Notes under the pieces: model-generated
Seen by the model: the letters and a program-made list of their open reading frames with translations, nothing else
The model's database searches: none
What the model was told of the DNA's origin: nothing
Program-made: the position numbers and the translations under genes
NCBI GenBank assembly: GCA_903842345.1
Contig: CAIMLR010000007.1
Location: 434,001 to 498,000 of the forward strand
Length of the DNA: 64,000 bases
From: an uncultured Myxococcales bacterium
GTDB taxonomy: Bacteria; Myxococcota_A; UBA9042
Direction of reading: 5' to 3'
Shown here: piece after piece, positions 1-64,000 of the stretch
How positions within the stretch are numbered: the stretch's first letter is position 1
How the letters are laid out: each line of letters starts with the position of its first letter

Positions 1-587
1 CGAATCGCGCGGACGAAGTTCGGCATCTTTGGACGACCGACGCGGCTGACCGACATCTGTGCCATTTGGTCGTCGATTGCGCTCGCCAATTCGCGCGTGG
101 ACCACGCCCGATCAAGTGCGAGGTGCGCCAATTCGAGCTTCGCGTCTGGGTCGTGAACGACGAGTAGTCTGCGATGGTGTGTGAACGGAAGCGCTTCAGC
201 GATCGCAGCCGGGAGGAGGGTGAACTGCTCGGTTACGGCGACCGCATTGAACAGATACGAAGCTGTGACCATCAGATCTTCGCGAGCAGCGAGCTCCCGA
301 AACGAGTTCGGGTGGCGTCTGGGGTCACGCACGCGCGTCGTATCCCCGCTGAAACAGGCAGCGATGACATAACGGCCAATCGCGAGGGCCGTTTGAAGTC
401 CTCCAACGCGGTAGAGCCGGTTCACCTCGGCGACTAGCTCCGAGATTTGTGGCCGATCGAGGCTAGCCGGCTCCGGAATGGGGCCGAACTCGGCGGAGTC
501 CATGAGGCGCCGGGGATTATGCACGAGGGTGAGACCTGGCGAGGCCTGTTGTTCGTTGCGATGGCTCTCACATTGGATGTCTGGCAT
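1..587 (-). CDS. DUF1016-like protein, 3' part cut by window edge
   Basis: This open frame runs leftward off the window, so about 195 N-terminal residues are visible and the C-terminus is missing. The segment around residues 140-175 (THHRRLLVVHDPDAK, then WSTRELASAI) resembles the DUF1016 N-terminal domain of YhcG-type proteins, where an SHY.LL..KDPEAR motif is followed by WSVRELERQI. In that family a PD-(D/E)XK nuclease domain often follows, but none can be seen here. I chose the ATG at 587 because GGGGGAG ends 6 nt upstream; the ATG at 593 would leave no spacer. The function is unknown and the family call is moderate. Confidence 0.6.
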   Translation of the reverse strand, partial: MPDIQCESHRNEQQASPGLTLVHNPRRLMDSAEFGPIPEPASLDRPQISELVAEVNRLYRVGGLQTALAIGRYVIAACFSGDTTRVRDPRRHPNSFRELAAREDLMVTASYLFNAVAVTEQFTLLPAAIAEALPFTHHRRLLVVHDPDAKLELAHLALDRAWSTRELASAIDDQMAQMSVSRVGRPKMPNFVRAI

Positions 588-1099
588 GTTCATCTCCCCC
601 GCAACGTAAGCGTCTTTCCAGGGGCCCGGTCTGTCAATCGCAACACGAGCAGCCGACCATGCGTATTTGAGCGACATGGCATAGCAAATCGTGCAATTCA
701 GCGACAAGGGCTTGATTTTACGCCGATTCTAAAAGGGGGTGTTGTTGCCGCTGAGCGTCGGTGACTTCTGGCAGAATTTTGTTTAGCGCAACAGCGGGAC
801 ACGTCACGTCCACAAGGCGCTCGGCGCGGTCCGGCCCGGCGTGAGATCACACTCCGCGAAACGGCGGATCGATGAAGCGTGTTCGTCCCGTTTGCTCCAG
901 CTCCTTTGTGCTCAGGCGACTGCTGACGGCTCGGTTGCGGCCGCACCTGCGACATCGCCCGCATTATTTGTTCAGAATTTGGCAGACGAGGGAAGCTTGA
1001 CACGTGGACCGCAATATGGTCGATTAGCAACGTTCATTCGGTACTGGTTGTGTCACAGCACTCGGCGAAAGTTTCGCACCGTGACCCTTTGGAGCACAA
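588..1099. other. intergenic region with no recognised gene
   Basis: About 510 bp lie between a leftward gene and the rightward beta-barrel gene, so both promoters should be here. Short open frames on both strands have no recognisable domain and no convincing ribosome binding site. I see no RNA gene or repeat. Confidence 0.5.
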
Positions 1100-1924
1100 A
1101 TGCTACGTTCCTCGATTCAGGTTGCCTTGGTGTTTGCATTGACGACTTTCTCGACCTTCGCGTTCGCGGAAATTCGGCGGCCGTCTCGCCCCATCGTCGA
1201 TGAGCGTGGCCTCACGGACATTGAGGCGCTCCACTTCATGGTCGAGGACGCCGACGGTGTGCCGACCCCAACTCCGCCGGCCAAGAAATTTCGTCTCTTC
1301 GGGCTTCCGGAGCTGACGCTCGGGGGCTCGTACGACTCTGGCGCGTCAGTCGGTGGCACGGAACTTGACATCGCGGTACCAATCAAACTGACGGGTAATC
1401 ATCGGCTGAGCTTACTGCTCGTCGGGACTGGCGATGGGTTCGGCTCCGGCACGAGTACGTACGGCGGAGTCATTCAGGCGAAGTACGCGCCGGGATGGGG
1501 AAATACCCGACGCGGTGACGGAAACGAGGTGAGCGGTTTCGAATGGGCGATCGTCCCGACCTACGGCTACGCGGGCGGTTCACGCGTACAGATGCAGGCA
1601 CGGGCAGAGTACGCCAACAACTTCGCGAAGCTCGTCGGTTGGAAGGCAGGCGTCCGCGCTGCGCCGCAATGGACCGCAGCGGGGAGCGGCTATTCATTCG
1701 GCGGCCTATTTGGCTTGTGGCGGACTTGGGGCGCGGCGCACGAACTGGACCTCTCAGTCGAGTACAAAGGGAGTGCCGTGACCTACGGTGCCTCTGTCGC
1801 ACACGAGCTCGACCTTGAGGTTGATTACGCTCTCACCGGTCATTGGAGCTTTGGCGTGACGGCAGGGAGAACGATTTCCGTACCCGGCACGATTGCAGGC
1901 CTGTTGGTCGTGTACCAGTTTTAG
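1100..1924 (+). CDS. predicted outer-membrane beta-barrel protein
   Basis: The 274-residue product begins with a Sec signal peptide (hydrophobic stretch residues 5-22, likely cleavage after AFA). From about residue 70 onward it consists of alternating amphipathic strands separated by Gly/Asp/Ser turns, and it ends in Tyr-Gln-Phe. A C-terminal aromatic residue is typical of beta-barrels assembled by the BAM complex. No known porin family is recognised, so substrate and role are unknown. GGAG sits 6 nt before the ATG. It stands alone between divergent and downstream genes. Confidence 0.65.
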   Translation: MLRSSIQVALVFALTTFSTFAFAEIRRPSRPIVDERGLTDIEALHFMVEDADGVPTPTPPAKKFRLFGLPELTLGGSYDSGASVGGTELDIAVPIKLTGNHRLSLLLVGTGDGFGSGTSTYGGVIQAKYAPGWGNTRRGDGNEVSGFEWAIVPTYGYAGGSRVQMQARAEYANNFAKLVGWKAGVRAAPQWTAAGSGYSFGGLFGLWRTWGAAHELDLSVEYKGSAVTYGASVAHELDLEVDYALTGHWSFGVTAGRTISVPGTIAGLLVVYQF

Positions 1925-2059
1925 GTGCGGCGCGGCTTTTGCATCAGGGGCGTGCCCGACGCACAACTTGCGGTTGCTGAGGACGGCTCAAGCTCTGCTC
2001 TCAGTTGATTCCGAGAACAGCTGCGAATGATTCGTAATGAGTTTTTAGGGAGGCGAGAG

Positions 2060-3595
2060 ATGGGATACACGCGCAGAAACGTTTGGGGACCTGGCGGCGA
2101 CTGGGCCGATGCAATACTGTGGTACGCGCGTGGCGTCGCCGCCATGAAGGCGCAACCGTTGGCCACGCCAACAAGTTGGCGCTTCTACGGCGCAATTCAT
2201 GGCTTCAACATCCGCCGATGGACTCAGCTAGAGTATCTCAGCCCGACCGACCCGATGCCGACCGCCGCTCTGACCAAGGCCTTCTGGAAGCAGTGCCAAC
2301 ACGGCAGCTGGTATTTCCTGCCGTGGCATCGCGGCTACCTTCTCGCCTTCGAGGCGAATGTCCGTGCGCAGGTTGTCAAGCTTGGTGGGCCGGCCGATTG
2401 GGCGCTGCCATATTGGAACTATTTCAAACCGGACCAAGCCGCGCTGCCGCCGGCCTTCGCAACGCCGGACTGGCCGGATGGCAAGGGCAACAACCCGCTC
2501 TATGTCCCCGCTCGCTACGGCCCAAACAACGATGGTAACGTCTACGTAGCTCTCAGCCAGGTCAACTTTCAGGCGATGGGCGACCCGCACTTCACCGGCG
2601 TCGCGAGCGGCGGAAGCGTTGGGTTTGGCGGCGTCGACACAGGATTCTCACACGGCGGGCGGGTGCATGGAGGCATCGAAACTCAGCCGCATGACTGGGT
2701 GCACGGTCTGGTCGGAGGAAGTAACCCGAAAAACCCCGAGCTGCTGGGACTGATGTCGCACCCTGACACCGCCGGTCTCGATCCGATCTTCTGGCTCCAT
2801 CATGCGAACATTGACCGGTTGTGGCAGGTCTGGCGAGAGAATCCGCAGACCGACGTGGATCCGACAGACCCGAATTGGCTCAATGGGCCAGCCAGCATCG
2901 GCGAGCGTGTGTTTGCAATGCCGATGCCGGATGGATCGACTTGGAAATACACGCCTGCCGACATGCAGAACTTGGGCAAGCTCCATTACGGCTACGACGA
3001 TTTGACACCCGACGTCGAAGCACCGGAGCCCGCGGCGCGGCTTCACGCCTTGGGGTTGCTACCCGCTGCAGTCACGACGAGGCCGGGAGTTCACGCGATG
3101 CCGATCGGAAACAACGTCGAATTGGTTGGCGCAAGTCAAATGCCGATCCGTCTGCTGGGTGGCGAGGTGCGGTCGACAGTGCTGCTCGATAACGCTGGGC
3201 GCAAAAAGGTCGCCGCGAGCCTGACGATGGGGGCCGTCGCGCCGACGCCCGATCGCGTCTTCCTCAATCTCGAGAACGTGCGCGGCGCGTCTGATGCGAC
3301 GGCGTTTCACGTGTACGTCGGCCTGCCCGATGGCGAGGATGCCGCGCATCATCCCGAATTTCAAGCAGGAAGCATTGCACTGTTTGGCGTCAGCAGTGCC
3401 AGCGATCCCGATGGTGAACACGGCGGTCAGGGTCTGACGTTTGTGCTGGAGATAACCAAGATCATTGACGGATTGCACCTGAGGAACGCACTCGACGTTG
3501 ATAAGCTCGAGGTGCGGCTCGTGCCGGTCAGTCCCGTGCCGGAAACGGCGAAGGTCAGCATCGGCCGGGTCAGTGTCTACCGCCAGGGGCGCTGA
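2060..3595 (+). CDS. tyrosinase-family copper oxidase
   Basis: The product (about 511 residues) is a type-3 copper protein expected to hydroxylate or oxidise phenols with O2. CuA features appear at residues 40-105, with AIHGF and then HGSWYFLPWHRGY. CuB features appear around residues 205-260, with HDWVHG and then FWLHHANIDRLWQVW. The last 170 residues form a beta-rich domain, probably a shielding or lid domain as in plant and fungal polyphenol oxidases. No signal peptide is evident. I chose the ATG at 2060 because GGGAGG precedes it at proper spacing; an ATG at 2027 lacks one. The DUF2182 gene follows after 11 bp and is probably co-transcribed. Confidence 0.9.
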   Translation: MGYTRRNVWGPGGDWADAILWYARGVAAMKAQPLATPTSWRFYGAIHGFNIRRWTQLEYLSPTDPMPTAALTKAFWKQCQHGSWYFLPWHRGYLLAFEANVRAQVVKLGGPADWALPYWNYFKPDQAALPPAFATPDWPDGKGNNPLYVPARYGPNNDGNVYVALSQVNFQAMGDPHFTGVASGGSVGFGGVDTGFSHGGRVHGGIETQPHDWVHGLVGGSNPKNPELLGLMSHPDTAGLDPIFWLHHANIDRLWQVWRENPQTDVDPTDPNWLNGPASIGERVFAMPMPDGSTWKYTPADMQNLGKLHYGYDDLTPDVEAPEPAARLHALGLLPAAVTTRPGVHAMPIGNNVELVGASQMPIRLLGGEVRSTVLLDNAGRKKVAASLTMGAVAPTPDRVFLNLENVRGASDATAFHVYVGLPDGEDAAHHPEFQAGSIALFGVSSASDPDGEHGGQGLTFVLEITKIIDGLHLRNALDVDKLEVRLVPVSPVPETAKVSIGRVSVYRQGR

Positions 3596-3606
3596 GGAGG
3601 TCACGG

Positions 3607-4365
3607 ATGACACCAGCTGCGCGCGAACGCTGGCAGGTCCACGCTCCTGTGCTTTTGATGACCGCGGCCGCATGGATCGCGCTCCTCGCAAAACCCGGTT
3701 GCTCGGGTGTATCCGGCAGTTGCTGCATTCCGACCACACTCAGGGAAGGGATCTCATCTGACTCCATCAACATGCTGATGAATCGCAATCCGCCTGGATC
3801 CTTGGCGCTTGGCTGGGCGCTCATGGTGGGCGCGATGATGACGCCGCTGCTGTCGGCCCCGGTCCGCCACGTGTTGGATCGCAGCTTCGCCAGGAGACGT
3901 GCGCGGGCGGTTCTTTTGTTCATTGCAGGTTACGCCGCGATTTGGGTGGCCGCGGGCGTTGCTATCCTTGCAGTGGTGCTGCCGCTTCGTCTGTTCCTGC
4001 CGGCGTCGTTCGGACCGGCGGCGGCTGCGAGCGCTGTTGCACTCGTGTGGCAATGTTCGCCGTGGAAACAGCGCTATCTCAATCGTGGCCACGCGCACGT
4101 CGAACTGGTGGCCTTTAGTGCGGCTGCAGATTTGGCCGTGCTTCGTTTCGGAGCAACACATGGGATCTCGTGCGTCGGATCGTGCTGGGCAGTCATGCTC
4201 GCGTCAGAGCTGTTCCCGGTCGGGCATGTCGCAGTGATGGCAGTGGTGACTTTGTGGCTGCTAGCTGAACGGCTCGACGGCCCGATGCTCCCGGCCTGGC
4301 GTTTCCCTAGCGGTGGCAAGGCCGCGCGTCTGGCGCTTGCGCAGGCGCGAATTCTTTTCCATTGA
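3607..4365 (+). CDS. DUF2182 integral membrane protein
   Basis: The 252-residue protein has several hydrophobic segments (about 15-30, 70-85, 95-135, 165-215). It carries the signature pattern of DUF2182 predicted metal-binding membrane proteins: a GWALMVGAMMTP-like segment, WQCSPWKQRYL, and GISCVGSCWAVM. The function is not established. An AGGAGG site precedes the ATG, and only 11 bp separate it from the tyrosinase gene. Cys/Met-rich motifs beside a copper enzyme suggest metal handling or delivery, which is an inference from context only. Confidence 0.8.
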   Translation: MTPAARERWQVHAPVLLMTAAAWIALLAKPGCSGVSGSCCIPTTLREGISSDSINMLMNRNPPGSLALGWALMVGAMMTPLLSAPVRHVLDRSFARRRARAVLLFIAGYAAIWVAAGVAILAVVLPLRLFLPASFGPAAAASAVALVWQCSPWKQRYLNRGHAHVELVAFSAAADLAVLRFGATHGISCVGSCWAVMLASELFPVGHVAVMAVVTLWLLAERLDGPMLPAWRFPSGGKAARLALAQARILFH

Positions 4366-4481
4366 GATCGAGGCGGCGGAGTGTCTGCGACCGGCTCCTG
4401 TGAAAGCGGCCAATGAGAGCCAAGTATGACCGCTGGGTTTCCGTCCCCGACCAAGGCTTACCAAATCACGCGGCCGTCAAC

Positions 4482-4727
4482 TTACTCAGGGTCAGGCGTC
4501 GGCGAGGGATTTGCGTCCGGAGCTGGGCAGACTTTTTGGCAAGAATCGACCTCTTTGTTGCAGGCTGATTTCTTCGTTTCATCTTTGCCAGCGTCTTTCA
4601 GACACGCGATAAGTTCATTGCTGCATTTGGTCAAGCATTTGATCCGCGGACTATCCTCCGCCATTGCGAATGGTGCAATGGCACAAACCAAAAAGACAAC
4701 GAGAACGAAAGAAAAATTGCGCTTCAT
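4482..4727 (-). CDS. small secreted cysteine-containing protein
   Basis: This 81-residue product has a clear signal peptide (KRN start, hydrophobic core, cleavage near AMA). The mature part of about 57 residues has six cysteines in a CxxxC-x7-C-x12-C-x6-C-x3-C arrangement and a Pro/Asp-rich tail, suggesting a disulfide-bonded periplasmic or secreted peptide. No family is recognised. It lies convergent to the DUF2182 gene. Confidence 0.6.
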   Translation of the reverse strand: MKRNFSFVLVVFLVCAIAPFAMAEDSPRIKCLTKCSNELIACLKDAGKDETKKSACNKEVDSCQKVCPAPDANPSPTPDPE

Positions 4728-4986
4728 GCGTCATGTCTCCAGCTTTGTATGATTTTACCTGAATTGCCGGACTCGCCCACAGGCGCCCCAGCGGTCAGGC
4801 CAGTTTTCCGTTCCAGAACAGTACGGCAAGGCTTGTAACGCCCGAGCAGGCGCTCGTCAACTGCCATTCAATCCGCGCTTGACGCGCCAAGCGATTCCAT
4901 TGCACCTTCACGCGGTCGTGTGCGCATCCGCGGCTGATTTCCTTGCTGACCAAGTCTTACACGTCCAACTTGATTCGGAGCAATAC

Positions 4987-5418
4987 ATGATCGCAACTTT
5001 GCTGCTGCTTCTTGCATTCGCCACCGTTTGCGTTGGCGTTCGGAAAGAGCTCTTCAGGGAGGGGCGGAAACTCGACCGTTTCGACATCGCCTTGGTAACG
5101 ATTGCACTTCTGACATTTGTGGCTGGATTAGCGGCCCAAATTTCTGACCAAATTGAACAGCGACGCATCAACGACGCGTGGGGGAGGCGACAGGTCATGC
5201 TCGACGCGACTGGCGCAGCCATCAATTTCCGTGACAACGACCCATTGCTCAAGAAAGCCGCGATGATTCAGGCGCGCGCGGCGGGTTCGCGACTCGACCA
5301 ACTCGCGAAAGGCAGCTGCGGAGTTGGCGCCTTCTGTCAACCAAGTGAAGAAGACCGGGAGTCGATCAAGCTGGCAAAGGAGATTCTCGCGGAATTTCCT
5401 CAAAACGATAACAAGTAG
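4987..5418 (+). CDS. small two-TM membrane protein, unknown
   Basis: The ATG at 4987 with GGAG upstream gives 143 residues. Two hydrophobic segments (about 2-17 and 34-52) flank a basic loop, followed by a mostly helical soluble domain with two cysteines (GSCGVGAFC). An upstream extension of the same frame to 4879 has no ribosome binding site. No family is recognised. Confidence 0.5.
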   Translation: MIATLLLLLAFATVCVGVRKELFREGRKLDRFDIALVTIALLTFVAGLAAQISDQIEQRRINDAWGRRQVMLDATGAAINFRDNDPLLKKAAMIQARAAGSRLDQLAKGSCGVGAFCQPSEEDRESIKLAKEILAEFPQNDNK

Positions 5419-5697
5419 ACATTATCGTCCGTCGATTGAATGATCCGTTCGAATTAGCGCGGTACCCAGCCGAATCCGCAAATTGTGAATGTTTTTCGGC
5501 TGTCTGCGTACGCAATCTCACCTGAGATTGATCGACTTCGGTTGGGGCCGGCGAGCAATGTCGACTCGCGCCGCAAATCAGAAACGGAGTCGTTTTTCTT
5601 GGCCCCGCCGCGGTGAGTGATGGTCTAAAGATCCCGCAAATCTCGCGATAAACCCAGAACTATCATAAACTTGCCGCGAGGTTCGGAGGCCTCGCGC

Positions 5698-7152
5698 ATG
5701 ACTTCTCCATCCGTCAAACACTGGGTTTCCGACGCCGCACTCGGCCAGGAGTACGCCGCCGACTTGGGCAACACGCGTCGCAATCAGCGTGCTCGGCGCG
5801 TCGGCAAGGCGCTCGCAGCCAAACCTGACTTGTCGATTCCAAGAATCTTTCCCGACGAGGCCGGTTTGGAAGCGGCATACCGCCTGCTTAGCAATCCGGG
5901 CGTCAATTGGCGTGCACTCGCTGCGCCGCACGTAGCCCGGACTTTGGGACGCGCGGCCGCGATGGGCACCGAGGTCGTCGTGGCACACGACACCACCGAC
6001 GTCTCGCTTCGGATGTATTGGAACGACGAGCGTCGCAAACACATGTCGAGCTTTTCCTCGCAGACGCAAGGCTTTTTCGTGCACGCGAGCTTGGCTATCA
6101 CCGCGGATGGCCGCGCGCTGCCGCTGGGTGTCTTGAATGCGCAGCCCTTCGTGCATCTCTCAGGCCTCGACGCCAAGGACGCAGAGTCGCTGGCGTTTTG
6201 GGAGAACGAAGGCGGCGTTTACGACAATGAGCATGAGAGGTGGGGCAACTCGGTGGCGCTGACCGACGACGCCTTGCGCGAGCGCGGGGTCAGCGCGATC
6301 CACGTGATGGACGGTGACGCCGACAGCTACGGGCTCTTGTCCTGGCTGAAACAGAGCGAATTCCGCTTTGTGGTTCGCGCCGACGCCCAGCGCAAGCTCC
6401 AGTACAAGGACGGTCTGCAGGACGTCGGCACCGTGAGCGTGCAGCTCGGCGAACGGTTTCCGCTGCGCACGGGCAAACAGTCGAACCGGAATCCGCCGCG
6501 GCGCGCCCGCAAAGCCGAGCTAACTGTACGAACAGGTACAGTGACGCTGCAACGCGCAGACCGAGGCGGCAAAGCAAGCTGGTCGCCGGGAGGCCGTGCT
6601 GCGCAGCCGAAGACGCTGGAACTGCACCTCGTCGAGGCGGTGGAACTGAATCCGCCAACCGGGGAGGCCGGGGTGCGCTGGCTGCTGCTGACGACGGAGC
6701 CGATTGGCACGCAGGCCGAAGTGCTCCGCGTCATCGAGCTGTATCGGCGCCGCTGGATGATCGAGGAGTACTTCAAGGCGCTCAAGACCGGCTGTCGGCT
6801 GGAGGATCGCCAGATGGAGAGCATGGCGACGATGCTGTGCATTCTCGCGCTGCTGATTCCGGCGGCCTGGCGCCTGCTGCTGCTCCGGGCGATTGCGGAC
6901 GAGGCGCCCGAGACGAAATGGAAGAACCTGCTGACGCCGCTGGAATTCAAGCTGCTCAGTCTGAGGGTCAAGAAGGCGGCGCTCGGCCCGGACGCGACGG
7001 TAGCTCAGTGCATCGCGGCGATTGCCAAGATGGGCGGGCACCTGCCGCGCAACGGGCCGCCTGGGTGGCAAACGCTACACGCGGGATGGCGGCAATTGCA
7101 GGATATGGTGCTTGGCGTAAGGCTTTTGCGCGGGGATTCGATCAATGATTAG
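5698..7152 (+). CDS. IS4-family (Tn5-like) transposase
   Basis: The product of about 484 residues is a DDE transposase of the IS4/Tn5 type, close to the 476 residues of Tn5 transposase. It has an N-terminal DNA-binding region (starting near WVSDAALGQEYA), the first acid in VVAHDTTDV, the second in HVMDGDADSY, and the YREK-type signature in ELYRRRWMIEEYFKALKTGC. The reading frame looks intact. I could not identify terminal inverted repeats or a target duplication in the 280 bp upstream or 220 bp downstream, so the element's ends are undefined and it may be end-truncated. Confidence 0.9.
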   Translation: MTSPSVKHWVSDAALGQEYAADLGNTRRNQRARRVGKALAAKPDLSIPRIFPDEAGLEAAYRLLSNPGVNWRALAAPHVARTLGRAAAMGTEVVVAHDTTDVSLRMYWNDERRKHMSSFSSQTQGFFVHASLAITADGRALPLGVLNAQPFVHLSGLDAKDAESLAFWENEGGVYDNEHERWGNSVALTDDALRERGVSAIHVMDGDADSYGLLSWLKQSEFRFVVRADAQRKLQYKDGLQDVGTVSVQLGERFPLRTGKQSNRNPPRRARKAELTVRTGTVTLQRADRGGKASWSPGGRAAQPKTLELHLVEAVELNPPTGEAGVRWLLLTTEPIGTQAEVLRVIELYRRRWMIEEYFKALKTGCRLEDRQMESMATMLCILALLIPAAWRLLLLRAIADEAPETKWKNLLTPLEFKLLSLRVKKAALGPDATVAQCIAAIAKMGGHLPRNGPPGWQTLHAGWRQLQDMVLGVRLLRGDSIND

Positions 7153-7375
7153 GTGATGGTGGAGCGCAATGCTCGCATGGTGCAGCATGCCGTTCGCAAC
7201 TCCTGTGCTCTCCGGTTGGGGCGTCCGCACACGAATTCGGTGGCGGGCGCTCAAGCATCTTGATCCGTCGCGTCCACCATGTGTGTGAAAATATTTCCAC
7301 GATTGAAACTTCATTGCTTCGGTCGTTTGCCAACCGCCAGCATCCCTGAGATACTGGTCGCAATCAGAGGCTACC

Positions 7376-9643
7376 ATGATCGAGAAAATTATCGCAATTC
7401 AAGACGTTGGTCGATTCGACAGCCTGAAGAGTGTCGGTGACGCAACGTTTCGCAAGCTTACCCTGGTCTTTGGCCGAAATGGCGAGGGGAAGTCCACCGT
7501 CGCCGATGTCCTCAGGGCGGCCGCTTCTCATGGCAGGTTGCTATCAAGACGCCGCCTGGGTTCGGGGGGGACGCCAAAGATTGAGCTGCGGCACGCTGGT
7601 GTGATCTTGCGGAAGACGAACGGCACCTGGAGCGGCACTCGGCTGCTGGCTGATGTCTTCGACAGGGAGTTCATCGACCGGAACGTTCATCTCGGAGGAG
7701 AAGTCGCCGCGGAGCAACGCCAGAACCTGCTTCAACTGGCATTGGGGGAGGCCGAAGTCGCTGCAGCCCGCGAGGTGGATGAGCTCGCCACGAAAATCAC
7801 GGACGTAACGACCAAGCGCGGGGGGCTCGTCAAGCAACTTGAACCCGTGGCGGGCGCATGGAGCCTAAGCGTAGACGAATTCCTCGCCCTCCCTGCACCC
7901 ATCGAGCCGTCCAAGACTCACGCTGAACTCGATCACGCGATTGGGAATGCAAAAATGGCCCAGCCGATACGCGATCGCCCGTTGCTCTCGCCACTGCCTG
8001 GTCCCCAGGCATCCGATTGGACCGCGCTCGAGGCGGTACTTGGTGTTTCGGTTGAGACTGTCTCGGAGGCCGCGCGGGCGAGTGTAACTGCCCACTTGGC
8101 AGTGCGACTTGGTGACGAACGGGCGCGAACTTGGGTGCAAGAGGGGCTCCGCTACCAACGTGGCGCAGCGGACTGCCCATATTGTGGTCAAGACGTTTCT
8201 CGGTCTGACTTGGTGGCTGCCTACTCGAAATACTTTAGCGACGCATACGAGAAGCACCTGGCAAAACTGCGTGGCGCGATGGACCTCGCGGCCTCGCGCG
8301 CCCACGCGTGGCAATCCATCGAATTGATCGCGAGTAATAACGAGAAGAGCAGTGACTTTTGGAACGCGGTTTTGGGTGAACAGACACCTGAATTCAATGC
8401 CACTGCCGTCGGATTGAAATGGAGTGCAGCGCTCGCAATCGCCGAGCGTCTGCTCGCGGCGAAGCTTGCCGATCCTATGACCCCGATCGCGGCGACTGAA
8501 GCAATCGCAGCAGCCGAGCGCGACACCGTGGAGGTACTCGATGCCGTGAAACTGCACAATGACGCAGTGGGTCTATACAATGCGAAGCTGATGAAGCTCA
8601 AGGCGTCGGTCGGGGTCGCTACCGTGGCCGAACTGACGGCGCGCAAGAAGCGATTGAGTGCAGCCATGCAACGGCATGATTCGAAATGCGCGCCGATTGC
8701 AGGTGAGATCAACGCGCGGGATGCCGAGAAACGCCTCCTGGAAAAGGCGAAAGCGGAGGCGCGTAAGCGATTGGATGCTGCGAGAACTCAGCGGCTCAGT
8801 GGATTCGAGACTGATGTCAACCAACTGCTCGGGCGACTCGGAGCTGGGTTTCGCATCGAATCATTCCGGTCCGTCCTCCCTGGCGGCAAGCCGTCCGCCG
8901 AATACGGAATCCGGCTTGGCGACTCGTTGGTCTCCGCCACCGCTCGTCGAGACGACGCGCCGTCCTTCCGGACCCTGCTCAGCGATGGTGACAAGTCAAC
9001 CTTGGCGCTTGCGATGTTCGTCGCCTCTGCTCGTCGCGCGCCAGATCAGAGCCAGCGCACCCTCATCTTTGACGACCCGATGACCAGCCTCGACGAGGAC
9101 CGCACGCATTCGACGAAGGAACTCATCGTCGAGTTGGTAGGCTCCGCAGGACAAGTCGTCGTTCTTTCGCACCAGCCTCGGTTCCTGCTCGAGATTGGCC
9201 GCGGACTTGCAGCTGGCGATGTACGCGGGCTGAAGATTGACGCGATCCAGCAAGCGTTGAAGGAGTGCGACTTGCGAACGGAATGCCGTTCGGACTACGA
9301 GCGCAGGATGTCGGAACTTCGGGAGTTCGCGCGCCAGCGCGTAAATCTCACCGAAAATGACGTGCGTGCGTCAATCCGTGTTGTGCTGGAAGAGTACCTC
9401 CGGACGCGTTTTCCCCACATGTGGGGCGATAACGCGTGGCTGGATGACTTCGTCCAAGCAGCGCAAAAGGACGCCCAACTACCAGGGGTCTTGGATCTGG
9501 TCGAGCTCGTAAATCTCTCGCGGTTTTCGTCGCCGGCGCATCATGCCTCCAACAGCGTGAGATTTCTACCGGCGACCCCGACGGAGGTCAGAAACTACGC
9601 CTCGAGAACGTACGCCTTTATCGCCAACGCACTCCCCGCTTGA
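7376..9643 (+). CDS. AAA_13-type SMC-like ATPase with CxxC hook
   Basis: The 755-residue protein has an N-terminal Walker A (GRNGEGKST, residues 33-41), helical middle segments with a CPYCGQ motif near residue 267 that resembles a zinc hook, a signature-like LSDGDKST, and a Walker B (IFDDPMTSLDE, about 562) followed by a VVVLSHQPR switch. This layout fits the AAA_13 group that includes RloC/PrrC-type ATPases and other DNA-sensing defence ATPases. I see no separate anticodon-nuclease domain and no HNH partner. The next gene, 200 bp downstream, encodes a DUF3892 protein. A defence role is inferred, not shown. Confidence 0.75.
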   Translation: MIEKIIAIQDVGRFDSLKSVGDATFRKLTLVFGRNGEGKSTVADVLRAAASHGRLLSRRRLGSGGTPKIELRHAGVILRKTNGTWSGTRLLADVFDREFIDRNVHLGGEVAAEQRQNLLQLALGEAEVAAAREVDELATKITDVTTKRGGLVKQLEPVAGAWSLSVDEFLALPAPIEPSKTHAELDHAIGNAKMAQPIRDRPLLSPLPGPQASDWTALEAVLGVSVETVSEAARASVTAHLAVRLGDERARTWVQEGLRYQRGAADCPYCGQDVSRSDLVAAYSKYFSDAYEKHLAKLRGAMDLAASRAHAWQSIELIASNNEKSSDFWNAVLGEQTPEFNATAVGLKWSAALAIAERLLAAKLADPMTPIAATEAIAAAERDTVEVLDAVKLHNDAVGLYNAKLMKLKASVGVATVAELTARKKRLSAAMQRHDSKCAPIAGEINARDAEKRLLEKAKAEARKRLDAARTQRLSGFETDVNQLLGRLGAGFRIESFRSVLPGGKPSAEYGIRLGDSLVSATARRDDAPSFRTLLSDGDKSTLALAMFVASARRAPDQSQRTLIFDDPMTSLDEDRTHSTKELIVELVGSAGQVVVLSHQPRFLLEIGRGLAAGDVRGLKIDAIQQALKECDLRTECRSDYERRMSELREFARQRVNLTENDVRASIRVVLEEYLRTRFPHMWGDNAWLDDFVQAAQKDAQLPGVLDLVELVNLSRFSSPAHHASNSVRFLPATPTEVRNYASRTYAFIANALPA

Positions 9644-9843
9644 GGGGAGCGAATTGCGTTCAGCAGGCCATCGCGGAGAAGCCTGGAGGTGCAGTCAATC
9701 CAACCAGGCAAGGTGACGGCAAGGTCTTTTTTTGGAGTCTTGTCGACTGACTCCGATCTGTTGCGTGATAGACACGCGTCGCAGAGTTCGCCAATGGTAC
9801 AAGCAGACGGCCGCTCATCAATGGAGTGCCATCAGGAGATTGC

Positions 9844-10110
9844 GTGATTTTCATTACAGATGTTCATCTTGAAGCTGGGACCGAGCACAAGCACATCACG
9901 CTTTTGAAGTGGACGAACCCGGCCAGCAACACCAAGGGCACAACCGCTGTCGCGGACATGGTCAAGTGGCTGAATGACGGCGGCGTGGCGAAAGTCAGAT
10001 CGGGCAATCTTGAAGTTGAGGTCAGAGTCTTCAAGACCGAACCGCCGCACGTCCAGACCTATGCCGATGGTATTTGGCGTGACAATTTGTTGGCTCTGCC
10101 TCGTTTTTGA
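9844..10110 (+). CDS. DUF3892 family protein
   Basis: This small protein (88 residues from the GTG at 9844, with AGGAGA 4 nt upstream) begins with an ITDV strand, has a TAVADMVKWL helix, a VEVRVFKTE strand and ends DNLLALPRF. That matches the DUF3892 layout, in which an N-terminal strand and a helix are followed by a C-terminal DNLLxLPRF motif. It follows the AAA_13 ATPase gene on the same strand. A second DUF3892 gene lies beside the NACHT gene at 23665-23961. The family has no established function. Confidence 0.7.
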   Translation: MIFITDVHLEAGTEHKHITLLKWTNPASNTKGTTAVADMVKWLNDGGVAKVRSGNLEVEVRVFKTEPPHVQTYADGIWRDNLLALPRF

Positions 10111-10316
10111 CCACTTTGAGACCGGTTCAGAGGTCGTCGGGTGTCGAAACGCCGAGGCGGCGATTGCCGTTCGTTCGTACACCTGTCGCCGCCGTAGGGC
10201 ACCGGAGAAACCGATTGACGAGTCTGTTGTTTGGCGTACGCTCTGGCTAAGTCCTCGGCAGCCCCCCCTGCCAACGGGCGGAAATAGCGAAAGCGCGCGT
10301 TCCCGAGGGAGGCGGC

Positions 10317-13300
10317 ATGCTTGAGCAGACGTTTCTGAAAATACCTCCCCGAGCTCGATTGCTCTGGAGTCTGCCTCTTATTGTCCATTGCTCCGGTTGC
10401 GGTCAGGAAGTCATTCAGAGTCAGCCGGAATCCGCTGACGTCCTGTCTACTGCTGACACTTGGGATTCGGCGGGCCATGATGATATCGGTGACTTCGACT
10501 CGGTGCCGTCCGAGGTCGCGGCTCCTTCATGTCCGGGCGCTATGGACTGTGATTGCGCGGTCGACAGCGATTGCGACATTGGCATATGCGTTGATGCACC
10601 TCAATCGCCAACCGGAAGGTCGTGCGCGCGCCCGTGTGCTGCGGGGTGTCTGCCAGGATTTGTCTGCGCGACTGCCGAGTCCGCGGCAGGCAAAAGTGAA
10701 AATGTCTGCGTTCCGAATTGGGGGCGGCTTTGCGACCCGTGCAAGAGCAACGACGATTGCGTGAGTCCCGGGTTTTCGAGTCCAGCGTGCGTCGATCAAG
10801 GTGATCTTGGCGCCTTCTGCGGGATCGGGTGCTCGAACAATGACAGTTGTCCACCAGGATATGGGTGCTTGCCGGTTTCCGATACGTCCGGCACCCCGGC
10901 CACCCAATGCGTTCTACTACTGCCTGATGGCGTCTCGGCATTCGGCATCTGTCCGTGCAGTCCACGGGCAACCAAGCTCAAACTGTCCACCTCGTGCGAG
11001 ACTGGTGGCGGGTGCCCGGGAATCAGGAAGTGCGATTCGGAAGGGGTATCCCCATGTCTGATCGCCACGACCGCGACCGAAACGTGCAACGGCGTCGATG
11101 ATGACTGCAACGGCGCGACCGACGAAGGAACTTGCGACGATGCCCAACCCTGTACCACCGACGTCTGTCTTGGAAAAACTGGCTGTCAACATTCGAGCGT
11201 GACCGGGACTCCGTGTGACGCTGACTACGACGCATGCACCTCTGGCGATGCATGCGTGGCTGGTCTCTGCATGGCGGGTACCCTGACAACATGCGATGAC
11301 GGAAATTCTTGTACTCAGGATCAGTGCGTCGCCAAGTCCGGGTGCACATACACGCCGCTGGCAGGCGCGTGCGATGACGGCAATTCGTGTACGCTCGATC
11401 TGTGCCTCAGCTCCAGTGGCTGCGTCTACAAGCCTATCGAAGGCAAGTGCGATGACGGTGTTCCTTGCACCCAAGGCGACGCGTGCAGCGGAGGAACGTG
11501 CGTCCCTGGCCCGAGCGTTTGCTGCGATTCGGCTGCCGCTGACCCTTGTCCGGATAACGGAGACCTGTGCGATGGCGTTCCAGTATGTGTGGCGGCCGCA
11601 GGGGGATTGACCATGTGCGAAGTGAAGCCTGGCCAAATCGTAGTATGCGACAACAGCAGCGGTGATTTGCAGTGCGGAAACAACCAGTGCGATCCCAAGA
11701 CCGGGGCCTGCGGCTTCAAAAGTGTCGCCGATGGGACTTCGTGCGACGCGGATAACGACCCCTGCACAGTGGGTGACCTGTGTCTGGCAGGGGTTTGTTC
11801 GCCCGGGGCGACAGCGTTCAACTGCGACGACGGCAACGTGTGCACAATTGATTCCTGCGAGGTTGGAAGCGGATGCAAGAACGCCGCAGTTGCCAACACG
11901 TGCACCGACGGCGACCTTTGCACCACGGGCGACCACTGCGCCGCTGGTGCTTGTTTGCCCGGCGCCAACAGTAATTGCGACGATGGCAAGCCTTGCACCA
12001 TCGACACCTGCAACGGCTCAAGCGGCTGCGTGCATGTGCTCGCAGCAGATGGCCTGGGGTGTGACGATGGCGACCCGTGCACGCTTGTGGACTTGTGCAA
12101 CGGCGGAACGTGTGCAGGCGTTGGATTCATGGTCTGCGACGACGGCAACGTGTGCACTGACGATAGCTGTCTCCAAGCGGTCGGGTGTGTCCAAGCTGCG
12201 AATGCTGCTGCATGTGATGACGGGAACGCCTGTACGGTCAACGATACCTGTGCGAGCGGCCAGTGCCTTGGCGCCGCCGGGCCACCATGTGACGACAAGA
12301 ACCCCTGCACGACGGAGAGTTGCGCCCCGATCTCAGGATGCACAACGGCCGCCAACAACGCCGCGTGCGACGATGGTAACCCATGCACACTTGCTGATTC
12401 GTGCACCGCGGGAGCCTGCAAAGGCGTTGGATCCAAGCCCTGCGACGACGGCAACGTTTGCACTGACGACAACTGTGTGACGGTCGTCGGCTGCGTGAAC
12501 GCTGCCAATTCCTTTGCCTGCGACGACGGCAACGCGTGTACGGTGGAGGATTCATGTGCAGGTGGCCAATGCTCTGGCAGTGCTTCGCCGCCATGCGACG
12601 ATAAGAACCCATGCACGATGGATAGTTGCGCCCCTGCGTCTGGATGTGTGAGCGCTTTCAACAACGCCGCCTGCGACGACGGCGACCCATGTACGCTCAC
12701 CGACTCGTGCAGTTCTGGGACCTGCAAAGGCTTCGGCGTCAAGGCCTGTGACGACGGCAACGTGTGCACCACCGACTCCTGCATCCACGGTGTCGGTTGT
12801 CAGTACTTTTTCAACACAAGCGGCTGCGATGACGGAAGCGCATGCACCGCGAACGATGCGTGTACCTCTGGTTCCTGCCAAGGCGGACCTCAAATCAACT
12901 GCTCGGACGGGAATCCTTGCACGACGGACAGTTGCGTTGCAGGGAGCTGCCAAAATGTGACTAACACGAATCCATGCGACGACAACAACCCGTGCACGAC
13001 ACTTGATGTGTGCGCAACCGGCACCTGCCTCGGGACGGCGATCAATTGCGATGATGGCAAGATCTGCACGGCTGACCTCTGCGTTGGCGGAGTGTGTCAG
13101 CACAATCCGAACACCGCCGTCTGTGACGACGGGAATCCCTGTACCGTCGGTGACACGTGTGCCGCGGGGGTATGCACGCCTGGAACAACGAAGTCGTGCG
13201 AAGATGGCGATCCGTGTACGGTCGATGGCTGTAACAGCACTGGTTGTTTCCACTCGGCAAAGTCGTGTGGTGCGAACGGCGCGTGCGACGCTGTCACCGG

Positions 13301-14324
13301 TCAGTGCGATTGCGTAACGGGTTGGGGCGTGTGCGGTGGAACGACCTGCGACACGAACCTGGCGGCAGATCCCGCCAACTGTGGCGGGTGTGGCTACAGC
13401 TGTGGACTCGGCGCGTGCGACAACAGTTCGTGCGTCTTGGCTTCCAATCTGGGCCAGATTTCAAGTATCGCGGTTGACTCGACGACCATTTACGTCGCGT
13501 CGAATGGAAACAATGCGATCTACGGTGTGCCCATTGCGGGTGGAGCGGTCGCCACGCTCGCGTCCTCCCAGTCGGGACCGAACAGCATTGCTGTCGACGG
13601 CACCAACGTATACTGGACCAACCAGTTCAACGGCACCGTGATGCGTGTGCCGAAGGGGGGCGGTTCGGCGACCGTGTTCGCCAACGGACAGACAACGCCA
13701 TGGGCAATCGCGCTAAATAGTAGCTATGTATTTTGGGTGACATTCGGTCCAGCCGATGCCAACTCCAACTATCCAAACGGCACGGTCATGCGCATGACCA
13801 AGACCGGCAACGGTCCTGTTTCGCTCGCCACGGCCCAGAACAAGCCTTTCAGTGTCGCGGCCGACGAGTCGTCCGTGTACTGGGTCAATGGCGGGACGAA
13901 CACGCTCACGAAGACTGGCGTTTACTCCGTGCCAATCAACGGTGGGACGCCCAGTGTGCTCGTCGACGGCAGCGGAAACGTCTGGACCACGCCCACCGCT
14001 ATTGCCGTCGACGCCACGCGAGTGTTTTGGGGGCAAGCAGGGGACGCGTACAGCGATGCCGTTGTCGTCCAGATGCCCTTGGACGGCAGTTCGTGGGTCG
14101 GCGTCAGTACGGGCGAAGAACTTGCTCGTCTCGCATTGGATTCGACCATGGTCTATTGGACGAACGGCAATGGCCACGCAGTGCGCAAAGCGCCTATCGG
14201 CGGCAAGGGCTCGGCCACCACGGTCGCAACAGACGTCAGCTACACGAGAGCCATCGCGGTAGATGCTAACCACGTCTATTGGGCGGGCGCAGGCACGGGC
14301 AAAGTGCGGCGAGTGCACAAATGA
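10317..14324 (+). CDS. giant Cys-rich repeat lipoprotein with beta-propeller
   Basis: The 1335-residue protein starts with a lipoprotein-type signal (hydrophobic core, then CSGC near residue 25). It has a low-complexity Asp/Ser linker, a MopE-like metal-binding motif (CNGVDDDCNG, about residue 257), and then about 25 tandem Cys-rich units of the CDDGNxCTxxxC type from about 265 to 980. From about 1040 to the end, repeated SIAVDxxxVYWTN-type units form a predicted beta-propeller. Such proteins are common on Myxococcota cell surfaces and have no defined role. A clear GGGAGG precedes the start. An internal 306-bp higher-order repeat is listed separately. The next lipoprotein gene follows by 31 bp. 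Confidence 0.8.
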   Translation: MLEQTFLKIPPRARLLWSLPLIVHCSGCGQEVIQSQPESADVLSTADTWDSAGHDDIGDFDSVPSEVAAPSCPGAMDCDCAVDSDCDIGICVDAPQSPTGRSCARPCAAGCLPGFVCATAESAAGKSENVCVPNWGRLCDPCKSNDDCVSPGFSSPACVDQGDLGAFCGIGCSNNDSCPPGYGCLPVSDTSGTPATQCVLLLPDGVSAFGICPCSPRATKLKLSTSCETGGGCPGIRKCDSEGVSPCLIATTATETCNGVDDDCNGATDEGTCDDAQPCTTDVCLGKTGCQHSSVTGTPCDADYDACTSGDACVAGLCMAGTLTTCDDGNSCTQDQCVAKSGCTYTPLAGACDDGNSCTLDLCLSSSGCVYKPIEGKCDDGVPCTQGDACSGGTCVPGPSVCCDSAAADPCPDNGDLCDGVPVCVAAAGGLTMCEVKPGQIVVCDNSSGDLQCGNNQCDPKTGACGFKSVADGTSCDADNDPCTVGDLCLAGVCSPGATAFNCDDGNVCTIDSCEVGSGCKNAAVANTCTDGDLCTTGDHCAAGACLPGANSNCDDGKPCTIDTCNGSSGCVHVLAADGLGCDDGDPCTLVDLCNGGTCAGVGFMVCDDGNVCTDDSCLQAVGCVQAANAAACDDGNACTVNDTCASGQCLGAAGPPCDDKNPCTTESCAPISGCTTAANNAACDDGNPCTLADSCTAGACKGVGSKPCDDGNVCTDDNCVTVVGCVNAANSFACDDGNACTVEDSCAGGQCSGSASPPCDDKNPCTMDSCAPASGCVSAFNNAACDDGDPCTLTDSCSSGTCKGFGVKACDDGNVCTTDSCIHGVGCQYFFNTSGCDDGSACTANDACTSGSCQGGPQINCSDGNPCTTDSCVAGSCQNVTNTNPCDDNNPCTTLDVCATGTCLGTAINCDDGKICTADLCVGGVCQHNPNTAVCDDGNPCTVGDTCAAGVCTPGTTKSCEDGDPCTVDGCNSTGCFHSAKSCGANGACDAVTGQCDCVTGWGVCGGTTCDTNLAADPANCGGCGYSCGLGACDNSSCVLASNLGQISSIAVDSTTIYVASNGNNAIYGVPIAGGAVATLASSQSGPNSIAVDGTNVYWTNQFNGTVMRVPKGGGSATVFANGQTTPWAIALNSSYVFWVTFGPADANSNYPNGTVMRMTKTGNGPVSLATAQNKPFSVAADESSVYWVNGGTNTLTKTGVYSVPINGGTPSVLVDGSGNVWTTPTAIAVDATRVFWGQAGDAYSDAVVVQMPLDGSSWVGVSTGEELARLALDSTMVYWTNGNGHAVRKAPIGGKGSATTVATDVSYTRAIAVDANHVYWAGAGTGKVRRVHK
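12060..12671 (+). repeat. 306-bp higher-order tandem repeat in coding sequence
   Basis: Two consecutive 306-bp blocks (12060-12365 and 12366-12671) each encode 102 residues made of four Cys-rich units in the same order (DPCTL/NPCTL, NVCTDD, NACTV, DKNPCT). A third copy begins in register at 12672. The exact spacing indicates an in-frame duplication of a four-unit block. Confidence 0.85.
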
Positions 14325-14355
14325 CCTGCGCTGATCTTGGTTACGGGAGGGCAGT

Positions 14356-17300
14356 ATGGCAGAACATTCGAGCATCAGGCTGATTCGAAGCCGGTTGCAG
14401 CCCAGTCTCGCAGCGGTAGTGGCACTCGTGTTGGTCGGGCTGATGGCTTGCTCCGGCGAGCCCGACGCCGTTGTAACTGGGACGGCCGACGCTACCTCGG
14501 CCTTCGATGCAAGCATCGGCGCTGACGCGGCGCCGGGACCGTCGCCTGCAGTTGACCCGTCGGAGTGCACGGCGACTTTCGGGCCCGCGGGGGAGTGCGT
14601 TGTCGAGTCAGATCGGTCGGCGATTTCTCGACTGCGGGTCTTTTGGAATGACGGAATCATCGACGTGCCGCGCAAAATTCGAGTCTCGTTGAGTTCCGAG
14701 CGTCCAAGTGACTTTGGCGCCTGGTCACTTCAGGTCGCACGCTTCGACATCGAACCATCGATTCCGAAGTTCAATTCGTCCGCGTTCGTTGAGATCACGT
14801 TCGACGAGCTTCGCCTGGAAACCGCCAATTGGCTCGGCTCGCCGTTCGTGGGTCTCTCTGTGTACAACGAAGTGACCCACGCCTGGGAAGCTGTCCCGGG
14901 TATCACGATCGAACCCAGAATGCCGCTGCTCCGCGTGAAGCTTTTGCACTTCTCGAAATATGCACTTACGGTTTACAAGCTCTTTGAGCCGGTTGCCTCG
15001 AAGGCACCACAGATGTGCCAAGGCAGAAAGCTCGATCCGGTTCTTCTTGTTCACGGACTACAACTCGGAGACGTCTTTGGAATCGCTGATGATCCATCTG
15101 CGCCGACGACGTTCGGGGCGCTTTGGAATGGTGCATCAAGTCTGATCTCAGCGGAGGCGGACGGCGCCCCGACTTACATGATTCGGTACGACACGACGGC
15201 AAGCATCAAGGCGAGCGCATGCGCATTATCACAAGCAATCGCAAAAATACGCGGAAATGAGGCCGGTGCGCGTGTATCAATCGTTTCGCACTCAATGGGA
15301 GGCCTCGTGGCCCGAGCCTATGCAAAAGGGATCGGCCAAACCTGCGTCTCAACGAGCTGGAATCCATGGGCTGATCCAACCTGCACCGGCTGTAGCCCGG
15401 CACCTGACCCCAAAGCTCTCGGCAAGGTCATCACGCTCGCGACACCCCACAACGGGGTCCCTGACTTGAACGCCCTTGTCGCCAATCTACTGGCGATGGC
15501 CATCCCCGAATGTGATGCGGGAGAGGTCGCGTCTGTGGGCGGTGGCTGGTTGCTCAGCAAGCTGGCGGAAGAGGTCAAGACGTTCGGCTGCCAGACCCTG
15601 ATTGATGGCGCCCTCAATGCGGTCGAGAAAGGCCTTGCGCCTTCGCTGAAGGAACTTCAGCGGGCAGACGACGGCGATAATTTCATCAACGAATTGAACC
15701 AGGGGGCACTCGCCGTTCTTGGCGGCACGGAGCCGCAATGGCTCTCGGTCGTCGCGAACGACGACTGGGTCGTTACCAAGACATCTGCGAATTTGAAATG
15801 GACGCTTGATAGTCACGGTGCCAACTATGACCCCAAAGCCGTTGAAAACGAGATTGCGCTTGGGAGAGGGCACATCACCGGACCAGGGGTCGCCGACATC
15901 CAGTCGGCCTCGGACTCGGTCTACAAGTCCTACATTTGCCCGTTCCTTGGCAGCCTCAGCTGCGGGTGCTCGGTCAACTGCAGCCCGCCGAAGGAAGTCT
16001 GCAAGAACGGCGCAGATGACGACTGCGACGGTGTTGTGGACGATGGTTGCTCAGGTCCGCCAGCCGCTGTGCCACCGACGGTGAAGATTCTTACGCCGCA
16101 GGAGGCGTCAGTCGTGACCGATGCCCTGCCTGTCCAGTTCACGGTCAAATCCAATGGAGCTGCTCTAACGGCCGTGACCACGCACGTGGCGCGGTGGGGG
16201 ACGGACGGGCTATTCGTCAATGATTCGCTCGAGCCGATTCCGAGCGTGTTTCCAGTGAGCACTCAGTACCCGACCAAGCTCTGGCCAGCTGGGCAGTACA
16301 CAGTCGCGGTGTTTGCGAAGAACGGCTCTGACGTCGCCGGGAAAGATCAGGTTTCGTTTTCGCACGCAATCGATACTGCGGGCAAACTCGCATTGTGCGC
16401 GCCGTTGAATCCGCCGAAGGATCAAGTAACGTGTGGTTACCATGGATCGCCGGGCTGTCCAACGTACACGACCCACGGCGGCATCGACTATGGGGCGGGC
16501 ACGAAAGATTTGCTCGTGCACGCGCCCGCCAGTTGCATCGTGACTAAGGTGACCAAGGACATCAGCCAGATGACCTGTGGCGTGAACAACATCGGCTTCG
16601 GCAACCACGTCGTGTGCGCACAAGGGGCTTTCGAAATCATTCTCGCACACCTGCGGCAAGACGTGCTGGTGAACGAGGGCGACCAGCTGGTCGCGGGCGA
16701 TCCGGTCGGGTACGTCTCCAACACCGGGAACACGATGACGTCCAGCGGGAGTTGCAGCGCAACAGGCGGTTACCACCTCCATCTTGAGGTCCGCCTGAAG
16801 GCGAGCGAAGAGACCGTTGACCCGTTCGGCCCGACCACAGAGTGGCAGGCGAACTGTTCGATACTCAAGGATCCGCAGCCGAATTCGTGCGCTGGAATCG
16901 ACTGCAACGATGGCGAATCGTGTACTGAGGACTCATGCGCCAACGGCAAGTGCAGTCACATGCCCATTGATGGTGGTTACTGTGTGCCAAGCGCAGGTTG
17001 TTCGAACGCCGGCTCGTGCAAAGCCGGCAAGTGCATTTCTTCGGGCGGGATCTCATGCGCCGACGGAGATCCATGCACGGTTGATGCCTGCAATTCAACA
17101 GGGAAATGTGACTTCTCAAAGAAGGCAGCGCCAGGAACACCCTGCGACGACGGTGATGCGTGCACGGAGAGTGACGCGTGCAACGTTGCTGGAAGTTGCA
17201 AAGGCACGGCAAAGTTGTGCGACGATGGCAAACCCTGCACGGTGGACGTTTGCCTTCCGGGACAGGGCTGCGCTGCAACCGCAACACCCAGTGGAAGTTG

Positions 17301-20300
17301 TGACGACGGGGAACCCTGCACTACGGGCGATCATTGTACCGCCAGCGGCGAGTGCCAGGGGACCCTCCTCGCGTGTCCGCAAGGGGTACCCTGTCAGGTC
17401 TTGGCTTGCATGAACGGGGCATGCAATCCGACGCCGCAGAGCGGCGGCTTTTGCAATGATGGCGATCCGTGCACCTACCCCGACAGTTGCCTGGGTGGGG
17501 TGTGCAATCCCGGCCCAACGGTCCCGTGCGATGATGGAAATCCATGCTCCGAGGACTCATGCACTTCGGGCGCGTGCAAGAGTGCGGATACCAGCGGCTC
17601 GTGTGATGATGGCAACCCGTGCTCATCGGATGACGCCTGTATTGGCGGAAAATGTACCGGCGTAAAGCTCGGGTGCGATGACGGCATTCCTTGCACGCTC
17701 GACATCTGCAACGCAACCGGTTGTGTTCACACGAATTCGCAGGCGCCGTGCGACGATGGTGACCTTTGCGCGTTGGGCGACGCGTGCAAGAACGGAGCGT
17801 GCGAATCCGGTGGCTTCCTTTCCTGCGACGACGGGCTTCCTTGTACCTACGACGAATGTGCGAACGGAAAGTGCGCACACAAGAACGGCGACGGTAAGTG
17901 TGATGACGGGAACTCGTGCACCGAGAACGACATTTGCGTCGGCGGGGTCTGCCAGGCCGGAGTCGCGAAACCGTGCGATGATGGCGTCCCTTGCACGTTG
18001 GACTTGTGCGTGGAAGGCAAATGTGCGCACACCGCAGTTGCTGGGCCTTGTCAGGACGGCGACGAGTGTACCGCCGGTGATAGTTGTGCGGATGGTGCCT
18101 GCAAGCCCGGAAAGGCGATGGTCTGCGACGACAAAAACCCGTGCACGACGGATGTGTGCGTAGGCGGCAAGTGTATCGTCGAGGTCACAGGCGGGGGCTG
18201 CGACGACGGCAATCCATGCACGATTTCTGATTTGTGTAACGGCGATGTCTGCGCCGGTGTGCCCAAGCCGTGCGACGATGGAAATGTTTGCACGATCGAG
18301 GCGTGCATCAACGGGGCGTGCACGAGCGTTCCGACGCCAGCTGCGTGCTCGGACGGCGTCGCCTGCACGATTGGGGATGCATGCCTGAATGGGAGTTGCC
18401 TTGCCGGGGCGGGGATGCAGTGTGATGACGCCAATCCGTGCACGACGGACCTGTGCAAAGATGCCAAGTGCGTGTTCAGTTCACTGAGCGGCACTCCCTG
18501 CGACGACGGTGTGAGCTGCACGAGCGCAGACATCTGCACTGCTGGACGGTGCGGTGGCACGTACATCACTTGTGACGACAAAAATAGTTGCACGCAAGAC
18601 TGGTGCGGCCCGACAGGCTGCCAGCACGTTTCGGTTCCTGGTCCTTGTGAAGACGGGAATTCCTGCACTACCGGCGACGCGTGCGCTCCGAACGGAACAT
18701 GCAAAGCTGGTGATCTGGTCGCGTGTCCCGACGATGGGAACCCGTGCACGACAGAGACCTGCCTATCCGGGGCGTGCAAGGAGACTGACCTGAATACGGG
18801 TGGGTGCGATGACGGGAACCCCTGCACGTTGGGCGACCACTGTGAGGCAGGGCAGTGCGCCGCGGCTCCAACGGAGAAGAGCTGTGACGACGGAAACGTG
18901 TGCACGCTCGACGCGTGCGACAAGAACGACTCCAAGATTTGCACGCACGTCCCGGCTGATGGAGCCTGTACTGACGGTTCATCGTGCACCATCGGGGATT
19001 ACTGCGAGAAATCGAGTTGCCATTCAGGTGCGACCAAGTCGTGTGACGATGGGAATCCGTGCACAATCGATGCGTGCGCTGATGGCGCATGCGGATCGAA
19101 GAACAGCGTGTCGGGATTCGCGTGTGACGATAGCAATCCCTGCACTGAAGGTGACGGGTGCCAATCGGGTGTTTGCGCTGGCGTCAGCAAAACCTGCCTG
19201 CCGGACAGTCAGTCGTGCACGCTCGAAGTCTGTGAGAAGGGCTCGTGCGTGTCCGTAAACATCGATGGAGTCCAGTGTGAGGACGGGAACGCGTGCACAG
19301 GCTCGGACTCCTGTCAGGGTGGCGCATGTGCCGCGGGAGCGGTAGTTGTGTGCGCCGACGATGGCAATCCATGTACGGTTGAGGCGTGTGACGCTAATCT
19401 CGGGTGCGGCGCCAAGTGGGCCAACGTCGGGACTCCGTGTAGTGACGCGGACGCCTGCACCGTCGGTGATGCGTGCAGCCAAGGCAAGTGCCTGGCTGTG
19501 AGCATGAAGGACTGCAGCGATGGCCAAGCCTGCACGACCGATACTTGCACCGCGGGCATCTGCGCCCACGTCCCGAACGGAGCTGCGTGTGAAGACGGCA
19601 ACGCGTGCACCATTGGGGACGCGTGCGTCGCTGGACTATGCAAGTCCGGCGTGGCGAAGAGTTGTGACGACGGCATCGTTTGCACCGTTGACTCGTGCGC
19701 ACAGGACAAAGGCTGTTCATTCCTGGCCGTGCTTGACGGTGTCGCGTGTTCGGACGGCGACGGATGCACTGCGAATGATGTCTGCAAATCGGGGGTGTGC
19801 ACCGGGGGGCCGATAGTAATCTGCCAAGACGATAACAACGCCTGTACGAGCGAATTGTGCACGGGTGGCAAATGCTCATCAACGAACCTGACCGGGACCG
19901 CATGCGAGGACGGCAACCTGTGCACGGGGCCGGACGCGTGTTCGGTTGGACAGTGCAAATCAGGCCCCCTGGTGACGTGCGAGGACAACAACCCGTGCAC
20001 TGCGGACAGTTGCGCAGCCGGGAACTGCGCGCACGTCGCGGCTCAGGCGCCGTGCTCGGACAGCGATGACTGCACGGTCGGCGATCATTGCGTCAACAAG
20101 ATTTGCGTTGGTGGCGGGCCGACGTGTCCGGATGACGGGAAACCCTGCGACAAGGAGACATGTGTCTCGGGGACGTGCGGCAAGGTTTTTCTTGACTATG
20201 CCGCTTGCGAAGACGGGAAAGCCTGCACGACGGCGGATTTCTGCCTCGGCGGAATCTGCAATTCGGGAAATTCGACGTGCACTGACTTCCTGGACTGCAC

Positions 20301-21351
20301 AACGGATTCGTGCACGCCGTCGGGCTGTGTAAACCAGAAACTGACTGGCGGGCCATGCGCGGATGGCGACAAATGCATGACCGGCGCAACTTGCAACGTA
20401 GGCCAGTGCACGGGCGGCACGCCCAAGAACTGCAGTGCGTATAACGGTCCATGCCAGACAGGGATGTGCCAGTCGGGAGTCGGTACGTGCTACGGCGCTC
20501 CCAAACCGAACGGGACACCCTGCAATGATGGCGACGCCTGCACCCTGACCGACCAATGCTCTGGCGGTGGATGCAGTTCCGGGCCGAAGTTGCTCTGCAA
20601 TGACGGAATCGCGTGCACCACGGACAAGTGCGACTCCGCGTCGGGCGTTTGCAAGTACACCCCGGATAACACTGCCTGCTCGGACGGAATTGCGTGCAGC
20701 GTGGACACGTGCAGTCCAACGTCTGGTTGTAGCTACAACTCAGCGGCTTGCTGCTGGCTGCAGACGGAAACTGTCGATGATGGCTGTGCCGGCAGCTGGA
20801 TTGGCAGTTCCGGCTGCAAGACCAACTGCTCGGCTTGCAGTTTGACGCAGTTCACTGCATACAACTTCGAAGGCTGCCTGGATTCGAGCACGAATAAGCT
20901 TTACACATGCATCGAGGCGAAGTCCACTTGGACGGGCACGCTGATGGTCGGGAGAAAGCCGCAAGGCGGAGCGCTCTCCGACTGCACTCCATCCACGATC
21001 AATAGTGCGTCGACCGCTTATGCAGAATGGCGGTTTTCCCAGTCCCTCTGCGGGCAGTGCAAAATTGTCGCGATCATCCCGACCAAAGCAAGCTTCGCCA
21101 ACGCAAGCCTCTGCCCACCAACAACGATGCCGGTCGCAACCGACGCCAAGTACATGGTCTGCAAAGGTAACACGCTGGCTCTCACTCCGGTGCAGGTGAA
21201 CATGTCTGCTAACGCCGGAACCGAGGTTCAGCTCTACCAAGGCGATTGTACCGGCATCGACCGGATCGTCGTTCCCAATTCAACGTCCGGTGCTGCAACC
21301 ACCTGCAGCCCTGTCTTTCTTCTCGACAAAATTAGGGCGGATAAGCTTTGA
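14356..21351 (+). CDS. giant lipoprotein: lipase-like, M23-like and Cys-rich repeats
   Basis: The 2331-residue protein has a lipobox (LMAC, residues 29-32). An alpha/beta-hydrolase domain follows, with an oxyanion segment (VLLVHGLQ, about 228) and a nucleophile elbow (SHSMGG, about 310). Next are a MopE-like CKNGADDDCDG motif (about 555) and an M23 peptidase-like domain (about 705-815) with HGGID and YHLHLEV zinc-ligand motifs. Roughly forty CDDGNxCT-type units occupy about 850-2130, and a C-terminal domain of about 190 residues with paired cysteines ends it. Combining lipase and peptidoglycan-peptidase-like modules on a repeat stalk suggests a surface hydrolase, possibly for predation; that role is inferred. 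GGGAGGG precedes the ATG, 31 bp after the previous gene. Confidence 0.8.
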   Translation: MAEHSSIRLIRSRLQPSLAAVVALVLVGLMACSGEPDAVVTGTADATSAFDASIGADAAPGPSPAVDPSECTATFGPAGECVVESDRSAISRLRVFWNDGIIDVPRKIRVSLSSERPSDFGAWSLQVARFDIEPSIPKFNSSAFVEITFDELRLETANWLGSPFVGLSVYNEVTHAWEAVPGITIEPRMPLLRVKLLHFSKYALTVYKLFEPVASKAPQMCQGRKLDPVLLVHGLQLGDVFGIADDPSAPTTFGALWNGASSLISAEADGAPTYMIRYDTTASIKASACALSQAIAKIRGNEAGARVSIVSHSMGGLVARAYAKGIGQTCVSTSWNPWADPTCTGCSPAPDPKALGKVITLATPHNGVPDLNALVANLLAMAIPECDAGEVASVGGGWLLSKLAEEVKTFGCQTLIDGALNAVEKGLAPSLKELQRADDGDNFINELNQGALAVLGGTEPQWLSVVANDDWVVTKTSANLKWTLDSHGANYDPKAVENEIALGRGHITGPGVADIQSASDSVYKSYICPFLGSLSCGCSVNCSPPKEVCKNGADDDCDGVVDDGCSGPPAAVPPTVKILTPQEASVVTDALPVQFTVKSNGAALTAVTTHVARWGTDGLFVNDSLEPIPSVFPVSTQYPTKLWPAGQYTVAVFAKNGSDVAGKDQVSFSHAIDTAGKLALCAPLNPPKDQVTCGYHGSPGCPTYTTHGGIDYGAGTKDLLVHAPASCIVTKVTKDISQMTCGVNNIGFGNHVVCAQGAFEIILAHLRQDVLVNEGDQLVAGDPVGYVSNTGNTMTSSGSCSATGGYHLHLEVRLKASEETVDPFGPTTEWQANCSILKDPQPNSCAGIDCNDGESCTEDSCANGKCSHMPIDGGYCVPSAGCSNAGSCKAGKCISSGGISCADGDPCTVDACNSTGKCDFSKKAAPGTPCDDGDACTESDACNVAGSCKGTAKLCDDGKPCTVDVCLPGQGCAATATPSGSCDDGEPCTTGDHCTASGECQGTLLACPQGVPCQVLACMNGACNPTPQSGGFCNDGDPCTYPDSCLGGVCNPGPTVPCDDGNPCSEDSCTSGACKSADTSGSCDDGNPCSSDDACIGGKCTGVKLGCDDGIPCTLDICNATGCVHTNSQAPCDDGDLCALGDACKNGACESGGFLSCDDGLPCTYDECANGKCAHKNGDGKCDDGNSCTENDICVGGVCQAGVAKPCDDGVPCTLDLCVEGKCAHTAVAGPCQDGDECTAGDSCADGACKPGKAMVCDDKNPCTTDVCVGGKCIVEVTGGGCDDGNPCTISDLCNGDVCAGVPKPCDDGNVCTIEACINGACTSVPTPAACSDGVACTIGDACLNGSCLAGAGMQCDDANPCTTDLCKDAKCVFSSLSGTPCDDGVSCTSADICTAGRCGGTYITCDDKNSCTQDWCGPTGCQHVSVPGPCEDGNSCTTGDACAPNGTCKAGDLVACPDDGNPCTTETCLSGACKETDLNTGGCDDGNPCTLGDHCEAGQCAAAPTEKSCDDGNVCTLDACDKNDSKICTHVPADGACTDGSSCTIGDYCEKSSCHSGATKSCDDGNPCTIDACADGACGSKNSVSGFACDDSNPCTEGDGCQSGVCAGVSKTCLPDSQSCTLEVCEKGSCVSVNIDGVQCEDGNACTGSDSCQGGACAAGAVVVCADDGNPCTVEACDANLGCGAKWANVGTPCSDADACTVGDACSQGKCLAVSMKDCSDGQACTTDTCTAGICAHVPNGAACEDGNACTIGDACVAGLCKSGVAKSCDDGIVCTVDSCAQDKGCSFLAVLDGVACSDGDGCTANDVCKSGVCTGGPIVICQDDNNACTSELCTGGKCSSTNLTGTACEDGNLCTGPDACSVGQCKSGPLVTCEDNNPCTADSCAAGNCAHVAAQAPCSDSDDCTVGDHCVNKICVGGGPTCPDDGKPCDKETCVSGTCGKVFLDYAACEDGKACTTADFCLGGICNSGNSTCTDFLDCTTDSCTPSGCVNQKLTGGPCADGDKCMTGATCNVGQCTGGTPKNCSAYNGPCQTGMCQSGVGTCYGAPKPNGTPCNDGDACTLTDQCSGGGCSSGPKLLCNDGIACTTDKCDSASGVCKYTPDNTACSDGIACSVDTCSPTSGCSYNSAACCWLQTETVDDGCAGSWIGSSGCKTNCSACSLTQFTAYNFEGCLDSSTNKLYTCIEAKSTWTGTLMVGRKPQGGALSDCTPSTINSASTAYAEWRFSQSLCGQCKIVAIIPTKASFANASLCPPTTMPVATDAKYMVCKGNTLALTPVQVNMSANAGTEVQLYQGDCTGIDRIVVPNSTSGAATTCSPVFLLDKIRADKL

Positions 21352-21536
21352 GTACACCACCAGCCGGTATCGTGGACGGGGTTGTGTTCGGTCTCGAGGG
21401 CGGCAGAGCAGACCGGCTCGTCCGGTACACGAAGGTCGTACGTGCTGGACAACCGTTAGGTTCGCGCCCGGCTGCGGCGCGTGGTTAGATGTTGGTCAAG
21501 CATGTTCAAACCGACCTGTAAATTGGAGCGAATTGA

Positions 21537-23507
21537 ATGCATATTGAAAAACCTTGGAAGGCTTTTGAACGCCAGGTCGCTGACCTTTTCCGTCTTCGTG
21601 GATTTGAGGCGCGCGGGGACGAGAACAATGCCGGTCGCCAACACGATGTGATATTGTATTCGACCGACGAATCGATTCAGCCCATTTTGGTCGAGTGTAA
21701 GTATCACGAACCGTCCTCAATGAAGCGTGTGAGCGCGAAGGACGTGAGCGATTTTGTGAGTACAGTCAATCGCCTGCGAATCAGTGGCGACGTTTCTTCG
21801 GGCTATTTGGTCACCAACACGGGCTTCACCGCCACGGCCCGGGGAGCTTGTAAGGACCGATCGGAAGCGAAATACGTGATGCTTCGGACCTTCGCGGAAT
21901 TGCGTCGAGGTTTGGTAAACTTCGAGCCCTATTTGCTCCGACTCCGGGACATGTATGTCGAGAACGGCCTCGACCGCTCATACGAGCCGCTATTCGTGCG
22001 AAACCGCCGCTCTGGCGCGAGTCCCGCCGCGATTGAAGCCTTGCTGGAATTCGCGTCTAGTCCGTCGGAGTCGCTTCTCGTGTTGACGGGTGATTACGGT
22101 ACGGGCAAGACCACAGCCTGCCGCCAACTGCAGTATGTGTTGGCGGAATCGGCCCTTTCGGGGAAAGAGACGCGAATCCCACTTTTTATTCCACTGAAAT
22201 GGTATGGTCACAGCACAGGCGCCATCGCGTTGCTGCAGCGTTTTCTCCAGGAGGAAGGGCTCCGTCACGCGAATGTGGATTCGCTCTTGACGCTCCACAC
22301 AGCGGGTCAGCTTCTCATAATTTTTGACGGATTCGACGAGATGTTGCGGCGCTCCACGAGCGATTCACGACGAGAAAGTATTCAGGATCTGGTAGAGATT
22401 TGTTCAAAGTCGTCGAAAATCATTCTAACAGGGAGACCTGGGTATTTTCGTGACGGAGCCGAATTGGGCTCGCCATTACGAGGAGTTGGAATTACGGGTG
22501 CGAGAGATCGAATTCGACGTCTCGGAGCGACTGCCAAGTCTCACGAAGATATGAACTGGGTTCAGTTTTCAGTTGAGCCGCTCAAGCCACATCAGATCTT
22601 GTCTTTCCTGACGAGGAAATCGCCGAAGGAAACGCTCGCTCTGCGAGAGCAACATGCGACAGAGATCATGACTCTTTTGAAAGGCACGTATAATCTCGCG
22701 GACCTAGCCCAGCGCCCAATTCTGCTTGATATGATTGCTGAAACGCTTGCTCATGGCGGGACAGCTAGCGCGGCAACCCCCGCCGCACTCTACGGGGCAT
22801 ACGTTGAGACATGGCTACGCATCGACGCCGACAAAGGAACGTTTCGCAGTCTCGTGTCACCGGAGGTGCGTTTGGCTTTTTCGGTTGCACTCGCGTGGAT
22901 TTTTCAAGATCGAAATATTCAGAGCATCCACTGGCGTGACCTCCAATCGCTCGTTGGCGACTACTTTGATCTCGACGAGGCTGATGATGTCGACCACTTC
23001 GGCGCGGATGTCCAGACGTGCACGTTCCTGGTTCGTGACGATGAGGGAAGCTTCGCGTTTGCACATCTATCTTTTCAGGAATACTTCTGCGCGAGATTCT
23101 TGGTCAACAAAGACGAAGACTTGAAGGGGCTGATTCACTCCGTCCTCGACGAGAGTGGTCCGACGCTTCGGGAAATTAGTGATACGTCCCCAGCGGTTGT
23201 GGACTTTGTCGGTGACCTAATCGGTTTTCCCATTAGCCCGCCGTTTTGGGAGTCGGTCGCTGAAATCCTTAGCCAAAATCCCAGTGATCTCATGTTTCGC
23301 GCTCCAAATGTTGTGGATAGTTCGCTCACGAACATGCTGGCCTTGGCCGAAGGCGACGCAATGTTGCTCGAGCTCGCTGATGTCGGCGAGGCCTTCAGTG
23401 CGGCCTACGAAGCGTTTCATTCGCGCGTTCGACAGAGGGCCAATGGTCAAGGTGATACCGGATGGCTGCATCGCTTGGCTGGGATTCTGGAGCGGCGCCG
23501 GGTCTGA
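21537..23507 (+). CDS. Mrr-type nuclease fused to NACHT NTPase
   Basis: The 656-residue protein starts with a PD-(D/E)XK restriction-endonuclease-like domain (residues 1-125) in which D36 (QHDVILY) and the ECKYH motif near residue 54 supply the expected acidic and Lys residues. A NACHT NTPase follows, with Walker A GDYGTGKTT (about 185) and Walker B LLIIFDGFDE (about 259). A helical C-terminal part includes an FAHLSFQEYFCARF motif typical of NACHT proteins. Bacterial NACHT proteins with nuclease N-termini act in antiphage defence, where sensing leads to nuclease activation. This gene is AT-richer than its neighbours, which suggests transfer. A DUF3892 gene lies convergent downstream. Confidence 0.85.
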   Translation: MHIEKPWKAFERQVADLFRLRGFEARGDENNAGRQHDVILYSTDESIQPILVECKYHEPSSMKRVSAKDVSDFVSTVNRLRISGDVSSGYLVTNTGFTATARGACKDRSEAKYVMLRTFAELRRGLVNFEPYLLRLRDMYVENGLDRSYEPLFVRNRRSGASPAAIEALLEFASSPSESLLVLTGDYGTGKTTACRQLQYVLAESALSGKETRIPLFIPLKWYGHSTGAIALLQRFLQEEGLRHANVDSLLTLHTAGQLLIIFDGFDEMLRRSTSDSRRESIQDLVEICSKSSKIILTGRPGYFRDGAELGSPLRGVGITGARDRIRRLGATAKSHEDMNWVQFSVEPLKPHQILSFLTRKSPKETLALREQHATEIMTLLKGTYNLADLAQRPILLDMIAETLAHGGTASAATPAALYGAYVETWLRIDADKGTFRSLVSPEVRLAFSVALAWIFQDRNIQSIHWRDLQSLVGDYFDLDEADDVDHFGADVQTCTFLVRDDEGSFAFAHLSFQEYFCARFLVNKDEDLKGLIHSVLDESGPTLREISDTSPAVVDFVGDLIGFPISPPFWESVAEILSQNPSDLMFRAPNVVDSSLTNMLALAEGDAMLLELADVGEAFSAAYEAFHSRVRQRANGQGDTGWLHRLAGILERRRV

Positions 23508-23664
23508 AATGCGCACGCGCCAAGGAGACTGTCTCCGTCTCAAGTGAAGACGACTGGCACCGCGGACCGCCAGCCAGATGGACCAGCACACGTAAAATCT
23601 CACGTGAGAATTCTGGTGGTGGGTGCAGAACCGATGTGTTGGCCGCTTACGAACGAAACAGGCT

Positions 23665-23961
23665 CTAGAATTCTGGCAGGTTATCGAGATTGTCTTTCGT
23701 GGTGGCGTTCCGGTCCGTTCTCAGAAACCGTTCACCCTTTACCGCGACGATGTCAACTTCTGCCCCCAACCTCCACCGGTTGGGAACGGCGGTGACAAAT
23801 TTCGCACCTGTCGCGATAGCAGAGACCACTTCGGCTTTGGTGAGAGTAGATGGCTGACCTAGGGTTACTCCATTGTCCGTGCGGACCTCTAGATGGGTAA
23901 TGTGTGACCGTGCCGAATCAAATCGCACTGCCGTTATCACGAAGTCTGCCCACTTTGCCAT
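23665..23961 (-). CDS. DUF3892 family protein
   Basis: The 98-residue product (ATG at 23961 with GAGG upstream) contains FVITAVRF, a THLEV strand, a TKAEVVSAI helix, a VDIVAV strand and ends DNLDNLPEF. This is the DUF3892 pattern, shared with the protein encoded at 9844-10110. It is convergent with the Mrr-NACHT gene. The IS21 element lies about 130 bp upstream and may have separated it from its native promoter. Confidence 0.7.
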   Translation of the reverse strand: MAKWADFVITAVRFDSARSHITHLEVRTDNGVTLGQPSTLTKAEVVSAIATGAKFVTAVPNRWRLGAEVDIVAVKGERFLRTDRNATTKDNLDNLPEF

Positions 23962-24229
23962 CGGTTCCTCGCGCTGAATTAGGACGGTCATTTTGTTGCG
24001 CAGCGCAAATCGGTGCTTGCGACCATTTTGCCGGCCGAATGTGCCTTGCGCCTCGCCGCGGGTCAAGTTCCGCGCGCCACCAGTCAAAGCCGTGTCAACA
24101 GCGCTCTGAAACTGATCCACCTCAGCGGCTTGAAACTGATCCACCCCTAACGTGGTCACACCTCCGCACCCGCAGAGGCCTGAGCCCCCATAAGCCCCTG
24201 TACAGGGGCTTATGGGGGCGGCGCGCGGC

Positions 24230-24991
24230 TCACTCAGCCGTCTCGCGCGTACGCATCCGAAATGATGAGCCTTTTGTCGTGAGGATGTGCGCGTGGTGGG
24301 TCAGCCGGTCGAGCAGCGCGACCGTCAGCTTCTCGTTGCCAAACACTTGCACCCATTCGCCAAAAGCCAGATTCGACGTGACAATCGTCGCCGCGCGCTC
24401 GTAGCGGTCGCTGAGCAGGTTGAACAGCAGCTCGCCCTCGTGGCCGGAAAACGGCACGAAGCCAAGCTCGTCCACGATGAGCAGTGGGATCTGCCGGTAT
24501 TGTTTGTGCAATCGCCCGAGCGTCCGGTCGTCGCGGGCCTCGACCAGCTCGCGCACCAGGTCGGCCGCGCGGCGCATCAGCACGCGGTGGCGCTTGCGGG
24601 CCGCGCAGATGCCGAGCGCAATCGCCAGGTGCGTCTTGCCCGTGCCGATCGGCCCGACCAGCACCACGTCCTGGCCTTTCTTGACGAAATCGCAGCTCGC
24701 CAGCTCCAGCAGCTTCGGACGTGAGAGGCCGCTGGCGACGCTCCAGTCGAAGTCGTCGAGCGTCTTCATCTCGCCAAAGCCAGCCTCGCGCAGCCGGCGG
24801 TCGACCGCGCTTTTGTGGCGCGAATCGTGCTCCGCAATTAGCGCGTGGCGCAGCAGGTCCTCGTACGGCCAGCCGCCGTCGCGGGCCTGGCGACAGAGGC
24901 CGGGATAGGCCCGCAGCAGGCCGGGCAGCCGCAGTTCGCCGCACAGCTCCTGCAGGATCCCTGAAATCAGGCCGTTTTCAATGTCGCTCAT
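24230..24991 (-). CDS. istB: IS21 transposition helper ATPase IstB
   Basis: The 253-residue AAA+ ATPase has Walker A (VLVGPIGTGKTHLAIALG) and Walker B (LLIVDELGFVPF) typical of IstB, a DnaA/DnaC-like helper that assembles on target DNA and stimulates IstA. It is downstream of istA on the same strand and overlaps its end by 14 bp, implying translational coupling. The length is usual for the family and the frame is intact. Confidence 0.95.
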   Translation of the reverse strand: MSDIENGLISGILQELCGELRLPGLLRAYPGLCRQARDGGWPYEDLLRHALIAEHDSRHKSAVDRRLREAGFGEMKTLDDFDWSVASGLSRPKLLELASCDFVKKGQDVVLVGPIGTGKTHLAIALGICAARKRHRVLMRRAADLVRELVEARDDRTLGRLHKQYRQIPLLIVDELGFVPFSGHEGELLFNLLSDRYERAATIVTSNLAFGEWVQVFGNEKLTVALLDRLTHHAHILTTKGSSFRMRTRETAE

Positions 24992-26471
24992 GGCTCCCTC
25001 CTCTCAATAGCGCGTCGTATTGGCTCGCGCTGGGCTGCTCGACGACGTGTCCAGCGAGCCCCTCGGGAACCGCCACCGGCGGCACGCGCTTGTCGGCACG
25101 CCGGGGCAAAAGCAGAAGCAAATCCATGCGATCCTGATCCAGAGCCGCACTCACCGAGTCCCGCACGGCCGGCTCGCCGTGTTCGAGCATGGCGCCGAGC
25201 ACGCGCGCGAAGATCCGCGCCGCGTCGAGTGGCCCGTGCGCGTCGACCAGCAGCCGCCACAGCCGGTCAAACGGCGCGCCGAACTGCTCCAGCAGCGCCG
25301 GCATCACCTGCCGTACCGCTTGGGGTTTGCGCTGCAATTCCGCCAGGTAGTGTCGGTAATTGGTGTAATCGCCGCCTTTCTTCTGGCGCGGCGACACGAT
25401 GCGCTCACCGCGGCAGCGCAGCTCGACTTCCTCCACGCCCACGCGGGCTTCCACATCGCAGCGCGCCCAGGACGTCGGCACCGAGTACCGCGCCCCGGCC
25501 AGTCTCACCCGCGCACTGGCATCGGCCGGCACAGTCTCCAGCTTGCGCGGGTCGAACGGGCCGCGGAGCACCGGCAGCAGCAAGGGCAGCTCCTTGCTCT
25601 CGAACTTCGCCAATTTGCTTGGACTTCCGTCGTCTGGCTGCTTGCTCACTTGCGCATCGACCCGTGCCAGGAGCGCCTCGGACGCCTCGCGCAGGGTCGG
25701 CGCTGCCGGGATCGGCACCAGGTGCTGCAGACGCACGCCGCGCCCGCGCGACTCCACGCCGCCCTTGTCGTGACCGGTGTACGGCCTGGCAAAGCACGGC
25801 TCAAAGACGTAGTGCGCCGCCATGGCCGCAAAGCGGGGCTGCAAATCGCGGCCATGGAACAGGATTTTGCGCACCGCGGCTTTGAGATTGTCGTAGACCA
25901 GCCGCGCCGGCACGCCGTCGAAGTGGGCGAACGCGCGGACGTGACCGTCGAGCAGCGACACCTGGTCGGCATGCTCGTACAACCACACGAAATCACGACC
26001 GGAGTGCATCAGGCGGATGACCAGCATCCACGCCTTCTGGCGCTCGCCGGCGATGTCGGCCACGACCTCGAAGAAGTCGACCTCGGCCATCTGCCCGGCG
26101 TAGTGCTGCAGCGGCACAAACACTTCCTGCCGCTGGCGTTTCTGCTCGCGTAGCCAGACCCGCACCGTGGTCTCGCCGACCTCGAAGCCCTCGCTGCGCA
26201 GCGCCGCGTGCAGCGTCGTCGCCGTCACATGCTGCTTGCGCGTCGTGCGGGTGGCCCACTCGGCGAGCAGCTCCTGCATCCGCGCGAGCACCGCCGCGAG
26301 CACCGGACTCTGGCGCCGAGGCGTCTTGCGCTGGCCGATGACAACGTCTTGCTGCAGGTACTTGCCCGCCGTCACGCGGCTGATGCCGAGCTCGCGGGCG
26401 GCCCGACGGACGCTAAAGCCTTCGCGTTCAACTTTGTCCCGTAATAATAGCACTTTGAGCACACCCAACAT
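24978..26471 (-). CDS. istA: IS21-family transposase IstA
   Basis: The 497-residue DDE transposase has an N-terminal helix-turn-helix (VRRAARELGISRVTAGKYL, about residues 21-39), an rve/integrase catalytic core with MAEVDFFE and VYDNLKAAV segments and a later Glu in the GGVESR region, and a C-terminal basic domain with YSVP. It is expected to cut and join the TGT/ACA ends. It overlaps istB. Confidence 0.95.
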   Translation of the reverse strand: MLGVLKVLLLRDKVEREGFSVRRAARELGISRVTAGKYLQQDVVIGQRKTPRRQSPVLAAVLARMQELLAEWATRTTRKQHVTATTLHAALRSEGFEVGETTVRVWLREQKRQRQEVFVPLQHYAGQMAEVDFFEVVADIAGERQKAWMLVIRLMHSGRDFVWLYEHADQVSLLDGHVRAFAHFDGVPARLVYDNLKAAVRKILFHGRDLQPRFAAMAAHYVFEPCFARPYTGHDKGGVESRGRGVRLQHLVPIPAAPTLREASEALLARVDAQVSKQPDDGSPSKLAKFESKELPLLLPVLRGPFDPRKLETVPADASARVRLAGARYSVPTSWARCDVEARVGVEEVELRCRGERIVSPRQKKGGDYTNYRHYLAELQRKPQAVRQVMPALLEQFGAPFDRLWRLLVDAHGPLDAARIFARVLGAMLEHGEPAVRDSVSAALDQDRMDLLLLLPRRADKRVPPVAVPEGLAGHVVEQPSASQYDALLRGGSHERH

Positions 26472-26689
26472 CCTCGAACCGCCATCCGCGGCTCGTCGCC
26501 GCGTTTGGCGGCAGTCTGCCGGAGTGGATCAGTTTCAGAGCGCTGAGTGGATCAGTTTGGGGGCGATGAGCACAAGCCGTCGTGTTTCGATGGAGACGTC
26601 GCGCAGTGGAGTACGAGTGCCGGAGGACGGTCGAATCTTATCTAAGTGCCGATTTGCGTACCGTGTGGACGTTGGATGGTCTATCAGTC

Positions 26690-28132
26690 CTATTTCTCCG
26701 GCGTTTTATCTCGTCGCGCCAGTGCGTGCGATGCCCCCACGACGGCAAGGATGCCCGTCACTAGCACAAGAATTCCAGTCTGATTCAGGATGGCAATCAA
26801 ACTAACAATGGCAAGTTCAGCCCCTCCGAGGAGGTTCACAACAAGATCCAGAGCAAAAGCAACGAGCATTACTGGCAGCAATATGAACCAATACCACGGA
26901 ATGAGGCAGATCAGCCTGTCGCCGGGTGGGCATATCTGATCAAACGCTAGACCAGACAGCGGAAACTTGCCAAACGAAGAGTATGCAATCAAGGCGAGAA
27001 GATGGTCAATTGCATGCCGAAGCAGCCACATGACTCCCGCAACCACTGTCCCCAAGGCCAGAGCAATCATGTGACGAGTTACTTGCCGTCGGTTGCTCTC
27101 TCGCGTGGCCAGAAGTGCGACGGCGCTTCCGAACTTCGAAACTGGGATACGTTGGAGCGAAAACGTCCTCTCCATCTCGTCCAACCACTTCGGCTCACCT
27201 TCGGAATATTTCACCTCGAGAACAAAATGTCCCTTGTAGGGATACACCGGAAACCACGTCGGGGGCGAGGATGTGGGGATCCAGCGCACAGGCCAGGCTC
27301 GAATGTCCCGGTCGAATGTGACGCGCGCCTTCGCGTCGCGGTCGTTCCAAGCTCTGCGCGTGTACTGGACAAGAACTGTCGGCCTTGCCCCAGTGGTGGC
27401 GATCGCATCGAAGAAGATGGCGGCATTCGGATCGTTTCTGACGCCGGGAGAAGCGGAGTGAAGCCTGTCGATACCCCGGTTCATATCTTCAACGAAGTTC
27501 GATGTCGTCTTGGCGCGTGTCTTGTAGATTCGCGCGCCTTTGCGGCGCTTCACCTCAAGAAAGACCTCATCCCGGCGCGGAGAGTAAGAACGGACGCGGA
27601 GCTTGTAGCGATCAAAAGTGTTCGAGCGTTTCGCGAGGAGTAGTTTATGATCGGAAGAGTCGAGGTAGACGCTGCTCACCTCGTAGCCATGGTTTGCGTC
27701 CGAGTGCGGATCGGGCGGGAGTTTGAGCGTCTTGTCGAAGTACTCGAGAACGACGACCCTCTGACGTCCTTCCAGGAGATACTTCAATTCTGTTCGTGGC
27801 TTTTCGGGAAATGCGCGTAGCTTCGGCAGCTTGACCGCTTTGGCCTTACGGGACGGCAAATGAGCACGCGGACGCCCGCATCCGCACGTCGTGATACTGT
27901 TGGTGCACACATCGTATTCGCCACTGCCTGATCCGCCACCAGGTCGGATGCCCGAACCCCGATCACAGGCGCCCGCTCTAACCTTGGTGTACGGACACTG
28001 GCAGTTCCGCGTTGAGCAGACACGCGCAGAATCGGGGGCTCCGCAGTCGCAATCGCTGCGGTTGAGACAGTAGTCCCAGCCGGTGGCTTTGGACCAATTC
28101 GCCCAACTCGAGTCACGTGAAGGACCAGCCAT
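26690..28132 (-). CDS. VTC-domain membrane protein with Cys-rich N-terminus
   Basis: The 480-residue protein has a VTC/CYTH-like tunnel domain: ELKYLL at 115-120, KLRVRSYSPRRDEVFLEVKR near 175-195, VLVQYTRRAW near 265 and VLEVKYS near 320 supply the alternating basic and acidic tunnel residues of polyphosphate-polymerase-like proteins. Three or four hydrophobic segments follow (about 355-385, 405-440, 445-475). The first 90 residues are unusual, with many Cys in CDC, CQC and CGC pairs and a Gly/Ser linker. Family enzymes make polyphosphate from nucleotide at a membrane, but activity here is not shown. It ends near the IS21 element. Confidence 0.75.
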   Translation of the reverse strand: MAGPSRDSSWANWSKATGWDYCLNRSDCDCGAPDSARVCSTRNCQCPYTKVRAGACDRGSGIRPGGGSGSGEYDVCTNSITTCGCGRPRAHLPSRKAKAVKLPKLRAFPEKPRTELKYLLEGRQRVVVLEYFDKTLKLPPDPHSDANHGYEVSSVYLDSSDHKLLLAKRSNTFDRYKLRVRSYSPRRDEVFLEVKRRKGARIYKTRAKTTSNFVEDMNRGIDRLHSASPGVRNDPNAAIFFDAIATTGARPTVLVQYTRRAWNDRDAKARVTFDRDIRAWPVRWIPTSSPPTWFPVYPYKGHFVLEVKYSEGEPKWLDEMERTFSLQRIPVSKFGSAVALLATRESNRRQVTRHMIALALGTVVAGVMWLLRHAIDHLLALIAYSSFGKFPLSGLAFDQICPPGDRLICLIPWYWFILLPVMLVAFALDLVVNLLGGAELAIVSLIAILNQTGILVLVTGILAVVGASHALARRDKTPEK

Positions 28133-28181
28133 GGAGACACCTATGCCGGACCCTGCCTTACCGGTTTGCTACGATAGGAGT

Positions 28182-28580
28182 TCAAGCCACCAAAATTTCC
28201 ACCTCGTGCGCCACGCCTTCCACGATCGCCTTCGCGCATGTCGCGGCGTCTTGAAGATTCTGCGGAATGGGGATGGTTGGCAACTGGGCGCCATGACGGC
28301 TCGATCGAACATTCAACGCCCGAGTGTCCGACGCGTATGAAACTGTAACCGCCGTCAGCAGGAGGGGCTTGCCAATCTTGAGGGTCAGCGTCCCGATCGT
28401 GGAGTGCGTCGCAAACTCCACGTCCACCTCGCGATGACGCGCGCGCAGGGTATCTGCCATGTCGAGGAGGCCGGTGTGGGTCACTGCGAGCGTGAGCAGC
28501 GCCATTTCGTAATGGTGCCGATCTTCGCGCCATTTTTGTGCCGCAGAAGCGTCCAGTCCATCGATCTTATCGCCGATCAT
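28182..28580 (-). CDS. hypothetical protein, 132 aa
   Basis: The ATG at 28580, preceded by GGAGG, gives a soluble 132-residue protein with an N-terminal helical part (RHHYEMALLTLAVTHTGLL) and a beta-rich C-terminal half. It has no signal peptide and no recognised family. It lies between the VTC gene and the large serine recombinase gene on the same strand. Confidence 0.5.
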   Translation of the reverse strand: MIGDKIDGLDASAAQKWREDRHHYEMALLTLAVTHTGLLDMADTLRARHREVDVEFATHSTIGTLTLKIGKPLLLTAVTVSYASDTRALNVRSSRHGAQLPTIPIPQNLQDAATCAKAIVEGVAHEVEILVA

Positions 28581-28799
28581 CGTTCTTTCCCTCCAAGCGG
28601 TTAGGCCGCCGCGCGCGCCCATGATAGGGCGCATTCGCCCGATCGCCACATCTCCCGCTGCATCGGCCCGCCGCTTGGGTTCGGGTGCAACCACGTGTGC
28701 TTGTACGCCCCTTATACGGCAGGAGTTGTAGCCTGTGAGGATGCCAACCAAGCGACTTCGCTCGAATGGCGTAGAACATGCACCTTCTCTGGGCTGCAG

Positions 28800-30542
28800 T
28801 CAACAGCGTTCGCCAACGATCGAATTCTTCAAAGCAATCTCGATTGGCCCAGCCAGCCGTTCCGCAACCGTGAAGAGGTTCGGTAATTCGGAAAACCAGT
28901 CAATTCCGGAGCCACTAGACATACTCAGGTCTCCCTGGGTGTTTTTAGTTTCACGGGCACGCAAAAACACTTGGGAAAAGGCTTCTTCGACTTTGAGTTC
29001 GAACGCGCCATCTCCAAATTTGAGTTCGGAAAACACCAACGTGACGAGCTCCCGACGCTCTGAATCGAGCGCGAAGCGGTAGTGCTCGCCGGCCGCTTTC
29101 ACCATCTCCGAGAACGACAGCACGAACTTCAGCATGTCCGTCTCAGCCTCCTTGTACGCGTTCATTTTTTCAAAGATGTCATCCAGTTCAAGTTCAAGTC
29201 GCGCGACGTCCAGCGCGTAGTCCTCGGCGGTGGTCGCGCCGGTGCGGAGCAGGAAGATCTTGTTCTTTTTCAAATAGTCCAAATCAGCGAAGACGCGGTC
29301 GCGCTGCAGGTCCAGGTCGGCGACTTCGCGCTTGCGCTTGCGCGCAATCTTGTCGAGGCCTTCCGCCGCACCCGCCTCAATCACAGCGAGTTCTGCGTCC
29401 GTGAAGCACAGCTGGTCGAGCTTGTCGGCAATCGCCGTGTCGATGTCGTGGGCGTTCAGATTGACGGTGGTGTTCTTGCAGCCTGGAACGCAGCGGCAGC
29501 GGTAGTACGTGATGCCTTTCTGCACGTACGGCGAAAACAATCGGCCGCACTGAGAGCAGCGGATGAGCGCGCGGTACGCGAAGAAGTCTTTGACGATCGG
29601 GTGGATACCGACGTTGCGGGTAGCGAGCGATTGCCGCACCGCGAGAAACACCTTCGTGTCGATGAGCGGCGCGTGTTTGCATCGCCGCGAATTCCCGAAC
29701 AGGTCCGTGTGGTGGCCGATGTAGAATGAATTGCGCAGGATGCTTTCCATCGTCTTCGGCGTCACCGGACCCGGAAGTTGCGGGCGGTCAGCTCCGTTTT
29801 CGTCGCTGTGCATCTTCTCCCGCGAACGGCGTCCGCGCGTTGGCTTGGTCGTCAATCCTTGCTGGTTGGCCCAATGTGCGAGTTGCGAAAAGCTCCACCC
29901 GCCGGTGGCATAGAGTTCAAAAAGACGTTTGACGATCGGCGCACGGACCGGGTCAAACGGTTTGGAGTCGGAGCCGTGGTCCAGGTAGCCGATGGGTGCG
30001 GGCCCGAGGCAACGTCCTTCACGGCGGAATTTCTCAAAAGTGTTGCGAACCTTCTCGCTGATGACGCGCGAGTAGTGCTGCGAAAACATACCATCGATGT
30101 CGCGATGCAACGCGCCGGAACTGGTCTTGTCGTACGTGACCTGCACGAACCGCACGTCGACAGCGCTGTCCATCATCTTCTTGATGAGGAGACCGTCTTG
30201 CTCGTTGCGACTGATGCGGTCCCAGCAGAGGCAGATGACACCCTTGAACTCGCGGCGGAGCAGCATCTGTGCCATCCGCTGGAATTTCGGACGTTCAATG
30301 TCATAGGTGACCTGACCTTCGTCCGAGAGCCGCAGCTCAGACGTCGTGTATCCTGAATGCTTCTCCTGGATCACGCCGTCGTGCGAAAAGCCCGCGAGCG
30401 TCACTTTAGCGACCTTGAGCGCGTTGTCACGCGCGTAGCGGGTGCCGGCGTCAACTTGGTATGGGAGTGAGTTCTTCTGGTTCTCCTGGTCGTCCGTGCT
30501 TTTGCGGGCGTAGACGAGGTAGGCGTCTTTGTAGGATTGCAT
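28800..30542 (-). CDS. large serine recombinase
   Basis: The protein (about 580 residues from the ATG at 30542) has the resolvase catalytic domain with nucleophile Ser15 in YARKSTDD and the arginines of CWDRISRNEQ near residue 105. It is followed by a recombinase domain (GPAPIGYLDHG onward) and a zinc-ribbon motif (CSQCGRLF with a downstream CRCVPGC), then a coiled-coil-bearing C-terminus. This architecture is that of phage and ICE integrases acting on att sites. A second resolvase-like gene without catalytic residues lies immediately upstream. Which element it serves is unclear; it may mark an older island boundary. Confidence 0.9.
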   Translation of the reverse strand: MQSYKDAYLVYARKSTDDQENQKNSLPYQVDAGTRYARDNALKVAKVTLAGFSHDGVIQEKHSGYTTSELRLSDEGQVTYDIERPKFQRMAQMLLRREFKGVICLCWDRISRNEQDGLLIKKMMDSAVDVRFVQVTYDKTSSGALHRDIDGMFSQHYSRVISEKVRNTFEKFRREGRCLGPAPIGYLDHGSDSKPFDPVRAPIVKRLFELYATGGWSFSQLAHWANQQGLTTKPTRGRRSREKMHSDENGADRPQLPGPVTPKTMESILRNSFYIGHHTDLFGNSRRCKHAPLIDTKVFLAVRQSLATRNVGIHPIVKDFFAYRALIRCSQCGRLFSPYVQKGITYYRCRCVPGCKNTTVNLNAHDIDTAIADKLDQLCFTDAELAVIEAGAAEGLDKIARKRKREVADLDLQRDRVFADLDYLKKNKIFLLRTGATTAEDYALDVARLELELDDIFEKMNAYKEAETDMLKFVLSFSEMVKAAGEHYRFALDSERRELVTLVFSELKFGDGAFELKVEEAFSQVFLRARETKNTQGDLSMSSGSGIDWFSELPNLFTVAERLAGPIEIALKNSIVGERC

Positions 30543-30783
30543 AGTGTGGATGATAAGGTGCGAGGTGCAGGTGCGCCGCTTGTAGCTGCGCCTTGGGAAA
30601 GCGCAGCGCGACGGCGATGAATCGTGAGCAGAATTTGCCACAGCCGAGCGATGCGTTCGAGCTGCGCGGCGGTGAAGTTGGGCGAGCTCTGCGACTCGCT
30701 TGAAATGGAAGTATTTGGCATTCTTTCATTATTGCCTAACTGCTGGACTCCAGAAAGGCCCTAAACCGGCGCTGTGCGACCGG

Positions 30784-31254
30784 TCAGAGGGGGGCAACGT
30801 CGTGGGCGAACTCGCGGCGCAGCTTCTCAAACGTTTCGCGGTTGAGCGAGCCGGCTGCGATGAGGCGGGAAATCAGTTCTCGTCTGTTTCGTCCGGTGTT
30901 CCGCATGATTTCATCGGCGGTATAAATCGTCTTCACCATCCGCTGCCTGAGCGCCCACGCGAGCCAAGAGCTGTCGGTCGCGTTCGTCGACAGCTGATGC
31001 AGACTCCAAACAAGAATCGCATCCGCGTGCTCGGATTCGATTCGAGCAACGAGGTCGTGGAAGCCTCTGCGACCAGGAAGCCATTGGGGCACGGTTTCGG
31101 TGATTGCCGAATCGGGGATGAAGAGCCCGAGTTTGACCGCGCGCTCGCGGAGGAAACGCTCCTGTTCTTTGATGGGTGGGGCGGTTGTGTCGTCTCGGCC
31201 AGGTTCTTGGAGGAAGAGCGCGACGCGGTTCATTCGATCAATCTGTGCGGACAT
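30784..31254 (-). CDS. resolvase-like protein lacking catalytic residues
   Basis: The 156-residue protein aligns by eye with the N-terminal serine-resolvase domain: a VALFLQEPGRDD strand, RGFHDLVARI, and ILVWSLHQLSTN, followed by the long helix. The nucleophile position of YxRxS reads LFLQEPG, and the DRLSRN arginines are replaced (LHQLSTN), so it should not cut DNA. It has no recombinase or zinc-ribbon domain. It lies upstream of the intact large serine recombinase on the same strand and is framed by the 16-bp inverted repeat. An accessory or regulatory DNA-binding role is inferred. Confidence 0.65.
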   Translation of the reverse strand: MSAQIDRMNRVALFLQEPGRDDTTAPPIKEQERFLRERAVKLGLFIPDSAITETVPQWLPGRRGFHDLVARIESEHADAILVWSLHQLSTNATDSSWLAWALRQRMVKTIYTADEIMRNTGRNRRELISRLIAAGSLNRETFEKLRREFAHDVAPL

Positions 31255-31355
31255 ATAGGGATTGGATTATTTTCGTATTATGACATTTTGATCCATGATT
31301 CGGCAACTGGGCCGACGTACGGAAACGGCCTGAAAGGCGAACCTCGGACACGACC

Positions 31356-31384
31356 TTATCCACAATTGCGACGACTTATCCACA
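31356..31384 (+). promoter_or_regulatory. two perfect DnaA boxes, candidate replication origin
   Basis: TTATCCACA occurs at 31356-31364 and 31376-31384, in the same orientation and 20 bp apart. Both match the strict DnaA-box consensus. They lie in a 400-bp stretch without genes, beside two hairpins, between the resolvase-like gene and an HTH gene. This is consistent with an origin or DnaA-regulated site of the mobile element; function is inferred. Confidence 0.6.
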
Positions 31385-31396
31385 GAAGTGGGTATT

Positions 31397-31418
31397 AACC
31401 GGCGCTGTGGCGCCGGTT
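31397..31418. repeat. perfect 9-bp hairpin near DnaA boxes
   Basis: AACCGGCGC and GCGCCGGTT form a 9-bp stem around a TGTG loop, 13 bp after the second DnaA box. It overlaps the right arm of the 16-bp inverted repeat. No T-run follows, so it is not an ordinary terminator on the plus strand. Confidence 0.7.
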
Positions 31419-31467
31419 TAGGGCCGTTACAGCGCGCAGTCTGTCCGGTATCATGGGTAATACCTGC

Positions 31468-31542
31468 CTGCCGCGGGAGGACGAAGTCGTCATCCGGCAT
31501 GACCTAAAGGTCGCATCCGAGGTGCCACCTCCCGGACGGCAG
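31468..31542. repeat. imperfect palindrome in gene-free region
   Basis: CTGCCGCGGGAGG (31468-31480) pairs with CCTCCCGGACGGCAG (31528-31542) with a 2-nt bulge. The loop contains the smaller palindrome GACCTAAAGGTC (31501-31512). It could be a structured RNA leader for the following HTH gene or part of the origin. No known riboswitch is recognised. Confidence 0.55.
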
Positions 31543-31661
31543 CAGGCACAAGGTTCCCTACTTGGAAGGTCGGAACCCAATCGCGCCGTGCCGTCGAGAG
31601 ATGGCTCGGCTACCTTGTCAGATTGTTTAGTATCTGTCAATGGTTAGCTTCAGCCATCACC

Positions 31662-32387
31662 ATGCCGCCCGCTCATTCTACCGGGGGCGCTTCAGCGCAA
31701 TCACCACTTGCGTTGAGTTTGCGCTCTCGTCGACAACTCCACGGCTCTACCTCGCTCGGACAAGCGCAACTTGCTGCCCTGGCTGGTATCCCTGTGCGGT
31801 ATCTGCGCGCCCTCGAGTCCACGCGCACTTTGCCAATCACATTGCGCCCCTGGCTGGCGCTTGCTACCGCACTGAACTGCTCGCTCGACGACCTTGTTGC
31901 CCGTCAACACGTTGCCGCGGCGCCAGTTGTTGTCGTCCTCGCTCGAAACCGCGCGTCCGTCGCGCTCTGTATCGCCGCCGAGCGCATCATTGAGGTGCGC
32001 CGCCGGGGTACCAGACGCGGCAGCGACGATATCGCTTTCCGTACAGGCGTTGAATTGGCCGTTGACTATGGTGCCACCGTCTTGCTGTCCGACGCCGTGG
32101 ACAACGTGTCCGTCCCACCGAAAATTCAACTGGAGCGCGTGCGTGTGGGCGACGTCGCACGCGCGCTGAGCCTCGCGGACGGACGGCCATCGACGATCGC
32201 CGCGTGGGCGCTAGGCGCGATGCCGGAATTGCAACGATTCACGAAAGGCACGACATCAAGCGGCAAACTGTCCCGGTTCGACCGGCGCGGACAACTGGTT
32301 CTTGTCGCAGCTGCGATGGCGCGCGCCTGGAACGGCGACGCCGCATCCATGACTTTCTACCAACCGGAACTACCTTTTCAAGACTAA
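31662..32387 (+). CDS. HTH (XRE-like) protein of mobile element
   Basis: The ATG at 31662 gives about 241 residues. Residues 25-70 resemble a Cro/CI-type HTH: LGQAQLAALAGIPVRYLRALESTR, then LRPWLALATALNCSLDDLV. The remaining 170 residues are soluble and not recognised. It is the first plus-strand gene after the candidate origin and precedes another small HTH-like gene by 10 bp, so the pair may regulate or initiate replication. The start is uncertain because no strong ribosome binding site is seen. Confidence 0.6.
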   Translation: MPPAHSTGGASAQSPLALSLRSRRQLHGSTSLGQAQLAALAGIPVRYLRALESTRTLPITLRPWLALATALNCSLDDLVARQHVAAAPVVVVLARNRASVALCIAAERIIEVRRRGTRRGSDDIAFRTGVELAVDYGATVLLSDAVDNVSVPPKIQLERVRVGDVARALSLADGRPSTIAAWALGAMPELQRFTKGTTSSGKLSRFDRRGQLVLVAAAMARAWNGDAASMTFYQPELPFQD

Positions 32388-32397
32388 CTTTCGAACT

Positions 32398-32685
32398 ATG
32401 CACAACAAACGGCGCCCATTGGCGCAGCGGACCATCTCCATCCGCCCGACCAACCCTGAGAAACTGTACACGCTCCTTCGAGACCGCACGTGGCACTGCA
32501 CCCGCGAGCTCGTGGAGCAAGTTGGCCACACGTTCGCGGCCGCCAAGTTCTACCTCGTCAAGCTCGGCTACGAGATTGAGAAACGTCGCAAGCCGGGAGC
32601 TCAGCGGCTCTGGCAGTACCGGATGCACTTGGAGAATCCCAAGGCCGAGAAGCCGCCTCGCCGGGATATCGACCGAACAGCATGA
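32398..32685 (+). CDS. small winged-helix-like protein
   Basis: The 95-residue basic protein has a segment KLYTLLRDRTWHCTRELVEQVGHTF-like in its first half, followed by LVKLGYEIEKRR and WQYRM. This pattern is typical of winged-helix proteins that read DNA with a helix and a beta-wing. It lies 10 bp after the HTH gene and is probably in the same transcript. No named family is recognised. Confidence 0.55.
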   Translation: MHNKRRPLAQRTISIRPTNPEKLYTLLRDRTWHCTRELVEQVGHTFAAAKFYLVKLGYEIEKRRKPGAQRLWQYRMHLENPKAEKPPRRDIDRTA

Positions 32686-33215
32686 ACGTAACACAGAAAC
32701 CACGCGCAAAGGCCTACGTGCGCATCACGTACATCGCGTGGCTCAAAACCGACTGACTGTCTCGTCAAACGGGTCCCCAAACCGAACGTGCACAACCCCG
32801 CGCATGCGCTGCTACCCCTACGTCCTACCTCTTCGTCCCTTGGAACGAAGAGGTAACGGCGCCAACCGAACTAACAAAATGGCTACAACAACGGCGAAGA
32901 AGGCGCGCGTCGATGGGCTGACCGCCCCCGACTAAAATCCTGATCAATTGCCGCCACATCCGAGCCCAGCCTAACCGGCGTGCTCGGGTCGGCAATGCCA
33001 CGATTTTAGTCGGTGCCGCTCACGGCCCACGACGCGCGCGCGTGCTACCTCGCACACCGGTCGCCTGACGACGCTTCGGCACGACCGCCCACGGCGGCGA
33101 CCTACGCGACGCAGGACGAGCGGGGTAGCGAGGACTCAACGGCGCCACGGGCTGGAACGGGCAAACGACAGAACGACAACCGACGCGAACGAGATGGCGC
33201 GCGATCAACGTGAAC
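32686..33215. other. gene-poor region with large palindrome
   Basis: This 530-bp stretch lies between the small HTH-like gene and a leftward gene. Open frames here have no recognisable domain or convincing start. The only strong signal is the nested palindrome at 32928-33013. Position near the replication-relaxation gene makes it a candidate for oriT or an origin element. Confidence 0.5.
32928..33013. repeat. 86-nt nested palindrome, candidate oriT/origin structure
   Basis: CCGACTAAAATC (32928-32939) and GATTTTAGTCGG (33002-33013) are perfect 12-bp arms. Inside them ATTGCCG (32947-32953) pairs with CGGCAAT (32990-32996), and CCGAGC (32960-32965) pairs with GCTCGG (32982-32987). No integron-type GTTRRRY core is present and no U-run follows. 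The position about 870 bp before the replication-relaxation gene suits a nick or origin structure, but this is inference. Confidence 0.75.
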
Positions 33216-33839
33216 TCAAGGCAGGCACACCAAGGCCAAGACCCATGGACCAGCGATCGGCCGAAAATCCTCACCCCGTGGAGTGATACCCACGATCGTA
33301 ATTCTCAGACGCAACGCATGACCGAACGCGCCCTGACCACTTTGTGGCAAACCTCGCAGGTGTTCCGCGGCGTCCGGCGGCAGCGGCAGTTCTGTGGCTT
33401 CGAACGTGTGCGTGCCGCGCGCCGGAAGACTGGCGGCCGGCAACTCGAATTCGAATGATCGGCCATAATCGGGCACGGCTAATCTAACGCGCACTTGGTC
33501 AAACGGAATCGGCTTGTCCACGTAGGAACACAGTCCGACCCTCAGATGTAGCACATCGCCACGCAACTCGATGAACGGCTCACCGACGAACGACAATGTC
33601 GTCGCGACACCGATTTTCTTCGACCAAGGCAGTGATTCCTGCAGCTTAGCGAACTCGTCAATCTGGGATCTCAGAGTGCGGTCATTCAACTCCAGCCGAT
33701 CACGATGGCGTAGGCCGAACCACCACGCTCGCACGGTCTTGTCCAAGAACCATGTTGGAGAAATGTGAATCCGCTCGATTAACGCGGAGGTCGCTCCCTT
33801 GGCGCTCGCTTCAATCATGTCCTTTTGGTCTTCATCCAT
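33216..33839 (-). CDS. hypothetical protein, 207 aa
   Basis: The ATG at 33839 follows GGGAGGG at good spacing. The product has an N-terminal amphipathic region and a beta-rich C-terminal two-thirds (strands around LSFVGEPFIELRGDVLHLRVGL and RVRLAVPDYG), similar in feel to a beta-sandwich. No signal peptide or known family is seen. It is divergent from the replication-relaxation gene, with 39 bp between the starts, so the two promoters overlap or are shared. Confidence 0.6.
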   Translation of the reverse strand: MDEDQKDMIEASAKGATSALIERIHISPTWFLDKTVRAWWFGLRHRDRLELNDRTLRSQIDEFAKLQESLPWSKKIGVATTLSFVGEPFIELRGDVLHLRVGLCSYVDKPIPFDQVRVRLAVPDYGRSFEFELPAASLPARGTHTFEATELPLPPDAAEHLRGLPQSGQGAFGHALRLRITIVGITPRGEDFRPIAGPWVLALVCLP

Positions 33840-33878
33840 GTGGCCCTCCCTCGCCCCGCACGCTTCATCATCCACGAT

Positions 33879-34817
33879 ATGACGTCACGCCGCAAACGCC
33901 CGGACCAACCGCTACCGTTCCAACTGGTTACGAGAGACCGAGCCGTGCTGGCCGCGGTGTTTCGACACCGATTTCTTGCCGCGCGCCACATCCGGCAACT
34001 TCACTTCCACGGCACCAACGTGCGCGCCCTGCAAGTGCGGCTGCGGCGGCTCTGGGAAGCGCGCTTCCTTGACCGGCTGTATCTGCCGCCGGAGATGCCG
34101 GACCAACGGGACCGCTGGACAGAAGTGCCGCTCTACTCCCTCGACAAGCGCGGCGCAGAACTGGTTGCTGCAGACCTCGGCATCGACATCGCGCGCATTT
34201 CGCATACGCGCGCACAGAATCGCCGCGGCTTCTTCCGCACGCGTCACAACCTCGCCGCGACTGACCTCCTGGTCGCTGTGGAAGCGTTTTGCGCGCGGTC
34301 GCCGCTGATCACCGCAACGACCACACGTGAAGACGTGCTCGCAGGTTTGCTGCTGCGCGCGAGGCGCGTGCGCCGCATTCCGTACGGACTCGTGCCAGAC
34401 GGCGCCGTGACGCTCACCATGCCCAACGTCAAGGCGCCGCAGACGTATCTCATCGAGATCGTCCGCGCCGGCGTCAAGGCAGGGAATGACACCATCCGCA
34501 AGCGGTTGCACCGGTACCGCGCGGCGCTCCGCACCGGTTTCTTTCGCGACGTGTACGGCTTCGCCTGGGTGAGAACGATCGTTTTCCTGACGCCAACGTG
34601 GCGCCGGGCCGAGACGCTTTCCCAGCTGGCGCGTGACGTCCCGGGCGGCGACGGGCTGTTTCGGTTCGGCGCGTATGAGGCCAAAGCGGCCGAGCCGCTG
34701 CCGACCGCGCATTTCCCCGGGGAAACAACGCCGCCGTTCCCGGTCCTGACGCCACAGGCCGTCCGCGTGCCGCTTTTCCCAGAACTTTCAATCACATCAC
34801 CACAACCCCATGTATGA
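33879..34817 (+). CDS. replication-relaxation family protein
   Basis: The 312-residue protein has the N-terminal winged-helix segment typical of replication-relaxation proteins of plasmids and ICEs: LVTRDRAVLAAVFRHRFL, then ARHIRQLHF and LRRLWEARFLDRLYLP, followed by VPLYSLDKRGAELVA. These proteins are thought to act in plasmid replication or mobilisation, mostly in Gram-positive elements. Start codons upstream in the same frame overlap the divergent gene, so I prefer the ATG at 33879. The stop overlaps the next gene's start by 8 bp, indicating coupling to the ATPase. Confidence 0.75.
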   Translation: MTSRRKRPDQPLPFQLVTRDRAVLAAVFRHRFLAARHIRQLHFHGTNVRALQVRLRRLWEARFLDRLYLPPEMPDQRDRWTEVPLYSLDKRGAELVAADLGIDIARISHTRAQNRRGFFRTRHNLAATDLLVAVEAFCARSPLITATTTREDVLAGLLLRARRVRRIPYGLVPDGAVTLTMPNVKAPQTYLIEIVRAGVKAGNDTIRKRLHRYRAALRTGFFRDVYGFAWVRTIVFLTPTWRRAETLSQLARDVPGGDGLFRFGAYEAKAAEPLPTAHFPGETTPPFPVLTPQAVRVPLFPELSITSPQPHV

Positions 34818-36102
34818 ACAACACCTCAAGAAGCCGCCGCTCCTCACGCTCGCAGAAACGGACTGGCGCGGCATCCACAAGCGCTTCGGCATCCTCCAAG
34901 AAGACCGCCTCCGCCACGTCTGGATCATCGGCAAGACGGGCTCGGGAAAGTCGACGCTACTGCTGCGTCTCATCGCCCAGGACCTCGCGGCGGGCCGGGG
35001 AGTCGGCGTGCTGGATCCCCACGGGGATTTGGCGCTGGCCACCCTTCGCCTGGTGCCGAAAGCGCGCACCAACGACGTCTGCTGGTTTGACCCAGCCGAC
35101 GACGAGAGCGCCGTGGCGTTCAACGTCCTGCGCCAAAGTGGTCCACAGCTGGACACGAATCTGGTCGCATCGGGCTTGGTCTCCGTCTTCAAGAAAAACT
35201 GGGCGGACATGTGGGGACCGCGACTTGAACACGTCCTCCGCTCGGCGATTCTCGCTGTGGCGCCGGATCCGCGTGCAACGCTTCTCTTCCTGTACCGCTT
35301 TCTGACCGACGAGCAGCTCAGAAGCAAAATGGCACCGCGCATCGCCGACCCCATCGTGCGACAGTTTTGGACCGTCGAGTTTCCGAACTACCGCACGGCC
35401 TTGCAGGCAGAAAGCCTCTCGCCAGTCCTCAACAAGCTCGGCGCCTTCGTCAGCAATGTTCACGTGCGACGCATTGTGTCGCAGGAGAAAAGCAAGCTCG
35501 ACATCGGCGCGCTCATCGAAAGCCGCGGCGTGCTCATCGGCAATCTGTCGGTGGGCCGCGTCGGGGAAGACGCGAGCCGATTGCTCGGCAGCTTGCTGTT
35601 GTCGTCGGTGCAACTCGCTGCGATGCGACGCGTGTCAGGCGACCCTCCGTTCTTTCTCTACGTCGACGAGTTCCAGCACTTCGTGACGGAATCGTTGTCG
35701 ACGATGCTGTCCGAGGCGCGCAAGTTCGGCATCGGCCTCACGCTGTCGCACCAGTACTTGGCGCAGCTGCCGCCCGGACTTCTCGACGCCGTGCGCGGCA
35801 ACGTCGGGTCACTCATCGCGATGCGCCTCGGCGCCGAAGATGCGCACCTCTTGCAGCGCGAAGTCGATCCGCCGTTCCAGGCGACCGACTTGACGTCGCT
35901 TCCATCCGGACGAGCTGTCGTCAAGCTGCTGGTCAACGGTCACGCGGTGGTCCCGTTCTCTGCGCGTCAATTGCCGCCGGTCTCTGTGACCCGCGACCCC
36001 GCTCGTCTCGCGGCGATTGTCGACCAGTCGCGGCGGCGCTTTGGCACCCCGACCACCGTTGTTGACCAGTTCGTCGAGCGAACCTTCAAACGATCAGCGT
36101 AG
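34810..36102 (+). CDS. TraD/VirD4-like coupling ATPase (DUF87 type)
   Basis: The 430-residue ATPase has Walker A IGKTGSGKSTLLL (about residues 37-49), a GVLDPHGDLALATL segment (about 66-80), Walker B FFLYVDEFQHF (about 281-291) and a sensor-like LTLSHQYLAQLP. This is the pattern of HerA/VirD4-type DNA-pumping ATPases next to replication-relaxation genes. There are no transmembrane segments, unlike classical VirD4, so it would be soluble or recruited. It starts inside the upstream gene's stop region and precedes the Ubl cassette by 234 bp. Confidence 0.8.
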   Translation: MYEQHLKKPPLLTLAETDWRGIHKRFGILQEDRLRHVWIIGKTGSGKSTLLLRLIAQDLAAGRGVGVLDPHGDLALATLRLVPKARTNDVCWFDPADDESAVAFNVLRQSGPQLDTNLVASGLVSVFKKNWADMWGPRLEHVLRSAILAVAPDPRATLLFLYRFLTDEQLRSKMAPRIADPIVRQFWTVEFPNYRTALQAESLSPVLNKLGAFVSNVHVRRIVSQEKSKLDIGALIESRGVLIGNLSVGRVGEDASRLLGSLLLSSVQLAAMRRVSGDPPFFLYVDEFQHFVTESLSTMLSEARKFGIGLTLSHQYLAQLPPGLLDAVRGNVGSLIAMRLGAEDAHLLQREVDPPFQATDLTSLPSGRAVVKLLVNGHAVVPFSARQLPPVSVTRDPARLAAIVDQSRRRFGTPTTVVDQFVERTFKRSA

Positions 36103-36336
36103 TTACACCGAACCGCGCCCTCTGGGGCTGCCAGCCTTTGCACCAGGCCCGGCTGCTGTCGCACCTGACTGCCCACATGGCGCGTCACGCACGCTGCTTT
36201 CCGGGCAGGGAATCGGCGCGTGCCCAGAGGGGGCGGCTCGACGTTCGAGTCTCACCCACAGGAGTTGTTCCGAACTCGGAATGAACTCCGCGAGGCGCCG
36301 GCCCTCGCAATCCTGCCGGCATCGGAGAAAGTCATC

Positions 36337-36546
36337 ATGCAGATCAAAGTCCTGCGCTTGGGGCACAGTGCCCGTCAAGCAGAAGCCGCCGCCGGCGCCA
36401 CGGTTGGCGAGATCCTCGATCAAGAGGGCCTCCCGACCCAAGGCCACGCGATTTCCGTCAACGGCCTGGGCGCGTCGACCACAACGGGCCTTGCCGACGG
36501 CGACGTCATCACGCTGGTCCCGAAGGTCGAAGGCGGCGCGCGTTAG
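36337..36546 (+). CDS. ubiquitin-like beta-grasp protein (ThiS/MoaD-like)
   Basis: The 69-residue protein has beta-grasp features: MQIKVLRLG as first hairpin strand, TVGEILDQEG helix, HAISVNG strand, and LADGDVITLVPKVEGG as the closing segment, as in ThiS, MoaD and ubiquitin-like modifiers. Gly66-Gly67 are followed by Ala-Arg, so the diglycine is not terminal and would need removal of two residues. The ATG at 36337 follows CGGAGA. It starts a four-gene set with an E2-like protein, a JAMM peptidase and an E1-like enzyme, which supports a protein-modifier role over cofactor sulfur carriage. Confidence 0.8.
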   Translation: MQIKVLRLGHSARQAEAAAGATVGEILDQEGLPTQGHAISVNGLGASTTTGLADGDVITLVPKVEGGAR

Positions 36547-36626
36547 CTCTCGTTTCCCAACACGTTTCACCCGTCTCGGGCCGTCTCCCAGAACCGGAGG
36601 CGGCTCGGGCGGGCAGGGAGGTCCTC

Positions 36627-37643
36627 ATGCACCACTGCGACCCAACCATGGCTGCCTATCTTGCTGACTGGCAAGCCAAACTCAATCTCACCATCCGCTA
36701 CCAGCGCTGGTCGGCGCGCTACACGGACGCGGCGCCGTTTCGCCGCGAAATCGAGCTCTTCGGGCCCGTTCCGGGCACCGCGAGCGAGTGCCGGCTGCCG
36801 TACAAAGACGGCGTCACCGTTGTCGAGCTCGTCCACGGGCGACCCCACACGGGCGAGCCGGTGGAGCTAACGGCCGGTGACGAGGCCTTCGTCGTTGCAT
36901 CCATCGAGGGCCGGCGCGTGCGTCTCGCGTTCGATCTCGAGCGGCTGTTTGAAGTGCCGGGCGAGATCCAACCGGGCCTCATCCTGGAGGCGGTGTTGTC
37001 CGCAGCGCTCCCGAAAGCCGCCGAGTACATTCTGTTCTACGACTGGCAACGCGAGAAAGCCGAGTTCTCAACCTGGATGGTTGCTTCCGTTGACGGCATG
37101 GTCCGCAACTGGAAAAACGCGATCCGTGACAATGAGTACGAAGCCAATCGCCTGACCAGCCAGATCTCCGGCCTCGTGCGCAAGAACGGCGAACTCCGCG
37201 AGCAAATCGTGGCGCTCGAAGCCACCACGCGCCCCGCGCAGGAGCAGAAGGCCACTGAGGAGTTTGCGGCGCTCGTCAAGATGATGCCGGCGCCGGTTGT
37301 CAGTGTGGAAGTCGATTACGGCAAGCTCAGCATCGTGCTGGTGCCGCTGACCCTCGAACATGACAGCACAGACTATGCGATGGGCAGCTACACGCTGACC
37401 ATCACCGCAGACAAAGTGCACATTTGGTCGGACGGCGGCTTCAGCTACCCGCATCCGCACGTCAGCTCCGACGGCGTTCCGTGCTGGGGCAACCTTGGCC
37501 CTGGCATCGGCAAGCTCCTCGGCGAAGGGCAGTACGCGGCGCTCGTTAGCGTCATTCTGGAGTTTCTCCATAGTTACAACGAGCGCGACGCGTACCGCCA
37601 CATCGAGACCTGGGACCCTGACTACAACAGCGACGACGAGTAA
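36627..37643 (+). CDS. E2-like conjugating protein with N-terminal extension
   Basis: The 338-residue protein has an N-terminal mixed domain (residues 1-160), a coiled-coil-like stretch (about 165-210) and a C-terminal segment resembling prokaryotic E2 (UBC-fold) proteins. That segment has strands at about 228-270, then Tyr-Pro-His276-Pro-His278, then Pro-Cys286-Trp-Gly-Asn in a short loop, then a helix (QYAALVSVILEFLHSYN). His-Pro-His followed by an active Cys fits E2-like families found in PRTRC-type and related operons. Cys286 is the candidate thioester residue. GGGAGG precedes the ATG. It sits between the Ubl and JAMM genes. Confidence 0.7.
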   Translation: MHHCDPTMAAYLADWQAKLNLTIRYQRWSARYTDAAPFRREIELFGPVPGTASECRLPYKDGVTVVELVHGRPHTGEPVELTAGDEAFVVASIEGRRVRLAFDLERLFEVPGEIQPGLILEAVLSAALPKAAEYILFYDWQREKAEFSTWMVASVDGMVRNWKNAIRDNEYEANRLTSQISGLVRKNGELREQIVALEATTRPAQEQKATEEFAALVKMMPAPVVSVEVDYGKLSIVLVPLTLEHDSTDYAMGSYTLTITADKVHIWSDGGFSYPHPHVSSDGVPCWGNLGPGIGKLLGEGQYAALVSVILEFLHSYNERDAYRHIETWDPDYNSDDE

Positions 37644-37726
37644 CGTCCCATCGCACCAACCAAACGGCCCTCGGCTGCCCGTGAACGACACGGGTGGCCG
37701 GGGCCGGTCATTCTTGGAGGCACCTC

Positions 37727-38326
37727 ATGAAAGTGAAACAGAATCTCAGGGTCCGCATCGACGCGGACGCCATGGAACGCATCTGGCACTGGACCGACCT
37801 GGCAACCGGGGAGTTCTCGTGCCTCGGTGCGGTCACGGACGACATCGTTGTCGGCGGCGTGCAGCTGTTCGACCAGGTCTGCACTGCAGCCAGCACCGAG
37901 CTCGACCAGGAAGCGCTGGCCAAGTTTCTCGTGACGCACCCGCAGCCGGAACGCGTCCGCGCGTGGATTCACAGCCATGGGCGGCTCGGCGTTTTTTGGA
38001 GCCAACAAGATGAGGCGTGCATCGACGGCCTCGCCAACGACACCTGCCTCATCAGCATCGTGGTCAACAAGAAACGCGAGTGGAAAGCGCGGATCGACGT
38101 GTGGCGGCCATTCCGGCTGACCTTCGACGACCTGCCGCTCGAAATCCGCGTGCCCGATCAGAATCTGCGCGCCGAGTGCGAGCAGCTGTTCAACGCCCAC
38201 GTGGTGGAGATGCAGCCGACGCTTTTGCCGGATTTCGGCGGGTACCGCCGCCAACCGGCCGGGGCACATGTGCTCGCGCTGCCTTGTTGGCCGGACTTCG
38301 ACGACGACCCCGGCGACTGGAGGTGA
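37727..38326 (+). CDS. JAB/JAMM metallopeptidase (deubiquitinase-like)
   Basis: The 199-residue protein carries a complete JAMM signature: Glu29 upstream, then His82-Ser83-His84, seven residues, Ser92 and Asp95 (HSH-x7-S-x2-D). JAMM peptidases use zinc to remove ubiquitin-like tails or modifiers, and in bacterial operons they mature the Ubl by exposing Gly-Gly. GGAGG precedes the ATG by 6 nt. The stop is 3 bp from the E1-like start. Trimming of the Ala-Arg tail of the adjacent Ubl is the simplest predicted substrate. Confidence 0.88.
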   Translation: MKVKQNLRVRIDADAMERIWHWTDLATGEFSCLGAVTDDIVVGGVQLFDQVCTAASTELDQEALAKFLVTHPQPERVRAWIHSHGRLGVFWSQQDEACIDGLANDTCLISIVVNKKREWKARIDVWRPFRLTFDDLPLEIRVPDQNLRAECEQLFNAHVVEMQPTLLPDFGGYRRQPAGAHVLALPCWPDFDDDPGDWR

Positions 38327-38329
38327 CGT

Positions 38330-38962
38330 ATGACACGCATGGACTTTCGCCGACAACTCGACGTCCTCGACGTTTCGCGCCTTAGCCAGATTCCTATCAC
38401 GGTCATCGGCGCGGGCGCAGTGGGCTCGTTCACGACGCTCGCGCTTGCCAAGTCGGGAGCCGAGCGCGTCTGCGTCTTCGACGACGACGTCGTGGAAGCG
38501 CACAACCTCCCGAACCAGTGGTACCGCTTGGCGGACGTGGGGCGGAAAAAGGTTGAGGCGCTCCGCGAGCTCGTGTTCGACATGACCGGCGTCACCATTG
38601 ACGCGCAGCCAGATCGCTCCACGGGAACGCCCGCCACCGAGGTCACGCTCTGTTGTGTGGACTCGATGGATGTGCGCAAGCGCATCTGGCAAGGCCTGAC
38701 GCCTCGGCCCAGCCTCTACGTCGACGCCCGCATGGGTGCCGAAGTCGGCCAGGTGTTTTGCGTCGGGCAGTTCGGCGCGTGGTACGAAGACACGCTGTAC
38801 CCCAGCAGCGAAGCGTACCGGGCGCCGTGCACTGCAAAGGCAACCATGTACTGCGCGTCGGGCCTCGCCGCATTCATCGCGAGCCAGGTCGCAAACTACG
38901 CGAGCGACCGTCCGACCAAACCGGAACTGACGGTGGACTTTCGCAACGCGCTGATGCTGTAG
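38330..38962 (+). CDS. E1-like ThiF/MoeB-family adenylyltransferase
   Basis: The 210-residue protein is a minimal E1/ThiF domain with a GAGAVG nucleotide loop (27-32), FDDD (50-53), an N59-Q63 pair, the K73/K74 region and CCVDS around residue 108-112. Cys167 (PCTAKA) or Cys175 may be the thioester cysteine. It would adenylate the Ubl C-terminus and pass it to the E2-like Cys286. There is no fused E2 domain, unlike Cap2 of type II CBASS. Its ribosome binding site overlaps the end of the JAMM gene, so the two are translationally linked. Confidence 0.88.
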   Translation: MTRMDFRRQLDVLDVSRLSQIPITVIGAGAVGSFTTLALAKSGAERVCVFDDDVVEAHNLPNQWYRLADVGRKKVEALRELVFDMTGVTIDAQPDRSTGTPATEVTLCCVDSMDVRKRIWQGLTPRPSLYVDARMGAEVGQVFCVGQFGAWYEDTLYPSSEAYRAPCTAKATMYCASGLAAFIASQVANYASDRPTKPELTVDFRNALML

Positions 38963-39075
38963 AACCGGCGCCATCCGCGCCAACCGGCGTCGTCATCTCT
39001 CCCGGGTAACCACCTGGTGCGAGGTGACGGCGCCACATTTTCCTTTCGTTTCAATCACGTTGTTCTTTTTACCCC

Positions 39076-39107
39076 GCGCCGCTGGGGAAGCGGCGCATTG
39101 CATTTTT
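39076..39107 (+). terminator. hairpin with short U-run before primase gene
   Basis: GCGCCGCT (39076-39083) and AGCGGCGC (39089-39096) form an 8-bp stem around GGGGA, with TTTTT at 39103-39107. The T-run starts six bases after the stem, so termination may be weak or act as attenuation between the Ubl cassette and the primase gene. Confidence 0.5.
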
Positions 39108-39120
39108 GGAGTATTCAACC

Positions 39121-40191
39121 ATGGAATGGGTCAACTTTCGCGAAATCCGCGCGCGCGTCTCCATTGGCGACGTGCTCACGCTGTACTATGGGATCGACAA
39201 CCTGAAGGTCAGCGGTAAGGTCGCCACCGGTCCGTGCCCCGTGCACGGCGGCGACAACCCGCGCGGCTTCCACGTCGATTTCGACAAGAACCTCTGGCAC
39301 TGCTTTACGGGCTGCAAGAAGGGAGGGAACCAACTCGACCTTGTCGCAGCCAAGGACCAGGTCACCGTCCGGGAAGCGGCGCTTCGCCTGAAGCGTTTCT
39401 TTCTCGACAACGACCCTGCACCTGCCGTTGCTGCCGTCGATCCCACGCCACTGCCTCCGAGTGGTGTCCGGGTGCCGGCCACGCCACGCAAGGAGCGCGA
39501 CAAGCCTGCTAACCCGCCGCTTGAGCTCACGCTGCAGCTGCTACCGGACCACCCGCACATCGTGGAAGACCGCAAGCTCACCGCTAAGACCGCGGCGCAC
39601 TTCGGCATCGGCTACTGCAGCCGTGGCATTCTGGCCGGGTGCATCGGCATCCCGATTCATGATGAACATGGCCAGCTCGTCGCCTACGCCGGCCGTCGCC
39701 TGAAATTCTCCGACGCCGAGGACCTGGGCAAGTACCGTTTCCCGAAAGGCTTCCATAAGGACCGCCTGCTGTACAACCTGCACCGGGCCTTGCCGGAGGC
39801 GGACGGAGAGTTTGGCCTGGTTATCGTCGAAGGTTTTTTTTCCGCGATGTTCCTGCACCAAGTGGGCGTCCGCTCCGTCGTCGCCGTTATGGGTAGCGAG
39901 CTTTCCGACCATCAAGCGGCGCTCGCGGCCCGGTCGCGTCACGTCACCGTACTTTTCGATGGGGACCCGGCGGGATCGGTCGGCGCACTCAAGGCTGCAG
40001 AGAAGCTGGCGCCGCTGACCCATGTGCACGTGGTCCTCTTGCCTCCCGACACGGAGCCTGAGGACTGCGCGCCACAGCTCCTGCACTGGCTGCTCACCGG
40101 CGCCCGGCAGCAGAACCTCAGTTCGCTCGCGATCCTGACCGAGCCGCTCTCGACGCTACGGGCGGCGGCGGTGCCCGATATCGTTCACTAA
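39121..40191 (+). CDS. CHC2-zinc-finger/TOPRIM DNA primase-like protein
   Basis: The 356-residue protein has a primase-type zinc finger (Cys39-x2-His42, then Cys61 and Cys65) followed by a linker and a TOPRIM domain with VIVEGFFSA (about 234) and VLFDGDPAG (about 278). This is the DnaG/CHC2 arrangement. It lacks a separate helicase-binding domain. The ATG at 39121 is preferred over a TTG 15 nt upstream. Element-borne primases prime transferred or replicating single-stranded DNA, which fits the neighbouring replication-relaxation gene. Confidence 0.85.
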   Translation: MEWVNFREIRARVSIGDVLTLYYGIDNLKVSGKVATGPCPVHGGDNPRGFHVDFDKNLWHCFTGCKKGGNQLDLVAAKDQVTVREAALRLKRFFLDNDPAPAVAAVDPTPLPPSGVRVPATPRKERDKPANPPLELTLQLLPDHPHIVEDRKLTAKTAAHFGIGYCSRGILAGCIGIPIHDEHGQLVAYAGRRLKFSDAEDLGKYRFPKGFHKDRLLYNLHRALPEADGEFGLVIVEGFFSAMFLHQVGVRSVVAVMGSELSDHQAALAARSRHVTVLFDGDPAGSVGALKAAEKLAPLTHVHVVLLPPDTEPEDCAPQLLHWLLTGARQQNLSSLAILTEPLSTLRAAAVPDIVH

Positions 40192-40220
40192 AACCAACCG
40201 CCACTCCAAGGAGACAACCT

Positions 40221-40451
40221 ATGTCACTTATCGCACCGCTCACCAGCGACGGCACCGTGCCGTGCGCAAGCTGCAACACGCCCTGGTCAATTCCACTGCT
40301 CGCGAAGTTCCGCGCCGCCCACCGGCTCCGCGCGGAAGGGTTCGCGTACATCGACTTCGGCGACGCGCTGCTCATCAACTATTGTCCGCACTGCGACCAG
40401 CCTGCCGCCAACCGGGAGGTGCCCTCATGGGCGGAACCGCTGCTGAACTGA
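40221..40451 (+). CDS. small zinc-ribbon protein
   Basis: The 76-residue product has two CxxC knuckles (CASC near residue 13 and CPHC near residue 58) separated by a helix and strands, typical of a zinc ribbon. It overlaps the following metallopeptidase gene by 25 bp and lies 29 bp after the primase gene. AAGGAG precedes its ATG. Partner and role are unknown. Confidence 0.6.
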   Translation: MSLIAPLTSDGTVPCASCNTPWSIPLLAKFRAAHRLRAEGFAYIDFGDALLINYCPHCDQPAANREVPSWAEPLLN

Positions 40452-41110
40452 CGATCGCGCTTTCGAACGTTTGGGCGGCGGTGCAGCGCAATCACCCGGA
40501 AGTTCCCAACGTTGTTCTGCTTGCGGCTCCCAACCCGCACGGCAACCGCAACGTCCTCGGGCACTTCGCTGCGCTGCGCTGGTCCAGCAAACCAGGCGAC
40601 GGCGGCAATCTCATCCACGAGGTTGTCGTCGTCGCCGAACATCTCAACCGTTCTGCCGAAGACATCGTCGCCACTTTGCTGCACGAAGCGGCCCACGCGC
40701 TGAACTTCGCGCGCGGCATCCACGACTGCAGCAAGTCGCAGTACCACAACCGGAAGTTCGAATCGGCCGCGCAAGAACTCGGCCTCTCTGTCACGCAAGT
40801 GCCGCACTACGGCTTCGCCTACACGGAGATGCCGGCGGAAACTGCTCAGCGTTACACCACCGAGACGGAAGAACTCCGCCAGGTGCTCATGCACCGCCGT
40901 CCGATGGTGAGCACTGCCAAGCCGACGTCGACCGGAGCAGGGGACAGCGACGACAGCTTACCCGATGGTACCGAACCGCCAGACAAGGGCGGCCGGTACA
41001 AGAAGGCGTCGTGCAAGTGCCCGTTCAACATCCGCGTGGCGCGCGCGACGCTGGCCGCGACAACTATCCAGTGCACCACCTGCGGCGAGCCGTTCCAGCT
41101 TGCCGCATGA
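40427..41110 (+). CDS. SprT-like zinc metallopeptidase
   Basis: The 227-residue protein has the HEAAH zinc-binding motif at residues 86-90 (TLLHEAAHALNFARG), a downstream YHNRKFESAAQELGL segment, and a C-terminal zinc ribbon (CKCPFNIR and CTTCGEPF). SprT/Spartan proteins act on DNA-linked proteins in their best-known forms, and similar proteins are common in mobile elements. GGAGGT precedes the ATG inside the upstream zinc-ribbon gene. A strong terminator follows at 41119-41162. Confidence 0.8.
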   Translation: MGGTAAELTIALSNVWAAVQRNHPEVPNVVLLAAPNPHGNRNVLGHFAALRWSSKPGDGGNLIHEVVVVAEHLNRSAEDIVATLLHEAAHALNFARGIHDCSKSQYHNRKFESAAQELGLSVTQVPHYGFAYTEMPAETAQRYTTETEELRQVLMHRRPMVSTAKPTSTGAGDSDDSLPDGTEPPDKGGRYKKASCKCPFNIRVARATLAATTIQCTTCGEPFQLAA

Positions 41111-41118
41111 CCCAACAG

Positions 41119-41162
41119 CCGCTCCGTGCTCCATCGAACGATGGGGTGCGGGGCGGTTTTTT
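41119..41162 (+). terminator. strong intrinsic terminator
   Basis: An 18-bp stem (41119-41136 pairing with 41139-41156, including several G-U pairs) with an AA loop is followed directly by TTTTTT. It ends the plus-strand transfer/Ubl transcript after the SprT-like gene. Confidence 0.88.
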
Positions 41163-41190
41163 CAGTTGCGGATTCCATAGGACGGAAGGT

Positions 41191-41412
41191 CTAGAGCTTC
41201 GCCGCGACCCGTCGATTGGCGTTGTCCGTACCCCAGTCGTGTTCCGGATCCGGGATGAACGTTGACGCCAAGACGGCGGACTCTCCCAAGTCCACGATTA
41301 CGGTCAGCCAACCGCCCGGAACCTTGAGACGCTTCAACTTGGTATCCTGGATTGGGCCTTCTCTGACGGACTGCCATTCGTCGGGGCGGATGTACTGGTC
41401 TACCATCTTCAC
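41191..41412 (-). CDS. hypothetical protein, 73 aa
   Basis: The short product starts at an ATG with GGAAG upstream. It has an acidic N-terminal region and a strand-rich middle (KVPGGWLTVIVDLG, SAVLASTFIP) and no cysteines. It lies just beyond the terminator, convergent with the SprT-like gene. It looks like a real gene from composition, but no family is recognised. Confidence 0.4.
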   Translation of the reverse strand: MKMVDQYIRPDEWQSVREGPIQDTKLKRLKVPGGWLTVIVDLGESAVLASTFIPDPEHDWGTDNANRRVAAKL

Positions 41413-41451
41413 TTCCAGCGCCGCAGTCGAGGCGGCTTTTGTTCGGCTGAT

Positions 41452-41700
41452 TCAATCGCTCTCGAGCTGGTCGAGCAGATCCGCGTGATGCACGGTGAAG
41501 CAGGCCAGGCAAATTCCTGTGCTGCGCGGCAGCTGCTGTCCGGCCAACTCACACGCCGCCGAATCGCAGTGGCGCCTGCAGTCTCGCGTGGCCGCGTCAG
41601 CATGCACGCAGCCATAGACTTCCCGACAGTATTGGCAGTCTCGCCGCGCAACGACCTCGGGGCGGGGTGCGCGTGGCATTGACGTTGCATCGTTCATCAT
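41452..41700 (-). CDS. small Cys-rich putative zinc-binding protein
   Basis: Starting at the paired ATGs at 41700/41697, the 82-residue product has CQYC, YGC, DCRRHC, SAAC and ICLAC, a dense Cys/His pattern suggesting two zinc knuckles. It is divergent from the CD-NTase gene. The start is uncertain because no clear ribosome binding site is seen. Confidence 0.45.
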   Translation of the reverse strand: MMNDATSMPRAPRPEVVARRDCQYCREVYGCVHADAATRDCRRHCDSAACELAGQQLPRSTGICLACFTVHHADLLDQLESD

Positions 41701-41941
41701 GGTTGTCACGCGGGGCGCTGTCGGCGGGAAGCCGGTCATGTCCGCAAGTCTCCGTTTGTGTGGCGGGATCGTCAATGCCGTTCCCGCCGCGGAACTGTGC
41801 CAAGTTGGTGTCATTTCTGGACTTGTGCTGCCTCGGATGTCGAACCCACCGGACATGCCCGCGACGATTTCAACTACGCTCGACCTTGACAAGCGGCCGG
41901 CGCATCTTTTCTTTGCCGGTCGACTTTGGGGGAGAGGAGTG

Positions 41942-42874
41942 ATGGCACGGGACTGGCACGAGGATTTCAAACGCTGGGCAAAGCCGCCGAGCGAAACGGA
42001 AGAGCAGAAGGCGAGCAACGCGGCGTCCATGATCAACGACGCCATTCGCGCGAGTCCAGCCTTGGCGCGTCGCGGAGTCAGCGTGTACGCGACCGGCTCC
42101 TACCGCAACAACACCAACGTCCGGCTCGGCAGTGACATTGACGTTGCAATCGTCCTCAACGATGGCATGTTCTTCGACCTGCCGATCGGCCTGACCGCCG
42201 CACAGGTTGGCATCACGGTGCCGCTCGACTACGGGCTGGCCGACTTTCGCTCTGATGTTGCCCTCGCACTGACGGCCAAGTTCGGGCACGGGGGCGTCAA
42301 GCCAGGCAAAAAGACCTTCAACATCACAGCCAACAGCTACCGCTTGGAGGCCGACGCGACCGTGTTCTTGCAATACCGTCGCTACACGGGCGCTAAGACC
42401 GCCGCCGGCGGCTGGCACTACGAGCAAGGCGTCGAGTTGCGTCCGGCTGACAACCCCAACGCGCGCGTCATCAACTGGCACGACGACCACTACGCCCATG
42501 GCATTGTACGTAACGACGCGACTGGGCGACGCTTCAAGCGCGTGACCCGCATTCTCAAACGCCTGCGCGACGAAATGAGCGAGTCCGGGCGAGCCGAAGC
42601 TCAGCGAGCGGCGAAGCCGATGAACTCCTTCCTCATCGAGTGTCTGGTGTTCAACGCGAGCGACGCGTGTTTTGGTCGGGTCCAAGGCAGCTACTACGAA
42701 GACGTCCGAGCCGTCATCGGGGAGTTGTGGCAAAAAACAGAGGATGACGTCGTGTGCACCTTCGACGAAGTGAATCGCAAAAAGAAGCTGTTCGGCCCTG
42801 GGCAGGACTGGACCCAGCAGCAGGCCAACAAATTCTTGTATGAGGCGTGGCTCCATGCCGGGTACGGCCGCTAA
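41942..42874 (+). CDS. CD-NTase (CBASS cyclic oligonucleotide synthase)
   Basis: The 310-residue enzyme has the DncV/cGAS-like nucleotidyltransferase signature: Gly52-Ser53 followed by Asp65-Ile-Asp67 (GSYRNN, then LGSDIDVAIV) and a third acid at Asp138 in EADATVFL. The helical C-terminal half includes VNWHDDHYAHG-like and RFKRVTRILKRLRDEM segments. It should make a cyclic nucleotide upon phage infection. GGGGGAGAGGAG before the ATG at 41942 decides the start. The effector gene overlaps its end by 20 bp. The C-terminus ends Gly-Tyr-Gly-Arg. Confidence 0.9.
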   Translation: MARDWHEDFKRWAKPPSETEEQKASNAASMINDAIRASPALARRGVSVYATGSYRNNTNVRLGSDIDVAIVLNDGMFFDLPIGLTAAQVGITVPLDYGLADFRSDVALALTAKFGHGGVKPGKKTFNITANSYRLEADATVFLQYRRYTGAKTAAGGWHYEQGVELRPADNPNARVINWHDDHYAHGIVRNDATGRRFKRVTRILKRLRDEMSESGRAEAQRAAKPMNSFLIECLVFNASDACFGRVQGSYYEDVRAVIGELWQKTEDDVVCTFDEVNRKKKLFGPGQDWTQQQANKFLYEAWLHAGYGR

Positions 42875-43466
42875 GATCTTGAACGCACTGGCTAACGCAA
42901 CGTTCACTGACTGGGTCACGGTCGTCAGCGGCGCGGTTACGATCTTCGTTTTTCTCCGTGCTGGCTTCGAGCGCTTCGCCTGGCGATGGCCCGGTGTCCG
43001 GCGACTGGTCAGCCAGCCCGACCTCGGCGGTACGTGGCACGGGCACTTGCGTCCGAGGGCGAGGAACCTGCACGCCGGTTCAGCGCTGTCGTCCATCGAG
43101 GTCACCTTCATCGTGCATCAAACGCACGGCCAGATTTCGCTGACCATGACATCGGCCGAATCGCGCTCGGTGACCGTCGTTGCGTCGCTGGCGCAAGATG
43201 CACCGGGCGAGTGGGCCGTCATCGCGGCGTACCGGAGCGAACCCAACCTCGAAGTGCGCGAGAACAGCCCGATACACTTCGGCTGCTTCAGGCTGCGTGT
43301 CATCAACGCTTCGACGCCGCGCTTGGCTGGCCATTACTGGACCGACAGGGCGACGTCCGGCGAGATTGACGTCGCGCTCCTGACCCGGCAGCCCGTCAAC
43401 GATTTCAGTTCGGCATGTCAGTTGGCGCACGCGCGAGACCCAAGGGGCGCCAACGTTGAAACCTGA
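42855..43466 (+). CDS. Cap15-like membrane beta-barrel CBASS effector
   Basis: The product (203 residues from the ATG at 42855; 42840 is an alternative) has one clear N-terminal hydrophobic segment (about 15-34) and possibly a second weak one. It is followed by a beta-rich domain starting DLGGTWHGHL and continuing with regular strands. Cap15 effectors (TM segments plus a beta-barrel opening with GxWxG) bind a cyclic nucleotide and disrupt the inner membrane. Overlap with the CD-NTase gene makes a two-gene CBASS. No E1/E2-type Cap2 or JAB-type Cap3 is adjacent. Confidence 0.78.
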   Translation: MPGTAAKILNALANATFTDWVTVVSGAVTIFVFLRAGFERFAWRWPGVRRLVSQPDLGGTWHGHLRPRARNLHAGSALSSIEVTFIVHQTHGQISLTMTSAESRSVTVVASLAQDAPGEWAVIAAYRSEPNLEVRENSPIHFGCFRLRVINASTPRLAGHYWTDRATSGEIDVALLTRQPVNDFSSACQLAHARDPRGANVET

Positions 43467-43486
43467 GCGCCCGGCGGTTTCCGAGC

Positions 43487-43702
43487 TCAGCTGGCGATGG
43501 ACCACCACGCGAATTTGTTCTCGTCCGTGACCCGCGTGATGAGGCCTTTCTCGAGCAGGCGCGTCAGCGCGTTGCTGATGTTGGCCTTGGTCCACTTTCG
43601 GTCGCCTTCTTCGTAGATGTCGTTGACCTGCATCTCGTAGTCTGGGTGGGCTCGCAGTAACTTCAGGATAAATTCCGCGGCAGTGCCCTTCGTCTTCGGC
43701 AT
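43487..43702 (-). CDS. small winged-helix DNA-binding protein
   Basis: The 71-residue protein has a KGTAAEFILKLLRAHP helix, then a turn (EMQVNDIYEEGDRKWTKANISNALTRLLEKGLI) and a wing (TRVTDENKFAWWSI), the typical layout of a winged helix. It is convergent with the Cap15-like gene and may regulate the adjacent defence genes. The start at 43702 is the only good Met. Confidence 0.65.
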   Translation of the reverse strand: MPKTKGTAAEFILKLLRAHPDYEMQVNDIYEEGDRKWTKANISNALTRLLEKGLITRVTDENKFAWWSIAS

Positions 43703-43922
43703 GGTATCTTCCGTCTGGGTTGTGGGTTGCTGGACACGCTTGGGGGCGCGCTTGGAGCCGCTTGGGGGCGGGCAGTCAAAGGTATCGCAAGGAAATTGAT
43801 CGGCGTCAAGGTGCAAATCGTGTCCGACTGAACGATTCGCAGGTCGTAATCTGCGAAGAGCAAGTTGCAAAACCGTCAGCAAGTTCAACGTTCACGCCCT
43901 CCGCAAGAGCGCGCGCCAATTC

Positions 43923-46646
43923 TTATCCCAAGTGTTTTGCGGCCCTTCGGCAAGATTCCGCCATAATTTGAGCGATCTCTGGCGTTCGTCGGTCAGCCAT
44001 CAGAAGCAGGAACGTTGAACGTTTCCATCGAATGTCGATTTCAAGTTTTTCCTTTGAATCTCCGCTCATTCGGACGCGACAGATTCGAGACACGATCGAA
44101 TTCACGATTAGATCGATCGCCTTCCTCTCGCCTCGGCTGGGTCCGGCAACGCGCTTCATCTGTTCCTCGGTCGTCTCGACGAACCTCTGAGGCGGGCCTG
44201 GTTTGAACATCTTATAGAGCACTGCACTGAAAAGCACCTCGGCACGCGCAAGCGCAGCGGTCGAAGCTGTGCGGCTGGTGGGAGCTCCGGTGCCCTTCTT
44301 GATTTCTTCGGCCAACTGAGTGCTGTCCTGCACGGTCGCTGAGGTGTCGTCTGAAACAACGGAGACGTCGACAAATTCGCTGGCATTAACAGCGAGTCCC
44401 CCAAACGCCGAACAATCGATGAATCTGGTCGAATGCATAGCACAATTCCAGAATCCAACATCCTCGAATTGGCAATCAATGAATAGCGCGCCATTCAAAT
44501 TACATGAATCAAACTTAAGCTTGCGAAACTCCAGCCCCTCGAGAACGAGTTGCGAAAGGTCCAGCCCGGATAGTTCGGGTGCCGAAATCCATTCGTCCCG
44601 AAGCCAGACACCCGTCCGAGGGTCTACAGTGCGAAATGCCACCCGAGCGAGGTTCCTTCGGGTATTTGCCGGCGCAACTCGCGGATTCCAGAGCCAACCG
44701 GGCATCGCAAGAATCGAGCGCACGCTCGATTCCTGTCGAGCGAGACCGGTAACCACGTTTTCCGGCAGGTCACGAATGGCCAACAGATCCTCAAATTGCT
44801 TGGTCGGCGTTGCTCCCAAAAACTGCGGAGAGACTAGCACTTGCGTCATGATCGCGTCGCGGACGAGCGGGTGAACAAAGCTCACATTCCCACGCGAAGA
44901 GGAAAGCAGTGCATGGGACATCAGGCGTCCAATAACGGTGTCTCGAAGCGGTGTCCGAGGCGCCACATGGAGTTCTCCAGCAATTCGGATGTCCGCGGCG
45001 GGCAAATGGGGAGTATTGCGCCGGTACATGTCGATAGCTAACTCGCCCAAGAAGCCCAACTGGTTTTCCGACCCGATTCCAAGATTCTGACGGTGCTCTT
45101 CGCGTTCGCAAACACGCACGATTAATTGGTTCAGACTTGACGTGCCTTCCGAGAAATCGGCTCTAAGCGCTGATTGAACATCTGCATCATCGCCAGAGAA
45201 CGTGTCGCAGTACAGGCGCAGGAGCAATGGATTTCCGAAGAGATCTACCGTGTCCTGATCACCGAGAATCCCAGACGTGATGTTGCTCTTCAATTTGGGC
45301 AACAGATCGATTCGTTCCCTGATGTATCGTTTGATTTGATCTCGATCAAATCTCTGAATATCAACCACGACCGATTCTGTGTTGCCGAGAAGGTTATGAA
45401 TTCTTGCTGAAATCGCCTCGACATTTGTTCCGAAGACGTGCTCGGTGAACAGGGAGCGTCCGGCGAGAATCACCTTTGACATGCCCCCCACGAGGCCACG
45501 CATCGATCGAACCTGCGATTCCGCAACCTCTAAGCCGGCATCATCGGCGAGTTCGTCAAATCCGTCCACGATTAGGACAGCTTCTCCGGCCTTGAGCAGT
45601 TCGCGGAATGCTGAGTAGCTTCCAAAACGCAGCGTGTTCAGTTGCTTCAAGAGCAGGGCCTCAAAGTCCACTGTTCGCCGAACCGCTTCGAACGGGACAA
45701 AGAGCGGTAAGGGCCCGGTTTTATTTAGAGCAAATTTCTCCGCGAGTTTGAGAGCCAGATCGGTGCAGATAGTGGTCTTGCCATGCCCGGCGGGGGCCAT
45801 CAAAATCTGAAACTCTGAGCGGTCTGTGTTGCTCAGCCAGCCTTCTGCGTATTGGTAGTAAGTCTCGCCATGCAATCGTCCGTCAACTCGGATCGTTGGG
45901 TCGATGGTCGGGGTTGTTGCAGAAACGGATTGCCCCCGGTACGAACGTAGATAGCTCACAAGCGAGCGTGACAACTCATCGGACCGGTTTAGTAAGTGCA
46001 AAAACTCCACCGCCGTCGATACTGTGACCCAGTGCGGCTTTGCTTGGTTTGAGAACGCCGCCTCCAGTTTTCGAGCTGTCAAGTAGTAACAGGCCGTTGG
46101 GTGACGCGCCGACCAACTGCGCTCTGCGGCGCGCCGGAGGTCCAAGTCGACCGTTGACGAACTCGGGTTCTTCGCGGTGACGACTAGAATCGTCTGGGCC
46201 GCCAACTGCCCACGCGACGCGAGAAAGATGTCGTCGGCGATCGGCTCGATTCCGTACCCATCGCCAATCAGCGCTTCTCGAACAGAAGTGCACAGATTGC
46301 GCCACCGTTTTCGAATTGAGATATCCTCTGTCCCGTCCTCCACATCGGCTTCACCGTTCCCAACGCGTGCAGGATCTGCTTCCATCTCCTCGATCGGGGC
46401 CAACGCGTGAATGAGGTACTCCGCCCGAGGCAGTCCCGCGCGGGCGAGCCCTCGAGAAACAGCCGGTCTGACTCGCATTTCACGATCAAGATAGGTCTGC
46501 CCCTCGAACTCTTCGGCGACTATCTCGACTGACAGCGTCTCGGAACGCGCATCTAGGCTATTCACGGAGAGCCGCGAAACGGTCAGCTGAATTGCCTTGA
46601 GCTCGCGGCGAATCTCGGCCTCTGCCAGGCTTATGTCTGTAGACAT
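43923..46646 (-). CDS. NACHT NTPase with pentapeptide-like C-terminus
   Basis: The 907-residue protein has a 270-residue N-terminal domain of unknown type, a NACHT NTPase with Walker A (APAGHGKTT, about 285) and Walker B (VLIVDGFDEL, about 357), a helical middle, and pentapeptide-like repeats (about 690-760: LDLSQLVLEGLEF, then CNLNGALFIDCQFEDV and on). Bacterial NACHT proteins with varied sensors are antiphage. AAGGAGG precedes the ATG. Translation overlaps the upstream HEPN gene by 16 bp, so the two are coupled. The gene is AT-richer than the transfer genes, consistent with cargo. Confidence 0.82.
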   Translation of the reverse strand: MSTDISLAEAEIRRELKAIQLTVSRLSVNSLDARSETLSVEIVAEEFEGQTYLDREMRVRPAVSRGLARAGLPRAEYLIHALAPIEEMEADPARVGNGEADVEDGTEDISIRKRWRNLCTSVREALIGDGYGIEPIADDIFLASRGQLAAQTILVVTAKNPSSSTVDLDLRRAAERSWSARHPTACYYLTARKLEAAFSNQAKPHWVTVSTAVEFLHLLNRSDELSRSLVSYLRSYRGQSVSATTPTIDPTIRVDGRLHGETYYQYAEGWLSNTDRSEFQILMAPAGHGKTTICTDLALKLAEKFALNKTGPLPLFVPFEAVRRTVDFEALLLKQLNTLRFGSYSAFRELLKAGEAVLIVDGFDELADDAGLEVAESQVRSMRGLVGGMSKVILAGRSLFTEHVFGTNVEAISARIHNLLGNTESVVVDIQRFDRDQIKRYIRERIDLLPKLKSNITSGILGDQDTVDLFGNPLLLRLYCDTFSGDDADVQSALRADFSEGTSSLNQLIVRVCEREEHRQNLGIGSENQLGFLGELAIDMYRRNTPHLPAADIRIAGELHVAPRTPLRDTVIGRLMSHALLSSSRGNVSFVHPLVRDAIMTQVLVSPQFLGATPTKQFEDLLAIRDLPENVVTGLARQESSVRSILAMPGWLWNPRVAPANTRRNLARVAFRTVDPRTGVWLRDEWISAPELSGLDLSQLVLEGLEFRKLKFDSCNLNGALFIDCQFEDVGFWNCAMHSTRFIDCSAFGGLAVNASEFVDVSVVSDDTSATVQDSTQLAEEIKKGTGAPTSRTASTAALARAEVLFSAVLYKMFKPGPPQRFVETTEEQMKRVAGPSRGERKAIDLIVNSIVSRICRVRMSGDSKEKLEIDIRWKRSTFLLLMADRRTPEIAQIMAESCRRAAKHLG

Positions 46647-47002
46647 CTGATCGCCTCCTTGGACTGATTGATGAAGTCGGTGACCGTTCGCGCGCTTGGA
46701 GCTCGACATTCATAACGCAACAGGTGTGACCATTCGGGAACGGCTCGGAGCGTCACGTACTGTTCGTCCGTTAAGGTCGGCGCAAGCACTTTTCGAAGCG
46801 CAACCAGATCATGCGTCTTGCAGCTATCCGGGAGTGCATCGCGGCTGTTCTTTGCGATCTTCGCTTTCAGGCTACATTCCACCGCGTACCCCGCGAGGTA
46901 GAGCGCCCCGAGCCAATGACGTTTGGCGACAAGTGCTCCCGCCTCTCTGAGTCGGGTATCCGCGAGGAAGGCGAACTGCGTCGATGACTTGGCAATGGGC
47001 AT
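46631..47002 (-). CDS. HEPN-domain protein
   Basis: The 123-residue helical protein has a HEPN-like core (ADTRLREAGALVAKRHWLGA, then LYLAGYAVECSLKAKI, then a C-terminal helix with LRYECRAPSARTV). The R-x4-6-H RNase motif typical of active HEPN toxins is not obvious, so it may be a regulator or RNase with a divergent site. It overlaps the NACHT gene by 16 bp upstream, forming a pair. It may act as sensor, toxin or brake for the NACHT protein. Confidence 0.65.
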   Translation of the reverse strand: MPIAKSSTQFAFLADTRLREAGALVAKRHWLGALYLAGYAVECSLKAKIAKNSRDALPDSCKTHDLVALRKVLAPTLTDEQYVTLRAVPEWSHLLRYECRAPSARTVTDFINQSKEAIRCLQT

Positions 47003-47337
47003 GTTAGATTTTGCCGCTGGCAATGTTAAACAACGTCCATCGTGGACCGACCCGTGCTTGCTCGGGTGCACGCGCGACGTAGCGTCCGTCTCCAGAGTCC
47101 TGGTGTCAAGCGCGAGCCTATGACGCAATCATCGGGCCGTCGGTTTGGCGAATCCGGGCCCGCGAGTCGCACATCGCGATCCAGAGCCGCTGTCCGGCGC
47201 CGGTTCGCACGGCTCGAAATGCACCGACCGCCGACTGTTCGCCCTTCTCTGATTGCACGCGCAACCGTAGGGTCACCGCACGGCTGCGGCATCGGTCCAG
47301 CCGACCGACCAGTTGCCGGCTTTGGCGGTTACCGGAT
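47003..47337. other. gene-free spacer upstream of HEPN-NACHT pair
   Basis: This 335-bp stretch probably holds the promoter for the leftward HEPN-NACHT transcript. Open frames on either strand lack recognisable domains or ribosome binding sites. I see no RNA gene or repeat. Confidence 0.45.
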
Positions 47338-47841
47338 TCACGTGTTCCACGGTGCAGCGCCCCCGATTGTCGTACTTTGCCGCCGGCGCGCCAAGGTCAT
47401 CGTCGACAGGTACAGTACCGTCGGTCGGTCCGCGTCGCCCTCACCCAACGCGAGGACGGCATCAAACTTCAAGGACGACGCGAGGCGTCCCAAGTCCAGC
47501 GCGTTGACGTCGTCGACCGTCACGCGCGCAACATCGCCCCGCGCAAAAGCCTCAGCGACGGCATCTGCAAGCTTTCGCGCACGCGTGCAGGTGTGGGGCG
47601 TCCAGACGCTCTTGGCCAGATAGATCGCGCAGCGCAAGCGCAATTCTGCATCGTCAGGACGCCCCAAGTCGCAGATCGCGGCGCCGTTGATTTCGTACCC
47701 GGTCAGCCGCTTGGTATCGACGTTCGCTGCCAGTGGCGCGCGACACCCACGAAACCACTGACCGCCACCGGGCGACATGCCAATCGGCATGGCAAGCAGG
47801 TAGTCGAGTTGGGAAGGAGACCAAGAAGGAGGGTTGTTCAT
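47338..47841 (-). CDS. hypothetical protein, 167 aa
   Basis: The ATG at 47841 starts a soluble protein with NNPPSWSPSQLDYLLAMPIG near its N-terminus and a helical middle (CTRARKLADAVAEAFARG). An upstream TTG in the same frame would add five residues. No family is recognised. It lies between the HEPN-NACHT pair and the tyrosine recombinase on the same strand. Confidence 0.5.
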   Translation of the reverse strand: MNNPPSWSPSQLDYLLAMPIGMSPGGGQWFRGCRAPLAANVDTKRLTGYEINGAAICDLGRPDDAELRLRCAIYLAKSVWTPHTCTRARKLADAVAEAFARGDVARVTVDDVNALDLGRLASSLKFDAVLALGEGDADRPTVLYLSTMTLARRRQSTTIGGAAPWNT

Positions 47842-47962
47842 GGAAATGATTTTCAAAATAAGTGGTTACAGCGCAACCCCGGTCGGTGGGCGGAACTACT
47901 CTGCTCGTTGCGGGTCACAGTCCTCAGTGATTCTGCACGTATCCGATGAAGTGCGCTGATTC

Positions 47963-48925
47963 TCAACCCGGCGGGCCGGTCGCTTGGGCGCGGGACTGGC
48001 GTTCCGCCGCGAACGCCTGGCCGAGCTTTTCTGTCGCGGAAATTCGCTCGACGCCTGCCACGTGGATGTACCGCTCGGTGGTCGCCACGCTCGCGTGCCC
48101 GCAAATCTCTTGGATAACCCGGATGGGGACGCCGAGCGTGGACAGCTGCGTCGCGCTGGAATGCCTCAGCGCATGTGGGCTCACACGTCGTTCGATGCCC
48201 GCAAGCACCGCGTACCTGCTGACGAACGCCTGGATCATGCGGACCGACAAGCGCGTGCCGCGATCCGACAGCCAGAGCGCCTGCTCATTGTCTGCTCCAT
48301 GCAGCCGGTGACGATTCGCCAGGTACGCCTCAAGGCTCTCGGCGACGACGTCGTTGAACACGGCCCCAAACGTCCTGCTCCCCTTGCGCCGCACGGACCG
48401 AAACACGCGCGCCGCGAGGTCTGCTTGGCGAACGTCCAGATTCGCGACCTCGGAGACGCGCAGCGCGCAGTGAAAGAATACGTTGAGGATTGCGACATTG
48501 CGCGTGCGGTAGATCGGCGGGGAATGACGCTCTGCCGCTTCCACAAGCGCCACCATCTCGGACAAGTTCAAGGCGTCAGGTTCCGTGTACGGAACCCGTT
48601 GACGAGCTATGGGCTGCGCCGGGTTGTCCGTGCGTCGTCCGGTGTCCTGCAGAAAGGCGCAGAACGCACGCACAGCGCTCAGCCGCACATTCCAGCGTGC
48701 GCGCGCGATTCCAATGTGGCTGTCGGTGCCAGACCCCAAGAACGCCTTCAAGGTCGGCGTGTCAACGCCGATGAGCGCGGCTTCGCCACCGACGCGTACA
48801 TCGAGGTTGTGGATGATACGCACGTATTTTTCGACGGTGCGAGGCGAGCGCAGCCGGACACGTCGAAGATGCCCGGCGAACTCGGTCTGCAGGTCTTGAA
48901 GCGGTGTGTCAGAAGAAGACGTCAT
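47963..48925 (-). CDS. tyrosine recombinase (XerC/D-like)
   Basis: The 320-residue recombinase has an N-terminal SAM-like domain and the catalytic set: Arg in HCALRVSEVANL, Lys in RRKGSRTF, His-x-x-Arg in PHALRHSSATQ, His in GHASVATTERY, and the nucleophile Tyr in ERYIHV. The length and motifs are Xer-like. It sits in the middle of the island, so it may resolve dimers or mark a nested element. A GTG 18 nt upstream is an alternative start. A DnaA-box-like motif lies about 80 bp upstream. Confidence 0.9.
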   Translation of the reverse strand: MTSSSDTPLQDLQTEFAGHLRRVRLRSPRTVEKYVRIIHNLDVRVGGEAALIGVDTPTLKAFLGSGTDSHIGIARARWNVRLSAVRAFCAFLQDTGRRTDNPAQPIARQRVPYTEPDALNLSEMVALVEAAERHSPPIYRTRNVAILNVFFHCALRVSEVANLDVRQADLAARVFRSVRRKGSRTFGAVFNDVVAESLEAYLANRHRLHGADNEQALWLSDRGTRLSVRMIQAFVSRYAVLAGIERRVSPHALRHSSATQLSTLGVPIRVIQEICGHASVATTERYIHVAGVERISATEKLGQAFAAERQSRAQATGPPG

Positions 48926-49003
48926 AGAGTCTGAAGAGTACACGCGAAACGCAATGCTCTTCTACTCCATGTTGCGGGAAACATCGGATTCACGCAAGGG
49001 AAC

Positions 49004-49012
49004 TTATCCACA
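49004..49012 (+). promoter_or_regulatory. single DnaA box
   Basis: TTATCCACA occurs once between the divergent starts of the tyrosine recombinase and the Cys-rich lipoprotein. It is identical to the pair at 31356-31384. A lone box may regulate transcription or be coincidental. Confidence 0.35.
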
Positions 49013-49029
49013 ATGGCACCGAGGCCACC

Positions 49030-50907
49030 ATGTCGCTCCACCCCACACATCTGCTGTTGACCGCTGTGTTCTTCTGCTCGTCGTGCTCATCCGGTGCTGT
49101 GCCCGCCGGTACGGCATTGGCTGCGTACGGGGAGCCCTGCAGCACCGCCCTGGATTGCGCCGCGAACCTGGCGTGCGCCGGCGGCGTGTGCACAGCGCCG
49201 CTGCTCTCCGATGCGGAAGTGGGCGACTCCGCAACTGCCGAAATCTCCCAGCCGGCGGACGCGAACGACGCCACGTCCGATGCCGAAAACGACGTCGAAC
49301 AGAAACTGGACGTCTGCGTTCCGACGTGTTTGCCGAGTTCGTGCACGGATACGTGCGGCGGCGCGACGTGTACAGGACCGTGCGTCGACAACAATCCCTG
49401 CACGGTTGGTGACACCTGCAAAGGCGGCATGTGCGCTCCGGGAGCACCGAAGCCCTGTCCGACCGCCGAGCCCTGCGTGAACGCTGCGTGCAGTGTCGCA
49501 AGCGGCTCGTGCGTGCTCGTCAATAAGCCAGAGGGAACCGGCTGCGATGACGGCGACGCATGCAGCCAAGCAGATGCCTGCGCTGCAGGAGTGTGCACGG
49601 GTCAAAAGCTGGACTGCGACGACAAGAACCCGTGCACGGGCGATGTCTGCAACCCGAAGTCAGGCTGCACGCACCTGCCGGTGCCTGGACCGTGTAACGA
49701 CGGCAACCTATGCACCGTGAACGACAATTGCGCTGCCGGGATCTGCGTGCCCGGCAAGACGAAAAACTGCAACGACGCATCGGTTTGCACCAAAGACTCG
49801 TGCAAGGTGGCGACGGGTGCGTGCGCGAATGACCCTGGCCCGTTCGACGGGACGTCCTGCGACGCTGACGGATCTCTGTGCACAGTTGCCGACGCCTGTG
49901 TCTCCGGCGTTTGCACGCCGGGCGCAAAAGCCAACTGCGACGACGGCAATCCGTGCACTGCGGACCTGTGCAATGTCGCGACCGGGTGCAAGAACAGCCC
50001 CATCACGGGCACGTGCAACGCCGACGACAACGCCTGCACAATCGACCTGTGCGTATCTGGCGTCTGCACCGCCGGAACGGCCAAGGTGTGCAACGATGGC
50101 AATCCCTGCACGGCCGACTCGTGTGGCGTTTCGACTGGCCTCTGTGTGTTTGCTCCGGTTCCGGACGGCAACGGGTGCAACGCCGACGGGAGCCTCTGCA
50201 CCGACCAGGATTTCTGTAAGTCCGGGATCTGCACCCCTGGTCCGACACTGGACTGCGACGATGGAAACGTCTGCACGACCGATCAGTGCCTCGCGCCGAC
50301 CGGCTGCATCCACGACCCGAACAGCGGTCCATGCGATGCCGATGGCAGCGACTGCACCGCCAACGATTCGTGCAGCAACACGGTGTGCACCGCCGGCACG
50401 AAGCTCGACTGCGACGACAAGAACGTCTGCACCAACGACGCGTGCGACCTTGCGACCGGGTGCACGCACACCGACAATACACTCACGTGCGACGACGGCG
50501 ATGACTGCACCCAGAACGACGCGTGCGCCACGGGGAAGTGCGCCGGAGTGCCGTTCAAGTGCGACCCGTGCCTAAAGCATGGCGGCACAGCGTTGACGCT
50601 GACGGCCGACCACATCGTGGTGTGCACCGGGCAGGTGACCCTTGAAGGAGTGGACGGCATCGTGCTGTCAGGCGGCTGGAACCTGTGCTCCAAGTCCCAG
50701 ATGCTGACCTGGGCGCCTGCAAAGAGCAGCATGGACGTCGAAGGCCTCCAGGAATTTTTCTGGGCGAGCGACCCGTGCACCGTGATGTACTCGGCCAGCC
50801 ACTATGGCTACTCCGCGGTAGGCAACCTGAACGCGGGTGGCTCGTGGCAGTGCGAGAACGGATGGTACATGAGCCAATCGAGCAGGATTCTCGCTTGTCA
50901 CGATTAG
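49030..50907 (+). CDS. Cys-rich repeat lipoprotein on mobile island
   Basis: The 625-residue protein has a lipoprotein-like signal (hydrophobic residues 8-15, then CSSC at 17-20) and an Asp/Glu/Ala linker. It carries about fifteen CDDGNxCTxxxC-type units (about 110-515) and a C-terminal domain of about 100 residues with conserved Trp, Gly and Cys pairs (GWNLCSK, CENGWYM). It is a shorter relative of the two giants at 10317 and 14356 and lacks their propeller and hydrolase domains. Its presence inside the island suggests cargo. Confidence 0.75.
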   Translation: MSLHPTHLLLTAVFFCSSCSSGAVPAGTALAAYGEPCSTALDCAANLACAGGVCTAPLLSDAEVGDSATAEISQPADANDATSDAENDVEQKLDVCVPTCLPSSCTDTCGGATCTGPCVDNNPCTVGDTCKGGMCAPGAPKPCPTAEPCVNAACSVASGSCVLVNKPEGTGCDDGDACSQADACAAGVCTGQKLDCDDKNPCTGDVCNPKSGCTHLPVPGPCNDGNLCTVNDNCAAGICVPGKTKNCNDASVCTKDSCKVATGACANDPGPFDGTSCDADGSLCTVADACVSGVCTPGAKANCDDGNPCTADLCNVATGCKNSPITGTCNADDNACTIDLCVSGVCTAGTAKVCNDGNPCTADSCGVSTGLCVFAPVPDGNGCNADGSLCTDQDFCKSGICTPGPTLDCDDGNVCTTDQCLAPTGCIHDPNSGPCDADGSDCTANDSCSNTVCTAGTKLDCDDKNVCTNDACDLATGCTHTDNTLTCDDGDDCTQNDACATGKCAGVPFKCDPCLKHGGTALTLTADHIVVCTGQVTLEGVDGIVLSGGWNLCSKSQMLTWAPAKSSMDVEGLQEFFWASDPCTVMYSASHYGYSAVGNLNAGGSWQCENGWYMSQSSRILACHD

Positions 50908-51284
50908 AAAACCAAATGCACGGGTCCACCCACTGCGTCGCGTGCGCGCCGACGCCGTCGCAGCGTATTTTGACCTGGGGGTGGATCAGTTTTCGAGTAT
51001 TGTTGACACCGCCGAAGGCGCTCTGAGGTTGGTCATCCCGCGGGACGTGCGCGCGACCGAGATCGCGTTGACTTCTGAAACGTGCGACAGCAAGGGCCTC
51101 AAGTTGAAATCTGGGGCGACACCCGCGCGTCAAGTACCAAGCGCCTCTGCGACGTGTAATTGTCGCGGGTGTCAGGACGACCCTCTGCGGTTGGGGGCGT
51201 ACCGACGGCGGACGGTCGACCGATCGAGCGCCCTGCTGAGCGACAGTTTTTTGCCCTGTTTCTCGCGTCAGACCGTCGGCTTCA
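50908..51284. other. gene-free region with IS21-end remnant
   Basis: No gene is supported in this 377-bp stretch. It contains GTGGATCAGTTT (50981-50992) followed 16 nt later by an ACA terminus within TGTTGACAC, the same spacing as the ends of the IS21 element at 24093-26574. The second inner repeat is missing, so this is a solo, decayed end. Confidence 0.65.
50981..51008 (+). mobile_element. solo IS21-type terminal remnant
   Basis: Read inward from 51008, the sequence starts TGTCAACA, the same eight bases as the left end of the complete IS21 element, and carries AAACTGATCCAC at the same 16-nt offset. No transposase gene accompanies it, and no target duplication can be assigned. Confidence 0.55.
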
Positions 51285-53252
51285 TCAACGGATGACCGGA
51301 GGGCACGACGGAGCAAAGACGAAACGTGCATCATCACCAAGGTGCACCGCTCCTTCGACCATCTCGGTCCGAGGCACGCCAAAATGATCGCGCGCTCTCA
51401 CTAGTTCCATCCGCGCGCTGGGGTCGCGAAACGCAGTGACGGGCAGCGGAAGCTGCGACCAAGCTGCCGACTTCTCGACTGGAATGAAACCGATCGGCTC
51501 CGCACACGGATGGCTGGGATCGTTCAGCGGGTCGCCGCGGTAATCAAAGACTTCATCTCGGTCGACGAACACTTCCACGAGTCCGGGGGCGCTCATCCGA
51601 CGAGTGAAGAACTGGACTTCGCCCCTTGTGGCGGTACCGGGCATAGCGTCTGCGCGAACGCAGGGCGGCTCATCGGTGAGCGGGGAGAGCCGCGTCCGTT
51701 CCTCATGCGCAACATGGCTCACGTATGTCCACCGGTAAACAGCGAGGTAGTCCCTGCACATCGTCGTCTCGTTCTGAGAAATCTGCTCAAAGTTGTCAGG
51801 CCAAAGCAGTGCGTGTCCTGTCGCCGCTTCAGTACCATCGGCGAGGCCATCGCTATCGGTGTCTGGCCTACCTGGCATCGAGTGAAAGTAGCCAACTTCG
51901 ATGCCATCCAGCAGTCCGTCGCCATCGCTGTCACGGACACCGACTTTGGCGCCGAATCCGTTCTCGGCAAAATCCGGAAGTCCGTCGAAGTCCGTGTCTA
52001 CCGCAGTGTTTTTGATCGCCGCGTCCATGAGCTCATTGACGTTATCGGGCAGGGCGCCCGTCGAGCCGGCAATCACGACGCGAAAATATTCTGGCGCGGC
52101 CGGGTAAGTCGTCCAGCCGGTACCGCAGTTGAACTCGATTTCGCCGACGCGGGACGGCTGGGTAATCAGCTGGGTGCTTCGCGTCGGAGACTGCCAGAAC
52201 GACGTCATGCAACCGTATTCCAGCGCCCGAACTAGGCCTCGCAAGTTGCCGTCTTCGCGGCCGTCGATTCGTGAAGCGGCGGCAAGGCACCCGCTGTCCG
52301 GATCGAACGTTGTCTGGTAGAGCCGCTCCGTCAGGCGCAGTCCTGGCGGAGGCGGAGGGAACACCGTCGCAAACACATCCGGCCGCAACGCCGCCGACGA
52401 AAAGATCGCGCTGTTGGGGCTGTCGGGCCGTTCAACGTGAAGTCGATGAAATTCGAAAAGTAGTGCGACGATGATCGCGACAACACAGATTGTGCCAAAA
52501 CCAACGCCGTACCAAGTCTTCGCGGTCCAGCTTCGCAGGCGTCGGAATGGCCACGTGAGGACAGCCAGTAGGATGGCCCCGCCAGACGTCAGGAACGCAA
52601 CCATCCACCCGATGTGTTTGGTCGTTGTCGCGGGATCTGGGATCTTTTGCGTGAGTGGACCGGGACGCAGCTGCATCTCAGCCACGGCGCGCCCGCCAAT
52701 CTCCTCCACCTTCACGCCTGCAAGCCAGAGGCGAAACACCGTCTTGGTGAATCCCCACGTATGTCGACGTGTCCCGCCGAGGAGCGGGTTGTGCAACTCC
52801 GCTTGCTCGGTCCCCGGATCGCCATAGCGCGGCTCCGGCTGAGCGTCGAGCCAGATGCTCAGCCGCGGGATCGCCGAAACGTCACAGCCGATAGCATCCG
52901 CGAGCAGTGTTTGTCGAACCTTCATGATTTCATTGGACTCTGTGCCGGCTTCGTTCTCGAACCGTGGCGGTTGTGTGATTCTTCGCGAATCGGCCAATGC
53001 GACGGCCATGGTCGCGGGCGGATTGTCTCCAGACCGTCGCCATGCGCGAGTTACCGTGCGGACTACAAGATCCAACGTCGCCGCGTCCGGTCGCCAGTGG
53101 CGTCGACTCTCCAGCGACAGGAGCGAGAGAGCCATGGCCGTCGCTTCGTCCAGGAGCGCGTTGTCGGGCGACGCGTCAACTACTCTGCGAAATTCCTCAC
53201 GGAGCGCTTCCCGCGCCCGTTCCCGCGTCCAGTTGTCAATCGGCGGTTTCAT
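51285..53252 (-). CDS. two-TM protein with thrombospondin type-3 repeats
   Basis: The protein (about 655 residues, ATG at 53252) has an N-terminal soluble region of about 205 residues. Two hydrophobic segments follow (about 210-235 and 247-268), then a C-terminal exported domain with three calcium-binding DxDxDGxxD repeats (DTDFDGLPD, DSDGDGLLD, DTDSDGLAD, about 420-485). This fits an inner-membrane protein with a rigid Ca-binding periplasmic part. The function is unknown. A terminator lies just upstream for the preceding gene. Confidence 0.65.
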   Translation of the reverse strand: MKPPIDNWTRERAREALREEFRRVVDASPDNALLDEATAMALSLLSLESRRHWRPDAATLDLVVRTVTRAWRRSGDNPPATMAVALADSRRITQPPRFENEAGTESNEIMKVRQTLLADAIGCDVSAIPRLSIWLDAQPEPRYGDPGTEQAELHNPLLGGTRRHTWGFTKTVFRLWLAGVKVEEIGGRAVAEMQLRPGPLTQKIPDPATTTKHIGWMVAFLTSGGAILLAVLTWPFRRLRSWTAKTWYGVGFGTICVVAIIVALLFEFHRLHVERPDSPNSAIFSSAALRPDVFATVFPPPPPGLRLTERLYQTTFDPDSGCLAAASRIDGREDGNLRGLVRALEYGCMTSFWQSPTRSTQLITQPSRVGEIEFNCGTGWTTYPAAPEYFRVVIAGSTGALPDNVNELMDAAIKNTAVDTDFDGLPDFAENGFGAKVGVRDSDGDGLLDGIEVGYFHSMPGRPDTDSDGLADGTEAATGHALLWPDNFEQISQNETTMCRDYLAVYRWTYVSHVAHEERTRLSPLTDEPPCVRADAMPGTATRGEVQFFTRRMSAPGLVEVFVDRDEVFDYRGDPLNDPSHPCAEPIGFIPVEKSAAWSQLPLPVTAFRDPSARMELVRARDHFGVPRTEMVEGAVHLGDDARFVFAPSCPPVIR

Positions 53253-53277
53253 GGATGCCAAGAAGTCGTTTGATTAG

Positions 53278-53313
53278 AAAAGGCCACAGATTCCGGTGTT
53301 TGAACCTGTGGCC
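53278..53313 (-). terminator. intrinsic terminator
   Basis: On the minus strand GGCCACAG and CTGTGGCC (53306-53313 and 53282-53289) form an 8-bp stem followed by TTTT. It separates the 53319-53684 gene from the TSP3 membrane protein gene. Confidence 0.65.
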
Positions 53314-53318
53314 CGAGT

Positions 53319-53684
53319 TTACTTTTTTGCCGCCGTATGCGCCACCGCCAGGCGAATGCGCCGCCGTGACAGCACCTGGTTTGGCTGCACCAAGTCCGCT
53401 ACGAAGCCGAGGGCGCCGCTGAAATGCATGAACGCACCGCACTTGAGGCAGAACTGCTGCGGGTCATGTCGATCACGCAGCCTGTTGAGCTTTTCTCTTT
53501 CAGTATCAGTCAGTAGCCGGAGCACGTCGTGGCGTTGGCAGTTTTCGATCATGTACAGGAGGAGCAGCCGCTCGTAGGCCTTTCGGTGTCGCCGACAGGT
53601 GAGTACCTTCCTGAAAAAGAAGGACAAAACATCAATCCGGTCCTGGGAGACGTAGTTCGAGATGACCCTTCGTTCGGATTTCAT
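53319..53684 (-). CDS. hypothetical protein with CxxC motif
   Basis: The ATG at 53684 gives a 121-residue basic, mainly helical protein with FCLKCGAF near residue 80, probably half of a zinc site. There is no signal peptide. It has no recognised family. It is divergent from the large plus-strand operon that starts at 53930. Confidence 0.45.
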   Translation of the reverse strand: MKSERRVISNYVSQDRIDVLSFFFRKVLTCRRHRKAYERLLLLYMIENCQRHDVLRLLTDTEREKLNRLRDRHDPQQFCLKCGAFMHFSGALGFVADLVQPNQVLSRRRIRLAVAHTAAKK

Positions 53685-53929
53685 GAACTTCCTTGTGTTG
53701 AACCGGGAAGTTTTTTTTGGCCCAACCAAACAGTATGACAGAAAGTCTGAAATTGTCAATAGGTTCGCGTAGATAGGTCGGTGTCCCGCAACTGCGTCCA
53801 TTGCCGCGTGCCGCAATCTCGGGGTCGCAACTCCAACAAAACCAGCAACTTGTCACGGTGATTGTTGGGATCTTGCACGCCTCTGACCATGTCCGAAGCA
53901 GCACCAACTTGCTGCCGAGGACAGAGACC

Positions 53930-54379
53930 ATGTGCCGACTCCTTCTTGACGCTGTGACCCGGTTGCCCATCGCTCGAATTGTCTCAGTGACGTCGGAGCG
54001 CATCGTCCTGGAGGTCACGCAGCGTGACGCTGAACAACGCGTCTACGTCATCCAGATCGATGCCAGGGTCGATGGTGCAAAAGCCAAGGCGAAGCTTGTA
54101 GCCAACCCGCATTCGGCGGACGGTGACATCACGGCCGATACATCGTGGGGCGAGACCCTGATTTCGGCATCGGGTCACTTGCACCTCACGGGCACCCGTG
54201 AGACGGAACGTCTGCAAGACACTGAGCTTGACCTAGTTGAAGTTCTGTCGCTCGCCCGCGAATGGTGCGTTCACTTCTCCAACTACATGGACACAGGCGT
54301 GTTTTTGCCGTTGGACATTTGGGCGAAGCCGTGGGTGACAAGCGATCGCCTCCCGACGAACACCGAGGTTGCCCAATGA
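53930..54379 (+). CDS. hypothetical protein, first gene of envelope operon
   Basis: The ATG at 53930 gives 149 residues forming mostly strands (IARIVSVTSERIVLEVTQ, RVYVIQIDARVDG) and a C-terminal helix. No signal peptide or known domain is seen. Its stop overlaps the start of the following lipoprotein gene (ATGA), so they are translationally coupled. It starts a run of nine or more tightly spaced genes reaching the integrase. Confidence 0.5.
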   Translation: MCRLLLDAVTRLPIARIVSVTSERIVLEVTQRDAEQRVYVIQIDARVDGAKAKAKLVANPHSADGDITADTSWGETLISASGHLHLTGTRETERLQDTELDLVEVLSLAREWCVHFSNYMDTGVFLPLDIWAKPWVTSDRLPTNTEVAQ

Positions 54380-55146
54380 AGCTGCGCCTGCTTGTCTTCA
54401 CTGCGCTCATCAGCACCACCGGTTGTGACCGCGTCACCCGCGCGGCGACGGAACTTGCTGCGCCTGAGCCCGTCGTTGCCGCCGAGCCCATTGAGGTCAT
54501 CTGCGTCGCCAGCCGCGACACCACGTGCAGCGAGTCGCATCTCAGCATCGTGTTGACCGATGCTCTGCAGGCCGGTGCGCAGCGCAGCGCCAAAGTTCGC
54601 CTGTGGGTCTCAACGCCGGAAAACCCCGCCGCGGAAGTCGCGGCGTCAGGTGTCTGGCAGATCCCGAAGCGCGGCAATGACAGCGTGAAAGCCCGTCAGC
54701 GCGACGCCTGGATCGCGGGCGAAGTCGCCCGGATGACGGCGCTCGCCGCGCCGCGCCTGCAGGGTGACCACGGCTATGACCAGATGCTCGCTGAAGCCAT
54801 TGGCGCCGTCGCGCTGAAAGGCAAGCCTGGAACCGTCCGCGACATCGTTCTCGTCAGTACGGGCCGCGAGGTCAATGCCCGCAACGGCGATATGGACTGC
54901 AAGGCTGCAGATCCGAAGAAGTTCCGCGCCCTGACCACTGCCGGCCCTCTGCCACCAGGTTCCCTGCGGGGCGTTTCGGTCTCCTTTGCGTTCGTAACCC
55001 GCGAGAAATCGAGCCGGAGGGGCTGCATCGTGACCGGCAAGAAGAGTCGCACACAAGACGAGGCCTGGCAGCAGGCCGTCGTGACCGCTGCAAACGCCAG
55101 CGCGATCACGTTCCACCAGGGCACGCCAGAGTTGGCGTCGCCCTGA
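54376..55146 (+). CDS. putative lipoprotein of mobile-element operon
   Basis: The 256-residue product has a lipoprotein signal with LISTTGC (lipobox near residue 17). The mature domain has alternating strands and helices (SHLSIVLTDALQ, RDIVLVSTGREV, RGVSVSFAFVTR), somewhat like a von Willebrand-type or nucleotide-binding fold, but no MIDAS motif can be confirmed. It may be an outer- or inner-membrane anchored part of a transfer or envelope structure. Confidence 0.6.
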   Translation: MKLRLLVFTALISTTGCDRVTRAATELAAPEPVVAAEPIEVICVASRDTTCSESHLSIVLTDALQAGAQRSAKVRLWVSTPENPAAEVAASGVWQIPKRGNDSVKARQRDAWIAGEVARMTALAAPRLQGDHGYDQMLAEAIGAVALKGKPGTVRDIVLVSTGREVNARNGDMDCKAADPKKFRALTTAGPLPPGSLRGVSVSFAFVTREKSSRRGCIVTGKKSRTQDEAWQQAVVTAANASAITFHQGTPELASP

Positions 55147-55184
55147 TTTTTGACCCGCCGCGCCGCGGCACCTTGGAGGTTCCT

Positions 55185-56006
55185 ATGATTCCGAATTTTC
55201 CCGCGATGTTTGCTGCCGCTCAGGACTGGGCGTCAGACGTTCCGCTCGAAGAAGGCAAACGCCTGTACATCCTCGCGAAGCTCGGTCAGCGCCCGAACGC
55301 CGACGACCCGGCAAATCCCCGTGCAGGCCGCGCCAACGACGCCATCGCCGAGCGTTCGCGGATCGAAGACTACCAGGCAGATCAGCGCCTCGCCGGCGCC
55401 GAGTTGTCGCCCTTGCATTGGGCGCTGGGCCCAGCAGTACTACTGAGCTTTGCCATCGAATTCGCAGGCGCGTTCGACCTGCTGCAGGCGATGGAATTGG
55501 ACATTTTCTCGCACGTCCTGCTCAGCCTGGCCGTCACATTTGCAGTCTTCAGCGCGAGTTGGTTCGCGGCTAATTCCATGCAATCCACGGGCACATCGGG
55601 TTCGAGCAGCCGGTATCGGCGTTTCGGCTTCCTCGCGCTCGGTCTCTATGTGCTCGTCGTCGGTGCGTGCGCGGCCATGCGGCTGGATGTCTTGTCCAAC
55701 CACGAGGACTCGTCGTCTTCCAGCGATTGGCCGGCGGCGATCCTCATGGCGGCTGCGACATTGGCTCCCGCCGCGGTCGCAAAGGTGCTGCTGCCGCAGT
55801 GGGTTTCGTCCCGTGGCGTGCGCACTCGCTACGCCGACTCCAAGCGTCAGATTCGCGTTGCAACTTCGGGCGTCAAGTCGGCAGAGAAGTACCTCGACCG
55901 CGCGTACCAGGCGCGCGCCACCTGGGATGCCCGCGCGGAACGCCTCGGCGCGCTGTACGAACAAGCGTACCGCCGCCAGGGCGCGTCTCAATCGGACGAC
56001 GCGTAA
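55185..56006 (+). CDS. four-TM membrane protein of mobile-element operon
   Basis: The ATG at 55185 has GGAGG upstream. The 273-residue protein has an Asp/Glu-rich cytoplasmic N-terminus, four hydrophobic segments (about 83-100, 108-128, 148-168, 182-200) and a C-terminal helix. No family is recognised. It lies between the lipoprotein gene and the 56038 gene and probably works with them. Confidence 0.6.
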   Translation: MIPNFPAMFAAAQDWASDVPLEEGKRLYILAKLGQRPNADDPANPRAGRANDAIAERSRIEDYQADQRLAGAELSPLHWALGPAVLLSFAIEFAGAFDLLQAMELDIFSHVLLSLAVTFAVFSASWFAANSMQSTGTSGSSSRYRRFGFLALGLYVLVVGACAAMRLDVLSNHEDSSSSSDWPAAILMAAATLAPAAVAKVLLPQWVSSRGVRTRYADSKRQIRVATSGVKSAEKYLDRAYQARATWDARAERLGALYEQAYRRQGASQSDDA

Positions 56007-56037
56007 GTCAACCCACAACAACTACAGGAGAATCACC

Positions 56038-57006
56038 ATGACCATCTCTTCCAAACCCAAGTCCCGCACCTTGGTGCCGCTGCCGATGTTCGGCGCTCAT
56101 CGAGGGGCGGCGCTCGCACTTCCCGCCGCGGCGCGTTTCAACCGCGAATCGGCAGCGTATGAGCTCAAACCCATGTACGTCGACCCAATTCCCAATCGCG
56201 CGCGCCTGCTTGCCGAGCGCGCCAGCGAGGACGGGCTGGACGCTCGCTGGGCCGAGGCCAAAGTGGAGGACTGGCGCGCTGCGGACTTTGTGGACGCGAA
56301 GGCTATCGTCGCGCACACGGATCGTCCGGGTACGCAGCGCACCGCCATTGTGGCCGCTTCCAAGGCGCAGGTGCCCTCACTCGCGTATCTCGCGTTCTCA
56401 CAGGATGGGCCGCTTTTTGGCCTCCTGGTCGTGCTCCGCCCTGAGGATACGCACGCGTTGGAACGCGTCGTCGGGTTCTTGACCGCGCTCGAAGTCGTCA
56501 CGCGCCGCTCAGGCTCGTCGGCACTCTTCGGGGATCAGTCCACTTCGCAGACACGGACAGCAGAGCCCAAGCTCAGGGAACGTTTCGCAGAGCATTTCAC
56601 CCAGAACCTGCCACGCGTGATTGCGGACGTGGAACTCGAATCTGCGCCGCTGGAGCTCAGCCGCGCGGGGCAGGCGTCGGTTCCGCTCGTGGTGTTGCCC
56701 TATGCCGACGATTGGCGTGACCCGCAAAGCCTTGCGCGCGATGTGTTGACCGAGTTGCAGACCCCGCTTTCCCGAGGCGACAACTTCGTCGTTGCGGAAA
56801 TTGTGCCCGCCGGGATGCGGCTACACGATTTCAGGCTCCGGGCAACGGACGGACGTTTGGCGGTCAGCGGCACACCCCTTTTGCCTGCGCCAGGCCAGGC
56901 CGACATTGCTCCCGCGGTGCGTCGGGCGGCGGAAGACGCGTTGCGCCGCTCCGCCACGATTTCGGCGACGTTCACTCGTACTTCAGCGATCGCCACAAGT
57001 GACTGA
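56038..57006 (+). CDS. hypothetical soluble protein of mobile-element operon
   Basis: The ATG at 56038 has AGGAG upstream. The 322-residue protein has no signal or TM segment. It has mixed strands and helices with LAYLAFSQDGPLFGLLVVLRPED and a later FVVAEIVPAG. No known domain is recognised. A 14-bp hairpin follows its stop. Confidence 0.5.
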   Translation: MTISSKPKSRTLVPLPMFGAHRGAALALPAAARFNRESAAYELKPMYVDPIPNRARLLAERASEDGLDARWAEAKVEDWRAADFVDAKAIVAHTDRPGTQRTAIVAASKAQVPSLAYLAFSQDGPLFGLLVVLRPEDTHALERVVGFLTALEVVTRRSGSSALFGDQSTSQTRTAEPKLRERFAEHFTQNLPRVIADVELESAPLELSRAGQASVPLVVLPYADDWRDPQSLARDVLTELQTPLSRGDNFVVAEIVPAGMRLHDFRLRATDGRLAVSGTPLLPAPGQADIAPAVRRAAEDALRRSATISATFTRTSAIATSD

Positions 57007-57020
57007 TTTTTCACTGCGAA

Positions 57021-57057
57021 GCCTGCTGCACGCATCAATGTGGTGCGTGCAGCAGGC
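57021..57057. repeat. 14-bp perfect hairpin between operon genes
   Basis: GCCTGCTGCACGCA (57021-57034) and TGCGTGCAGCAGGC (57044-57057) form a perfect 14-bp stem around a 9-nt loop. No U-run follows in either direction. It may protect or process the operon mRNA, or bind a regulator. Confidence 0.7.
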
Positions 57058-57085
57058 TCGCCCAACCGCCCTCAAAGGTTAGATC

Positions 57086-57391
57086 ATGGCGATCATCCAG
57101 ATTATCTTCACGTTTCTCGTCACGCGCTGGCTGTGCAGCGTCGGCAAGATCGAGTCGTGGGTCGCACGCTGCTTCATCGCCCTCATTGCGTGGATGATGC
57201 TCCCGACGGTTTTTCACGAGCTACTTGCAGCCGTTGGTCTGTCGGATGTCGACGTGGGCGGCTGGCTCCTGGGCATCGTCGTTCTGGCCATCGTCGTGGG
57301 CGCGGGCTACGCACGTTTCGCCCATCAGAAGAAGGCTGTGTTTTCCGGCCAGCCCACCACCTCGCCGAAGCGTCGGATCGACCGCGTGTAG
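57086..57391 (+). CDS. small two-TM membrane protein
   Basis: The 101-residue protein has hydrophobic segments at about 2-12, 23-45 and 58-76 and a basic C-terminal tail (TSPKRRIDRV). It lies within the envelope/transfer operon, with the next gene 32 bp downstream. No family is recognised. Confidence 0.55.
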   Translation: MAIIQIIFTFLVTRWLCSVGKIESWVARCFIALIAWMMLPTVFHELLAAVGLSDVDVGGWLLGIVVLAIVVGAGYARFAHQKKAVFSGQPTTSPKRRIDRV

Positions 57392-57423
57392 GCAACAGTT
57401 CTCAATAATTCAACGGAGGATTC

Positions 57424-57771
57424 ATGAAGATCGACAACAACAAGAGCAAGCACCAATCGGCTCCGAGCCCCGTCAGGCGCGCGCAGCGCGTCAATGAACA
57501 GACAGAGACGGTGCTCGACCTCGGTCCTGGATTCGTTCCGAGCTCGACCCCGGCGATTCTCTGGCAGTTGGGGCCCGCCATCGGCGTGCTCGTGCCCTCG
57601 TCCGTTCGCTACACCGGCAGCGCCCCGCGTATCAAGAAGACGATGCGCAACGAGCAGTTTCCAGGCTGGACTCTGCTCCATGTCTCGCACTCGCACGGGG
57701 ATGAGATCCTGCGCGAAGTTACCGTCCTCCTGCGCTCCGCACCCTCAGAATCCGAACGAGGTGCCCCATGA
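57424..57771 (+). CDS. hypothetical protein before coupling ATPase
   Basis: The 115-residue soluble protein begins with a basic, Ser/Lys-rich stretch, followed by strands (LGPAIGVLVPSSVRY, WTLLHVSHSHG, REVTVLLRS). GGAGG lies upstream of the ATG. Its stop overlaps the start of the VirD4-like gene by 4 bp (ATGA), implying translational coupling. Confidence 0.5.
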   Translation: MKIDNNKSKHQSAPSPVRRAQRVNEQTETVLDLGPGFVPSSTPAILWQLGPAIGVLVPSSVRYTGSAPRIKKTMRNEQFPGWTLLHVSHSHGDEILREVTVLLRSAPSESERGAP

Positions 57772-59264
57772 TCTTTGATTTTTCGCGCCGTCTCAAACGG
57801 CCGCTGCCTCCGTTGCCCCCTGCGGCTGCGCCGGGTGACGTCGCGTACGGCATGTCCGAATCGGGCCAGCTGATTTTGCGGCCCCGCGGCTCGACGCGCG
57901 TTGCCAGTCACCAGGTCGCGATGGGCGCGAGCGGATCCGGGAAATCTGTCCGTGAAGCTGATTATCTTTGCAGAATGATGGTTTATGAGTGGTTGTCTGT
58001 GCCGCCCGCCCAGCAAGCTTCGCTCGTGGTGATCGATCCCAAAGGAGATTTGGTCCAGCATCTTCTGGATGCCATCTGTGCAACGCACCCGCAAGCGCTG
58101 CGCTCTGGGCTGGTTGGCTACTGCAACCCGTTTGCCCGCCACGAGCTCGGGGAACCCGGCGGAATTCCATTGAATTTCGCGAAGGCGGAGCTGTCGGGAA
58201 TTCCAGAAAGCGTCGTGGCCTTGCAGTTTTCGTCCATGATTTCAGCAGTGTCGACCGGGGTGGGCGGACAGAAGCATTTGTCCATGGGCGCACGTCAGAT
58301 GGACCTGACGAACATGCTGCTCGCGGCGTGCCTGGCGTGTCCCATCCCCGAGTGCTCGCTGCTGTGGGCCCTCGACGCCATTCAGGGGGACATGCTCAAA
58401 GAATTGGCAGCGCTCACAACCTCGCGCCGTGCAGCAGAATTTCTCCGCACTGCGGATCTGGGCGGTGAGCTCGCCGCGAGCACGTCCTCACGGCTCAGAA
58501 CGGCGCTTGCGCTGTACGATGGCTTGGAGAACGCCGTGGGTGCACGCACATGCGTCAGTATCTCGTCCATGGTTTCTGCCGGGCGAGTGACGCTGATCGA
58601 CCTCGGCCCGGCTCCCTTGCCGAGCCTCGCAGAGTGTTTCGGCAACATACTGTTTTCATTGCTTTCTGCACATTTGCTCGCGCGCCCGAGTCCGAGCACG
58701 GCGTTTCCACATTGCACATGCGTGCTCGACGAAGGGCACATGCTCGCGGAAGCATTGGAAAATACGGCGCTTTTTTGGACCACGCTCGGACGCAGCAAGA
58801 ATTTGAGTCTGACGGTTTTGACCCAAGGCACGAAGCTGCTTGCTGAACGATCTCCACAACTTCTCTCCAGCCTCCAGACCAACGCGAACATCAAGTCCAT
58901 CGCGCGGATGTCAGCACCGGACGCCGAGCAGTGGGTCCGCGACGCGGCATCTCGCCCGGGCGTCGAGGAGTCCTTGTCGGCGGTTCGCAGTCGTCTCGTA
59001 GGCGTTGTCACCAACCTGGCCGACCAGGAATTTCTGTACCTGACCGCGGGCTCTGCCGTCCGCGCGCACTCGCTCCCGGTGGACCTTGCGGCCTGGACGG
59101 CTGCTGGCGTTGCCCATGCGGCTGACGTCGACGCCGTGAAGCGTCGCTGGACGCCACCGGAGGGCTTTCCGCCGCGCGTGCAGCTTGCCGACTACCTCGC
59201 CGCGCACAAGTCCACGGCTGCCCGGCCGGCTCGTTCCGGCAAGCCGCGCTCGAAATGGGGGTAA
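57768..59264 (+). CDS. VirD4/TraG-like coupling ATPase (second copy type)
   Basis: The 498-residue protein has Walker A GASGSGKS (about 49-56), a VVIDPKGDLVQHL segment (about 84-96), and CVLDEGHMLAEAL as Walker B, followed by a LTVLTQGTKL sensor. It fits the VirD4/TraG/DUF87 group but lacks N-terminal TM helices. It differs from the ATPase at 34810, so the island carries two such pumps. It starts inside the previous gene's stop. Confidence 0.75.
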   Translation: MIFDFSRRLKRPLPPLPPAAAPGDVAYGMSESGQLILRPRGSTRVASHQVAMGASGSGKSVREADYLCRMMVYEWLSVPPAQQASLVVIDPKGDLVQHLLDAICATHPQALRSGLVGYCNPFARHELGEPGGIPLNFAKAELSGIPESVVALQFSSMISAVSTGVGGQKHLSMGARQMDLTNMLLAACLACPIPECSLLWALDAIQGDMLKELAALTTSRRAAEFLRTADLGGELAASTSSRLRTALALYDGLENAVGARTCVSISSMVSAGRVTLIDLGPAPLPSLAECFGNILFSLLSAHLLARPSPSTAFPHCTCVLDEGHMLAEALENTALFWTTLGRSKNLSLTVLTQGTKLLAERSPQLLSSLQTNANIKSIARMSAPDAEQWVRDAASRPGVEESLSAVRSRLVGVVTNLADQEFLYLTAGSAVRAHSLPVDLAAWTAAGVAHAADVDAVKRRWTPPEGFPPRVQLADYLAAHKSTAARPARSGKPRSKWG

Positions 59265-59267
59265 CGC

Positions 59268-59612
59268 ATGAAAACTACATGGAACGCTCTCAAAGTTCTC
59301 TTCAGCATCGCCACATGGATCGTCACGTTCCTGTGCTGGCTTCTCTTTGGCACGTGGACGCTTGCGACACTGATCTCGGACTGGCGGGCGGCGCGTCGCA
59401 CGCGCGCCGATGGCCACCTGCGGTGCTTGGCGGGCCACATCATCGAGCCGTCGGGCGTTTTCGAGTGCAGCGGCTGCGGATGGGTCTTTCGCAGCGACAA
59501 CTATGGCCTCAACTGCCCAAACCCCGAGTGCCCCAAGCCCCAATCCAACATTGTGAATTGCACGACGTGCGGTCTGAGCGTCCGGAACCCAGGGCGGATC
59601 GGACGGCCCTGA
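59268..59612 (+). CDS. membrane-anchored zinc-ribbon protein
   Basis: The 114-residue protein has an N-terminal hydrophobic segment (about 11-38) and a C-terminal zinc-ribbon tandem with CSGC, CPNPEC and CTTC knuckles. It begins 3 bp after the VirD4-like gene, suggesting joint translation. It may tether or regulate the ATPase at the membrane. Confidence 0.6.
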   Translation: MKTTWNALKVLFSIATWIVTFLCWLLFGTWTLATLISDWRAARRTRADGHLRCLAGHIIEPSGVFECSGCGWVFRSDNYGLNCPNPECPKPQSNIVNCTTCGLSVRNPGRIGRP

Positions 59613-59665
59613 AACGCACCCCACCTCGAGATGCGCCGTGTGGCGCATCACGCGTTCCGTTTCAG
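59609..59665 (+). promoter_or_regulatory. nested hairpin between operon genes
   Basis: CTGAAACG (59609-59616) pairs with CGTTTCAG (59658-59665), and inside it GATGCGCC (59630-59637) pairs with GGCGCATC (59642-59649) around GTGT. It overlaps the stop of the zinc-ribbon gene and is followed by no T-run. A role in mRNA processing or attenuation is possible. Confidence 0.55.
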
Positions 59666-59722
59666 GCGACGTGCCTGGAACACAACTGCCCAGCCCGTCT
59701 GGGCATCACCGGAGAGGAAGCC

Positions 59723-60505
59723 ATGAAACACAGAGCTGTCAGAAACCACACCAATCGACCAGGCGGGGATGCGATTCACATCTTCGTTGCCGGCTCACCT
59801 GACCACGTCGCGTGCTTGCTCCCACACTTGGACGAAGCAAATGAGGCGCGCGGCGACGGGTACTTCTACGTCGATTTCCACAACCCCACACCAGAATCCG
59901 GCGCGTACGTGGAACTCGCACTCGCGGAGGAACGCATCCTCGGCAAGTGGACGCCGCTCGACTTAGCGAGCCGGTTACGTCACTCGGGCCTGGGCTACCT
60001 TCATTCGCCCGTCGTTGCGCTGCATGATGATCCGGAGGCGACGATGCGGCTCGTGCGCGAAGCCCTCCACCACGGTCGCGCGGTCCTCGGCTACCTCACG
60101 GTAGCACTGCCAGGCACGCTGCGATTCGGCATCCAGTTCGCGCTTGCCCCAGACGACCCGGAAGGGCTTGAAGACCTCGAAGTACTCATGCGTGGCCTCG
60201 GCGAGCTCTGTCGTCAGCGCGGTGCCGAGCACGCGTTCGCCGTCGGCTGCGGCCGCTCGTGGACGGAGACCGACGCGGTCCTTTGTGCGTCGTTTGCCGA
60301 GCACTTGGAACGCAATGCGCTGGCAGTCCTTGACCTCGGCTACGTGGCGACTCCGGGCATCGAGCGCGTCCTGAGCGGCCGGGTGAGCGCGGTCAAGGAT
60401 CCCGCGGCTTGGCTGGCCGCACTGGGCCACGTGACGGCGCACGCCACCACTGCAAGCAGCGCCGCCGCATCTGACGATAAGTGCGTCCACGGGAGCGCAC
60501 CGTGA
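59723..60505 (+). CDS. hypothetical protein of mobile-element operon
   Basis: The ATG at 59723 with GGAGAGG upstream gives 260 residues. The protein is soluble with mixed strands and helices, including AIHIFVAGSPDHVACLLPHLDE, a VLGYLTVALPGTLRFGIQFAL strand pair and acidic EGLEDLEVLMRG. No family is recognised. Its stop overlaps the GTG start of the next gene by 4 bp. Confidence 0.5.
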   Translation: MKHRAVRNHTNRPGGDAIHIFVAGSPDHVACLLPHLDEANEARGDGYFYVDFHNPTPESGAYVELALAEERILGKWTPLDLASRLRHSGLGYLHSPVVALHDDPEATMRLVREALHHGRAVLGYLTVALPGTLRFGIQFALAPDDPEGLEDLEVLMRGLGELCRQRGAEHAFAVGCGRSWTETDAVLCASFAEHLERNALAVLDLGYVATPGIERVLSGRVSAVKDPAAWLAALGHVTAHATTASSAAASDDKCVHGSAP

Positions 60506-61350
60506 AGCCAGATCGGGCCACCGAGGAACGCGCCGCCGACGGCAGTGCGAAGTCTCGTCGACGGCGGGCGGTTCGTCACGCAGGCGCGCGCCTATCTTTG
60601 ACGGACAGAGACTGGGATTTGCTCGAATTGGTCGGGGCTGCGAGGTATGTCAGCGTCCGGCACATCGCACTCGCGTTCTTCCCACCCGGAAGCGATCGCG
60701 CCACGCGTCGGATTCGTGCTCTGTACGACGCCGGTTTTTTGCGTCTGACGGTCACCAGCAGCACTGAGCCGGCGCTGGTGTCGCTCAGCCCCGACGGCCT
60801 CGACGCGCTATGGGACCGTCTGGGCGACGAAGATCCGCGTGTTGGGCTGGCGGGCGCAATACCGCTCGGCGGCGTCGCGCATCATCTGCTGCTCGTCAGT
60901 GCACGGCTCTGGGCTGCGGGCTTGGCGGAAGTAGGGAAGCCGCGTCTGCTCTCCTGGAACTCGGGAAGCAGCGAAGCGGCCGTCGCGGCGCTCGGCGGCG
61001 CGAAGGTCAGGCCAGACTCCATGGCTGAGTTCCTGCTGAGCAGCGGCAACGTAATGACGGCATTTGTGGAGGGAGACACGGGCACGCAGCGGCAGGGCGT
61101 CATCGCCGGAAAAGCCAGTCGCTACCTGCCGATCCTGACCGCTGCGCCGCGCCGGGAACTGTGGTTTGCCACGGCTGGCAGCGCGCGTCGCGAGGAGCTC
61201 TTGGCCGCAGCATGCCGCGATGCAGGCATCGCCGGACGCACGCGCATCATCGGCGCGGACGTGCTCCACCGCCGGCCCTGTGAAGTGCCGGCGCGCGTGG
61301 ATGGGTCCGGCGCGCCTTCGGCCACACGGCCGAAAGACAGCGTGCCGTGA
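60502..61350 (+). CDS. replication-relaxation-like winged-helix protein
   Basis: The GTG at 60502 gives about 282 residues. The segment LTDRDWDLLELVGAARYVSVRHIALAFF, then RATRRIRALYDAGFLRL and SLSPDGLDALW, matches the winged-helix core of replication-relaxation proteins, as in the gene at 33879. It is the second such protein in the island. The C-terminal half is not recognised. It overlaps the next small gene by 4 bp. Confidence 0.6.
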   Translation: MKPDRATEERAADGSAKSRRRRAVRHAGARLSLTDRDWDLLELVGAARYVSVRHIALAFFPPGSDRATRRIRALYDAGFLRLTVTSSTEPALVSLSPDGLDALWDRLGDEDPRVGLAGAIPLGGVAHHLLLVSARLWAAGLAEVGKPRLLSWNSGSSEAAVAALGGAKVRPDSMAEFLLSSGNVMTAFVEGDTGTQRQGVIAGKASRYLPILTAAPRRELWFATAGSARREELLAAACRDAGIAGRTRIIGADVLHRRPCEVPARVDGSGAPSATRPKDSVP

Positions 61351-61610
61351 TGGTCGACTTTCTTCGTGCGAACACGCCGTTACACACGTCAGCCTCGCCG
61401 ACGACTGGACGTCTGGCGGTTGCACTGACTGGAGCCCTGTCCGACCGTGCCGATTGGCGGACCGAATGGTGCCGCTCGATGGTGAGTTGGCCGGCGACGC
61501 CGGCTGTTGGGGTGACTGACTGCGCTGACCGTTGGGCTGCTTGGTGGTGCGGACGGCGCGTCTGTTCGCACGTCTGCCTGCGGTGTGCTCACCTCGCCGG
61601 GGAGGGCTGA
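61347..61610 (+). CDS. small Cys/Trp-rich protein
   Basis: The 87-residue product (GTG at 61347 or ATG at 61350) overlaps the previous stop. Its C-terminal third has CADRW, AAWWCGRRVC and CLRC, a Cys/Trp-rich patch that could bind zinc. It lies directly before the Xis-like frame. Operon position is the main support. Confidence 0.4.
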   Translation: MMVDFLRANTPLHTSASPTTGRLAVALTGALSDRADWRTEWCRSMVSWPATPAVGVTDCADRWAAWWCGRRVCSHVCLRCAHLAGEG

Positions 61611-61613
61611 CCC

Positions 61614-62210
61614 ATGTCTGGCGTTTTGCCGACTCGGTGGCTGAACACCGACGAAGCGGCCGCTCACTGCGGCGTTGCGGCCCGGACCATCCGCGCGTGG
61701 GCCGCGCATGGCCTGGGTCACGGCAGAACGCCGCGTGGCTCCTTGCGTTTTCGGATCATCGACCTGGACTTGTTTCTTTCTACTTGCAGCGGGCATGCCC
61801 CAATGGCTACAGTTGGAACCGCTTGTTCCGGCCGTCAGCCGCCGCGCGTACCGCACGGAGGCCAAGATGGCATCAAACCGTGGAAAGAAGACCCGTCACG
61901 ACGGGGTGTACAAGAAGAAGAATGGCGCCTGGCTGATCCAGGTGGTGATCCGGGAAGGCTCGGGCTTCCGCTCAGTGGAGCGGACGCTGCCAGCCACGAC
62001 CCCGGAGTCGGAAGTGGTCGCGGGGCGGGCTCGACTGCGCGTCGAGTTGGAAGCGCAACGCGCGACGGGAGTACAGACGCAGATGTCGGTTCCGACGGCT
62101 TCGGAGGTCCGCGTCATGACGCGGCCTACTACCGTCGCCGACTACTGCGAGCAGTGGGTGAAGCGCAAGAAGTCGGACTGGCGGCCCAAGACGGTGACAG
62201 ACAACGTTGA
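61614..62210 (+). CDS. excisionase-like HTH frame overlapping integrase
   Basis: From the ATG at 61614 (GGGGAGGG upstream) the first 60 residues resemble an excisionase/MerR-type HTH: LPTRWLNTDEAAAHCGVAARTIRAWAAHGLG, then GSLRFRIIDLDLFL. The frame has no stop before the integrase start at 61867 and stays open to 62210, overlapping the integrase by 344 bp in another frame. The real product may be a short Xis with an unusual C-terminus, or be joined to the integrase by a +1 frameshift. The part after about residue 70 looks like the other frame's shadow. Confidence 0.5.
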   Translation: MSGVLPTRWLNTDEAAAHCGVAARTIRAWAAHGLGHGRTPRGSLRFRIIDLDLFLSTCSGHAPMATVGTACSGRQPPRVPHGGQDGIKPWKEDPSRRGVQEEEWRLADPGGDPGRLGLPLSGADAASHDPGVGSGRGAGSTARRVGSATRDGSTDADVGSDGFGGPRHDAAYYRRRLLRAVGEAQEVGLAAQDGDRQR

Positions 62211-63054
62211 GGTGCTTTCCAGTCGCGTCTTGCCGGTGCTCGGCGAAATCCCGGTGGCTGAACTCAAACGCGCGCATGTCATGGACTGGCGCGCGTGGGC
62301 CGAGTCGCAGCGGACGCTGGGAGGCGACCAGTACGCCTGCGCAACGCTGGCACTCTGGTGGCGGGTTCTGCGTGGACTGCTCAACGACCTCATCGTCGAC
62401 CATGAGCTGTCCCCGTCGTTGACGTTCCGCGTCAAGCCGCCGAAGTCGAGCAAGGGGCGGGTCAAGGCCGAAGGTGCACTGACGACGCAGGAATTAGGTA
62501 ATCTTCTCAATGTCTTGCGTACAAAGCACGCGGTGTGGTACCCTGAGGTCTACACCTTGGCCCTCTCGGGCATGCGCCCGGGGGAACTGTACGCACTGAC
62601 CTGGAGCGACGTCGACCTCAACGCGGGCCGCATCGTCATTTCCAAGTCAGTCGTGCTGGGCAAAGTGGGCCGGACGAAGAACGAGCGCACCCGCGTCGTC
62701 GCATTAAGCGACGGCATGGGGCAGGTGCTCGGAGCCCACTTCGCGGCCAAGTCTGGTTTGCCCGGTGACCTGGTGTTCGCCAGCGAAACGGGTGGCCACC
62801 GATCGGTCACGACGCTCAACCATCTGCTCGTCGAGTGCGGGCAGGAGGCGGGGATCGCGCTGCGGGTCGGGCCACAGGTGCTGCGGTACACGGCCAACAC
62901 GCTTCTGCGCGAGGCTGGGGTCGCCGACGAAATCGTCCGGGATCGTCTCGGACACACAACGCGTGAGATGGGGCACCGGTACTTCAAGGGCCACATCAGC
63001 GCACAGAAGGCAGCTGTCGACCAACTCGCGGCTGTCGTCGAAGGAGGATGTTAG
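61867..63054 (+). CDS. tyrosine integrase of the tRNA-Thr island
   Basis: GGAGG ending 6 nt before the ATG at 61867 supports this start, giving 395 residues. An N-terminal AP2-like DNA-binding region (KTRHDGVYKKKNGAWLIQV) is followed by a SAM-like domain and the catalytic domain with Arg237 (SGMRPGE), Arg340 (QVLRYT), His363 (LGHTTRE) and Tyr372 (HRYF). The first residue of the usual H-x-x-R box is Gln337. It lies 83 bp from the 3' end of tRNA-Thr and reads toward it, the classical layout of an integrase at one end of an island. Confidence 0.92.
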   Translation: MASNRGKKTRHDGVYKKKNGAWLIQVVIREGSGFRSVERTLPATTPESEVVAGRARLRVELEAQRATGVQTQMSVPTASEVRVMTRPTTVADYCEQWVKRKKSDWRPKTVTDNVEVLSSRVLPVLGEIPVAELKRAHVMDWRAWAESQRTLGGDQYACATLALWWRVLRGLLNDLIVDHELSPSLTFRVKPPKSSKGRVKAEGALTTQELGNLLNVLRTKHAVWYPEVYTLALSGMRPGELYALTWSDVDLNAGRIVISKSVVLGKVGRTKNERTRVVALSDGMGQVLGAHFAAKSGLPGDLVFASETGGHRSVTTLNHLLVECGQEAGIALRVGPQVLRYTANTLLREAGVADEIVRDRLGHTTREMGHRYFKGHISAQKAAVDQLAAVVEGGC

Positions 63055-63137
63055 GGGAAGCTGTTAGGGGATGACGAAATCAGCCCCTAACGCGAATCAG
63101 AACTGCGCGACAACCAGTGAAGTTCATTGGAAAATCT

Positions 63138-63213
<76 letters not shown>

Positions 63214-63248
63214 AACACGCCGGGCGAACCCAGCGATTGCGGGCGCGC

Positions 63249-63277
63249 ACTATACGCCGGTTCCGCGTCCGGCGCAA
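63249..63277 (-). promoter_or_regulatory. sigma-70-type promoter of tRNA-Thr
   Basis: On the minus strand a -35 TTGCGC (63272-63277) and a -10 TATAGT (63249-63254) are 17 bp apart, about 35 bp before the tRNA 5' end at 63213. The spacing and sequences fit a housekeeping promoter. Confidence 0.65.
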
Positions 63278-63377
63278 GTCCTCCGCGCGATGCATTCGCC
63301 ACTTGCCATGCGGGCACGCCGTCGGCAGGATCTGGGCGCTCCCGGCCAGCATTCTTGGCCGTCAATGTGGCAAAATG

Positions 63378-64000
63378 ATGCGCAAACTCCTGCTCCTGAT
63401 GTTCGTTCTTCTCCTGACTCCCGCAGCGACGCTCGCCAAGGACGCGGCGGCGCCCGAGGTCCGGGCGGCCGACTACCGCCTGCCCAACGGCATGCGGGTG
63501 ATCCTCCACGTTGACCGGAGCGCGCCGCTGGTGGCGGTGGACGTCTGGTACGACGTGGGGTCGGGCGACGAAGTTCTGGGCCGATCTGGATTTGCTCATT
63601 TTTTTGAACACATGATGTTCCAAGGCAGCCGTCACACGGGCGAAGACCAGCATTTCAACCTGTTGCGCAAGGCCGGCGCATCCAACATAAATGGCACGAC
63701 AAATACCGATCGAACCAACTACTATGAAGTCCTGCCCGCCAATCAACTGGAGACGGCGCTGTGGCTGGAGAGCGACCGCATGGCCTGGTTGCCGGATCTC
63801 TTGACGCAAAAGAGCCTCGACAACCAGCGCGAAGTCGTGCGCAACGAGCGGCGCCAGCGCTACGACAACGTGCCCTACGGCAAGGAGCGTTTTGTCCTGA
63901 ATCAGCTGCTTTACGCGGAAGGCCATCCGTATCGCTACCTCACGATTGGTCGGCATGAAGATCTGGAGGCGGCGAAATTGCCAGACGTCCAAGCATTCTT
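63378..64000 (+). CDS. M16-family zinc peptidase, N-terminal part
   Basis: About 207 residues are visible before the window ends. A signal peptide (MRKLLLLMFVLLL, cleavage after LA) is followed by the M16 domain with the inverted zinc motif HFFEH (HxxEH) and a downstream Glu in the EVVRNERR segment. M16 peptidases are periplasmic or outer-membrane-associated proteins that degrade peptides. An ATG at 63375 is an alternative start. It is separate from the mobile island and is probably conserved chromosomal context. Confidence 0.9.
   Translation, partial: MRKLLLLMFVLLLTPAATLAKDAAAPEVRAADYRLPNGMRVILHVDRSAPLVAVDVWYDVGSGDEVLGRSGFAHFFEHMMFQGSRHTGEDQHFNLLRKAGASNINGTTNTDRTNYYEVLPANQLETALWLESDRMAWLPDLLTQKSLDNQREVVRNERRQRYDNVPYGKERFVLNQLLYAEGHPYRYLTIGRHEDLEAAKLPDVQAF

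Follow-up and report, generated by a model that had tools for sequence, protein, structure and literature searches.

A candidate ubiquitin-like conjugation cassette among the replication and recombination genes of a Myxococcota island, with relatives in phages

Ubiquitin-like conjugation in bacteria is known chiefly from anti-phage defence, and the Bil (bacterial ISG15-like) system gathers a ubiquitin-like modifier (Ubl), an E2, a JAMM peptidase and an E1 in one operon. Defence operons of this Ubl/E2/JAMM/E1 kind have already been described as Bil and type II CBASS (PMC13373217, PMC10097602), and Bub operons (Gong 2025; Ye 2026) are cited in the first of these sources as bacterial ubiquitination-like operons. 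The operons that Iyer et al. (2006; PMC1779556) classed as type 6d also keep Ubl, E2-like, JAMM/JAB and E1 as separate genes; in our own reading this type corresponds to PRTRC, and its E2-like protein lacks the usual histidine. Here we analyse a 64,000-nucleotide stretch of contig CAIMLR010000007.1 from an uncultured Myxococcales bacterium (the window), where the same four kinds of gene lie side by side.

The first-pass annotation of this DNA, made from the sequence alone, had called four adjacent plus-strand genes as a conjugation cassette: a beta-grasp Ubl, an E2-like protein with candidate Cys286, a JAMM peptidase with a full HSH-x7-S-x2-D motif and a stand-alone ThiF-type E1. All four were recovered as ORFs with Shine–Dalgarno-like sequences and no frameshift, and motifs, profiles and the modelled E2 fold back the reading as a whole. 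The order Ubl-E2-JAMM-E1 is kept in about 20 loci at 70–90% identity, far above chance. The Ubl (36337-36546, 69 aa) matches Pfam ThiS (3.9e-8), and its family profile finds SAMP2 as the nearest solved relative (2.6e-8), in a PDB entry that also contains JAMM1; the beta-grasp assignment comes from sequence profiles. Its C-terminus reads ...LVPKVEGG-AR, with a predicted mature end at VEGG. G67 is unchanged across 15 relatives and the residues beyond it vary; in most Ubls of the family a G or GG near the C-terminus is followed by a variable tail (AR, SK, AHHA, SL, NK, LL, NQ, Q, E, R, C or LA), and one phage locus encodes a tandem di-Ubl. Such tails and the tandem arrangement imply that a processing peptidase is needed.

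The JAMM/MPN+ isopeptidase gene (37727-38326, plus strand, 199 aa) encodes the exact motif HSH-GRLGVFW-S-QQ-D. The metal and catalytic residues E29, H82, H84, S92 and D95, together with S83, are invariant in 12 relatives, and the best profile match in the PDB is a Caldiarchaeum Rpn11-like protein (1.3e-8), with RPN11 at 3.5e-5. The E1 (38330-38962, plus strand, 210 aa) is free-standing, matches Pfam ThiF (3.5e-16), and by profile is closest to UBA5 (1.2e-17) and then UBA1 (4e-16). At the sequence level it has an adenylation domain with the GxGxxG site and the expected D and K, and a candidate catalytic cysteine, Cys167 (codon 38828-38830), which lies in a PCT motif (APCTAK) and is invariant in 15 relatives, phages included. 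A long antisense ORF overlaps the E1 gene.

The E2-like protein (36627-37643, plus strand, 338 aa) was the weakest of the original calls, and the absence of an E2 fold around Cys286 had been named in advance as a result that would count against the conjugation reading. The protein consists of an N-terminal domain, a predicted long helix (residues 140–219) and a UBC core (residues 205–338; DNA 37239-37640). The predicted catalytic Cys286 (codon 37482-37484) lies in the context YPHPH-VSSDGVP-C286-WGN, and in alignment this HPH-x7-C matches the HPN-x7-C of UBE2L3. An AlphaFold2 model of the core, built from a core-only alignment with diverse relatives, reached pLDDT 84.9 and pTM 0.81, whereas the full-length model reached a pLDDT of just 53.7. 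When the core model was searched against the PDB with Foldseek, the top ten matches were all eukaryotic E2s, including UBE2L3, UbcH5c, Ube2W and Ubc13 (prob 0.84–1.00, TMq 0.35–0.57). Profile searches likewise ranked E2s (UBE2L3/UBE2D) first with the cysteine aligned, although the matches are individually weak (best E 0.006); the full-length profile returned only coiled-coil noise from the PDB. The call now holds, with a predicted UBC fold around a putative active-site cysteine.

With all four kinds of gene present, the cassette appears equipped to put a ubiquitin-like tag on proteins and to take it off. Both sequence and fold give this chemistry good support, and from them we infer conjugation itself and its steps. 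The JAMM would cut the Ubl precursor behind its glycines (...VEGG|AR), the exposed glycine C-terminus would be adenylated by the E1 and form a thioester on Cys167, and the Ubl would then pass to Cys286 of the E2, which would join it to target lysines. The JAMM might also remove the tag. The most likely targets would be replication and recombination proteins of the mobile element, such as a single-strand annealing protein (SSAP), an exonuclease or a primase, and the tag would regulate replication, recombination or transfer of the element.

Comparison with the described systems reveals partial likeness to each. Like Bil, the cassette holds all four gene kinds together, but it is linked to DNA-metabolism genes and has relatives in phages; the E2 core also matched 8tz0, a solved bacterial E1-E2-Ubl complex, far less well than it matched eukaryotic E2s (Foldseek E 0.57, prob 0.15–0.20). 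The PRTRC-type likeness proposed at first did not extend to family membership. The E1 and JAMM resemble PRTRC ThiF and A weakly (TIGR03736, 45.4 bits against a cut-off of 144.75; TIGR03735, 14.2 against 101.8), the NCBIfam models for PRTRC B and C gave no match, and parB and PRTRC D, E and F were not found by NCBIfam among ten window proteins in and around the cassette. Further differences from PRTRC and type 6d are the HPH-x7-C of the window E2 and the position of JAMM and E1 next to a primase or to Rad52/exonuclease genes. With Cap2/Cap3 of type II CBASS the E1 shares its adenylation domain (PADLOC E1-E2 models at best 1.3e-11 over about 70 residues); however, Cap2/Cap3 has an E1-E2 fusion, whereas here E1 and E2 are separate ORFs accompanied by their own Ubl and JAMM, and the CBASS genes in the window are a separate pair of cyclase and Cap15 only, so membership was rejected. 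Archaeal systems supply the nearest PDB relatives of the Ubl (SAMP2) and the JAMM (Caldiarchaeum Rpn11-like). Unlike SAMP2/JAMM1 and the Caldiarchaeum Ub/E1/E2/Rpn11-like cascade, cassettes of the present kind have a mobile-element location and a linkage to SSAP or primase genes, and no RING gene was noticed.

The source genome contains four cassette copies in two settings, type A and type B, and type A and type B E1s form separate groups. Seeds for the locus comparison were set by homology. In type A, to which the window belongs, a relaxation protein and a coupling ATPase precede the cassette and a DnaG-like primase follows it. The replication-relaxation protein (PF13814; 33879-34817, plus strand, start codon uncertain; Pfam 9.3e-12) is a conserved partner found in four loci, and the TrwB/VirD4-like coupling ATPase (34810-36102, plus strand; TrwB_AAD_bind 2.3e-8) is kept at 73–78% across type A loci. 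The primase (39106-40191, plus strand), with a CHC2 zinc finger and Toprim domain (Zn_ribbon_DnaG 2.9e-10; Toprim_4 5.9e-11; TIGR01391 at 8.1e-40 but under that model's cut-off), lies immediately 3' of E1 in type A loci. The cassette therefore sits between a coupling ATPase and a primase-like gene, as had been read from the sequence. The backbone continues with a small conserved protein of 76 aa (40221-40451, plus strand), which every one of the six type A loci has at this position, and closes with a conserved SprT-like metalloprotease (40526-41110, plus strand; Pfam 7e-6). In type B, DUF6908, Rad52 and a PD-(D/E)XK nuclease follow the cassette. Rad52 occurs in seven of eight E2-positive genomes of the window's family and in none of the 14 E2-negative ones, and the source genome yielded no Rad52 away from the cassette.

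The earlier view of a tRNA-inserted island was also supported. A tyrosine integrase (61795-63054, plus strand; Phage_integrase 2.6e-20) adjoins tRNA-Thr(CGT) (63138-63213, minus strand), the probable attachment site. An imperfect copy of the tRNA 3' half (63136 onward; 42 of 48 bases) lies 88 kb upstream, outside the window, at contig position ~408,977, a site with no predicted tRNA.

Related JAMM-E1 cassettes were found within phage replication and recombination modules, including the replication regions of crAss001, whose E1 is annotated "thiamine biosynthesis", and of Flavobacterium phage Fpv1. One phage clade has a Sak4 SSAP and a primase/helicase 3' of E1. Among the 23 viral loci in which JAMM is followed by four or more genes, 20 had a replication or recombination gene nearby, a raw count drawn mostly from one clade. 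In crAss-like phages the identities of E1 and JAMM are firm; the E2 and Ubl are proposals from motifs and position, and hhalign gave them no significant match to the window families (probability 0.5% for E2, 2% for Ubl). Neither a type B E2 searched by tblastn against named phages nor the E1 searched against plasmids gave a close match. A jumbo-phage survey (PMC7824862) makes no mention of Ubl, E2-like, JAB or ThiF proteins, and de-SAMPylases and one SAMP are reported from Borg elements (PMC12660748). The literature that we covered, incompletely, yielded no published account of phage-borne cassettes.

The location of these cassettes among genes for copying and recombining island and phage DNA suggests that mobile DNA controls its own replication and recombination by Ubl tagging. 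This agrees with the initial guess that replication or transfer proteins might be controlled, since relatives in islands and phages accompany primase, SSAP and exonuclease genes. However, many phages group their replication genes, so the linkage may reflect modular packing. On balance we regard reversible Ubl conjugation that modifies replication or recombination proteins of mobile elements as the probable role of the cassette, with gene linkage pointing to the target.

A role in defence of the Bil or type II CBASS kind, in which Ubl placed on an invader protein or a defence enzyme blocks infection by phages or other mobile elements, appears unlikely. The precedent of those operons and the CBASS genes on the island speak for it, as do the flanks of type B copies, where restriction genes stand along with PDC-S39, a type IV-like nuclease of the HNH kind and an AAA protein resembling IetA. 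The first-pass annotation had seen no obvious antiphage effector; this is true of the cassette itself, but the island does carry a CBASS cyclase with a Cap15/2TM effector (41699-43466), a separate gene pair 2.7 kb downstream. Against defence, the constant partners are a primase or Rad52/exonuclease genes, whereas defence genes change between loci, and relatives inside phage replication modules, crAss001 included, argue against a purely antiphage role. PADLOC gave no match for the Ubl, E2 or JAMM, although its library possibly lacks Bil models.

Still less likely is counter-defence, in which the element would tag its own SSAP or exonuclease to escape host sensors, or tag or de-tag host defence proteins. 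Several defence systems are reported to target phage recombinases (PMC11846896), and SSAP genes lie next to the cassette in several lineages, but the gene run of type A, with its primase and coupling ATPase, contains no SSAP. We consider it very improbable that the cassette is hitch-hiking cargo, an independent module for maintenance or addiction, and that its position by replication genes means nothing functionally. Addiction-like behaviour was suggested for mobile Ubl operons (Iyer et al. 2006, PMC1779556); however, the same kind of neighbour recurs through non-homologous proteins (Rad52 versus Sak4, a PDDEXK exonuclease, primases), and neighbour order is fixed inside each lineage. Sulfur transfer of the ThiS/ThiF or MoaD/MoeB type, flagged at the outset as a threat to the conjugation reading and echoed by ThiS and ThiF labels in Pfam and NCBIfam and by database annotation of phage E1s as thiamine biosynthesis, is dismissed given the Cys-bearing E2 fold, the JAMM, the residues that follow GG in the Ubl, neighbours examined that include no thiamin or molybdopterin gene, and NCBIfam scores far under the cut-offs (ThiS 17.3 against 37.45 bits; ThiF 49.4 against 275 bits).

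Control of PCNA and RAD52 by ubiquitin and SUMO offers a eukaryotic-type parallel to replication control by Ubl tagging. We tentatively extend such control, at somewhat worse than even chances, to a widespread class of phage and island Ubl systems built into replication and recombination modules, in which reversible tagging of an annealing protein, exonuclease or primase would control replication or recombination of the element. The proposed class would range over Myxococcota islands, marine phages, Flavobacterium phages and crAss-like gut phages. The question is testable in cultured phages, namely crAss001, Bacteroides phage DAC15 and Flavobacterium phage Fpv1; the E1s of these three are filed as thiamine biosynthesis or hypothetical proteins. 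Complete related cassettes appear to be owned by mobile elements and phages and tied to their replication and recombination genes. If this is true, inquiry into the ancestral role of ubiquitin systems would shift toward DNA metabolism.

The first-pass annotation had proposed a ubiquitin-like conjugation cassette of four plus-strand ORFs, all of which are present where it placed them: a ubiquitin-like modifier (Ubl; 36337-36546), an E2-like gene (36627-37643), a JAMM peptidase (37727-38326) and an E1 (38330-38962). Pfam and NCBIfam gave a ThiS-like label to the Ubl, a ThiF-like label to the E1, sub-threshold hints only to the JAMM and no match to the E2-like gene. The ATG at 37727 that begins the JAMM is preceded by a GGAG box, and a GTG at 37694 is a possible alternative start.

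The E2-like protein carries the motif HPH-x7-C286, with spacing identical to HPN-x7-C in eukaryotic E2s. AlphaFold2 gave a poor model of the full-length protein; the core (residues 205-338), modelled with 16 diverse relatives, reached pLDDT 84.9 and pTM 0.81 and runs as helix, beta-meander, HPH-Cys loop and helices. The best ten Foldseek matches of this model in the PDB were E2s only (probability 0.84-1.00), including UBE2L3, UbcH5c, Ube2W and Ubc13, with some entries being ubiquitin complexes. UBE2L3 also ranked first in the search with the core profile (E 0.006), in an alignment that spans the entire domain and sets HPNIDEKGQVC opposite HPHvssdGvpC. Model, structural matches and profile alignment thus place an E2 fold around Cys286. 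The other three assignments were likewise upheld. JAMM residues E29, H82, S83, H84, S92 and D95 are unchanged in 12 relatives, phage proteins included, and the profile matched the Caldiarchaeum Rpn11-like protein 6fjv at 1.3e-8 (top PDB match) and RPN11 at 3.5e-5. The E1 adenylation-site residues and Cys167 (APCTAK) are unchanged in 15 relatives with identity down to 24%, and the best PDB matches were UBA5 (1.2e-17), UBA1 (4e-16) and ThiF (3.6e-15). The Ubl profile found SAMP2 first (2.6e-8), consistent with a beta-grasp modifier.

All Myxococcota Ubls from the two genomic settings described below terminate in EGG followed by a short tail of two to four residues that differs between proteins (AR, SK, SL, NK, LL or AHHA). 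Remoter ones end in VEGG-E, VEGG-R, RGG-NQ, KGG-Q, KAGG-QVTVRERPQGS or TSG-C/SK/LA, and a few (L075, L129, L099) in bare GG. One viral contig (L103:11669-12079) encodes a polyubiquitin-like tandem of two Ubls head to tail (...VKGGGEITVKV...VKGGR), both units ending ...PAVKGG. Judged by the tails past the glycine and by this tandem, the Ubl looks like a peptidase-matured modifier.

The first-pass annotation placed the cassette between a coupling ATPase and a primase-like gene. The former is TrwB-like and lies 5' of the cassette beside a Replication-relaxation protein; the latter is a DnaG-like primase, lies 3' and is followed by a 76-aa conserved protein, a SprT-like protease and CBASS genes. 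The CBASS-type oligonucleotide cyclase (PADLOC 8.8e-97) and its Cap15/2TM effector (41699-43466) are cargo 2.7 kb 3' of the cassette. The tRNA-inserted island that the first-pass annotation suggested is also backed: the 3' half of a tRNA-Thr (63136 onward), a tRNA adjoined by an integrase, has a 42/48 match in unchanged orientation 88 kb upstream (contig position about 408,977), at a site without a predicted tRNA. We therefore infer that the cassette lies within an 88-kb tRNA-associated island, which also encodes two more recombinases, one of the serine type (28803-30542) and the other the island's second tyrosine recombinase (47963-48943). A second Replication-relaxation protein (60481-61350) adjoins the tRNA-side integrase, so the island may be a stack of two transfer-like gene sets. 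Very long Cys-rich proteins of CDDGNxCT-type repeats (10317-21351 and 49030-50907) flank the cassette on both sides.

E1 occurs four times in this genome, with 72-81% identity between the window E1 and each of the other copies, and the cassette is found in two settings. Type A (window, C42, L008-L011) has the order relaxation protein, coupling ATPase, cassette, primase, small protein, SprT, complete as far as contigs extend. Type B (C17, C47, L012 and many others) has the cassette, DUF6908, a Rad52-family protein and a PD-(D/E)XK nuclease, the last missing from its position in C17. DUF6908 (PF21849) lies between E1 and Rad52 in C17 and C47 (L035-L038) and in relatives where the contig is intact, with a conserved HTH_3 regulator farther along. 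The cargo around the cassette varies, from CBASS in the window to genes for restriction and other defence in C17 and C47. E1 trees split the two types (support 98/95); E2 is the gene best conserved between them (mean identity 88%, against 79% for Ubl and 75% for E1). E2 is present in 15 of 379 genomes of the phylum. Within the window's family, Rad52 occurs in 7/8 E2-positive versus 0/14 E2-negative genomes (hypergeometric 4.7e-5, kinship among genomes ignored), mostly no more than about 2.2 kb from E2. Elsewhere, Candidatus Uhrbacteria (L028:6386-8158) has two E2-like genes in tandem, the first with Met replacing the catalytic Cys (HPCVSENGFLM), resembling an inactive E2 variant. Genome G009 has E2-like and JAMM genes at two loci (L078, with a Ubl, and L079), beside a PAS histidine kinase or a caspase/FGE-sulfatase protein; the E1 profile found no E1 at either.

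Phages carry related cassettes too. Scanning IMG/VR with the E2 profile recovered P22-like phage contigs (terminase, portal) carrying Ubl-E2-JAMM-x-E1, followed by a Sak4-like SSAP (phrog_124, 8e-27), primase/DnaB helicase and Gp157. A JAMM scan gave 30 loci, with E1 the next gene in 28 (L109 has another order; L123 ends before E1). An SSAP, primase/helicase or exonuclease lies nearby in 20 of the 23 loci where four or more genes follow JAMM, which represent few independent events because most fall in one clade. Named phages with the E1 include crAss001 and relatives, Flavobacterium phages and Xanthomonas/Erwinia jumbo phages. crAss001 has helicase, Sak4, ..., primase, gp79, gp78, JAMM gp77, E1 gp76, then gp75, uracil-DNA glycosylase, Holliday resolvase, PD-(D/E)XK exonuclease, RNR, dUTPase and Pol I. 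Its gp76 (L097:8428-9579), annotated as thiamine biosynthesis protein ThiF, is more likely the E1 of a Ubl cassette with gp77. We propose gp79, whose N-terminal domain terminates in KSG, as candidate Ubl and gp78, with YMHSHV...PCTG, as candidate E2; profile comparison of the two gave no significant match to Ubl or E2. Flavobacterium phage Fpv1 has the same run, flanked by a Toprim protein and UvrD helicase. There (L098:6665-8957) a minus-strand ORF, possibly an inserted mobile gene or intron, splits the JAMM frame, the second piece beginning with the catalytic HSH. In Xanthomonas phage PhiXhv-12, ligase and topoisomerase genes flank the E1, and just 5' of it are encoded a small protein whose last residues are SGG and a protein of 892 aa that contains an HPH...C motif.

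Mobile Ubl/E2/JAB/E1 operons were already described in 2006 (PMC1779556). The window E2 departs in its histidine from the operon type 6d described there, and the cassette, in which the first-pass annotation saw a similarity to PRTRC-type operons, falls short of the PRTRC models. No paper on complete phage-borne cassettes was found in the literature searched, with few subscription journals covered, an absence that is weak evidence.

The JAMM would mature the Ubl, which the E1 would activate and hold on Cys167 before passing it to Cys286 of E2 for attachment to a target; the JAMM could then reverse the attachment. That the cassette serves defence is the likeliest of three rival readings. Counter-defence ranks second, and mere hitch-hiking is the least likely. 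Because the recurrent partners (Rad52 or Sak4, exonucleases, primases) are non-homologous yet alike in function, the simplest inference from gene linkage is that replication and recombination proteins are the cassette's targets or beneficiaries.
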